Of a DNA stretch of 32,574 nucleotides, positions 1 to 32,574 are shown one piece after another (the first letter of the stretch is position 1; the number at the start of each line of letters is the position of its first letter). The stretch is taken from NCBI GenBank assembly GCA_900317375.1, contig ONGJ01000027.1, positions 1-32,574 of the forward strand. Reading direction: 5' to 3'. The DNA is from an uncultured Eubacteriales bacterium. GTDB lineage: Bacteria > Bacillota > Clostridia > Oscillospirales > Oscillospiraceae. Position numbers and translations under genes: made by a program. The notes beneath the pieces are model-generated. The model was not told where the DNA came from, searched no databases, and saw nothing but the letters and a program-made list of their open reading frames with translations.

Positions 1-1128
1 GCTGTTGCCGGTCCGGTCGTACATATCGCGCAGCTCACGCTCGTTTTCTTCCTCTATGCGCTTGCGCTCGAGCTCTTCGGCACGCTCGATTTCCTCGATC
101 AGCTTCGCCACGGACACTCTTGCGATGCTGCAGTCATATTTCGTCAGCTTTTTGGTCAGCACATCGCTGTTCTTCTCGTCCGCCTGGAGAACGAGCACGG
201 TCGCACCCTTCGGGATGGCGGAATAGACGCAGTCAACCAGCGCGAAGTCTCTCACAGCTTCGCCCGTGTCTTTGATCCCGCCGATCGCAGCGCCTACTTC
301 GCTGCCGTAGAGAGCGCCCAGAGGTCCGCCGAGGAGGCCGACCAAAGCGCCGATGAAGCCGCCCTTCAGGGTATCGTTCACGGACTTCTCCAGTCTTTCA
401 GCCTCGTCCTTGATCACATACTCACCGTTGTCATTCTTGACGATTGCAGCCTGCGAGATGAAATAGTGGTCATCCACGAAGTCCTCTTTCAGGTCGTGAA
501 AGACCTGATAGGTATCGCTCTCATTCTCGTATTTTACGATCAGCACGTTCTCGGAAACCTTTGCGTTGTAGAGCTTCTTCAGTCTCTTCATTTCCTCATT
601 GTATTTCTTCTCTTCGGCTTTCTCCTCAGCCTTTTCGGCACGCTCCATTTCCTTTACCACTTCAGCCGTAGTAAATCTTGCGACGTTGGCGTCATAGCTG
701 TTCAGCTTTTCGGTCAGAGCGGCGTCGCCCTTTTCATCGGCGAGGAGAAGAAGAACGGTTTCACCCTCTGCAACGCACTCGCTGACGCGATCCATCACGG
801 CGAAATCCTTCCAGGAATCGTCGGTATCCTTGGCTTCGCCGATCAGCGCGCCGACGCCGCCGCCGACGAGAGCACCCACAGGTCCTGCGAGGAGCCCGAC
901 CAAACCGCCGATGAGGCCGCCCTTCAGGGTGTCATCCACAGACTTTTCCAGTCTTTCTACCTGATCCTTGACAACGATCTCGCCGTCTTCCTTCTTGACA
1001 ATAGCCGCCTGGGAGATGAAATAGTTGTTATCGACGAATGCTTCCTTCAGCTCGCTGAAAGCCTGATAGGCCTGACTGTCCCTCTTGAAATTGACGACCA
1101 GAACGTTCTCGGATACTTTTTTTGCCAT
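1..1128 (-). CDS. Tandem-duplicated DUF1269-like protein with glycine-zipper segments (C-terminus cut by window edge)
   Basis: Not recognised as a named gene. From the ATG at 1128 the frame is open to base 1 (376 codons, no stop), so the C-terminus lies outside the window. The protein is two copies of one module, residues 1 to about 190 and about 191 to 376. Each starts with VSENVL(V/I)V, then (N/D)(N/H)YFISQAAIVK, a glycine-rich stretch (GGLIGGLVGLLAGPVGALVG in copy 1, KGGFIGALVGLLGGPLGALYG in copy 2), and a charged helical tail rich in Glu, Lys and Arg. This arrangement matches DUF1269-type proteins, whose Gly-zipper segments may insert in or lie on membranes; that role is family inference. 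AGAAAGGAAG lies 5 bases upstream of the ATG. The internal duplication is direct observation; the function is unknown. Confidence 0.8.
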   Translation of the reverse strand, partial: MAKKVSENVLVVNFKRDSQAYQAFSELKEAFVDNNYFISQAAIVKKEDGEIVVKDQVERLEKSVDDTLKGGLIGGLVGLLAGPVGALVGGGVGALIGEAKDTDDSWKDFAVMDRVSECVAEGETVLLLLADEKGDAALTEKLNSYDANVARFTTAEVVKEMERAEKAEEKAEEKKYNEEMKRLKKLYNAKVSENVLIVKYENESDTYQVFHDLKEDFVDDHYFISQAAIVKNDNGEYVIKDEAERLEKSVNDTLKGGFIGALVGLLGGPLGALYGSEVGAAIGGIKDTGEAVRDFALVDCVYSAIPKGATVLVLQADEKNSDVLTKKLTKYDCSIARVSVAKLIEEIERAEELERKRIEEENERELRDMYDRTGNS

Positions 1129-1224
1129 GTTTTTCTTCCTTTCTGTTGCTCTTGTTGAGCATTTTATGTTTTTGAAACGCAAAAGATTCACATTTTGTGA
1201 TCTTTTTTTGCTTCTTCTCTTATC

Positions 1225-1254
1225 ATCTTAGCATACTCTGCAGGCAAAATGCAA
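1225..1254 (-). promoter_or_regulatory. Predicted sigma-A promoter for the DUF1269-like gene
   Basis: On the minus strand TTGCAT (1249-1254) and TAAGAT (1225-1230) are separated by 18 bp. They lie about 100 bp upstream of the ATG at 1128. The match is moderate. Confidence 0.45.
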
Positions 1255-1309
1255 GAGTGGTTCCAGAATGTCAAGTCCCACCTTCCTGTTTCCAGGTTTG
1301 CAGTGTTTT

Positions 1310-2479
1310 TCATCCGTCGGCAGGGATCAGGTTTCCTGCCACGTCAAACACGAAAGATTCCGAATAGTCCTGAAAGGGCCAGACCTCCACAGTCTTCTTC
1401 TCGTTATTGTAAATCGCACTGTACTGTGTCATGGAAACACCGGAAGCAGCCGTGTAAGGGTTCTGCACCACGCTGCGGAGAATCACCTGGGCAGCCGATT
1501 CCGGCATCACAGTATAGTATTGCTCTTTGGTCGTATCCCAGTAGCATTCCAGCTGCGCCAGAATCGTCGCAAAGCGATGATAACCATGACCGTAACCGTA
1601 ATGATAATCCGGCGTCATGTCTTCTTCGGTCATCTTGACAGCCTCTTCGCGAAGGCGGCCATTGCGATAGGAATCTTCCATATCATCACTGGCCAGGTAG
1701 AAGTTCGTGCAGATATCGGAGGGGATGACGCTGATCACACTGTTCCGGCTCTCGATCACTAGGCTGCGGCCGGACGGATCGCTTACCATAAAATGACAGT
1801 TCTGCCAGTCCTCCGGCACCATGATGCCGGTTTTTGTTTTCCTGACCGCTTCATCGACATCTGCACAGTCATCCAATATAAAACGCAGAAGCATGCTGGA
1901 CCCGGCCGGGAATCTCGCCGGCTGCTCCCCTTCTTTGATATCCACGCGCTGGATCGACACATAAAGGCCTTTTTCATTGATCCCGTCCATACACTGGTAG
2001 GGCAGAATATCAAGCCAATCCGGATCAAAGCCCTCCTGATCCGGCCCAAATCGCTGCAGCAGCGGATTGTCTTCGCCGCACCAGACAGCATCTGCCAGGG
2101 CAATCGACTCATACTTCCCCTCCGGTCTGCAGTGAAGAACGATATTCAGCCCGGTCGGGGAAGGATCCTCTTCTGACACGCAGTGCAGCACATCATAATT
2201 TCGACAGGTGATAGGCTCACCCTCGGTATTATGGGTAAAGAAAGCCGAGCAGCCCGGGTCGATATAACCCAGCTTCCGCATAGCATCCATGACTTCCGGA
2301 CTGTAATAGTCCTTTTTATAATCCATGAAGTACAGGTAGCCGTTATCGTCCAGCCGCGTCAGGCCACCGTGATCCCAGGCCCCGGAAGCACAGGCAGAAG
2401 GAGAAGCGACGATCAAAACTGCCGCCGTCATCGCGGCCATGAAGAAAGATTTTCCTCTTTTCCTGATCCAATCAGTCAT
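1310..2479 (-). CDS. Exported Ntn-hydrolase, linear amide C-N hydrolase / choloylglycine hydrolase-like
   Basis: Probably a secreted N-terminal-nucleophile amidohydrolase of the C45/C59 (acyltransferase / choloylglycine hydrolase) superfamily, cleaving a linear amide; the substrate cannot be told from sequence. A basic N-terminus followed by a hydrophobic segment (residues 13-27) ending near SACA gives a signal peptide. GCSAF places the likely nucleophile Cys at residue 77, and ITCRNYD (residues 91-96) is the expected Arg-Asn-x-Asp strand after it. NEKGLYVS near the middle also fits the fold. In this family the Cys becomes N-terminal by self-cleavage, so residues before 77 would be a signal plus propeptide. 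The start is uncertain: an in-frame TTG at 2491 lies 1-2 bases after AGAAAGGAA (too close) and the ATG at 2479 about 13 bases after it; ATG was chosen. It is monocistronic on the minus strand. Confidence 0.8.
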   Translation of the reverse strand: MTDWIRKRGKSFFMAAMTAAVLIVASPSACASGAWDHGGLTRLDDNGYLYFMDYKKDYYSPEVMDAMRKLGYIDPGCSAFFTHNTEGEPITCRNYDVLHCVSEEDPSPTGLNIVLHCRPEGKYESIALADAVWCGEDNPLLQRFGPDQEGFDPDWLDILPYQCMDGINEKGLYVSIQRVDIKEGEQPARFPAGSSMLLRFILDDCADVDEAVRKTKTGIMVPEDWQNCHFMVSDPSGRSLVIESRNSVISVIPSDICTNFYLASDDMEDSYRNGRLREEAVKMTEEDMTPDYHYGYGHGYHRFATILAQLECYWDTTKEQYYTVMPESAAQVILRSVVQNPYTAASGVSMTQYSAIYNNEKKTVEVWPFQDYSESFVFDVAGNLIPADG

Positions 2480-2743
2480 AACAGTTTTCAAATTCCTTTC
2501 TGTTCAGAGCAGCCAAAGCAAGTTGAGTTCTCTGATAAAATGATCATATTCTCTCTCGCAAAGCTGTCAGCCTCAAACGCCATGCAGGAAACACATAAGC
2601 AGGAGAGCACAACGGCAAAATTTTTTTGCAGACCTTTCTCCCTCATTTTATGCGTGGCGCGGTGATCTGGAGGCAAGAGCTCAGCTATGCTTTCGCACAA
2701 TGGCAGTAATCCATATTCGGGCGCTCCCACGGAAGCGGGTCCG

Positions 2744-3271
2744 CTATGTAGCAAGGGGATACTCGTAAAGGTCGAAATCCGCCCAGCCCGTGTCCTCATA
2801 AAACATCGGCAGGGTATGAAGGTATCGAAATCCCATCCCGGTATAGAGCTTCCCGGCATTACGATTGCCCTTCAGAACATCCAGTCGGATCACCTTCTGA
2901 TGATGATCCCGCGCATAGTCAATGGCAAACCGGACCAGCTGTTTTGCATAGCCTTTCCTCCAGCATGTCGGCCGAATCGCCAGCGCATGGATCACGGTCA
3001 CCTCTGTTTCTTCCGCCCGAACTGGCCAGTGAAACGACCTGTATGCATCGTTGAAACGATGATTGAGCACCATCGCCCCGACGATCCTCCCGCCCTCCTC
3101 AGCAAGGAAAAGTTCGCCGCAGCAGATAGATTCAAGCAGAAAATCGGGTGCGGGGTAGATGTCCTTCTTCCACGCGACACTGTCATCGGCGCCGCCGACA
3201 GCGTCAATCACTTCGTAATAGAACTCTTTGACTGCCTGAAGCTGGTTGAAACTGGCTGTTTTCACATTCAT
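2744..3271 (-). CDS. GNAT-family N-acetyltransferase
   Basis: A cytoplasmic acetyl-CoA-dependent N-acyltransferase of the GNAT fold, 175 residues. The start at 3271 (MNVKTASF) is preceded by GGCGGCGAG and overlaps the stop of the upstream DUF5655 gene as ATGA, which argues for translational coupling; the longer open frame upstream lies inside that gene. Visible landmarks are the GGRIVGAMVL strand near residue 60, HALAIRPTCWRKGYAKQLV (motif A, the pyrophosphate loop, with RKGYAK in place of the usual R/Q-x-x-G-x-G/A) and the C-terminal GNRNAGKLYTGMGFRYL (motif B: N-A-x-x-x-Y-x-x-x-G-F). The acceptor is unknown; small metabolites or antibiotics are possible for such orphan GNATs. Confidence 0.88.
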   Translation of the reverse strand: MNVKTASFNQLQAVKEFYYEVIDAVGGADDSVAWKKDIYPAPDFLLESICCGELFLAEEGGRIVGAMVLNHRFNDAYRSFHWPVRAEETEVTVIHALAIRPTCWRKGYAKQLVRFAIDYARDHHQKVIRLDVLKGNRNAGKLYTGMGFRYLHTLPMFYEDTGWADFDLYEYPLAT

Positions 3272-3699
3272 TTTCTCGCCGCCGATCCCGAAGGCACAGG
3301 AGTCATGCGTTGTGTTCGCGCGTTTCTCCCCTTTGCATCTGCGAAAACATAGGCATCCTTTATCCATGAAAGCAGTTCTTCATCCAATTCCTCCGGCCTG
3401 CTGACGACAATATGGTGCGTCCATCTTCCGGGGTACGGCTCTGTCTTCACCGCAACGCGTTCCGAATTCAAAGGAGTGGGAAGTCCGAGGGTGATCACCA
3501 TATATTCCTCAGGCAGTTCGGCTTTCCTCTTCACCCGCGCGAAAGAGATGCATGCAAAGACATGTCGGTTGTAATAGGTGATCTGTGTCTTTTGAATCCG
3601 TCTGTCCACATCTGGGAAGGTCTCAAAGAGAATCGCATCAAAAGCCTGAAACAGAGGAAGCACATCCGGATGAGGATCAAAAAACATTATGGTATCCAT
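3268..3699 (-). CDS. DUF5655 domain-containing protein
   Basis: A cytoplasmic protein of about 143 residues matching the DUF5655 pattern: an N-terminal helix (DVLPLFQAFDAILFETFPDV), then KTQITYYNRHVFACISFARV, EYMVITLGL, W-T-H-H-I-V-V and a C-terminal ELLSWIKDAYVFA. The family has no established biochemical role. The chosen ATG at 3699 has GGAAAG 5 bases upstream; a GTG five codons earlier (3714) also has a good site (AAGAGG), so the start is open. It is the first gene of a two-gene operon with the GNAT gene and shares a 4-base ATGA overlap with it. A strong promoter lies just upstream. Confidence 0.78.
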   Translation of the reverse strand: MDTIMFFDPHPDVLPLFQAFDAILFETFPDVDRRIQKTQITYYNRHVFACISFARVKRKAELPEEYMVITLGLPTPLNSERVAVKTEPYPGRWTHHIVVSRPEELDEELLSWIKDAYVFADAKGRNARTQRMTPVPSGSAARK

Positions 3700-3756
3700 A
3701 TCAGCTTTCCGCACGCCGCACCTCTTCCCCTTTCCGCCTGTTTTGATTTGAAATTA

Positions 3757-3786
3757 ATTATAGTCTTCCTCTCGCAGCGCTGTCAA
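3757..3786 (-). promoter_or_regulatory. Strong predicted sigma-A promoter for the DUF5655-GNAT operon
   Basis: On the minus strand a consensus TTGACA (3781-3786) is followed after 18 bp by a consensus TATAAT (3757-3762). It lies 58 bp upstream of the ATG at 3699. Confidence 0.75.
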
Positions 3787-3943
3787 CATCCAAAGCGGGC
3801 ATATAGCTTTCAAACGAAACGCGGTAGAAGCAAGTTCCGCTCACGTCACAATCGACAGATGCAGTTTCGCAAGCCGGAAGCCTGTATTGTGAGCATTTCA
3901 CAAATACGCTGTTGTATAGCCTGTTTTTTGTGCAATTTCGCCA

Positions 3944-3971
3944 TTGTCTTTTCCCTGTTTTGGGCTATAAT
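3944..3971 (+). promoter_or_regulatory. Predicted sigma-A promoter for the small acidic protein gene
   Basis: TTGTCT (3944-3949), a 16-bp spacer and TATAAT (3966-3971), about 30 bp before the ATG at 4001. The TTGTCT -35 resembles the one in front of the double-glycine peptide gene at 9852, but the surrounding sequence does not match. Confidence 0.65.
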
Positions 3972-4000
3972 GCGGCGAACTCAGAAAGGAGTGAAAAAAC

Positions 4001-4246
4001 ATGTTGACTGTTAGAAATAATGAGGAGCTTAAGCTCTTTCTGGATACGGTTGATCAGTGCGAGGACGTGATCCTTGTCACGCCGGACGGCATGGAATACA
4101 ACCTGAAAGACCTCCGCGAGCGGTTCATCGGCCTCGGTAAGGCCATGAACGCCGAAGAGAATCCGGAGCTGGAAGTCTACAGCCAGAACCGTGAGGATGT
4201 CGCAAGGCTGTTTCACTACATGGAAAGCATTGAGACAGCCGCATAA
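4001..4246 (+). CDS. Small acidic hypothetical protein (81 aa)
   Basis: Not recognised. The 81-residue product begins MLTVRNNEELKLFLDTVDQC, is rich in Glu and Asp, has no signal peptide or membrane segment, and reads as alternating strands and helices (VILVTPDGMEYNLKDLRERF). The coding call rests on a strong RBS (AGAAAGGAG, 7-8 bases before ATG), a good promoter at 3944-3971 and a terminator-like hairpin just downstream, giving a complete monocistronic unit. It has a single Cys and no double-glycine leader, so it is not grouped with the peptides at 9852 and 16448. Confidence 0.75.
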   Translation: MLTVRNNEELKLFLDTVDQCEDVILVTPDGMEYNLKDLRERFIGLGKAMNAEENPELEVYSQNREDVARLFHYMESIETAA

Positions 4247-4265
4247 ATCCGCAGCGCTTACAACT

Positions 4266-4312
4266 GAAACCGGGAACCCTCGCTTTATAAGCGCCGGGCT
4301 CCCGGTTTCTTT
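4266..4312 (+). terminator. Rho-independent terminator after the small acidic gene
   Basis: GAAACCGGG (4266-4274) pairs perfectly with CCCGGTTTC (4301-4309). The loop contains a smaller CGCTT/AAGCG stem (4281-4293). The run TTTCTTT follows. Confidence 0.6.
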
Positions 4313-4365
4313 AACGCCCGGTTCTCTATGGACGCCCCCTGTGTTCTGTATTTCTGATTATCTAT

Positions 4366-4680
4366 TCAATCCATGTGTATGACGACGCGCGGCCGGCCGG
4401 TCAGTTTGGCGGAGTTGTAGTTCGGCAGGTAATCTATGAGGACATCCGATGCCTCAGCGGCCATTTGAGCCGGCTGGCCGTTCTGTTCGACCTCTTCCCG
4501 GGAAATGCCGAAATTTGTCTCCATCAGTTTATAGTGATACCCCTCCAGCGCAGCCAGAAACATGTCGTCATCCTGCACTTCCTTGCCGTTCATCGTCAGT
4601 TGCCGGATAAAGGAGTCCATCACTTTGCAGTCAGCCTGCTTTCCAATGCTCTGGAGGATATCCGGCAGAGCAGGCGGAAC
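4366..4680 (-). pseudogene. C-terminal relic of a 5'-nucleotidase / 2',3'-cyclic phosphodiesterase
   Basis: The frame is open from directly after the stop of the thioesterase gene (4680) to a stop at 4366. Its translation includes MNGKEVQDDDMFLAALEGYH, then LIDYLPNYNS and a final RPRVVIHMD. This pattern (G-K-x-x-x-D-D-x-x-F-x-x-A-L-x-G-Y-H, then a helix ending in D-x-L-x-x-Y-L) resembles the end of the nucleotide-binding C-terminal domain of UshA/CpdB-type enzymes. The N-terminal metallophosphatase domain (several hundred residues) is absent, no signal peptide exists, and no clear RBS precedes the GTG/ATG near 4620. I infer a truncated gene fragment abutting the thioesterase, perhaps after a deletion. 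A genuinely expressed 85-residue protein is less likely. Confidence 0.5.
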
Positions 4681-5088
4681 TCATAGATAGGCGATTTCGT
4701 AGATGGAGGTCGCGGAAGGGCGTCCGTCGGCGGAGCAATAGCAGTCGGCCTGAACGACGCAGACGCGGTGTCCTCTGCGGATCAGGCGTGCTTCGGCCCA
4801 GAGACGCTCGCCGGCAGCCGGGCGCAGATAGTGGATGCTGCAGTTTTGGGTGACGATCTGGTGGGACCAGTCGTCCGCCTGCAGGGCCATCAGTCCCGAG
4901 GCAACGTCGAGAACGGTCGCGATGAGCCCGCCGTGCACGTTGCCGGCGGGGTTGAGAAGCTCCGGACGAAGCGGGCAGCTGATCAGGCAGCGGTCGCTCT
5001 GCAGATCGTCAAAGACAATGCCGCAGTAGGATGTAAAACCGCTGAGCCGCTCGTTGAGGCGGGAAGTGTCGGGAATACGGTCAGTCAT
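4681..5088 (-). CDS. PaaI-family hotdog thioesterase
   Basis: A cytoplasmic acyl-CoA thioesterase of the PaaI/YbgC hotdog superfamily, 135 residues, the usual full length. The signature N-P-A-G-N-V-H-G-G-L-I-A-T-V-L-D at residues 46-61 is the hotdog helix with the conserved H-G-G and catalytic Asp. SIHYLRPA is the following strand, and the C-terminal strands are intact. The start codon overlaps the stop of the upstream DUF3089 gene by four bases (ATGA at 5085-5088), so the two genes are translationally coupled. Pairing with an alpha/beta hydrolase suggests cleavage of acyl esters and thioesters of the same substrate class; that is inference. Confidence 0.88.
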   Translation of the reverse strand: MTDRIPDTSRLNERLSGFTSYCGIVFDDLQSDRCLISCPLRPELLNPAGNVHGGLIATVLDVASGLMALQADDWSHQIVTQNCSIHYLRPAAGERLWAEARLIRRGHRVCVVQADCYCSADGRPSATSIYEIAYL

Positions 5089-6059
5089 ATTTCATTTTTA
5101 TGGCTTTTCAGCCAGGTTTCCGCACGCAGGCGGGCATTCTCACGGATGTTCAGATAGAAGAAGGAATAATCGCAGCCATGATAGCTTGCCGGGCCGAACA
5201 CCTTCTCCAGGTCGGGCATCCCGGTGAGCGCAGTAATGGTGTACCTGTCAAAGTCGGGATTCATGACCATGACCGTGCCTCTTTCCGGATCGATGACGGC
5301 ATCGGCCCCGACCGGCAGTTCATCCATCCCCGGATTCAGGAGATGGGGCACAAAGCTTCCGAGATTCAGCTCGGGGCCTGCAGGGGTATCATCGGTGCGC
5401 CAGTTCAGAGGGTTGATGGACATCGCCCCCCGCGCAACGACCAGAGAGGCCCTCCCCCGGTTGGCAGGCCCCTCCGTATTCCAGGAGACGACGACGCCGA
5501 GATCATCCGCCGTCTGCGCTGCCTTCACATGGGGATTCTTTTCCAGATACTCTCCGGTCAGAGAATCGCCGATGCAGTAGGCGGCGATCATATTGGCGTA
5601 ATAATCCGGGTGTTCTTTCATATACTCCGACAGGACCATGTACGACAGGCGGGAGCCCTGGGAGTGGCCGGCAAGGAAATACGGACGGCCTCCGTTCAGG
5701 TTCTCAAAATAATAATCCAGGGCCGCGTAGACGTCTGTACGCGGCTCGGCCCATTCGGCCGCATCCACCTCTTCAAAGCTCATCGCGGAAAGTTTTGTTG
5801 CGTTCACCTGTCGCCAGTATGGGGTGAAAAGATTGGCGACCGGTTCAAACGCACTTGCCTGCTGTTTGAAGTTTTTTCGGGCCGTCAGGCGCATAATGGG
5901 GTTGTCGACCGTGCAGATCGTGTCTGCAAGGGGATCTTCGCAGCTTGAGGGATACAGATAAAGCAGGTCTGCCGGCTTATCCGGCGTTTGCGGTCGGGAA
6001 AGCCAGTTTTTCTTCTTTGCATAGTCCGACGCGGTTCCGACAAAGGGTTTTATATACAC
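5085..6059 (-). CDS. DUF3089 alpha/beta-hydrolase without signal peptide
   Basis: A predicted lipase/esterase-like hydrolase of the DUF3089 family, 324 residues. The nucleophile elbow is A-G-H-S-Q-G-S with Ser133. Other shared landmarks are LLYLYPSS near residue 33, FTPYWRQ near 78, SINPLNW in the second half and SYHGCDYSFFYLNI near the C-terminus, which supplies a candidate catalytic His. The start is GTG at 6059, with GAGAGGAAGG 8 bases upstream. It lacks the signal peptide of its paralogue at 10071, so it appears to act in the cytoplasm. It is the first gene of an operon with the thioesterase and is driven by the promoter at 6129-6157. Confidence 0.87.
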   Translation of the reverse strand: MYIKPFVGTASDYAKKKNWLSRPQTPDKPADLLYLYPSSCEDPLADTICTVDNPIMRLTARKNFKQQASAFEPVANLFTPYWRQVNATKLSAMSFEEVDAAEWAEPRTDVYAALDYYFENLNGGRPYFLAGHSQGSRLSYMVLSEYMKEHPDYYANMIAAYCIGDSLTGEYLEKNPHVKAAQTADDLGVVVSWNTEGPANRGRASLVVARGAMSINPLNWRTDDTPAGPELNLGSFVPHLLNPGMDELPVGADAVIDPERGTVMVMNPDFDRYTITALTGMPDLEKVFGPASYHGCDYSFFYLNIRENARLRAETWLKSHKNEI

Positions 6060-6128
6060 GGTTATCGCCTTCCTCTCATCCGGTTCATATTGCGGAGATT
6101 GCTATTATGCAGAACAGCACCGGGACAA

Positions 6129-6157
6129 ATTATAGTCCAAAGCGCGGAAGATTGCCA
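6129..6157 (-). promoter_or_regulatory. Predicted promoter for the DUF3089-thioesterase operon
   Basis: On the minus strand TGGCAA (6152-6157), 17 bp, then a perfect TATAAT (6129-6134), about 70 bp before the GTG start. Confidence 0.6.
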
Positions 6158-6207
6158 GCGGTTCCTGCAGAGAATTCGAAATCTGCGATTCGGTATCGGC
6201 ATTGGAA

Positions 6208-6236
6208 CTTGCCTTACGCCTGATCTGATGGTAAGA
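6208..6236 (+). promoter_or_regulatory. Predicted promoter for the secreted protein gene at 6272
   Basis: TTGCCT (6208-6213), 17 bp, TAAGAT (6231-6236). It lies 36 bp before the ATG and is divergent from the promoter at 6129-6157. Confidence 0.5.
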
Positions 6237-6271
6237 TCATTTTACAAAGAATATGGAGAGGACAGAGAATC

Positions 6272-7639
6272 ATGAAAAGAGTATTCACCTTCTGGCTGGC
6301 GCTTCTTCTGCTGGCAGCGCCTGCTGTTTCCTCCCGCGCAGAGAGCGGGGAAACCGCATCCGGCCAGCCGGAAACAGCGGCAGAAAAAGAGACAGTCCCG
6401 GAGGACCTGGTCCGGGATCAGAGTTTTTCGCTTGCCATGGCCGCCTGGCTCGGCGGATACCCGGAATATGTGGACGACGACCTTCTCCGTCTGGACGCGG
6501 CCGGCTGGTATGCCGCTCTTCAGGCGCGATACGGCTATGATCTGATATCCGAAGAGGAACTAAGGGATTATCTCCGCTCCGTGGGATATTCAGGTGACCT
6601 GCGGTTCCCTGAAAGCTGGGAGGAATACGGCATCGTGAACGTCCTCACCAGCAGGGACGGGCGAAGATACTACGACTTCGCCAACCATAAGAATCAGCTT
6701 GCCGAACTGCTTGGCGTCACGATGGAATACCGTCTGAAAACAGCCGGCTGCTCGGTGCTCGTTACCATCGTTCATCATTATGAGGACGGCAGCACGGCGG
6801 AATGGTCTTACGAGCTGAGGTATGTTCACAATGAGGATGCTTCAGGCACTTTCCCCTACCGGCTTGCCGAGCTGAAGGTCTGCCCTTTTGTGCCGAAGAT
6901 CGGCGGAAATGCTGATTTTGACTGGGAGGACCTTCAGTATGCCAACCGGCTGGATACGGTCCTGAAGTTCTGTCCCGCCGTGCACATTGAAAGCGATGTG
7001 GGGGGATATACGGAGCGGTGGCTGTTCCGCACGGAAGAGAAGACGGTCGATATCTCCCAGAACGGCAGTCTGTCCTACGGTCAGGTGAACGGTATCGACT
7101 TCCGGAAGGAGGATGCGGGGAGCCGTGTGCAGGTGGGGAAGATCGACCCGCCCGATGCTGCCGAGGAGAACTTTAACCGCGCGCTGCCGCAGGTTTTCTC
7201 AGACATGGTCCGAATGGAGCTTGTCCGCACGGAGGGAGAGAACAGCGTCCTGAACTGTAAAACGCGAAGCGGGCAGCGGGTGATCATGACGGTCAACAGC
7301 CTGACGCTGTGGATCCAGCAGCTGGACGGAATCGCGGAGGACGGCTCGCTGCTTTACCGGTATACGTTCGGTTACGACCGGCAGCCGCCGCGCCTTTCTC
7401 TGCTGGAAGCCTGGGACGGTCCTCTCAGAACCGTGACGCTGGTCTGGGAAGACTTCCGCAGCGGCGTTTTGATCACCCGGACAGACTTTGTCCGCGTCCC
7501 GGCCGACTGGGAGGTCCTGCCGTATGAAGGACGCTGGGGCGACTTTACGATCTATACGGACCCCGGGCATACCAGCCTGTATCAGTATCCCGGAGACGGA
7601 GCGGACTATACCCTTTATCTGAGCACCGCGAAGGAATGA
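6272..7639 (+). CDS. Secreted hypothetical protein (455 aa)
   Basis: Not recognised. The product starts MKRVFTFWLALLLLAAPAVS followed by SRAES, a clear signal peptide with a likely cut near residue 23. A low-complexity Glu/Thr/Ala/Gly linker follows (about 24-45), then an acidic, aromatic-rich mature region with no further membrane segment. Repeated beta-type strands such as LLGVTMEYRLKTAGCSVLVT, and pairs like YTERWLFRTEEKTVDIS, suggest a beta-rich extracellular fold. Cys is rare. The RBS GGAGAGGACAGAG precedes the ATG. It is a single gene flanked by divergent and convergent neighbours. Without a family match, no function is proposed. Confidence 0.8.
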   Translation: MKRVFTFWLALLLLAAPAVSSRAESGETASGQPETAAEKETVPEDLVRDQSFSLAMAAWLGGYPEYVDDDLLRLDAAGWYAALQARYGYDLISEEELRDYLRSVGYSGDLRFPESWEEYGIVNVLTSRDGRRYYDFANHKNQLAELLGVTMEYRLKTAGCSVLVTIVHHYEDGSTAEWSYELRYVHNEDASGTFPYRLAELKVCPFVPKIGGNADFDWEDLQYANRLDTVLKFCPAVHIESDVGGYTERWLFRTEEKTVDISQNGSLSYGQVNGIDFRKEDAGSRVQVGKIDPPDAAEENFNRALPQVFSDMVRMELVRTEGENSVLNCKTRSGQRVIMTVNSLTLWIQQLDGIAEDGSLLYRYTFGYDRQPPRLSLLEAWDGPLRTVTLVWEDFRSGVLITRTDFVRVPADWEVLPYEGRWGDFTIYTDPGHTSLYQYPGDGADYTLYLSTAKE

Positions 7640-7677
7640 TCCGCACGCCTGTCATTCCATGTCCCTGAAGGTCCTGT

Positions 7678-8242
7678 TCAGCGCCCCAGGAAGAAAATCA
7701 GGGCTGACATCAGGGCAATTGCCGCGATCAGCACCGCCATCCACAGCACGGTTGACCCGGCGCTCTGCTGTTTCACACGGAAGAAGGGATACGGTCCGTC
7801 AAAGAGACCGCGGTAGTTCAGCCAGAGCATGACGGCACCGTAGATGAATGTGATCACCGTCGGGACTGCGATCGCCGAAGGAGACTTCACATGCTGTTCG
7901 ATCAGAAGATAGGAAGCAATGGACAGGATCGGGACCAGAAGATGGTGATACAGGCCGTTGCCTGAAAACAGAAGCTGTTTTGCATCCCCGCCCATCGGAA
8001 CCAGGACACAGGTCGTCACGATAAAGGTCATCAGCAGCATGCAACTGCTGATATACCGCTGATAGACGGTCCAATCCGTCTCACCGAACACCGAATAGGA
8101 TGACAAGCAGAGCCGAACCAGCAGTAATGATATTGGACAGTTGGGTGTAGAATGCGAATATCTTCCAGCCGCGCTCACGGATGCTGATCGACAGCCCTAT
8201 GGCCTCCAGCACAAGGATCAGCAGGCAAATGATTCTTATCAT
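7678..8242 (-). pseudogene. Frameshifted Pr6Pr-like multi-pass membrane protein
   Basis: Two overlapping minus-strand frames make one protein. The first begins at the ATG at 8242 (MIRIICLLILVLEAIGLSIS, with GGAGGAG just upstream), reads through FAFYTQLSNIITAGSALLVI and stops at 8081. The second is entered around 8085-8095 and continues GETDWTVYQRYISSCMLLMT through four more hydrophobic segments to 7678. Restoring one base near 8085-8090 would give about 187 residues and six membrane helices. The order (YTQLSN motif, charged loop, then FIVTTCVLVPMGG) fits the FAR-17a/AIG1-like Pr6Pr family of bacterial membrane proteins. No slippery heptamer is seen, so this is more likely a mutation or sequencing error than programmed frameshifting. 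The upstream promoter (8353-8381) is intact. Confidence 0.68.
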
Positions 8243-8352
8243 ATCTCCTCCACAAACAGGATCCTGCTTTTCACGGTATTCTGCGCCTTCATACATCCGT
8301 CGACCATCAGGCCGGTTCCTGCTGCCGCCTCTTTTCTGAAAGCGCCTCGTCT

Positions 8353-8381
8353 ATCATAAATGCCGTTCCTGCCTTTGTCAA
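8353..8381 (-). promoter_or_regulatory. Strong predicted promoter for the frameshifted membrane gene
   Basis: On the minus strand a perfect TTGACA (8376-8381), 17 bp, TATGAT (8353-8358). About 105 nt of leader would separate the start site from the ATG at 8242. Confidence 0.6.
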
Positions 8382-8504
8382 TGAAAGCCCCCTTCGCGGC
8401 CGTGGTGCGAAATCAGCTGTCCGCAAATTGAGGACAGCTGATTTTCATATGTACTCGGCAGCACCATTCTCTGGGTGGAAACAATACTGCATTGTTGCTT
8501 CCTT

Positions 8505-8636
8505 ATGGTGGCGATTTACCCGCTGGGAGATCACAAGCATGTCGACATATACTGGAAAGGCAGCGACGGTGAGTATGTCGGCGGACAGAACAAAAGGAAT
8601 GATTCCAAGTACAGTATCCGGATTCCGCTGGAGTAG
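8505..8636 (+). pseudogene. Short orphan reading frame, possible gene fragment
   Basis: The stretch 8243-8730 has no intact gene. Within it, 8505-8636 encodes 43 residues starting MVAIYPLGDHKHVDIYWKGS and ending YSIRIPLE. This looks protein-like (Gly-Asp turns, amphipathic strands) and reads as the tail of an exported or binding protein. The same frame is open back to a TGA at 8439-8441, without an RBS. I do not recognise the parent family; it is reported as a possible C-terminal relic only. Confidence 0.25.
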
Positions 8637-8682
8637 GAGCGTCGTAGGAGCAGCCGGCTTTCAGACAGACGCAGATCAGCCG

Positions 8683-8720
8683 GAAAGGCGCTGCACCGCA
8701 TAAGCGGGGCAGCGCCTTTC
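8683..8720. terminator. Hairpin between the 8.5-kb stretch and the PAP2 gene
   Basis: GAAAGGCGCTGC (8683-8694) pairs perfectly with GCAGCGCCTTTC (8709-8720) around a 14-nt loop. It lies 10 bp from the stop of the PAP2 gene. A good T-run is missing on the minus side and weak on the plus side, so the terminator role is moderately supported. Confidence 0.45.
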
Positions 8721-8730
8721 AGGCTGAACT

Positions 8731-9642
8731 TTATTTGTCTTTGGAGGGTACCTCATCAAATACGGAGAAAGCAAACTTATAGGCGAGAGCGTACAGGCAG
8801 TAGGTGATGAGGACGCCGAAGCATACATCCGTCAGGAAGTGGGCGTTCATATGAATCCTGTTATAGCCGAGTACGACGATCCAGACGACCGCAAATGCAA
8901 AGAGCAAATTCCTGAGATAGGCTTTTCTGCGCTTGACAACGTCTGCCAGCATGGGAAGCGTCAGCATGATCGTGGCCTTGGTCATGTGACCGCTGGGCCA
9001 GGAGCGGAAAGCACTCTCATCCTTGAGATAAGGGGTCATCTCCCACCAGTTTCGGTACTCGCTGGTGGGATCGTCAAGGGTAAGCAGATACTTGTATCTC
9101 GGACGGCCGGCGAAGTCTTTGAGCTCGGCGTTGATAAACTCGCTGAAAATGCCGCCGATCAGGATCACGGAACCGATGGCAAGCAGCAGATCCGCTTTCT
9201 CATCGTCGAGGATCAGATTCGCCAGCCAGGCCGTCAGACATGCCAGGGCAATCCAGGTCAGCATGCTGAGCGTCAGGGGGAGAAAGGAACCGGCCTGCCC
9301 CGGTTCATAGCCGTAAACCTCGCGAAGGTATTTGCCGCTTGTATCGAGAAAGCTGTAAAAGGTCCAGAACAGGGAGAAGCCCAGCACGCCCCAGGCCAGG
9401 GTGTTGAATCTTTCCCCCTTTTTCTTCAGCCCCTTGAACAGACACACGCCTGCAATGACATAGAGCAGATGGGAGATGATATTGCCGTAATGCTGATAAA
9501 AATCGCCGATTCCGGTCGTATTGGAAAGCGCCACGGAAATCTGATAATCGTAAAAGCTGCCGATGATGATCCCAATGACCAAAACGGAACAGACCACATA
9601 GAATACCGTGCGCGGCATACCGAGAACCGTCTTTTTTGTCAT
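8731..9642 (-). CDS. PAP2-superfamily integral membrane phosphatase
   Basis: A membrane acid phosphatase of the PAP2 (type 2 phosphatidic acid phosphatase) superfamily. Such enzymes dephosphorylate lipid phosphates such as phosphatidate or undecaprenyl pyrophosphate on the outer face of the membrane. The 303-residue protein has about six hydrophobic segments. The three catalytic motifs are present: KDFAGRPR (residues 175-182), PSGH (216-219, with the general acid/base His) and R262-x5-H268-x3-D272 (nucleophile His and Asp). The spacing is normal for the family, though the first motif has a shorter K-to-RP gap than the textbook one. It is a single gene with its own promoter; the Shine-Dalgarno sequence is weak (GGGG about 10 bases upstream of ATG). 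Confidence 0.9.
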   Translation of the reverse strand: MTKKTVLGMPRTVFYVVCSVLVIGIIIGSFYDYQISVALSNTTGIGDFYQHYGNIISHLLYVIAGVCLFKGLKKKGERFNTLAWGVLGFSLFWTFYSFLDTSGKYLREVYGYEPGQAGSFLPLTLSMLTWIALACLTAWLANLILDDEKADLLLAIGSVILIGGIFSEFINAELKDFAGRPRYKYLLTLDDPTSEYRNWWEMTPYLKDESAFRSWPSGHMTKATIMLTLPMLADVVKRRKAYLRNLLFAFAVVWIVVLGYNRIHMNAHFLTDVCFGVLITYCLYALAYKFAFSVFDEVPSKDK

Positions 9643-9719
9643 GCCGATAACCCCATTTCTGATTTGCGGCAGGCAAAGCTGCCCCCCAGTTCTGTCACCA
9701 TTATAAAAATGTGCAACCT

Positions 9720-9748
9720 ATTTTATTCATTTTTCCACTTTTCGTCAA
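9720..9748 (-). promoter_or_regulatory. Predicted promoter for the PAP2 gene
   Basis: On the minus strand TTGACG (9743-9748), 17 bp, TAAAAT (9720-9725). It lies about 80 bp upstream of the ATG and diverges from the peptide-gene promoter that begins at 9774. Confidence 0.65.
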
Positions 9749-9773
9749 GCGCATTCGGCCATCCCGCGTGAAA

Positions 9774-9851
9774 ACTGTGTGATTGTCTTGTGACAGAAGC
9801 TGTGGTATAGTATGCCTGCATATTGGGAAAGTATTTTCAGGAGGTGCTGAT
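9774..9851 (+). promoter_or_regulatory. Conserved upstream region of double-glycine peptide gene A (promoter, repeats, RBS)
   Basis: This 78-bp region matches the one before the second peptide gene (16449-16525, minus strand) almost base for base. Of the first 30 positions, 27 are identical, and the TTGGGAAA and TTTTCAGGAGG blocks near the RBS are kept. It contains TTGTCT (9783-9788), a 17-bp spacer and TATAGT (9806-9811). TGTGA or TGTGG blocks begin at 9778, 9790 and 9801, i.e. about one helical turn apart across the -35 and spacer, which suggests an operator for a shared regulator. AGGAGG lies 7 bases before the ATG. Conservation and the promoter are observed; the regulator is unknown. Confidence 0.7.
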
Positions 9852-10058
9852 ATGGAAAAGAACAAGGGTAAAGTGCAGCTCAGCGACGAGCTGCTGGATC
9901 CGATCTCCGGCGGTTATGAGGAGGAAGGCAGTGAGGAAGTGACCGGCGGTATGATCGAGATTTGCCGTTACTGCGGCCGACCGATCCGCAACGGAAATCT
10001 CATGGATCATGACGAAAACTGCTATGTCGTAAAGACGCGTCAGCTTCAGCCGTTCTGA
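9852..10058 (+). CDS. Double-glycine-leader peptide A with zinc-knuckle-like core (68 aa)
   Basis: A predicted exported peptide precursor. The N-terminal 21 residues, MEKNKGKVQLSDELLDPISG plus G, have the layout of double-glycine leaders recognised by peptidase-containing ABC transporters (L-S/D-D-E-x-L-D-x-I/V-S-G-G); cleavage would follow Gly21. The remaining 47 residues start acidic (YEEEGSEEVTGG) and then hold CRYCGRP and HDENC, a C-x2-C...H-x3-C arrangement like a zinc knuckle. The leader aligns closely with that of the gene at 16448-16227, and both have the same upstream region. A perfect AGGAGG precedes the start. The secreted DUF3089 gene follows after 12 bases on the same strand, so they are probably one operon. 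A second GG (VTGG, residues 30-33) is a possible alternative cut. A cytoplasmic zinc-ribbon protein remains an alternative. Confidence 0.82.
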   Translation: MEKNKGKVQLSDELLDPISGGYEEEGSEEVTGGMIEICRYCGRPIRNGNLMDHDENCYVVKTRQLQPF

Positions 10059-10070
10059 AAGGAGTTCATC

Positions 10071-11069
10071 ATGAAAAAGCTGAGCCTGCTGTCCGCCCTT
10101 CTGTGCGCCGCCGCGCTGCTTTTGTCGCTCTGCCCCGCATCCCTGGCGGCGGAGACGGAGGCGCTGGATTATGCTTTGCCCGAAAACTGGGCCTATTATG
10201 ATCTGGGTGAAGACAAGCCTGTAGACGTGTTTCTGATCTGCCCGACAGTGGACACCAGAAGCCCGACAAACACCTTTGACCTGAACGAAAAGATCAAAGG
10301 CAGATTTGTCGGCGCCCTTGACGGGGAGAAGGGCATTTATGAGGAGACGGGAAGGCTCTTTTCCCCTTACTACCGTCAGATGTCGATCAACGCCTACCGC
10401 CTGTCGGAAGAGGAGCGGGCCCCGTTCAGGGAGATCGCCTATTCAGATATCTCGGCTGCGTTTCGCTGGTATCTGGAGAACGAGAACGACGGGCGCGGGA
10501 TCATCCTGGCAGGCTTTTCCCAGGGTGCCGATATGTGCCTGCAGCTGATGAAGGACTATTTCTCGGATGAGCAGCTGCTCGAACAGCTCGTCTCTGTCTA
10601 CGCGATCGGCTGGCAGCTCTCGCAGGAGATGACAGAGCAGTATCCGCAGATCGTGCCCGCCAGGTCCGAAACAGACACCGGCGTGGTCATCAGCTACGAC
10701 TGTGAAGACGGCAGTTTGACCGGTACGATCATCAACCCGGCGGGTGAAGTGGCGCTTTCCATCAATCCCCTCAACTGGAAGACGGACAGCACCCCGGCCG
10801 ATAAAGCACTGAATCGCGGCGCGGTCATGAGCGTCGGTGCGAATCCGATCCCCGAATTGTGCGGCGCCTATATCGGCACACGCGGAGAACTGGTCGTGAC
10901 CGACATCGACGCTGCGGATTATCCCCCTCTGCTGGACATTTTCCCTGCAGGCTCGTACCATGTGTATGACAACCTATTCTTCTTCACGAACCTGAAAGAC
11001 AACGTGGCGAAACGCACAGCGGAATGGATGGCCGCACAGCTGGATGAGGAGCTGCCCGCCGCCGCCTGA
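10071..11069 (+). CDS. Secreted DUF3089 alpha/beta-hydrolase
   Basis: A paralogue of the hydrolase at 5085-6059, here with a signal peptide (residues 1-27, a Leu/Ala-rich core ending SLAAE), so it acts outside the membrane. The nucleophile motif is A-G-F-S-Q-G-A with Ser150. VDVFLICPT, FSPYYRQM, SINPLNW and SYHVYDNLFFF repeat the landmarks of the other copy, the last supplying a candidate catalytic His. Length is 332 residues. A strong GAAAGGAG lies before the ATG. It starts 12 bases after the double-glycine peptide gene with no terminator between them, so it is probably co-transcribed from the 9774 promoter. A bidirectional terminator ends the unit. The substrate is unknown; lipid or ester hydrolysis is a family-level inference. 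Confidence 0.87.
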   Translation: MKKLSLLSALLCAAALLLSLCPASLAAETEALDYALPENWAYYDLGEDKPVDVFLICPTVDTRSPTNTFDLNEKIKGRFVGALDGEKGIYEETGRLFSPYYRQMSINAYRLSEEERAPFREIAYSDISAAFRWYLENENDGRGIILAGFSQGADMCLQLMKDYFSDEQLLEQLVSVYAIGWQLSQEMTEQYPQIVPARSETDTGVVISYDCEDGSLTGTIINPAGEVALSINPLNWKTDSTPADKALNRGAVMSVGANPIPELCGAYIGTRGELVVTDIDAADYPPLLDIFPAGSYHVYDNLFFFTNLKDNVAKRTAEWMAAQLDEELPAAA

Positions 11070-11093
11070 AACGGATATAGCCAAGTAAAAAAG

Positions 11094-11127
11094 CTGACCA
11101 TTGCCGAGGCAATGGTCAGTTTTTTTA
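11094..11127. terminator. Bidirectional rho-independent terminator
   Basis: CTGACCATTGC at 11094-11104 and GCAATGGTCAG at 11109-11119 form a perfect stem around a 4-nt loop. It is flanked by seven T's on the plus side and TTTTTT on the minus side, so it serves both the DUF3089 gene and the convergent peptidase gene. Confidence 0.9.
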
Positions 11128-11184
11128 TCCGTTTACATGCCAATGATCAGCTTCCTGTCTGTTCCGTCTGATCGGCAGTACCGT

Positions 11185-13332
11185 TTACGCAACAGGAATA
11201 CGAACGCGGATCGCCGGGTTGTCAACGATGTAGGAATAATCATAATCGATCTCCTCGGCGTTCTTGTCCATGTCAAGCTTCTCAAAGCTTTCGTCCAGGA
11301 AAGCCCGGTAGGGATCCCAGGTCGTCAGGATCAGCTTGAGGTGATGCCCGGGCCGAACCGTATAGACGGTGGGAAGCATATAGATCGTATAGTCATAGAA
11401 TTCGCCGGCCGTCAGAAGAGAGGTCGTCGTGTATTCACTGGAATCATAGCCGCAGCCGGGGTTCGTCAGGTCGGTCCAGCCGTAGGAAATCACCTTCGCC
11501 GCCGTGCTGTCCTGCACGTACTCCACAATCAGGTTGGATTTCCACGCGGAGGCGCCTTCATACTCGCCGATCGTCCGGACCGGCAGCCTTCGCCCCATTA
11601 CATCCTTCAGCATATAGGCGTCAAAGGGCTCTCCGTCATCCGCCGTATCCGCGAGGACCGCCGTGATCATCAGGCCTTCGTACTCCTGAATCTCGCTGGA
11701 AAGGTGCAGGTGGATCTCCGGCACGCCGCAGATGTCCGTTCCTTCCGGCAGGTCAATCACATATTTTGCCGCAAGCCTGTCATCGAGGTCCAGATAGAAG
11801 GTGTCCTGCCCTTCTACGCAGGCATCATCCGGACTGGTGGTGCCCAGCGTGGCCTGGACGTGATCGGCCATGCCTTTGGACTTGACGACGGACCGGTCCT
11901 GATCATAGTGGACCGGGGCGTCCACATAGGTAAAGTCCCGCCAGGAATCCATCGTCCTCCAGCTGCCGTCCAGGTTGGACTGAACAAGCACCGCGGGCAT
12001 GTCGGAGGTCTGATTCTCAATGCCGTACAGCCAGTAGGCAAGCCAGCGGGTCAGGATCTCGTTCCACAGCTCGCCGTTGACCATCGTGTTGTCGAGCACG
12101 TTGTGCCCGTCCTGATGCAGGACCAGGGTCCAGGGCTTCCCCGCCTTTTCGAAAGCCTGCACCATCAGATCCGCCTGTTTTGTATTCACGTTGAAGTCAT
12201 TCAGCCCCTGCACGATCAGGGCGGAGCACTGAATGTTCTCCCAGTCCTTCGAATAATCGGATTCCTCCCAGATGGGGGCGTAATTGCCGTTGGTATTCAG
12301 CTGATCCTGGGCGATCTGCCACAGCCAGGAGCCATATTCCCTGTTCTTTACCGTCCACTTGTTGTCCAGGAAGGTGCCGCCGCAGTTGAAGCCTGCCAGC
12401 GCGTTGGCATAGCTGACGTCAAAGATGGTCGGCACGCCCTGGGAATTCGTATAATCGTACCAGCTGGCGATGCCGGAGGAGGGGATGATGGTTTCCAGAC
12501 CGCGGACGCCGGTGGTGGCGACCTCAAAGGGCAGCGTCCCGCCGTAGGAGCAGCCGGACATGGCGACTTTTCCGTTGGACCAGTCCGCCCGGATCTCGAT
12601 GCAGCCGGTCTTGTCCGTATAGGCTTTCCGATCGCCCGTCAGCCATTCCACCACGGCTTTGTGGCAGTCCCGCTCGAGGTGGGTACCGCAGAGCTCAAAG
12701 CCTTCGGACCCGTAGGTGCCGATGCCGCTGGCCTCCACCACGGCAAAGCCACGGACCAGGTAATAGTCGTAGTTGATCAGGTAGCTGTAGCCCTGTTTTC
12801 CGGACGACTGCGGTACGGTATAGTTCCAGTCCCTGTCCGGACGGGCCGCCAGAGCGCAGTCCATGGTGCTCATCTCTCCCGCAGGGGTCCTTTTTTCGCA
12901 GGCACGGTACAGGCTGTCGTAATCAAAGGGCGTTTTGCTGAACATCGATTCGGGATCGTTATACGCCTCTTCATAGGTCCCAACCCCGTAAGGGGTGGGA
13001 TCATAGATGGTCGCCGCCTTGAATTTCCCCTCGACAGCGGCGCGGGGCACCTGGACCAGCGCCTTGACCAGGTCCGCCATCCCGTCGTTGTCCGTGTCGT
13101 TGTCTGTCTCCACATACACGCAGAAGCGCAGGATGTCGCTGTTTTCATTGCTGTACTTGGGATCCCTGGGGTCGGAATACTCACACATCGGAAGCAGCGT
13201 ACCGTCCTCGATGCGGAGGCCGCCGTCACCGGGCAGCGGTTCTTCCGCCCAGGCCGGCACGGCGCAGGCCGCCAGCACAAAAACTGCCAGCAGGGCTGTA
13301 AGTATCCTGATTCTATGATTTCCGTGTTTCAT
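11185..13332 (-). CDS. Secreted X-Pro dipeptidyl-peptidase-like serine hydrolase (PepX/CocE type)
   Basis: A secreted S15/CocE-type alpha/beta-hydrolase, 715 residues. The start is the ATG at 13332, preceded by GAGAGGAAAG; the longer frame upstream lacks an RBS and overlaps the SIMPL gene. Residues 1-29 are a signal peptide (MKHGNHRIRILTALLAVFVL, then AACAVPAWA). Near residues 74-88 lies VETDNDTDNDGMADLV, the acidic lead-in typical of Xaa-Pro dipeptidyl-peptidases. The nucleophile motif is SGCSYGG with Ser262; VQGLNDFNVNT carries a candidate catalytic Asp and HQDGHN a candidate His. The C-terminal third is a beta-rich jelly-roll (X-Pro dipeptidyl-peptidase C-terminal domain). It probably releases X-Pro dipeptides or hydrolyses related ester/amide substrates outside the cell; CocE-like esterase activity is the alternative. 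Confidence 0.87.
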   Translation of the reverse strand: MKHGNHRIRILTALLAVFVLAACAVPAWAEEPLPGDGGLRIEDGTLLPMCEYSDPRDPKYSNENSDILRFCVYVETDNDTDNDGMADLVKALVQVPRAAVEGKFKAATIYDPTPYGVGTYEEAYNDPESMFSKTPFDYDSLYRACEKRTPAGEMSTMDCALAARPDRDWNYTVPQSSGKQGYSYLINYDYYLVRGFAVVEASGIGTYGSEGFELCGTHLERDCHKAVVEWLTGDRKAYTDKTGCIEIRADWSNGKVAMSGCSYGGTLPFEVATTGVRGLETIIPSSGIASWYDYTNSQGVPTIFDVSYANALAGFNCGGTFLDNKWTVKNREYGSWLWQIAQDQLNTNGNYAPIWEESDYSKDWENIQCSALIVQGLNDFNVNTKQADLMVQAFEKAGKPWTLVLHQDGHNVLDNTMVNGELWNEILTRWLAYWLYGIENQTSDMPAVLVQSNLDGSWRTMDSWRDFTYVDAPVHYDQDRSVVKSKGMADHVQATLGTTSPDDACVEGQDTFYLDLDDRLAAKYVIDLPEGTDICGVPEIHLHLSSEIQEYEGLMITAVLADTADDGEPFDAYMLKDVMGRRLPVRTIGEYEGASAWKSNLIVEYVQDSTAAKVISYGWTDLTNPGCGYDSSEYTTTSLLTAGEFYDYTIYMLPTVYTVRPGHHLKLILTTWDPYRAFLDESFEKLDMDKNAEEIDYDYSYIVDNPAIRVRIPVA

Positions 13333-13415
13333 GCTTTCCTCTCCATTCAGGCTCCGGGCGTGTTGTTTTCTGTCGGAATGAACGGGCAAAGCCCGGCATT
13401 CATCCCAGGGACATA

Positions 13416-14111
13416 TCATCTGTCCGCTTTAAATGTGATTGTAACTCTCGAACTGACAGTCAGTTTTGCCGCCTGTACAAAGGTCTCGGTATCCCCTGCG
13501 GCTTCCACGGAATTAAACATCGTGCTGACACCTTTCTCAGAACTGAAGGTTCCCTGTTCCACAATATCCTCTATGCCGAAGATACTGAGCCCGGCTGCGT
13601 CAGCGTAGATCTCGGCCTTTGCCCGGGCATCCTCTACCGCCAGGCGCATGGCTTTTTCCTTCGCTTCTTTTGTGTCTGTCGCAGAAAAACTGATATCATT
13701 CAGTGTGTTGGCCCCTGCCTCTAAGGCGGTGTCTATGATCTTCCCGACCAGATCGATGTCATTCACGCGGACGGCAAGCGTCGAATTGGCATTGTATCCG
13801 ACGATTTTTTCCGTCTCGCCGGAATAGTCATATCTGGCGTAAATACTGATATAATCCGTATTGATATCCGACTCATCGACCCCTGCCGAGATCAGGGCCT
13901 CTCTGACCGAAGCGATCGCCATATTCACGCTGGCCATTGCCTCAAGGACATCGGGATCCGCAGCAGTGACCCCGAGGGATACCACGGCGGTATCCGCCGG
14001 GACCAGTACCTCCCCCGTCCCGGAAACCGTAATATCCGAATCCGCGAAAGCGAAAGCCGGTATCAGAGACAGCATAAAAAGAACCAGAAGCAGAGATGCA
14101 AGCTTTTTCAT
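13416..14111 (-). CDS. Secreted SIMPL-domain (DUF541) protein
   Basis: A 231-residue exported protein of the SIMPL/DUF541 family, whose periplasmic or extracellular members are of loosely defined function. A signal peptide (MKKLASLLLVLFMLSLIPAF, then AFAD) is followed by the family opening ITVSGTGEVLVPADTAVVSL. The central DYISIYARYDYSG...IVGYNANSTLAVRV and the helix DTKEAKEKAMRLAVEDARAKAE are characteristic. GGAGGAGGAAACGACC precedes the ATG. The same-strand peptidase gene starts 83 bp downstream; the two are probably co-transcribed, but no promoter or terminator was resolved in the gap. Confidence 0.92.
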   Translation of the reverse strand: MKKLASLLLVLFMLSLIPAFAFADSDITVSGTGEVLVPADTAVVSLGVTAADPDVLEAMASVNMAIASVREALISAGVDESDINTDYISIYARYDYSGETEKIVGYNANSTLAVRVNDIDLVGKIIDTALEAGANTLNDISFSATDTKEAKEKAMRLAVEDARAKAEIYADAAGLSIFGIEDIVEQGTFSSEKGVSTMFNSVEAAGDTETFVQAAKLTVSSRVTITFKADR

Positions 14112-14228
14112 GGTCGTTTCCTCCTCCTTTTTGTTATCCTGAATTGTACGACGATCGCTGTACAGAAATCAACACGATATTCATGAATTCAGAAATCTTC
14201 AGAAATTGCGCAGCCGGGCAGTCGATAC

Positions 14229-15977
14229 TCATGCAAAGCAGAAGACGGTATAGTTGAGATTCAGGATATACTGGTACTTCACGGAAGAGGCGGTCTTCCT
14301 GATCATGCTGTAATTTGTGATCAGCTCCTTCGTTTCCTCGTCTTCGTCGAGCATGATGCAGCGTCCGTCGTCCATGATCGTAAAAATACAGCTGTCCGGG
14401 AAGAATTTGATCATCAGCTGGTTGCGGACGTCCCTGCCTCCGTTGGCGGAAACCGCGTAGTGGATCATCTCCTCCATGCACAGCGCGGCACGATAGGCAA
14501 GGCGCTTCGGGTAACCATGCACCTCGGCATAGCGGCGGACGCATTGGGAAGCCTCGATCGCATCCTCCGGCGGGACCGTGAGATAAAGGACCGCTTCTTC
14601 CGGCACCTCACTCTGCATGTCTGTTGAGACACAGAAAGCGTAATGCGCGGCATTGATGAGGAAGAGGAGGGACTCCGCCGCCAGATAGGCGAGCCAGAAC
14701 AGCGGCGCATACAGATGGGACAGCAGGAATGCGAAAACCGGCAGTGTCGCATAGCCGATGACCGTCACGACGGAAGAAAACCGGCTGTCTCCTCTGCCTG
14801 CAAAGTACAGGCGGAAGATACTGTTGAAACCGCGGAAGATGAAATGCGTCACGAACAGACGGAGGCAGAGGAGCCCGGACGCCGGTATTTCCAAAACGCC
14901 GTTGAGGAAAAAGACTGTTTTCGGAAACAGGTACACGAGAAGCGTGATCGAACCGACGATGGCAAGGACCAGCAGGAAACTCCGGCGGACCAGCATGCGG
15001 AGGCCGACGACCTCCCTGGCGCCGTTGTAGATGCCGGACAACGGCCGGGCGGACCCCTGGATGCTCTGGATCGCCACACTGGCAAAGACCAGAGAGAAAC
15101 GGCACACCGCGTTGATTGTACCGCCGGATTCGCCGAATACGGCAAGGAGAATCTTCAGCATGAGTATGCCCTGAAGCGCCATCATGGCGCTGTAGGAGGC
15201 GTCCACGCTGCCCAGTCTGAAGATCCGGACGACATCCTTCATGCGAAGCTTCGCATTGCCGTACTGAAAGATCTCTGTCTTTCTGCGGAGATAGAGGATA
15301 CTGAGCACGCACCGGACCATATTGGCGGCGGCGGTACCATAGCCCGCGCCTGCGATGCCCATGTGAAACACGCCGACAAACAGCAGATCCAGCACAAGAT
15401 TGACGCAGCCTTCCGTTATGGCAAACACAGTCAGGATTTCTGACTTACCGAGTATCATCAGTTCATGGACGCATACCGTTGACGCCAGACCGAAAGGCAT
15501 GGAGATCAGAATCCCGATGCCGTACTGCCAGACCATGCCCTGCATATCGGGGGTAAGATGATAGGAACGAACCAGAATTGCCGCAACCGGGAACTCTAAG
15601 ACGGCGACCGCCAGGGCGGAAACGATCGTCACGGTCACGGCCGCCTTTTTCAGCGGGGCAAGGTCTTCGATCCGGTTGTCGCCCATGCCGGTCGAGAGCG
15701 CCGTGGAGATGCCGGAGGCAACCCAGGTGCAGACAATGCTGATGACGAACGTGATCGGCATGAAAATGCTGACGGCGGAAAGCGCTTCGCTGCCCACCAG
15801 ATTGCCGACCACAACGCCGTCTACGGTTGACAGGAGCAGCGTCGCCAGATTGGTCGCGATCATGAAGGGGAGATAGCTGAGCAGTTTGCGGTGCACCAGG
15901 GAATCGTTGCGGCGGAAGCGTTCCAGCCCTTCGGAAGCAGTCAGTTCACTCAGTTTTGTATATTTCCTTCTGCTCAT
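14229..15977 (-). CDS. MATE-family transporter fused to a C-terminal HATPase-like domain
   Basis: A multidrug/polysaccharide-type MATE efflux protein with an extra cytoplasmic domain, 582 residues from the ATG at 15977 (MSRRKYTKLSELTASEGLER). Residues about 30-440 hold 12 hydrophobic segments with MATE landmarks such as LPFMIATNLATLLLSTVDGV, GNLVGSEALSAVS and GIAGAGYGTAAANMVR. Residues about 459-582 form a separate domain: a helix with LCMEEM (N-box-like Glu), a strand ending FTIMDDG (G1-like), then a charged segment. This resembles anti-sigma-factor type HATPase folds, but the Asn of a true N-box is not evident, so nucleotide binding is uncertain. The Shine-Dalgarno is poor: AGGAAGG lies about 17 bases from the ATG and an apparently better GTG is out of frame. 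Transport could be gated by the domain; inference. Confidence 0.82.
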   Translation of the reverse strand: MSRRKYTKLSELTASEGLERFRRNDSLVHRKLLSYLPFMIATNLATLLLSTVDGVVVGNLVGSEALSAVSIFMPITFVISIVCTWVASGISTALSTGMGDNRIEDLAPLKKAAVTVTIVSALAVAVLEFPVAAILVRSYHLTPDMQGMVWQYGIGILISMPFGLASTVCVHELMILGKSEILTVFAITEGCVNLVLDLLFVGVFHMGIAGAGYGTAAANMVRCVLSILYLRRKTEIFQYGNAKLRMKDVVRIFRLGSVDASYSAMMALQGILMLKILLAVFGESGGTINAVCRFSLVFASVAIQSIQGSARPLSGIYNGAREVVGLRMLVRRSFLLVLAIVGSITLLVYLFPKTVFFLNGVLEIPASGLLCLRLFVTHFIFRGFNSIFRLYFAGRGDSRFSSVVTVIGYATLPVFAFLLSHLYAPLFWLAYLAAESLLFLINAAHYAFCVSTDMQSEVPEEAVLYLTVPPEDAIEASQCVRRYAEVHGYPKRLAYRAALCMEEMIHYAVSANGGRDVRNQLMIKFFPDSCIFTIMDDGRCIMLDEDEETKELITNYSMIRKTASSVKYQYILNLNYTVFCFA

Positions 15978-16164
15978 TCTGCCGTCACTGATTCCTTCCT
16001 GTTCTGTCCCTGAAAAACACCGCTGCCCGTCTGAAGGGGTCAAAGAAATTTTAGCCGATCATGCCCATCAAGTCAAGCCGGGAAATCGGATGCTGTTAAA
16101 AGTTGTTCCCGCCGTCCCGGTATTCTGCTGCGGCCGTGCCGGGGTCATATATCTACACAGAAAA

Positions 16165-16210
16165 GAAGAATGAGAAAGCCTCAGACTAATCCGAGGCTTT
16201 CTCATTCTTC
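16165..16210 (-). terminator. Long perfect-stem terminator after double-glycine peptide gene B
   Basis: An 18-bp perfect inverted repeat (arms 16165-16182 and 16193-16210) around a 10-nt loop, followed on the minus strand by TTTTC. It sits 16 bp after the stop of the peptide gene and separates it from the MATE gene. The outer part of the plus-strand right arm is also part of a repeat found at 20581. Confidence 0.8.
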
Positions 16211-16222
16211 ACCTGGAATCAG
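16201..16222. repeat. Terminator-associated repeat, copy 1
   Basis: 22 bp containing CACCTGGAATCAG, differing at one position from 20581-20602. In both places it directly adjoins a hairpin terminator, with the same orientation relative to the stem. This may be a duplicated gene end or a small dispersed element. Confidence 0.6.
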
Positions 16223-16226
16223 GCGC

Positions 16227-16448
16227 TCACACGCTGATCCAGCCGTGCAGCGGGCACTCTCTGTGCGTTTTCTCCGTCTCAAACGGTCCCAGCATCCCCT
16301 TCTCAACGATTCTGTATGCCGGTCCGCCGCAGGTCGGGCAGGTTCCGTCCTCATACCGTTCCGTCGAGAGAATCACTTCCTCGATGCCGCCGGAGACATG
16401 ATCCAGCTGCTCGTCGTCCAGTTTTACGATCCCTTTGCTGTTATCCAT
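16227..16448 (-). CDS. Double-glycine-leader peptide B with zinc-knuckle-like core (73 aa)
   Basis: Second member of the peptide family. The leader MDNSKGIVKLDDEQLDHVSG plus G matches that of peptide A position by position (M-E/D-x-x-K-G-x-V-x-L-x-D-E-x-L-D-x-I/V-S-G-G), predicting cleavage after Gly21. The core of 52 residues begins IEEVILSTERYEDG, then CPTCGGPAY, then HRECPLHGW near the C-terminus: C-x2-C ... H-x2-C-x2-H, again zinc-ribbon-like but unlike A in length and spacing. AGGAGG precedes the ATG. The upstream 77 bp is a near copy of that of gene A. It is monocistronic: an 18-bp-stem terminator follows 16 bp after the stop. No PCAT exporter or modification enzyme lies nearby. A cytoplasmic zinc-binding protein is the main alternative. 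Confidence 0.82.
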   Translation of the reverse strand: MDNSKGIVKLDDEQLDHVSGGIEEVILSTERYEDGTCPTCGGPAYRIVEKGMLGPFETEKTHRECPLHGWISV

Positions 16449-16525
16449 GATGACACCCTCCTGAAAAAATTTCCCAAGTATATGTGTATGATATCACAGG
16501 TTTTGTCACAAAACAATCACACAGT
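16449..16525 (-). promoter_or_regulatory. Conserved upstream region of double-glycine peptide gene B
   Basis: Read on the minus strand, this aligns with 9774-9851. It has TTGTTT (16511-16516), a 17-bp spacer and TATCAT (16488-16493), three TGTGA blocks about 11-12 bp apart, TTGGGAAA, and CAGGAGG before the start. The matching position of every element relative to the start codon suggests one regulator controls both genes. Confidence 0.7.
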
Positions 16526-16642
16526 GCGGCGGCGGCAGCGGGAACGCTGTAAACAAGGGGGACTGCCGTCCGTGAAGCCGGAAAAGACCGCACGCAGAAC
16601 CCGGGAGAGGCTGCGGCAATGAGGCAGGCGCAAAAGCCATTC

Positions 16643-16671
16643 TTGCAATACCTGCGAATACGCTGTAAAAT
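16643..16671 (+). promoter_or_regulatory. Predicted promoter for the MscS-type gene
   Basis: TTGCAA (16643-16648), 17 bp, TAAAAT (16666-16671), about 60 bp before the ATG at 16730 and divergent from peptide gene B. Confidence 0.6.
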
Positions 16672-16729
16672 GTCGGCAAGTAAAGCCTGTACGGAAACAG
16701 GAACAAACCTACCCTCGAGGCGATAGCAT

Positions 16730-19630
16730 ATGAAGAAAAACAACGAATTTCTGAAGGCAGTTTTGGTCTGGGTCTGTGCCGCCGGCGTGATCCTCGCCCT
16801 GCTGGTGCCCTGCTTCTCCCTGATCTGGCGGGACCGCAACCGGACACACACGCGGGACGAGTGCAGGCTGCTGGCCGACGCGATTCTCAAGCAGAGTAAT
16901 GTGGAGCAGAAGCGCATCCGGAAAAACGAGCAGTTTCTGCAGACCTATCTGTCCACGCTGAACGCGCTGAGCGGCTGGGCGTATGCCTACGGCGGGACGG
17001 ATGAGCAGGAGCTCGCGCTGATCCACGCCTTTACGGCGCATCCGCCGAAGGGGATCGCCGTGCTTCAGGACGGGACTTACCGGGTGCTTGCAGGGACGTT
17101 TGCGAGGCCCGAGTTCGACGCGGCAGCGGCAGCGCGGGAATCGCAGACGCCGCAGGACGCCGCAAGCACTTCGTTCTTCACCGAAGAGGGCGGGACGGCG
17201 TATTTTTCCTCCGTGCTGCCCGAGGCCGGGGCGCTTGTCATCAGCAGACTGCCGGACATCCCCGAGCTGGCCGGCAGCGGGGATCAGGAGCTGGACCTCA
17301 TCAAGCTCGCGGGATCGCTGCTCTCGGACACGGGCATCGGCATCGCCATGGTCCGGCTGTCGGATCATCAGGTGGTTCAGGTTTACGGAAATCCGCAGCT
17401 TCACGAGGGCGAGACGCTGGACGCGGAGCCGGACGGCAGCGGACTGCTGACGATCGGGGATACCCGTTACATTGCGGGAGCAGCACAGGACGAAGCCTAC
17501 CGGATCTACGCGATGGTGCCGGTCTCTGAGATCGGCACGAAAATGGTGGTTTCGCCGGTCTCGCTGGCGCTGATCTTTGCCATGCTGTTTCTCCTGACGG
17601 TGCTTTACGCCTGGTTCCTGCGGACGGATTACCTGCGGGGGCGCGTGGAACAGGAAAATCCGACAGGCCGGAACGAGCCGCCCGGCACGGTGCTGCTACG
17701 GCATGTCCGTCTGGTTTTCCTGCTTTGCTCGTGCTGCGCGGCGCTGCTGATTCTCCTCACCTGCGCCCTGCACGCCGTCGACACGAGCCGGGTATGGGGG
17801 AACCGGATCCTCGACGATGTCGAGCGGTATTTTCAGGCTGACGACCAGAACGCGGATCTGCTCGCCGCCTACCGGAAGGAGCATAAGCTGTCCGTGCTGG
17901 ACATCACGCGGACGCTGATGGAGGCCTCGGACGGGAGGCAGACGGATCAGGCGCTGTCGGATCTGAGCAGTGCCGTCGAGCGGGATCTGTACGTGCTGGA
18001 CGAGGACGGGACCGTGCTTGCCGGTTCGCGGCCGGAGTATGATTTTTCGGGCATCGACGATCCGGATTCCTATCTGTATGCCCTCCGCGGCGTCCTGGAC
18101 GGGAAGGCAGATCACCTTGCGGTCACCATCCCAGAAGGAGAGACGACCTCCCTGCTCTGCTGGGCGGCGCGGTTCAAGAACAGCGGAGGCGTCCTGGTCT
18201 CGATGGACAGTCTGACACAGGCCATCTCCTTTTCCGATTTCTATGCAGACTATCAGGTCCCGCCGGGACTGATCCTGCTCGTGACGGACCTGACAACGGG
18301 CGAGATTCTGTCCGCCTCGGACCCTGCTTACACCGGGAAGGACGCCATGCGCGTCGGCCTGACGGAGGAGGTCCTGAAGGCCGGCTTCGCCGGGGATATC
18401 GTGCTCAACGGGAAAAGCTGTTTTGTGCAGACCAACGTGGTCGATGACCGGGCCGACGTGATTGCGTCAGATCTCGGGTATCTGGCGCGCGTGTACCTTC
18501 CGGTGGTGCTGGGCACGATCGCGGCCGGGCTGCTGGCGGTGGCCGTGATGCTCGCGCTGGTCCTGCGGCTGCAGAAGCCGCTTTGGACCGATCTGCCTCA
18601 GCGGGCGGTGCATGCGGAGAGCCGGGAGGATGCCGACTCGGAGTTCTACAGGGAACAGGACGGGAATCTTTACACGGACCGCTCGGCCGCAGGCCGGTGG
18701 CTGGATCTGCGCATGCCCTTTCAGAGGCAGTCGGCGGACGAGAAGTTCCGGACGCTGCTGTGCATGCTGTTCCTTGCGCTGCTGGCCGGAGCCTGGATCA
18801 TCCACCAGCACCGGGACGCCGGCGAGCTGATGGACAGTGCCTTCACCTACCTGCTGCAGCGCAGATGGCGTTACGGTCTGAACATCTACGCGGTCACCTA
18901 CGCCCTGATGCAGTTCTGCCTGATCATTGCAGTCGGTCTGATCCTCCGCAGGCTGATCCTGGCGGCAGGCAGCAGGCTGGGGAATCGGGGTGAGACCATC
19001 GCGCGGCTGTTCGGCAGCTTCATCGCTTATGCCTCCGTCATCTTTGCCTTCGCAAGAAGCCTCGTCTTTGTCGGGGTGAATTCCACCGCCATCCTCGCCT
19101 CGGCCGGCATCATCGGCCTGGCCGTCAGTATCGGCGCCAAAGACCTGATCGCCGACATCCTTGCCGGTATCGCCATCGTGTTTGAGGGCGTATTCCGGAC
19201 CGGCGACATTGTCGAGATCGGCGGCTACAGGGGCACCGTGGAGGAGGTTGGGATCCGGACCACCAAGGTCATGTCCATGCAGAATGTCAAGGTCTTCCGC
19301 AACAGCAACATCAGCGGCGTCATCAACATGACCCAGCGCTATTCTTTCGCGCAGGTTTCGCTCGACGTAAGCCGCACGCAGCCGCTGGAGAAGGTCGAGG
19401 CCGTCTTCCGCGATGCGCTTCCCGAGATCCGCAGCCGCATCCCCGGAACGGTCTCGGACATTGAGCTCGTCGGCCTCGACCAGCTCAACGCCAAAGGCAT
19501 GGTCCTGCTGTTCCAGACCAAATGCCGCGAAGCCGACCGCGTCCGGGTCGAACGCCAGCTGAGACGGGAGCTCGTGCTGGTGATGGAGCGGGAAGGCATG
19601 ACGGCGGTCCAGGCGGCATCATCCAGTTAA
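16730..19630 (+). CDS. Large MscS-family mechanosensitive channel with two extracytoplasmic sensor domains
   Basis: A 966-residue membrane protein whose C-terminal third is an MscS channel: helices at about 718-745 and 760-785, the pore helix ILASAGIIGLAVSIGAKDLI (about 788-807), then the beta-domain signature FRTGDIVEIGGYRGTVEEVG and the alpha/beta C-terminal domain. Upstream are TM helices at about 9-32, 274-297, 327-350, 588-614 and 675-692. They enclose two large extracellular loops (about 33-272 and 351-587) with Cache/PAS-like strand patterns (GIAVLQDGTYRVLAG; YVLDEDGTVLAGSRPEYDFS). The first unit plus its TM recurs in a looser second form. Such a layout implies a ligand-responsive channel rather than a pure osmotic valve; inference. 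The RBS is weak (CGAGG). GC is high, as in its neighbours. It has its own promoter and is followed by a HicA relic. Confidence 0.88.
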   Translation: MKKNNEFLKAVLVWVCAAGVILALLVPCFSLIWRDRNRTHTRDECRLLADAILKQSNVEQKRIRKNEQFLQTYLSTLNALSGWAYAYGGTDEQELALIHAFTAHPPKGIAVLQDGTYRVLAGTFARPEFDAAAAARESQTPQDAASTSFFTEEGGTAYFSSVLPEAGALVISRLPDIPELAGSGDQELDLIKLAGSLLSDTGIGIAMVRLSDHQVVQVYGNPQLHEGETLDAEPDGSGLLTIGDTRYIAGAAQDEAYRIYAMVPVSEIGTKMVVSPVSLALIFAMLFLLTVLYAWFLRTDYLRGRVEQENPTGRNEPPGTVLLRHVRLVFLLCSCCAALLILLTCALHAVDTSRVWGNRILDDVERYFQADDQNADLLAAYRKEHKLSVLDITRTLMEASDGRQTDQALSDLSSAVERDLYVLDEDGTVLAGSRPEYDFSGIDDPDSYLYALRGVLDGKADHLAVTIPEGETTSLLCWAARFKNSGGVLVSMDSLTQAISFSDFYADYQVPPGLILLVTDLTTGEILSASDPAYTGKDAMRVGLTEEVLKAGFAGDIVLNGKSCFVQTNVVDDRADVIASDLGYLARVYLPVVLGTIAAGLLAVAVMLALVLRLQKPLWTDLPQRAVHAESREDADSEFYREQDGNLYTDRSAAGRWLDLRMPFQRQSADEKFRTLLCMLFLALLAGAWIIHQHRDAGELMDSAFTYLLQRRWRYGLNIYAVTYALMQFCLIIAVGLILRRLILAAGSRLGNRGETIARLFGSFIAYASVIFAFARSLVFVGVNSTAILASAGIIGLAVSIGAKDLIADILAGIAIVFEGVFRTGDIVEIGGYRGTVEEVGIRTTKVMSMQNVKVFRNSNISGVINMTQRYSFAQVSLDVSRTQPLEKVEAVFRDALPEIRSRIPGTVSDIELVGLDQLNAKGMVLLFQTKCREADRVRVERQLRRELVLVMEREGMTAVQAASSS

Positions 19631-19645
19631 AGGCGGTTTAAGCCT

Positions 19646-19720
19646 ATGACACTGACCGGCAAAGAACTTGTAAAGAAAGTCCAGGAAGCTGGCTGGGAAA
19701 CGAAACCGAATGGGTTCTGA
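19646..19720 (+). pseudogene. HicA-type toxin N-terminal relic
   Basis: A 24-codon frame, starting MTLTGKELVKKVQEAGWETK and ending PNGF, resembles the first helix of HicA mRNA interferases (T-G-K-E-L-x-K-x-x-x-x-x-G-W). The catalytic G-S-H-H strand that should follow is absent and a stop comes at 19718-19720. No HicB antitoxin is nearby. It sits 15 bp after the MscS gene. A truncated remnant is likely; too short to be certain. Confidence 0.5.
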
Positions 19721-19749
19721 TACAGTATTTTTACAGGAGATTTACGATC

Positions 19750-20460
19750 ATGGCGATGAGTGAGAAAACAAAAACCGCACTTTCTGCTGCCGTTGACCCC
19801 ATGAAGGCGAAGGAACATGAAATCATTGAACAGTATCTGGAACAGCTTCATGCCGATTATGATCCTGTTTACAGCATGCTGCTGAACTACGAGTGTGCTG
19901 TGATGGAAGTGGAAACGAAATTCAATATTCTCAATAATCGGCTTTCCATCCAGGGGGAACACAATCCGATCGAATCCATCAAGTCGAGAGTGAAGAGTCT
20001 TGACAGCATCATCCGAAAGCTGGAAAAGCTCAACTTACCGATCGAGCTTGAATCGGTGGAAAAGAACCTGACGGATGTTGCCGGCGTACGGGTGGTCTGT
20101 TCTTTTGTTGACGATATATACAGAATAGAGAAGTGCTTCCTCGAGCAGGAGGATGTGACGCTGATCACGCGGAAGGATTATATCAAGAATCCGAAACCCA
20201 GCGGCTATCGGAGCCTGCACCTCATTGTCCAGACGCCGATCTATACGGAAAACGGGAAAAAGGATATGTTCGTCGAAGTTCAGATGCGGACGATCGCAAT
20301 GGATTTCTGGGCAAGTCTGGAACACAAGCTTCGGTATAAGAAGAATCTCAATCCGCGAACCGCAGAAGAGCTGGCCGAAGAGCTGGCAGCGTGCGCGGAA
20401 GAAAGCGCAGCTTTGGATGAGAGAATGCTCCGGGTTCGGGAGCGTATTGCGCAGGATTGA
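19750..20460 (+). CDS. Small alarmone synthetase / GTP pyrophosphokinase (RelA-SpoT synthetase domain)
   Basis: A cytoplasmic monofunctional (p)ppGpp synthetase (small alarmone synthetase, RelQ/YjbM-YwaC type), transferring pyrophosphate from ATP to GDP or GTP. The 236-residue length fits a SAS, with no HD hydrolase, TGS or ACT domains. Landmarks: NPIESIKSRVKSLDSI (residues about 76-91), DVAGVRVVCSFVDDIYRI, the G-loop KDYIKNPKPSGYRSLHL (about 139-155), VEVQMRTIAMDFWASLEHKL with the catalytic Glu region, then a basic tail helix. CAGGAG precedes the ATG. It is probably a lone gene ended by the hairpin at 20553-20580. It links this region to the stringent response. Confidence 0.93.
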   Translation: MAMSEKTKTALSAAVDPMKAKEHEIIEQYLEQLHADYDPVYSMLLNYECAVMEVETKFNILNNRLSIQGEHNPIESIKSRVKSLDSIIRKLEKLNLPIELESVEKNLTDVAGVRVVCSFVDDIYRIEKCFLEQEDVTLITRKDYIKNPKPSGYRSLHLIVQTPIYTENGKKDMFVEVQMRTIAMDFWASLEHKLRYKKNLNPRTAEELAEELAACAEESAALDERMLRVRERIAQD

Positions 20461-20552
20461 TGGAATCAAACAGGACCGTGGACGAATATTCAGGGAGATA
20501 AGAAGAATTGTCAAGTCAGGGTCTCTCCCCCTCCGCAGCCGCCATCCATAAC

Positions 20553-20580
20553 AAAACCCCGGATTATGCTCCGGGGTTTT
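20553..20580 (+). terminator. Rho-independent terminator after the alarmone synthetase gene
   Basis: AAAACCCCGG (20553-20562) and CCGGGGTTTT (20571-20580) pair perfectly around an 8-nt loop. The terminal T-run is inside the arm. Confidence 0.85.
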
Positions 20581-20602
20581 CTCATTCTCCACCTGGAATC
20601 AG
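20581..20602. repeat. Terminator-associated repeat, copy 2
   Basis: Copy of 16201-16222 with a single T/C difference, directly after a terminator stem. On the minus strand a short frame ending ARAVAIG stops exactly at its edge, so it may mark the worn-out 3' end of a lost gene. Confidence 0.6.
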
Positions 20603-20774
20603 CCGATGGCAACGGCGCGGGCATGCTCGGGAGGCATATTCCCGGCAGTCATGACGAACCTGCAAAGAGAACCATCCCTTGTGTTCCTCGGGGAACCGTC
20701 CCCTGCGTCATGTCCTGATCACAGCGGAAAGCGTTTTCATTCTTATATAATATAACAGCGAATCAGACTGCAGG
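20603..20774. other. Intergenic stretch with GGGGAACCGTCCCC palindrome; no gene seen
   Basis: No intact gene. It holds the palindromic GGGGAACCGTCCCC (about 20690-20703) and an AACCATCCC variant, both related to repeats at 30120-30320, and an AT-rich TATATAATATAAC tract at about 20744-20756. Confidence 0.4.
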
Positions 20775-21079
20775 TTACTCTTTCTCCCGAATCGTTTCCC
20801 CCACGGACTTTTTGATCTCGGAATACAGTTCATCGACCTCGCTTTGGGTGTAATTCGGCATTTCATAGCTTTCGGAAAAAACGATCTTGATGCTCGCAAG
20901 CCGCCCGGCCAATCGCCTTTCACAGCGCAGCTCATACCCGGTCAGGAAAAGATAGTCGCACAGGGTCTCCCCCGCAAACCAGAACAGGATGTACAGCAGC
21001 TCGCGCGGTTCGTCCGCCAGCGGATGATCTCGATCTGCCGTGTAGATTTTGCGTTTTTGATGATCATGTCTGCTTTCAT
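20775..21079 (-). pseudogene. Chimeric relic: amidohydrolase 5' end joined to an unknown C-terminal fragment
   Basis: From the ATG at 21079 (overlapping the stop of the gene above as ATGA) the sequence copies the first 22 codons of the amidohydrolase at 24469, minus one A in an A-run, which throws it out of frame after MKADMIIKNAK. After CTGGCG (end of homology at 21015) a different frame continues RELLYILFWFAGETLCDYLF and ends SEIKKSVGETIREKE at 20775. I do not recognise the second part. It has no start or RBS of its own and looks like the tail of a lost protein. The whole is best read as a recombination scar. Confidence 0.65.
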
Positions 21080-21095
21080 GGGAGTTCTTCCTTTC
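21015..21095. repeat. 81-bp direct repeat, copy 1 (partner 24404-24485)
   Basis: Identical to 24404-24485 except for one T missing from a T-run (21047-21050 versus 24436-24440). It contains the RBS and first codons of an amidohydrolase gene and brackets the compositionally distinct 21.1-24.4 kb segment. Confidence 0.95.
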
Positions 21096-22734
21096 TGTAG
21101 ACCCACTCTCCGCCCACCATGGTTCCAAGCACGGGCGAATCCTGGATATGCTCCGGATCGCACTTGGTAATATCATCGCCAAGTACCACAAGATCCGCTT
21201 CCTTCCCGACAGTGATACTGCCCAGCCTGTCATCACAAAGCATCTGATAAGCCTCATTAATGGTGGTCGCTTCTATCATCTGTTCTATAGTAACGCGCTC
21301 ACCCGCATTATGCAGTGTATCCGGACGACCGGGCTGCTGGCGTATCACACCCTTCTGTATGCCTGTAAGCGGATAGGCCGGATTTGTAACAGGGTAATCA
21401 CTTGCAGAGGTTACCGTAACTCCGGCATCAAAGAAGGCCTTCATCGGAAGCTGATTTTCAGCACGTTCTTCGCCCAAAACAGCGACCATCATTTCAAAAT
21501 ATTCCGGTTCGAAATCAAACCAGTGGGGATCTGTGGAAGCTATAACATTCAGTTTAGCCATACGGGGGATATCCGCCCTGTCTACCACCTGAAGATGGGT
21601 TATGGCATCCCTGTAATCATGAGGTCCTGTCTGCTCCAACGCTTTCTCTATGGCATCTAAAGCCATGCAGAGTGCCCCGTCTCCTATGGCATGAGCATGT
21701 ACCGTAAATCCCAGCTCGTGAGATTTTTTGTATATTTTAACAAGTGTTTCCATGTCAAAGCGGAGCTGCCCGTGATGTTTGTGCTCGACAGACCACGGAT
21801 CTGTGTAAGGCTGCTTCATATATGCTGTTGAAGGTGTCCCCGGCATCATACCGTCTATCTGTATCTTAATATTGTTAAGCTCGAACATGCGCCCCTTTGT
21901 CTTCTCTCTTAAGCTTGCTGCATGTTCTATCTCTCCCATCGTATCAAGACCTTCCGCCTGAAACACCTGATAAGCAGCATAGATATGCATCTTAAGCTTC
22001 CCTTCCATATCAAGCTCATGGTAGGCAAGTGCGGCATTGTCGGTAGTATCCCAGTTGATTATGGGATCAAGGATCAGGGTCTCTCCCTTAGGCAGATATT
22101 CTTCCTGATAGTGCAGGAATCCCTCCTTATACTGCTCAACCGAGAACACGGTAAGCTCCTTTAACAGATCCATGGCACCTTCACGGAAATAACCGGTGGG
22201 ATTCCCCTGATCATCACGGGTGATTATTCCATCACTTATATCCGGCGTGTTCTTATCGATCCCCAGTCGCTCCATTGCGGCATGATTAACCCAATAAGAA
22301 TGATGACCTATATCCGCAAGAACGATCGGTTTATCTGTCAAGCCGTTAAGCAGATCCGCAGTGGGACCGTTTGGTCCCATGTCCGGTGTGGGTATGAAGC
22401 CTGAACCCTGAATAACATCCAGCTCAGGGCGTTCCTCAATGAATTTCTTTAACGCTGCAAGATGTTCTTTTAAAGTACCCATGGGACTTAAGTGTACAAA
22501 GAAAAGCGCTTCCGTTCCTCCGGGTGCGATATGACCGTGTCCCTCTCCAAATCCCGGAAGAATGATACCTTTATCATACCGGATCTCCTCCGTGTCCTTG
22601 TCAATATATTCCTTCACACCCTCTTCGTCGCCCACATAGACGAACTTGCCGTCAGAAATCGCAAGCGCCACAGCCTTGGGATTTTTCTTATCAACTGTAT
22701 AGATATTACCGTAGATGACTTTATTTGCCTTCAT
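21076..22734 (-). CDS. Amidohydrolase family 3 protein (YtcJ-like), copy 1
   Basis: A cytoplasmic metal-dependent amidohydrolase of the amidohydrolase 3/YtcJ group, 552 residues, normal length. Starting MKANKVIYGNIYTVD, it has the N-terminal beta-sandwich (GKFVYVGDE), metal site PGFGEGHGHI (HxH at 66-68), VHAHAIGDGAL, HLQVVDRADI, TDPHWF and the late metal Asp in SASDYPVT. The C-terminal strand returns to the sandwich (GKEADLVVLGDD). AAAGGAG lies upstream of the ATG. The last residues (RKEELP) and the stop lie inside the 81-bp repeat, so the original 3' end may have been replaced. Codon use is more AT-rich (ATA, TTA, AAG) than in flanking genes. The substrate is unknown. It lies 64 bp downstream of copy 2, probably one operon. 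Confidence 0.88.
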   Translation of the reverse strand: MKANKVIYGNIYTVDKKNPKAVALAISDGKFVYVGDEEGVKEYIDKDTEEIRYDKGIILPGFGEGHGHIAPGGTEALFFVHLSPMGTLKEHLAALKKFIEERPELDVIQGSGFIPTPDMGPNGPTADLLNGLTDKPIVLADIGHHSYWVNHAAMERLGIDKNTPDISDGIITRDDQGNPTGYFREGAMDLLKELTVFSVEQYKEGFLHYQEEYLPKGETLILDPIINWDTTDNAALAYHELDMEGKLKMHIYAAYQVFQAEGLDTMGEIEHAASLREKTKGRMFELNNIKIQIDGMMPGTPSTAYMKQPYTDPWSVEHKHHGQLRFDMETLVKIYKKSHELGFTVHAHAIGDGALCMALDAIEKALEQTGPHDYRDAITHLQVVDRADIPRMAKLNVIASTDPHWFDFEPEYFEMMVAVLGEERAENQLPMKAFFDAGVTVTSASDYPVTNPAYPLTGIQKGVIRQQPGRPDTLHNAGERVTIEQMIEATTINEAYQMLCDDRLGSITVGKEADLVVLGDDITKCDPEHIQDSPVLGTMVGGEWVYRKEELP

Positions 22735-22798
22735 TATCTGTATCTCCTTTCAGATGAATTCAATTTATCTTTTCATATTTCGTTCCCCTTTCGTGATG

Positions 22799-24469
22799 CT
22801 AATTTACTTTCTTTCCTGCAAAATACACATCAGTAGGCTTGTTATAGCTAAAGCCCTCATGCTCCGCAGAAAGCAGGTCGTTATCAAACACAAGGAAATC
22901 AGCATCCTTACCTCTTTCGATAGAGCCCTTGTTATCTTCTATACCAAGCTGCTTTGCTCCGTTTATCGTATATCCGAGTATCATTTCTTCTATGCTCATT
23001 TGCTCATCTACGGAAGGATTCGCTCTGACGGTCCAATCTGTTTCAGCGGCTCTGGTCTTCTCATTTATCCACCTTGTCATACCAACCTCCATACCAAGGT
23101 ACGGACTCCAGTTGTTAAAATCACCGTAGAGGATATCATCACTGGACCATGTGACATTGGCACCGGTCTTCCAGACCGACTTACAGCGGTACATCTTATT
23201 TGCACGCTCTTTACCAAGCAGCTCACACCAGTTCTTATAAGGATCTCCGCCCATATTTCCCGCATGCCACCATGGCGTATAATTGGCGTTAACATCTAAT
23301 TTTGCGAAACGGTCAATATCCGCATCATCCTGAATCTCAAGATGTGCACAGGTGACCTTCACACGGTACTTATCCCCAAGCTCCTTCTTAGCCAGCTCCA
23401 CACCGTCAAGTACATTACGGGAGGCTCCTTCACCTACAGTGTGCAGGTGCAGGTCAAGTCCTGCCTCATTAAGCCGAATAAGAAGCTCTGCGATCTGATC
23501 CTTATTGAAAGCAGCCGTTCCCTTGTCCCCGGTATCTTCGTAAGGTGTCACAAGTGCTGCCGTTTCTATCTTTAAGGTCCCGTCATTGAAAATCTTTAAG
23601 GTATGCACCTTAAGGTGTTTCGTATTAAATTCACTGTTAAAGCGCTTAAGCTTTTCTATCGCCTCCGGCACCTGGCGGGGCTGTGTGATCACATAGCAGC
23701 CGTCAATATAAACGGGAAGCTCTCCTTCCTCGTCCATTTTTTTCAATCGTCTGTAAACTCTCTCATGAAAATCATTGCATTCCGGAATACCGGCATCAAA
23801 GACACCCACGACCCCTGCATTTACAGAAAAATCGATCCAACGTTTTAGCGCGGCATCTATCTGTTCATCTGTCAGTTTTTCCGCACCATCGATCAGAAAG
23901 CGGGTTTCCGCAGCCGCTTCGAATATATTTCCGGTCACATGTCCATCCTTACGCACATAGTAACTAAGCTCCGGTACGGGATCGATGACATCATCCGTAA
24001 TGCCGTAACGCTCAAGAAGTTTGGAATTTGCCCATACGCTGTGTGCTTCGCCCTCTAAGATCATGATCTCACTGTCGGCACAGACAGCATCAAGATCTTC
24101 CTTTGTGATCTCTTCACCATGCAGAAAAAAGCGCTCCAGTAGGAAATTGTAACTCTCTCTGCCCGGATTGTTCTTAATATGATCAGCTATAAAGTCAAGA
24201 GCTTCCTTTTTACTGTCGCACATAATATACTCACCCATATCCTTATACTCAAACCCGATGGGCATAGTAACATGAACATGACTGTCGATGATTCCCGGCA
24301 TTATGAATTTGCCGCCGAGATCCGTGACCTCGCCCTCATAGGCTGAAAGCCCGGCCTCATCGCCCACGTAGACGAATTTGCCGTCCTTCACCGCGAGCGC
24401 ACTCGCCAGCGGATGATCTCGATCTGCCGTGTAGATTTTTGCGTTTTTGATGATCATGTCTGCTTTCAT
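22799..24469 (-). CDS. Amidohydrolase family 3 protein (YtcJ-like), copy 2, mosaic 5' end
   Basis: A paralogue of copy 1, 556 residues from the ATG at 24469 (AGGAAG 7-8 bases upstream); a further in-frame ATG at 24505 has no clear RBS. Landmarks: KIYTADRDHPLASALAVKDG, PGIIDSHVHV (HxH at 64-66), the LDLHLHTVGEGA strand, CAHLEIQDDADI, and WSSDDILYG with the metal Asp. The first 40 or so codons are GC-rich like the surrounding chromosome while the rest is AT-rich, so the gene seems to be a mosaic of a native 5' end and an acquired body. Its first 22 codons and RBS occur again at 21015-21095. It is the first gene of the amidohydrolase pair, behind the promoter at 24517-24546. Confidence 0.88.
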   Translation of the reverse strand: MKADMIIKNAKIYTADRDHPLASALAVKDGKFVYVGDEAGLSAYEGEVTDLGGKFIMPGIIDSHVHVTMPIGFEYKDMGEYIMCDSKKEALDFIADHIKNNPGRESYNFLLERFFLHGEEITKEDLDAVCADSEIMILEGEAHSVWANSKLLERYGITDDVIDPVPELSYYVRKDGHVTGNIFEAAAETRFLIDGAEKLTDEQIDAALKRWIDFSVNAGVVGVFDAGIPECNDFHERVYRRLKKMDEEGELPVYIDGCYVITQPRQVPEAIEKLKRFNSEFNTKHLKVHTLKIFNDGTLKIETAALVTPYEDTGDKGTAAFNKDQIAELLIRLNEAGLDLHLHTVGEGASRNVLDGVELAKKELGDKYRVKVTCAHLEIQDDADIDRFAKLDVNANYTPWWHAGNMGGDPYKNWCELLGKERANKMYRCKSVWKTGANVTWSSDDILYGDFNNWSPYLGMEVGMTRWINEKTRAAETDWTVRANPSVDEQMSIEEMILGYTINGAKQLGIEDNKGSIERGKDADFLVFDNDLLSAEHEGFSYNKPTDVYFAGKKVN

Positions 24470-24485
24470 GGGAGTTCTTCCTTTC
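24404..24485. repeat. 82-bp direct repeat, copy 2 (partner 21015-21095)
   Basis: Comprises the RBS and codons 1-22 of the amidohydrolase at 24469. This copy keeps the reading frame, so it is the functional one; the copy at 21015 has lost a base. Confidence 0.95.
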
Positions 24486-24516
24486 ATAACAGCTTTTGTA
24501 TTCAATCTGTACCGTG

Positions 24517-24546
24517 ATTATATCGCATTTCTCCGGGCAGGCGCAA
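24517..24546 (-). promoter_or_regulatory. Predicted promoter for the amidohydrolase pair
   Basis: On the minus strand TTGCGC (24541-24546), 18 bp, perfect TATAAT (24517-24522), 47 bp before the ATG. Back to back with the regulator promoter at 24576-24604. Confidence 0.65.
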
Positions 24547-24575
24547 GGGGATGTTCCAGAATGGCAAATCATAAC

Positions 24576-24604
24576 TTGCTTTTACGGCCCCGCTGGATTA
24601 TCAT
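24576..24604 (+). promoter_or_regulatory. Predicted promoter for the XRE-receiver / kinase operon
   Basis: TTGCTT (24576-24581), 17 bp, TATCAT (24599-24604), about 24 bp before the first possible start codon. Confidence 0.6.
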
Positions 24605-24627
24605 ACCTGTGAGCTGAAAAAAAGGGG

Positions 24628-25236
24628 ATGGATCACGTGAACAATGTATTTGCGGAAACCCTGCGGATGCTGCGGACAGCGAGAGGTCTGACGCAGAGGC
24701 AGCTCGGAGAGCAGCTGTTCGTCTACCATTCCACCATTGCCCGCTGGGAAAACGGCAGCCGTCTGCCGGACGCCGCGATGATCTCCCGGATCGCCAATTG
24801 TCTCAGTGTTGATGCGGGCGAGCTTTTCCGCCTTGCGGCACAGAGCGATGAGATGCCGAATGTCATCATGGCAGACGACAACGAGATCATTCTCTCCCAG
24901 GGTCTGACCGTCCTGGGGTCGGTCATGCCGAATGCCGCGATCACAGGCTTTATCTGGCCGACGGAAGCGGTCGAATACGCAAAAATGAACCGGGTCACGC
25001 TGGCTGTTCTCGATATTGAATTGGGTACGGTCAGCGGGCTTGATCTCTGCCGAACGCTGCACGAAATCAATCCCTGCACAAACGTCATTTTTCTGACCGC
25101 TTACCCCGACTATGCCCTCGATGCATGGAAAACCGACGCCATTGGCTTCATGCTCAAGCCTATGACCCCGGAAGGCTTGGAGGAACAGCTTAAAAAGCTG
25201 CGCTATCCGTTTTCGGCGGGAGGAGCGGACGCGTGA
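24628..25236 (+). CDS. Response regulator with N-terminal XRE helix-turn-helix and C-terminal receiver
   Basis: A two-component regulator with reversed architecture, 202 residues. Residues 6-70 are an XRE/Cro-type DNA-binding domain (TLRMLRTARGLTQRQLGEQL, then STIARWENGSRLP); residues 78-195 are a CheY-like receiver with the acidic pair Asp83-Asp84, phospho-acceptor Asp129 (LAVLDIE), Thr157 (FLTAYP) and Lys177 (LKPM). Phosphorylation by the downstream kinase would switch DNA binding. Start uncertain: the ATG at 24628 directly abuts AAGGGG, while the GTG at 24637 lies about 9 bases from it and may be the real one. It overlaps the kinase gene by 4 bases and faces the amidohydrolase pair across divergent promoters, so control of those genes is plausible but unproven. 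Confidence 0.9.
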   Translation: MDHVNNVFAETLRMLRTARGLTQRQLGEQLFVYHSTIARWENGSRLPDAAMISRIANCLSVDAGELFRLAAQSDEMPNVIMADDNEIILSQGLTVLGSVMPNAAITGFIWPTEAVEYAKMNRVTLAVLDIELGTVSGLDLCRTLHEINPCTNVIFLTAYPDYALDAWKTDAIGFMLKPMTPEGLEEQLKKLRYPFSAGGADA

Positions 25237-26537
25237 TTGGGTGGAATGATTACTTCTTCGGTCTCATCATCGGCGCGACACTGCTGCTGAGCGTCCTGGG
25301 ACTGAGGCTCACCGCCATCATGCCCGGGATCGATGGCTGGAACAAGCGCTTCTTCCGATCCTTTTTTATCGTTCTGATCCTGAACGGCTGCTCTTCCCTC
25401 GCCGATACCGCCGCGTATTTTTACGGCACGAGCACAGTGATCCGCTTTTTACAGGCTCCTTTCTGTCTTTTGATGGTACTGCCTCTGACCATGCTGCCGG
25501 TTTTGCTGCTGCACTGCTGCGGTGAAAACATCCGTGAAAGTCGGCTGCTGAAAGCCGTGACCGGCCTGTGGATCGTCTATTTTTGTCTGGTCACATGCGG
25601 TCTGTTCACGGATGCGTTTTTCTTTGTAACACCGGACAGGCTGGCACGGCGCGGGCCCTGGTATCCGCTGATGCTGCTGCCTGTGAACGGGATCACGGTG
25701 CTCAATCTCGCAGCTTTGATCCGGCGGCGAAAGAAGCTTTCTTACAATGTGTGGCGGAGCTTTCTCATCTCCCTGCTGCCGATGGCAGTCATGATCTTCG
25801 TACAGCTGTTTGTCGATGTGATCCTGCTCCTCGGTATCTGTTACCCCCTCTTCGCCCTGTCCATGTACAGCATTATCACGTCTGATCAGATCGAGCAGGA
25901 TATGCGGTACCGGCAGGAGATCCTGCGGCAGCAGACGGAAATCGCCCATCAGCGCGCCAGCGTCATGGTGCTGCAGATGCGGCCGCACTTTATTTACAAC
26001 ACCATGACAAGCATCTATTGTCTCTGCAGCCAGGACCCGGAGAAGGCCCAGCAGGTGGTTCTGGATTTCACCACCTATCTGCGCAAAAACTTCACCGCCG
26101 TTGCAAGCGCAGAACCTATTCCCTTTACCTCGGAGCTGGAACACACCCGCGCCTATCTCGCCGTGGAGCAGGCGCAGCACAGCAAAAGCCTCTTTGTCGA
26201 ATACGACACGCCGCACACCTTCTTCCGCCTGCCGCCGCTGACCCTGCAGCCCATTGTGGAAAACGCCGTCAAGCACGGCAGAGACCCCGGCGCAGGCCCG
26301 CTGCACATTTCCATACGGACCCGGATAACGGCCTCCGGAAGCGAGATCACCGTATCGGACAACGGCCGCGGCTATGTCCCCGCCGATGACGGCGAGCCGC
26401 ATATCGCCCTGAAGAACATCCGGCAAAGGCTTGCAATCATGTGCGGCGGGAACCTGACGATCACGCCGGGAGACGGCGGCGGAACCGTGGTGACGGTGAC
26501 GATCCCGAGCAGCGCTTCGCCGAAAATGAATCCGTGA
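25233..26537 (+). CDS. LytS/AgrC-like sensor histidine kinase (His_kinase family)
   Basis: The membrane sensor partner of the XRE-receiver regulator, 434 residues, GTG start overlapping the upstream TGA. About six hydrophobic helices in residues 1-215 with little extracellular sequence are followed by a coiled linker (QDMRYRQEILRQQTEIAHQR) and the kinase core: phospho-acceptor His252 in LQMRPHFIYNTM, N-box QPIVENAVKHG (339-349), G1 SDNGRGY, G2-like GDGGGTVVTV. The membrane-embedded sensor with the RPHFIYN box is typical of LytS/YpdA-type kinases that sense peptides or membrane state. The ligand is not evident. It is cotranscribed with the regulator and closed by the hairpin at 26567-26614. 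Confidence 0.92.
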   Translation: MIGWNDYFFGLIIGATLLLSVLGLRLTAIMPGIDGWNKRFFRSFFIVLILNGCSSLADTAAYFYGTSTVIRFLQAPFCLLMVLPLTMLPVLLLHCCGENIRESRLLKAVTGLWIVYFCLVTCGLFTDAFFFVTPDRLARRGPWYPLMLLPVNGITVLNLAALIRRRKKLSYNVWRSFLISLLPMAVMIFVQLFVDVILLLGICYPLFALSMYSIITSDQIEQDMRYRQEILRQQTEIAHQRASVMVLQMRPHFIYNTMTSIYCLCSQDPEKAQQVVLDFTTYLRKNFTAVASAEPIPFTSELEHTRAYLAVEQAQHSKSLFVEYDTPHTFFRLPPLTLQPIVENAVKHGRDPGAGPLHISIRTRITASGSEITVSDNGRGYVPADDGEPHIALKNIRQRLAIMCGGNLTITPGDGGGTVVTVTIPSSASPKMNP

Positions 26538-26566
26538 TTTTCCCGATGAACAGATACGAATCATAA

Positions 26567-26614
26567 AGAACCTCATGAAAAGCCTGAAGCAGTCAAAGGC
26601 TTTCATGAGGTTCT
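26567..26614. terminator. Bidirectional terminator between the kinase and MATE genes
   Basis: Arms of about 18 bp, AGAACCTCATGAAAAGCCT (26567-26585) against AGGCTTTCATGAGGTTCT (26597-26614), with one bulged base, sit between two convergent genes. Confidence 0.75.
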
Positions 26615-26619
26615 GATTC

Positions 26620-27954
26620 TCAATAGTGATACTTCTTTTGCAGAACAGCCATATATATACTTCCTGTGACAGCTGCCATCATCTCTGCGAGAACGACAGA
26701 ATACCATATGCCGTCCACGCCGAACAGCGGCGGCAGCAGGAGCACGGCCCCAAGTTCAAACACGAAGGTCCGCAGAAAGGATATCCGCGCCGATACCAGC
26801 CCGTCGTTCAGAGCGGTAAAGAAAGCCGAGCCGAAAACAGCCAGTCCCGCGAACAGGTATGACACCGAGACGATCCGGAACGCGTGTACGGATTCCGGCA
26901 GCAGATTCTCCGCACCCCGCAGAAACAGGGCGGAAAACGGACGGGCAAGCGCTTCCGACGCGGCAAACATCGCGGCGGATGTCAGCCCGATGATGATGAG
27001 GCTTCTTTTCAGCAGGTTCCTGAGCTCCATGTGATTCTGCGCGCCGTAATGATAGCTGAACAGCGGTCCTGCCCCGTTGGAATACCCGACAAACACGGCC
27101 GAGAAAATCAGGCTGACATACATGAGCAGACCGTAGATGATCACGCCCTTTTCCCCCGCATACTTCAGAAGCTGGATATTGTAGATGATCCCTACCAGAG
27201 ACCATGCGGCTTCCGACATGAACTCCGAGGTTCCGTTCGTGCAGGCTTTGAGAACCGCCCTGCCGTCCCAGACCGGCTTCACCAGCCTGAGGAGACTGTT
27301 ATTCTTTCGGCTGAAGTAAACAAGCGGGAACACGCCGCCAACGACCTGTGTCAAAGCCGAGGCTGCCGCTGCGCCCGCAAGCCCCCATCGGAAGCCGATG
27401 ATGAAAAGCGCGTCAAGCACAACATTGCAAAGACCCGCGCAGACTGTGACGGCAAGCCCCAGCCCCGGTTTTTCAGCCGTGACGAAGAAAAGCTGAAACT
27501 CATACACCCATATCCATGCGGGCAGCGCCAGAATAAAGATCCGTCCGTACAGCACGCTGTCTTCAAGGAGCTTCCCTTCCGCGCCCAGCAGGCCTGCGAT
27601 CTGCGGCATCAGGATAAAACCCGGTATCATCAGCAGGACACCCAGGCCGGAAGTCACCAGTACGATCAGGGAAAACAGGCGGTTCGCCCGCTCATGATCC
27701 TTCTCCCCCAGCGTCTTTGCAATCAGCGCACTGCCGCCTACCCCGAACATATAGCCGATCGTGCCGAGAATATTCAGCACAGGCATAATCAGGTTGACAG
27801 CCGCAAATTCCGTCTTGCCCGCAAAGTTTGCGACAAAATATCCGTCCGCGACGATGTACACGGAAGCAAACAGATTCATCACGACAGACGGCAGCGTAAA
27901 GCGCAGCAGTTTCCTGTATGTAAAATGCTCTGATAAATGAATGCGTGATTTCAT
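26620..27954 (-). CDS. MATE-family efflux transporter
   Basis: A 12-helix MATE drug/Na+ (or H+) antiporter of 444 residues, the usual length, without the C-terminal ATPase-like domain of the 14229 protein. The start was taken at the ATG at 27954 (MKSRIHLSEHFTYRKLLRFT); an in-frame TTG at 27987 has no RBS. Landmarks include LPSVVMNLFASVYIVADGYF, GKTEFAAVNLIMPVLNILGT, FGVGGSALIAKTLGEKDHER and GLAGAAAASALTQ. A terminator and a gap of about 35 bp separate it from the amidohydrolase upstream on the same strand. It is convergent with the kinase gene. The substrate is not predictable. Confidence 0.9.
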   Translation of the reverse strand: MKSRIHLSEHFTYRKLLRFTLPSVVMNLFASVYIVADGYFVANFAGKTEFAAVNLIMPVLNILGTIGYMFGVGGSALIAKTLGEKDHERANRLFSLIVLVTSGLGVLLMIPGFILMPQIAGLLGAEGKLLEDSVLYGRIFILALPAWIWVYEFQLFFVTAEKPGLGLAVTVCAGLCNVVLDALFIIGFRWGLAGAAAASALTQVVGGVFPLVYFSRKNNSLLRLVKPVWDGRAVLKACTNGTSEFMSEAAWSLVGIIYNIQLLKYAGEKGVIIYGLLMYVSLIFSAVFVGYSNGAGPLFSYHYGAQNHMELRNLLKRSLIIIGLTSAAMFAASEALARPFSALFLRGAENLLPESVHAFRIVSVSYLFAGLAVFGSAFFTALNDGLVSARISFLRTFVFELGAVLLLPPLFGVDGIWYSVVLAEMMAAVTGSIYMAVLQKKYHY

Positions 27955-27990
27955 GTTTCGTATTCCCGATTTCTTTCCATAAAACAAGAA

Positions 27991-28018
27991 GGGCAGCCTG
28001 CGTTTCGTCAGGCTGCCC
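27991..28018 (-). terminator. Terminator after amidohydrolase copy 3
   Basis: GGGCAGCCTG / CAGGCTGCCC, a perfect 10-bp stem with an 8-nt loop, followed on the minus strand by TTCTTGTTTT. It partly isolates the MATE gene downstream. Confidence 0.75.
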
Positions 28019-28111
28019 GAAGCATCGCAGGACGCAGAAGCTCACGCCCTGCGGTATGCAGCTGCCGGACAGCGGGGAATCTGTGTCCCTGCACTTTTCT
28101 CCGGTCAAGTT

Positions 28112-29770
28112 TTACCTGGAGAATACTTTTTTTCCCTCAAAGTAGGTCGCCCGGGGTCTGGCTGTGTGAATCTGATCGACCGGGCAGGACAGCACGTCCC
28201 TGTCGACGAGGAGGAAGTCGGCGTATTTGCCTTCGCGGATGCTGCCTCTCTCCTCTTCAATGAACATCTGCCTTGCACAGTTGATGGTCAGGGCCGTGAG
28301 GGCCTGCTCGCGGGTCAGAGCCTCTTCAGGCCACCAGGGCTCCCCTTTCACGACAGGGTCTACGCATGTGACCGCAATCTCCATAATGCCGAACGGGTCG
28401 TCAGGACAACCGCTCAACGCAGGATAATCCGAGTGGGACGACACGTTGATGCCGTAATCGAAAAACGATTTCATGGGATATGTCTTATCCTCCATGCCCG
28501 CAGGAACCAGGGATTTCAGGGTCTCAGCCGCTCCGGTCTGCATACTATGCCAGAGCATGCCTGCGGTTGCATAGATCTGATGATCCGCCATACGCTGCCA
28601 ATCCGACGGGAGAACGTTGCGCACATGAACGACCGTATTGCGCATTTCATCCTTCCCGCCGTTGATGAAGGCATTGACGCTGCGATTCACGGCTTTGTTA
28701 CCCATTGTGTGGATGTGCATGGACAAGCCTTTTTCGTTGGCCTTGCGGGTAATCTCAGCGGTTTCCTCCTCCGTCCAGTTGACGAGCCCCTGGTGTCCGT
28801 CGGGATATAACGGCTCCACAAAGCCGGTACCGCCTTCCACCGTGCCGTCCATAAAGAGCTTGACCCAGTTCGGCAATACGTGCCTGGTGGCATATTTCCT
28901 GACCTCATCGGCTTTGGCGAGGGCCGCATCCACATCCATCCAGCTCTCGATCTCATAGCTCAGGCCCAATATGAAGTGCATGTCGTCGGCATCATCCATC
29001 TGCCGGGCAGCCTGATAGAGATGGTCGTTAAAGAAATAGGGCGACCAGCCATCCATATACATGGTGTAGCCCTCTGACAGCATCTGCTCTTCAATCGATT
29101 TGATCGTCACCTTTGCCGTATCAACGGAGAAGAGCCTGTCGTTATCCAGGAAGGAACGCACATAGGTCCCGGCCTGTTCCTTGAGGAAGCCGGTAGGCGT
29201 GCCGTCGGCGCCCATCGCGATCTCGCCTCCGCGTATCTCTGTTTTGAGCACGGTGCCGTCTTCCTTCATGATGCCCGCGTTGACCAGGCTGATGGTGTTC
29301 ACCACGCCCTTGTGGCCTTCCTCATCCGCAAAGTAGATGGGGATCTCATCGCATATGGCATCGAGCTGCTGGCGGGTCGGAAGCCTGTCATGGATAAGAT
29401 GGTAATCCCAGCCGAAGCCGAACACCGTATTGATGCCGTTGGCCTTTGCCTTCTTCACTGCGTCCGGAACGATCTCCGTCAGGAACTTGTCCACGTCGTC
29501 CTTCGCGCTGACGACCGTCCCGACCATCGGCATGGCATGGCCGGTAAAATAATGCGCATGGCCGTTGCCGCAGGAGGGCATCACGAGCCCCTGCCCGGTA
29601 TAGTCCAGAACCTCTGTCTTTCCTTCTTCAACGAAGGCTTCTGCGCCCTTCCTGCCGCCCACATAGATGAATCTGCCGTCCTTGACGGCAAACGCTTCGG
29701 CAAGGTGACTGTCTTCGGCAGTGAATATCCTGCCAAAGACGACAAGGTCAGCGCACTTCCTGTTTTTCAT
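28112..29770 (-). CDS. Amidohydrolase family 3 protein (YtcJ-like), copy 3
   Basis: A third member of the amidohydrolase 3/YtcJ family in the window, 552 residues from the ATG at 29770, which has AAGGAG 9 bases upstream; an ATG 16 codons further up lacks a clear RBS and adds only a charged extension. Landmarks: GRFIYVGG, LVMPSCGNGHAHY (HxH at 71-73), GLSMHIHTMGNKA, VHVRNVLPSD, ATAGMLWH and SSHSDYPA with a metal Asp. The C-terminus returns to the sandwich (EGKYADFLLVDRD). Its GC-rich codon use matches the flanking genome, unlike copies 1 and 2, so it probably was not acquired with them. A hydrolase of cyclic or linear amide metabolites; substrate unknown. Confidence 0.9.
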   Translation of the reverse strand: MKNRKCADLVVFGRIFTAEDSHLAEAFAVKDGRFIYVGGRKGAEAFVEEGKTEVLDYTGQGLVMPSCGNGHAHYFTGHAMPMVGTVVSAKDDVDKFLTEIVPDAVKKAKANGINTVFGFGWDYHLIHDRLPTRQQLDAICDEIPIYFADEEGHKGVVNTISLVNAGIMKEDGTVLKTEIRGGEIAMGADGTPTGFLKEQAGTYVRSFLDNDRLFSVDTAKVTIKSIEEQMLSEGYTMYMDGWSPYFFNDHLYQAARQMDDADDMHFILGLSYEIESWMDVDAALAKADEVRKYATRHVLPNWVKLFMDGTVEGGTGFVEPLYPDGHQGLVNWTEEETAEITRKANEKGLSMHIHTMGNKAVNRSVNAFINGGKDEMRNTVVHVRNVLPSDWQRMADHQIYATAGMLWHSMQTGAAETLKSLVPAGMEDKTYPMKSFFDYGINVSSHSDYPALSGCPDDPFGIMEIAVTCVDPVVKGEPWWPEEALTREQALTALTINCARQMFIEEERGSIREGKYADFLLVDRDVLSCPVDQIHTARPRATYFEGKKVFSR

Positions 29771-29855
29771 AGGTTTCTGCTCCTTCCCGATTCCGGTTTC
29801 TTCCGTTTCCTTTTCCATTTTTCAATCTTCGTCATACTACAGTTCTGCCCCGTCA

Positions 29856-30008
29856 TTACAGCAAATAGTACCTGACCAGGAAATGGCTCCTGTTCCAATC
29901 GACCATCTTTACCTCGGACTCTTTTGCCGGATGGATGTCGAACTCATCGAGGACCATCACATTTTTGTCCTTCAGGTCGTAGAGCGGCCATTCCTTTTGA
30001 ATAATGCA
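29856..30008 (-). pseudogene. C-terminal relic, probably of a type-B carboxylesterase
   Basis: Part of the gene-free stretch 29771-30326. On the minus strand a 50-codon frame encodes EWPLYDLKDKNVMVLDEFDI, then KMVDWNRSHFLVRYYLL and a stop. The W-P-x-Y ... V-M-V-L-D ... pattern is like the closing part of para-nitrobenzyl-esterase-type carboxylesterases (family knowledge). No start or RBS and no upstream body of the gene are seen, so it would be a decayed remnant. The family assignment is tentative. Confidence 0.42.
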
Positions 30009-30119
30009 TCATGTATTTGGATTTTGAGAGGGGCTCATACCCCCGAAAAGGCTGAATATTGTCTTTTTATAATAACATCTTTGCATTTCTGATGTCAATA
30101 TGATCATCCTGTGGAGGCG

Positions 30120-30320
30120 GCTGGAGAAAAAGGATGGCAAGAGACAGAGGACGGTTCTCTGTCCTGACTCAGGGCCAGGGGGTAAAAACGAATGACTGCT
30201 TTCCGGAAATCTTCTGCAGAAAATAATACGATAAGACCATGTGACAACGGAGACGGTTCACAGGAACCGTCCCCGATTTTTCTAGAAATCCGAGGTTTCT
30301 TATTGAACACAGGAAGCCGT
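30120..30320. repeat. Cluster of GACGGTTC / GAACCGTC palindromic repeats
   Basis: Between the esterase relic and the glycosyltransferase gene lie GAGGACGGTTCTCTGTCC (about 30137-30154), GACGGTTC-ACAG-GAACCGTC (30252-30271, perfect 8-bp stem) and AGCCGTCCCCG (about 30313). Related sequence occurs at about 20670-20703. Similar dispersed repeats are common in Clostridia; no gene is seen here. Confidence 0.6.
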
Positions 30321-30326
30321 CCCCGT

Positions 30327-31286
30327 TCAGATCGCTTCCGCCAGCTCCTTCAGCTCGCGGTACTCGCTATGATTGTAAAAGAAGGCGCTGTCGGAAAAGT
30401 CGATGCCAAAGCATGGGACGGCTGTTTTTTGAAAGCACTCCCGGAAAGCCCGCCGGGCTGCATCCGTCTGCAGCGAACGATAATTATAGCAATAGCAGGA
30501 ACAGAAATAGTTAAGCAGAGACCGGCGGAGCGGTTCCAGCAGGCAGGCTTCGGCAAGACGCTCCCACAGAATCTGATGCGCCCTGAACGGTGTGAGCGGA
30601 GCGGCATCTTTGTTCGTCTCAAGAGAATTGGGGTTATCGACGCGATGGAACACCAGCAGGTCTGTCGTATAGGCGATGCGTTCTGCCGCAGCCATCGCGA
30701 AGCGGCTGAAGGGCACATCTTCCGTTCTGGGCAGAGAAGGAAAGCGTATGTTCCATCTGTCCAAAAACGCCTTCCGATAGAGCTTGCCCCAGGATGCGCT
30801 TGAGGTGAACTGGAAAAGATAATGGCTGTTTGTCTCAGCGGAATACGGATTCGATGCCGGCAGGTACATGGGATTCAGGAAGAGGCTGTTTTCCTCCATA
30901 CCCCGTCTGCCTGTCCGGAAATTACGGCCGGAGCACAGGACAAGCTCTGCCGCGTACTTCTCGGCGGTCTCGTACAAACAGGCCAGGGCCTGAGGAGCAA
31001 AAATGTCGTCACTGTCCAAAAACGTGATATATCTGCCTTCGGCGGCTTCGATCCCCGCATTCCGGGCCGGCCCTGCGCCGCAGTGCTCCCGAAGCAGTAC
31101 GCGAAGCCGCATGTCCTCATCCTGAAAGGAGCGCAGAAGCCGCGCAGATGCGTCCGTTGACCCGTCATCCACGCAGATGATCTCGATGTCCTCCATGGTC
31201 TGGTTTACAACACTGTCCAGGCACTCGCGCAGATACGCCTGCGAGTTGTAAACCGGGATGATGACCGATATCTTCGGCTGCTTCAT
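30327..31286 (-). CDS. Family 2 glycosyltransferase
   Basis: A GT2/GT-A-fold inverting glycosyltransferase, 319 residues. The start at 31286 (MKQPKISVIIPVYNSQAYLR) has GAAGGGA upstream; the longer frame lacks an RBS. ISVIIPVYN is the first nucleotide-binding strand, ICVDDGSTD the UDP-binding loop, HCGAGPARNAGIEAAEGRYI the connecting helix and FLDSDD the metal-binding D-x-D. The C-terminal half (PRTEDVPFSRFAMAAAERIA) has the E-D acceptor-site helix typical of GT2 enzymes that elongate surface glycans. No membrane segments, so it is cytoplasmic. No other glycan genes adjoin, so the target polymer is unknown. Confidence 0.9.
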   Translation of the reverse strand: MKQPKISVIIPVYNSQAYLRECLDSVVNQTMEDIEIICVDDGSTDASARLLRSFQDEDMRLRVLLREHCGAGPARNAGIEAAEGRYITFLDSDDIFAPQALACLYETAEKYAAELVLCSGRNFRTGRRGMEENSLFLNPMYLPASNPYSAETNSHYLFQFTSSASWGKLYRKAFLDRWNIRFPSLPRTEDVPFSRFAMAAAERIAYTTDLLVFHRVDNPNSLETNKDAAPLTPFRAHQILWERLAEACLLEPLRRSLLNYFCSCYCYNYRSLQTDAARRAFRECFQKTAVPCFGIDFSDSAFFYNHSEYRELKELAEAI

Positions 31287-31444
31287 TGGGTCCCTTCTTT
31301 CTTCCTTCACTGCGCGTTCTGTCACAGCGGCACCGCAGCCTGCCGCTTCTGCCGCCGCTTATACAGAGTAGCATACTTTTCCCTTATTGAACAGTACTTT
31401 TCACAGATCTCCGATCCTCCCGTCATGCCAATTGCGCGGCAGTA

Positions 31445-31473
31445 TTGATTTTCGCCCGGTTTTTCTGTATAAT
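31445..31473 (+). promoter_or_regulatory. Strong predicted promoter and about 105-nt leader for the GT51 gene
   Basis: TTGATT (31445-31450), 17 bp, TATAAT (31468-31473). The leader between about 31480 and 31585 contains CCCGGC...GCCGGG and GGAGGATTCCTCC self-complementary stretches that could fold, but no recognised riboswitch. The rest of 31287-31444 holds nothing recognised. Confidence 0.6.
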
Positions 31474-31585
31474 TTCCGCGGTCGAAAGCCCCGGCGGGCT
31501 AATCCTGCCGGGTATGCCGGAGGATTCCTCCATGGTATCGTCAAGGAAGGACCGGTAAATACATTTTTCTCGGGGGAATTACAGC

Positions 31586-32386
31586 TTGATCATCAAAAAG
31601 ACAGTCGGCGTCGTGCTCGCGGCAGCCCTCGCGGGCTTTGCCGGGGTTTCGTGCTATGCCCTTTTTCTGCTGAAAAAACGGCCGCCGCTCAGCCTGTATG
31701 AGTCGCGCAGAGCGCAGCCTGACTTCCTGCCCCTTGAGAAGATCCCTCCGAAGCAGATTCTGCTGATCCTCAGGCAGGAGGACCGCGTCTTCTATGAACA
31801 CCCCGGATACAATATGAAGCTCATCCGCAGAGCCTGGAAAACGAATCTCCGGGAAAAGCGGTTTGTCCGCGGCGGCAGCACCATCACCCAGCAGCTCGCC
31901 AAAAACCTGTATCTGCGCTTCACAAAGAGCTTTCGGCGAAAAGCGGCAGAACTTCTGATCGCCCTGGCGCTGGAGCATGAGCTCGGGAAGGACCGCATCC
32001 TGGAGCTGTATGTCAATATCCTCTATTTCGGCAACGGCGTTTACGGCATCAGCGATGCAGCCGGCTTCTATTTCGGCAAGGATGTCTCCGCGCTGAGTCT
32101 CAATCAGATGATCATGCTGTCCCTCCTTCCTCAGGCGCCGACTGCCGGCAACCCGATCCAGCACCCGGAGGTATTCGAGCGCCTGCGCAACAGGAACCTT
32201 TATCTGCTCACACAGCGTGAGCCGCCGCTGATCACCCCGACGGAGGAGGCGGACATTCTCTCCCGCGACGCCGCCCATCTGGATCCAGAGCTGAGGAAGC
32301 AGGACGATTTCACCCGGAGCTATCCCCAGACCGTGCCTATGATCAACGAGCGCTTCGGCCCGTTTTCCGGGTGGCCAGACATATGA
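31586..32386 (+). CDS. Monofunctional peptidoglycan glycosyltransferase (GT51)
   Basis: A membrane-anchored GT51 transglycosylase (MtgA/MGT type) that polymerises lipid II into glycan strands, with no transpeptidase domain in its 266 residues. One N-terminal TM helix (about 7-29) puts the domain outside. Landmarks: RQEDRVFYEHPGYN with the first catalytic Glu65, RGGSTITQQLAKNLYL (about 96-110) and ILELYVNILYFGNGVYGI with the second Glu140. The product ends soon after the domain. The start is TTG at 31586 with GGGGGA about 8 bases upstream; this is a rare start codon but no better one is close. A promoter lies at 31445-31473. Confidence 0.9.
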   Translation: MIIKKTVGVVLAAALAGFAGVSCYALFLLKKRPPLSLYESRRAQPDFLPLEKIPPKQILLILRQEDRVFYEHPGYNMKLIRRAWKTNLREKRFVRGGSTITQQLAKNLYLRFTKSFRRKAAELLIALALEHELGKDRILELYVNILYFGNGVYGISDAAGFYFGKDVSALSLNQMIMLSLLPQAPTAGNPIQHPEVFERLRNRNLYLLTQREPPLITPTEEADILSRDAAHLDPELRKQDDFTRSYPQTVPMINERFGPFSGWPDI

Positions 32387-32477
32387 CTGCAAGCGTCTGC
32401 AGAAAGACGTGTTTCGGTAAAAGGGGTCTGCATATTGAAAAGGACAGTGAAGCGGCATAAAACAGAACACGCAAGAA

Positions 32478-32574
32478 GGGGCTGTAGCAAAACAGCCTGA
32501 AAAGAACAAGAAGTCGAGACGACCCAAAAGGGTAGCCTCGGCTTCTTGTTTGTGGTAAAATAAGTTTGTGAAAA
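32478..32574. mobile_element. Probable left end of an insertion sequence (runs off the window)
   Basis: From 32478 the sequence starts GGGGCTGTAGCAAAACAGCC, like terminal repeats of Clostridia IS1182-type elements. A long hairpin follows (AACAAGAAGTCGAG 32505-32518 with CTCGGCTTCTTGTT 32537-32550), then TGTGGTAAAATAAG resembling a -10 just before the edge. No transposase is visible because the window ends, so the family assignment is tentative. Confidence 0.45.

Follow-up and report, generated by a model that had tools for sequence, protein, structure and literature searches.

The window, a stretch of 32,574 nucleotides, carries two short genes that are preceded by near-identical promoters and encode small proteins, P0001 and P0002, each with a double-glycine (GG) leader and a Cys/His core. 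The features are as follows.

9774 to 9816, forward strand: promoter of the P0001 gene, with TGTGAT at 9778-9783 and, 11 bp on, TGTGAC at 9789-9794; after these repeats comes CTGTGG-TATAGT, an extended -10 element with its -10 at 9806-9811
9839 to 9844, forward strand: ribosome-binding site AGGAGG of the P0001 gene, by direct reading
9852 to 10058, forward strand: gene of peptide 1 (P0001), 68 aa by translation
9852 to 9914, forward strand: GG leader of P0001, 21 codons, MEKNKGKVQLSDELLDPISGG, with L at -12, L at -7, I at -4 and GG
9915 to 10058, forward strand: core of P0001, 47 aa and stop, C-x2-C-x11-H-x3-C, net charge -4
10071 to 11069, forward strand: DUF3089 alpha/beta hydrolase, 332 aa, with a signal-like N-terminus (Pfam DUF3089, E 3.6e-46)
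16227 to 16448, reverse strand: gene of peptide 2 (P0002), 73 aa by translation
16227 to 16385, reverse strand: core of P0002, 52 aa and stop, C-x2-C-x21-H-x2-C-x2-H, net charge -4
16386 to 16448, reverse strand: GG leader of P0002, MDNSKGIVKLDDEQLDHVSGG, placed by alignment and leader profile
16483 to 16525, reverse strand: promoter of the P0002 gene, with the same anatomy as that of P0001 (promoter profile R1, 46.4 bits, E 5.8e-12)

Retranslation confirmed the two GG-leader genes with Cys/His cores given in the preliminary description, and the leader pattern proposed there, M-E/D-x-x-K-G-x-V-x-L-x-D-E-x-L-D-x-I/V-S-G-G, fits both. The aligned leaders are identical at 12 of 21 positions, and a leader profile that includes them both returns them from the genome with E values of 7.5e-9 and 1.3e-8. 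AGGAGG-type ribosome sites lie ahead of both genes. The start of the DUF3089 hydrolase gene follows the P0001 stop by 12 bp, which makes it a probable operon partner; a similar arrangement is found in the relative L161, where the enzyme is 30% identical.

The core residues are C38-x2-C41-x11-H53-x3-C57 in P0001 and C37-x2-C40-x21-H62-x2-C65-x2-H68 in P0002, so that both cores fit the rule used here for zinc-knuckle-like sequences (at least one knuckle and at least four Cys/His in the core). Against Pfam zinc families, both proteins stay under the cut-offs: the best match of P0001 is zf_C2H2_13 (19.7 bits, cut-off 26.5), and P0002 reaches 13.7 of 27 bits for DUF5679 and 13.5 of 23 for Zn_Ribbon_Prim. 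The single-sequence AlphaFold model of P0001 is not informative (mean pLDDT 66). Residues 21-70 of P0002 are modelled as all beta with block means of pLDDT 86-94, the mean exceeding 70 in only two of five models, and the best Foldseek match of this model among PDB folds has an E value of 0.68. PRDM9 zinc fingers, matched by P0001 in a phmmer search of the PDB (2.6e-5), were rejected as homologues, the score being a sum of weak repeat matches; for P0002 the sole match in that search was a rubredoxin, at 0.9. No match was found for P0002 in plasmids or for P0001 in phages, and no full-core homologue of either was found elsewhere in the genus. Among 101 genus genomes, P0001 matched itself, one leader in its own genome and five sequences in genome G015, three of which end by residue 30 while two extend as far as the first knuckle, to residues 41 and 47. 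P0002, among 102 genus genomes, matched itself and one G015 sequence over residues 1-30.

The promoter common to both genes reads TGTGAY-N5-TGTGAC-N5-CTGTGnTAnnnT and lies about 35 bp upstream. Its 20-base block occurs twice in the window at three or fewer mismatches, compared with 0.01 expected from shuffles. In the whole genome, 25 matches to the pattern were found, as against 4 for a reversed-pattern control, which together with the shuffles excludes a chance promoter; LytTR-type repeats were set aside as the motif by eye. The profile R1 was built from 19 of these 25 sites, both window promoters included, leaving out a tandem twin (L005) and five sites at which no GG gene was seen (L015, L023, L025, L026 and L028). 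TGTGAY-N5-TGTGAC fits 16 of the 19. One of the 19, on C153, lies ahead of a LysM gene copy that an in-frame stop interrupts. The P0001 promoter has an R1 score of 44.2 bits (whole-genome E 2.8e-11), and at least 30 strong genome matches (E ≤ 1e-3) were obtained, at least 27 of them ahead of GG-leader genes: for at least 25 a GG leader lies on the same strand no more than 200 bp away, where 0.03 would be expected, and two further cases were recognised by eye. The genes behind two other strong matches encode T2SSF and a 226-aa protein, without GG leaders. As only part of the first-look candidates was scored (150 of 912 in this genome, 61 per genome in the genus survey), the promoter counts are lower bounds. 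The leader and promoter profiles derive from overlapping gene sets, which accounts for part of their agreement; a fair measure independent of this is that 7 of the 10 matches outside the building set, the tandem twin aside, precede GG genes.

Searches with the leader and promoter models yielded 36 GG-leader ORFs on 25 contigs, that is, 34 besides the two in the window. The further leader copies that the preliminary description proposed to seek are thus present, and pattern, leader-profile and promoter-profile matches across the genome overturn a set of only two members. The leader profile gives 36 genome matches at E ≤ 10 and 33 at E ≤ 0.05; two of these 33 fall outside the tabulated 36, namely the stop-interrupted LysM copy behind the C153 site and, on C148, a gene with NGG. 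GG is present in the 36 leaders by construction of the list. A hydrophobic residue at -12 and L or M at -7 occur in all 36, and V or I at -4 in 34. At least 25 of the ORFs have a strong promoter of their own; among the candidates scored, 11 do not, three of them lying downstream in clusters and some having weak sites. Cores of 39 aa or more are found in 32 of the 36, four cores have 20 aa or fewer, and one ORF encodes only 24 aa.

A family defined by a GG leader joined to a zinc knuckle, as first suggested, does not hold: the set is defined by leader and promoter, and only 13 of the 36 cores are zinc-like by the above rule, nine of them with CxxCG, which is typical of zinc knuckles. The other 23 are not knuckle-like, two of them still having three or four Cys, and comprise LysM, CW_7, PepSY, SH3-like or unknown cores. 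Domain matches in the set reach E values of 1.9e-15 for LysM, 1e-12 for PepSY, and 5.5e-26 and 6.6e-14 for CW_7; SH3 matches in this genome are below cut-off. Six near-identical LysM copies are present in this one genome, and the LysM and CW_7 types are retained across the genus. Zinc-type cores change fast between species. The related zinc-type sequences aligned here were chosen from GG genes, so GG in that alignment is by construction.

The search for a C39-type transporter found four C39-peptidase ABC transporters of the NHLM type in the genome, each scoring above the Pfam cut-off, so the absence that would have refuted the preliminary reading is not seen. Three exceed the TIGR03796 cut-off of 853.3, with the C101 exporter just below at 813; in the NHLM models as a whole, one ABC1, two of the three ABC2 tested and the short HlyD-like proteins fall below cut-off. 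Neither window gene lies on a contig that carries an exporter gene. Response regulators are present in exporter loci; a Trans_reg_C-type domain is missing in one of the three regulators tested, and the Trans_reg_C match of the candidate regulator lies just under cut-off (24.6 versus 26.2 bits).

Across 102 genomes of the genus, an exporter (best E of 1e-120 or better, an author-chosen threshold that gives 66 positive genomes, compared with 63 over the curated cut-off) was found in 55 of 59 leader-positive and 11 of 43 leader-negative genomes. For the promoter, whose counts are lower bounds, the figures are 43 of 46 and 23 of 56, three promoter-positive genomes having no strong exporter match. 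Fisher tests give 6e-13 for the leader and 2e-8 for the promoter, uncorrected for kinship among the 102 genomes. In the three relatives examined (loci L162, L163 and L166), the exporter shares one locus with promoters, response regulators and GG genes of the LysM and CW_7-like types. LysM-GG relatives are encoded at 24 named loci, with GG kept in 23; ten of the titles name Oscillospiraceae and two Lachnospiraceae, the rest bearing other or broader clostridial names, and the placement in Lachnospiraceae implied originally is not supported.

Some three dozen scattered genes with one export tag, mostly one kind of promoter and very different small domains in this gut bacterium suggest that a bacteriocin-type export route carries small proteins of many kinds out of the cell. 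With a probability of roughly two in three, we consider the window peptides to be part of a dispersed, co-regulated, leader-addressed small-protein secretome that would be exported by C39 transporters and controlled by a PhoB/WalR-style regulator. From these sequence features we infer the following mechanism. The short GG leader would serve as a general export address for the dispersed set. The two TGTGAY/C direct repeats, spaced by one helical turn over a poor -35, would be bound by a response regulator of the OmpR/PhoB family, perhaps one whose gene lies in an exporter locus; its binding would activate the extended -10 promoter that would front each GG gene or small operon. Recognition of L(-12), L(-7) and V/I(-4) and cutting after GG would fall to the C39 peptidase domain of at least one NHLM-type ABC exporter, whereupon the core would be exported and fold outside. 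The export postulated in the preliminary description is well supported by the four transporters, the leader rules and the co-occurrence in the genus. The cargo would be modular, comprising peptidoglycan-binding (LysM, CW_7, SH3-like), PepSY and fast-changing Cys/His zinc-ribbon-like domains, and the window peptides would belong to the last of these. These small proteins most likely act at the wall or immediately beyond it; the putative zinc-type members are perhaps lineage-specific binding modules, and one of them would work with a secreted DUF3089 hydrolase.

The main rival reading takes the Cys-rich members, both window peptides included, for RiPP precursors that would receive a thioether (ranthipeptide-like) modification in trans from a radical SAM/SPASM enzyme before their export; it arises because an enzyme of this type is encoded in one of the exporter loci. 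In the C48 exporter region, a Cys-rich GG gene has a SPASM-domain fragment (27.4 versus 27 bits) as its neighbour and a radical SAM/SPASM protein at a distance of about 4 kb, and the region also contains a weakly matching Nif11-like leader gene (19.2 versus 32.3 bits); rSAM_ocin_1 exceeds its cut-off in the C101 exporter locus. Prochlorosin precursors, moreover, can be scattered and share one promiscuous enzyme (PMC10783134). The claim that no modification gene is adjacent stands for those neighbours in the window that were tested, namely a DUF3089 hydrolase, an S15 peptidase, SIMPL, MATE, an MS channel and unnamed ORFs, among which no radical SAM maturase was found, but does not extend to C48. 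Against modification, the best NCBIfam match of the C48 protein, TIGR04463 'rSAM_vs_C_rich', has 169.8 bits, far under the cut-off of 525; 23 of the 36 cores are not knuckle-like, the folded LysM, CW_7 and PepSY domains recognised in the set need no modification, and CxxCG marks nine of the 13 zinc-like cores. We regard this reading as unlikely.

GG leaders and C39 exporters are hallmarks of bacteriocins, and the set might consist of class II-type bacteriocins, the wall-binding ones being aimed at competitors' peptidoglycan. The fast interspecies change of the zinc-type cores would suit this, and one GG protein of the relative G017 narrowly exceeds the cut-off of the bacteriocin-signal model TIGR01847 (15.8 versus 15.7 bits), with three from the present genome falling just short of it. 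Class II-type bacteriocins are usually cationic, whereas both window cores are acidic; no immunity gene was recognised among the neighbours tested, where small unfamiliar ones could be missed, and the near-identical LysM copies and genus-wide LysM and CW_7 types are unlike an arms race. Such a function is judged quite improbable. That the peptides are secreted signals sensed by two-component systems, as the response regulators in the exporter loci might hint, is very improbable for a set so large and diverse, most of whose cores are long and several of known fold. Zinc ribbons are usually cytoplasmic, but in view of the leader profile, the promoter common to the set and the co-occurrence with the exporter, cytoplasmic zinc-finger proteins with an accidental leader likeness are scarcely credible.

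The proposed secretome resembles the prochlorosins and synechococsins (ProcA/SyncA, ProcM, LanTP), whose many precursors combine one conserved GG leader with diverse cores and can be scattered over the genome (PMC10783134). Theirs are Nif11-family leaders and lanthionine-modified cores; here most leaders are short, recognised folded domains and a common promoter are present, and no lanthionine synthetase was found among the neighbours tested. The exporters are of the NHLM/NHLP bacteriocin kind (TIGR03794, TIGR03796, TIGR03797). The classic substrates of these have Nif11 or nitrile-hydratase-like leaders, whereas the Nif11 leader model TIGR03798 is absent among the matches of P0001 and P0002 at E ≤ 1. 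LahT of Lachnospiraceae C6A11 and the microcin V exporter are comparable in GG-leader cutting and tolerance of many cargos: the 36 leaders fit the C39 recognition sequence given in PMC6363468, and export of many diverse small proteins by the microcin V exporter is reported in PMC10231218. Their cargo is nine natural peptides of one cluster or is engineered, in contrast to the natural, genome-wide diversity seen here. The promoter shares two TGTxAx hexamers 5 bp apart, and wall-related targets, with the WalR/YycF regulon of B. subtilis, whose motif is TGTWAH-N5-TGTWAH (PMC9210968). It differs in that each hexamer has G where the B. subtilis motif has A/T, none of the 19 R1 sites having a strict WalR box, and in that its targets are GG-leader proteins.

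No regulon of GG-leader LysM, CW_7 or zinc-ribbon proteins is described in the titles and opening abstracts of the literature matches listed. GG leaders with C39 exporters are customarily read as bacteriocin systems. If the secretome reading is true, these bacteria would have a secretion route with its own regulon for small folded proteins, one easily missed because its genes are short and scattered. For the genus of gut Oscillospiraceae-like bacteria as a whole, it is about an even chance that the GG leader is a general secretion signal parallel to Sec, with a one-promoter regulon of dozens of scattered genes for small folded modules (LysM, CW_7, SH3-like, PepSY and zinc ribbons), NHLM-type C39 exporters, an exporter-linked OmpR-type regulator, and zinc modules that turn over between species. 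Zinc-ribbon-like modules outside the cell would be unusual. The promoter offers a handle for listing cargo genes throughout the genus, and makes the role of such exporters testable when they are not exporting an antibiotic.

The genes of the two window peptides, P0001 (9852-10058, forward strand) and P0002 (16227-16448, reverse strand), are preceded by near-identical promoters, TGTGTGATTGTYTTGTGACARAASCTGTGRTAT in the DNA alignment, which the preliminary description had missed. Similarity is much lower in the DNA farther upstream, and the promoter block occurs in the window at these two places only (0.01 expected). A 20-base promoter pattern has 25 matches with at most 3 mismatches in the genome of the window (G000; 3.08 Mb, 161 contigs), and the reversed pattern has 4. 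GG-leader genes lie downstream of 19 pattern sites on 16 contigs; a stop codon breaks up one of these genes. A sequence-only profile made from these sites (R1) returned 30 matches in G000 at E ≤ 1e-3; for 25, a GG leader lies on the same strand no more than 200 bp away (median 39 bp), compared with 0.03 expected. Two extra R1 sites (C78 and C75:7957) precede GG genes that the leader profile overlooked. Of the remaining three matches, C49 is at a contig end, C48:21962 precedes the gene of a 226-aa protein and C120 that of a T2SSF protein. GG genes supplied the sites for R1, so a fair estimate must come from the sites outside the profile-building set, 7 of 10 of which precede GG genes, the tandem twin aside. 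The T2SSF gene (L091), the only clear non-GG target of known family, carries a good promoter copy at G000:C120:23816-23852 (reverse strand), with a T2SSE gene nearby (pilus/competence type). At G000:C9:701-787, three clustered GG genes are preceded by a tandem promoter pair with copies 47 bp apart.

The promoter comprises two direct repeats, 11 bp apart, at the -35 place, plus an extended -10, a layout typical of activation by the OmpR/PhoB family. TGTGAY-N5-TGTGAC is present in 16 of the 19 sites and the downstream TGTGnTAnnnT in 18. Some of these bases had been part of the search pattern, which included neither the first repeat nor the -10 end. The layout is that of the B. subtilis WalR motif, given in PMC9210968 as TGTWAH-N5-TGTWAH; each hexamer differs by one base, and none of the 19 sites fits the strict WalR motif. 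Three response regulators were tested, one of which shows a receiver only. Judged from position only, the best candidate regulator of the promoter is the one located 2.2 kb from the C69 exporter of G000, whose OmpR-type DNA-binding domain scores 24.6 bits (Trans_reg_C cut-off 26.2).

The leader profile, built from 13 leaders (A4), gave 36 matches in G000 at E ≤ 10 and 33 at E ≤ 0.05. The tabulated GG-leader ORFs number 36 on 25 contigs, one being doubtful at just 24 aa; 25 are each directly preceded by a strong promoter, a further 3 sit downstream within clusters, and weaker promoter sites precede C136:19926, C155, C92 and C106. Leader length varies from 14 to 66 aa. Over their final 12 positions the leaders follow L(-12)-x4-L(-7)-x2-V(-4)-x-G-G, close to the C39 recognition sequence Leu(-12)-x3-Glu(-8)-Leu(-7) as given in PMC6363468, with Glu at -8 in 14 of the 36 leaders. 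The preliminary description had linked such leaders to peptidase-containing ABC transporters, and genome-wide, four C39 transporters were indeed found in G000. Three pass the NHLM ABC1 cut-off and C101 narrowly misses it; one of three ABC2 partners tested passes, and short HlyD-like proteins are weak matches. These exporters would cut the leaders and export the cores.

The strongest rival explanation is that the Cys-rich members are RiPPs modified by radical SAM enzymes, which are encoded close to two of the exporters. On C48, the exporter genes and a Cys-rich GG gene (CxxC...CxxC) are divergent and about 0.5 kb apart, and a SPASM-domain fragment separates them. A radical SAM/SPASM protein is encoded at a distance of about 4 kb, and past the exporter lies a weak Nif11-like leader gene. 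On C101, the radical SAM gene adjoins the NHLM exporter pair.

Radical SAM and associated genes near exporters (L030, on G000:C48; L031, on G000:C101)
L030, 479-1828, reverse strand: radical SAM/SPASM protein
L030, 5703-6032, reverse strand: Cys-rich GG gene
L030, 6083-6433, reverse strand: SPASM-domain fragment
L030, 11499-11885, forward strand: weak Nif11-like leader gene
L031, 6597-8531, reverse strand: rSAM_ocin_1 (TIGR03975), RiPP maturation radical SAM C-methyltransferase, 497.7 of 281.85 bits

The L030 genes around the NHLM exporter are possibly a separate RiPP cluster. The reading preferred here is a co-regulated GG-leader secretome of small folded proteins. The sequences themselves establish the leaders, the promoter, the types of cargo, the exporters and their co-occurrence, and the regulator, cleavage, export, zinc binding and a role at the wall are inferred from them. 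Cores that are zinc-like by a simple rule (one knuckle and at least 4 Cys/His) account for 13 of the 36 ORFs, 9 of them with CxxCG, and would bind zinc. A LysM domain is certain in the repeated MA(I/L)NEKEL type (1.9e-15); C121 is above the cut-off, C93:3735 is under it, and further copies were assigned through resemblance. Two GG genes contain CW_7 repeats (6.6e-14 and 5.5e-26) and PepSY is also represented (1e-12). Three SH3-like GG genes all score under the cut-off in G000, and a GG protein of G010 passes it (28.0 of 27 bits). A 149-aa GG protein has no Pfam match and has GG-leader look-alikes in G007, G010, G013 and G017. LysM, CW_7 and SH3 are peptidoglycan-binding domains, and these members may act at the cell wall. 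Three LysM-GG copies, L013 (G000:C38), L024 (G000:C50) and L022 (G000:C153), are irregular: two diverge at the same codon (after INQKLTI) into different DNA and the third contains a TAG in frame. Recombination at a repeat, or assembly junctions there, may be the cause.

Both window genes encode GG-leader Cys/His peptides as first described, of 68 (P0001) and 73 aa (P0002), with 12 of 21 leader residues in common and cores of C-x2-C-x11-H-x3-C and C-x2-C-x21-H-x2-C-x2-H. A further VTGG within the P0001 core (residues 30-33, window 9939-9950) is probably not a second cleavage site, as neither position -7 nor -12 is L. At E ≤ 0.01, no full-core match was found in the genus to P0001 (101 genomes) or P0002 (102 genomes), and the two look like species-level members of a fast-changing zinc-type class. 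Two partial P0001 matches in G015, which has many zinc-type GG peptides of its own, extend to the first knuckle, so that distant kinship among zinc-type members is possible. For P0002, single-sequence AlphaFold predicts a beta core with block mean pLDDT of 86-94 over residues 21-70, the mean exceeding 70 in only 2 of 5 models; no convincing PDB match to the model was found. A DUF3089 hydrolase gene starts 12 bp downstream of P0001, and in G015 a DUF3089-amidohydrolase follows a different zinc-type GG peptide by 36 bp. The link is suggestive only, because C75:3772, the likely G000 orthologue of that peptide, has no DUF3089 gene directly downstream. The cores of this pair give dN 0.41 and dS 1.48, which, for a single pair with high dS, suggests that selection keeps the protein. 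The window also encodes three Amidohydro_3 proteins on the reverse strand within 9 kb (21076-22734, 22799-24505 and 28112-29818), and, on the forward strand, a protein with the unusual order of N-terminal Xre-type helix-turn-helix then response-regulator receiver (24628-25236), overlapped by a histidine kinase gene (25233-26537).

Among 102 genomes of the genus, the promoter was detected in 46, the leader in 59 and a strong exporter, by a threshold of our own choice, in 66. Exporters occur in 55 of 59 genomes with the leader vs 11 of 43 lacking it (p 5.6e-13), and in 43 of 46 with the promoter vs 23 of 56 lacking it (p 1.8e-8). At face value these p-values are too good, given the kinship among the genomes and the incompleteness of many. 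Of 15 genomes from the order's other families, none gave a promoter match and 2 matched the leader profile (G029 and G035). The G029 protein (L113, C32) has a zinc-ribbon-like core (CPVC...CKTC) after a long GG leader, with no promoter profile match in that genome; the G035 match (L116) looks spurious. On the exporter contigs inspected in three relatives (G013 contig 4, G007 contig 25 and G017 contig 58), GG genes adjoin the exporter pair, mostly with their own promoter copy, and encode LysM, CW_7-like and 140-150-aa types (typed by eye), amid response regulators and genes for large proteins of secreted or lipoprotein-like type. A search of genome_contigs with the LysM-GG protein gave 26 matches, two of which (L192 and L193) are ordinary LysM proteins. 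Of the other 24, 10 have titles naming Oscillospiraceae, 2 Lachnospiraceae and 12 a different clostridial or a broader group; a ruminant gut site is given in 13 titles. GG is kept in 23 of the 24, a count made partly by eye, and L187 has VG; 11 of the 26 loci have promoter matches (E ≤ 0.05).

Scattered GG precursors are already known from the prochlorosins, as PMC10783134 describes. Among the literature matches listed, drawn from a collection that omits most subscription papers, none describes GG-leader folded domains forming a regulon under a common promoter. According to PMC10231218, the microcin V exporter carries very diverse small proteins and is chiefly length-limited; by analogy with that diverse cargo, a wide cargo range through the exporters described here is plausible.
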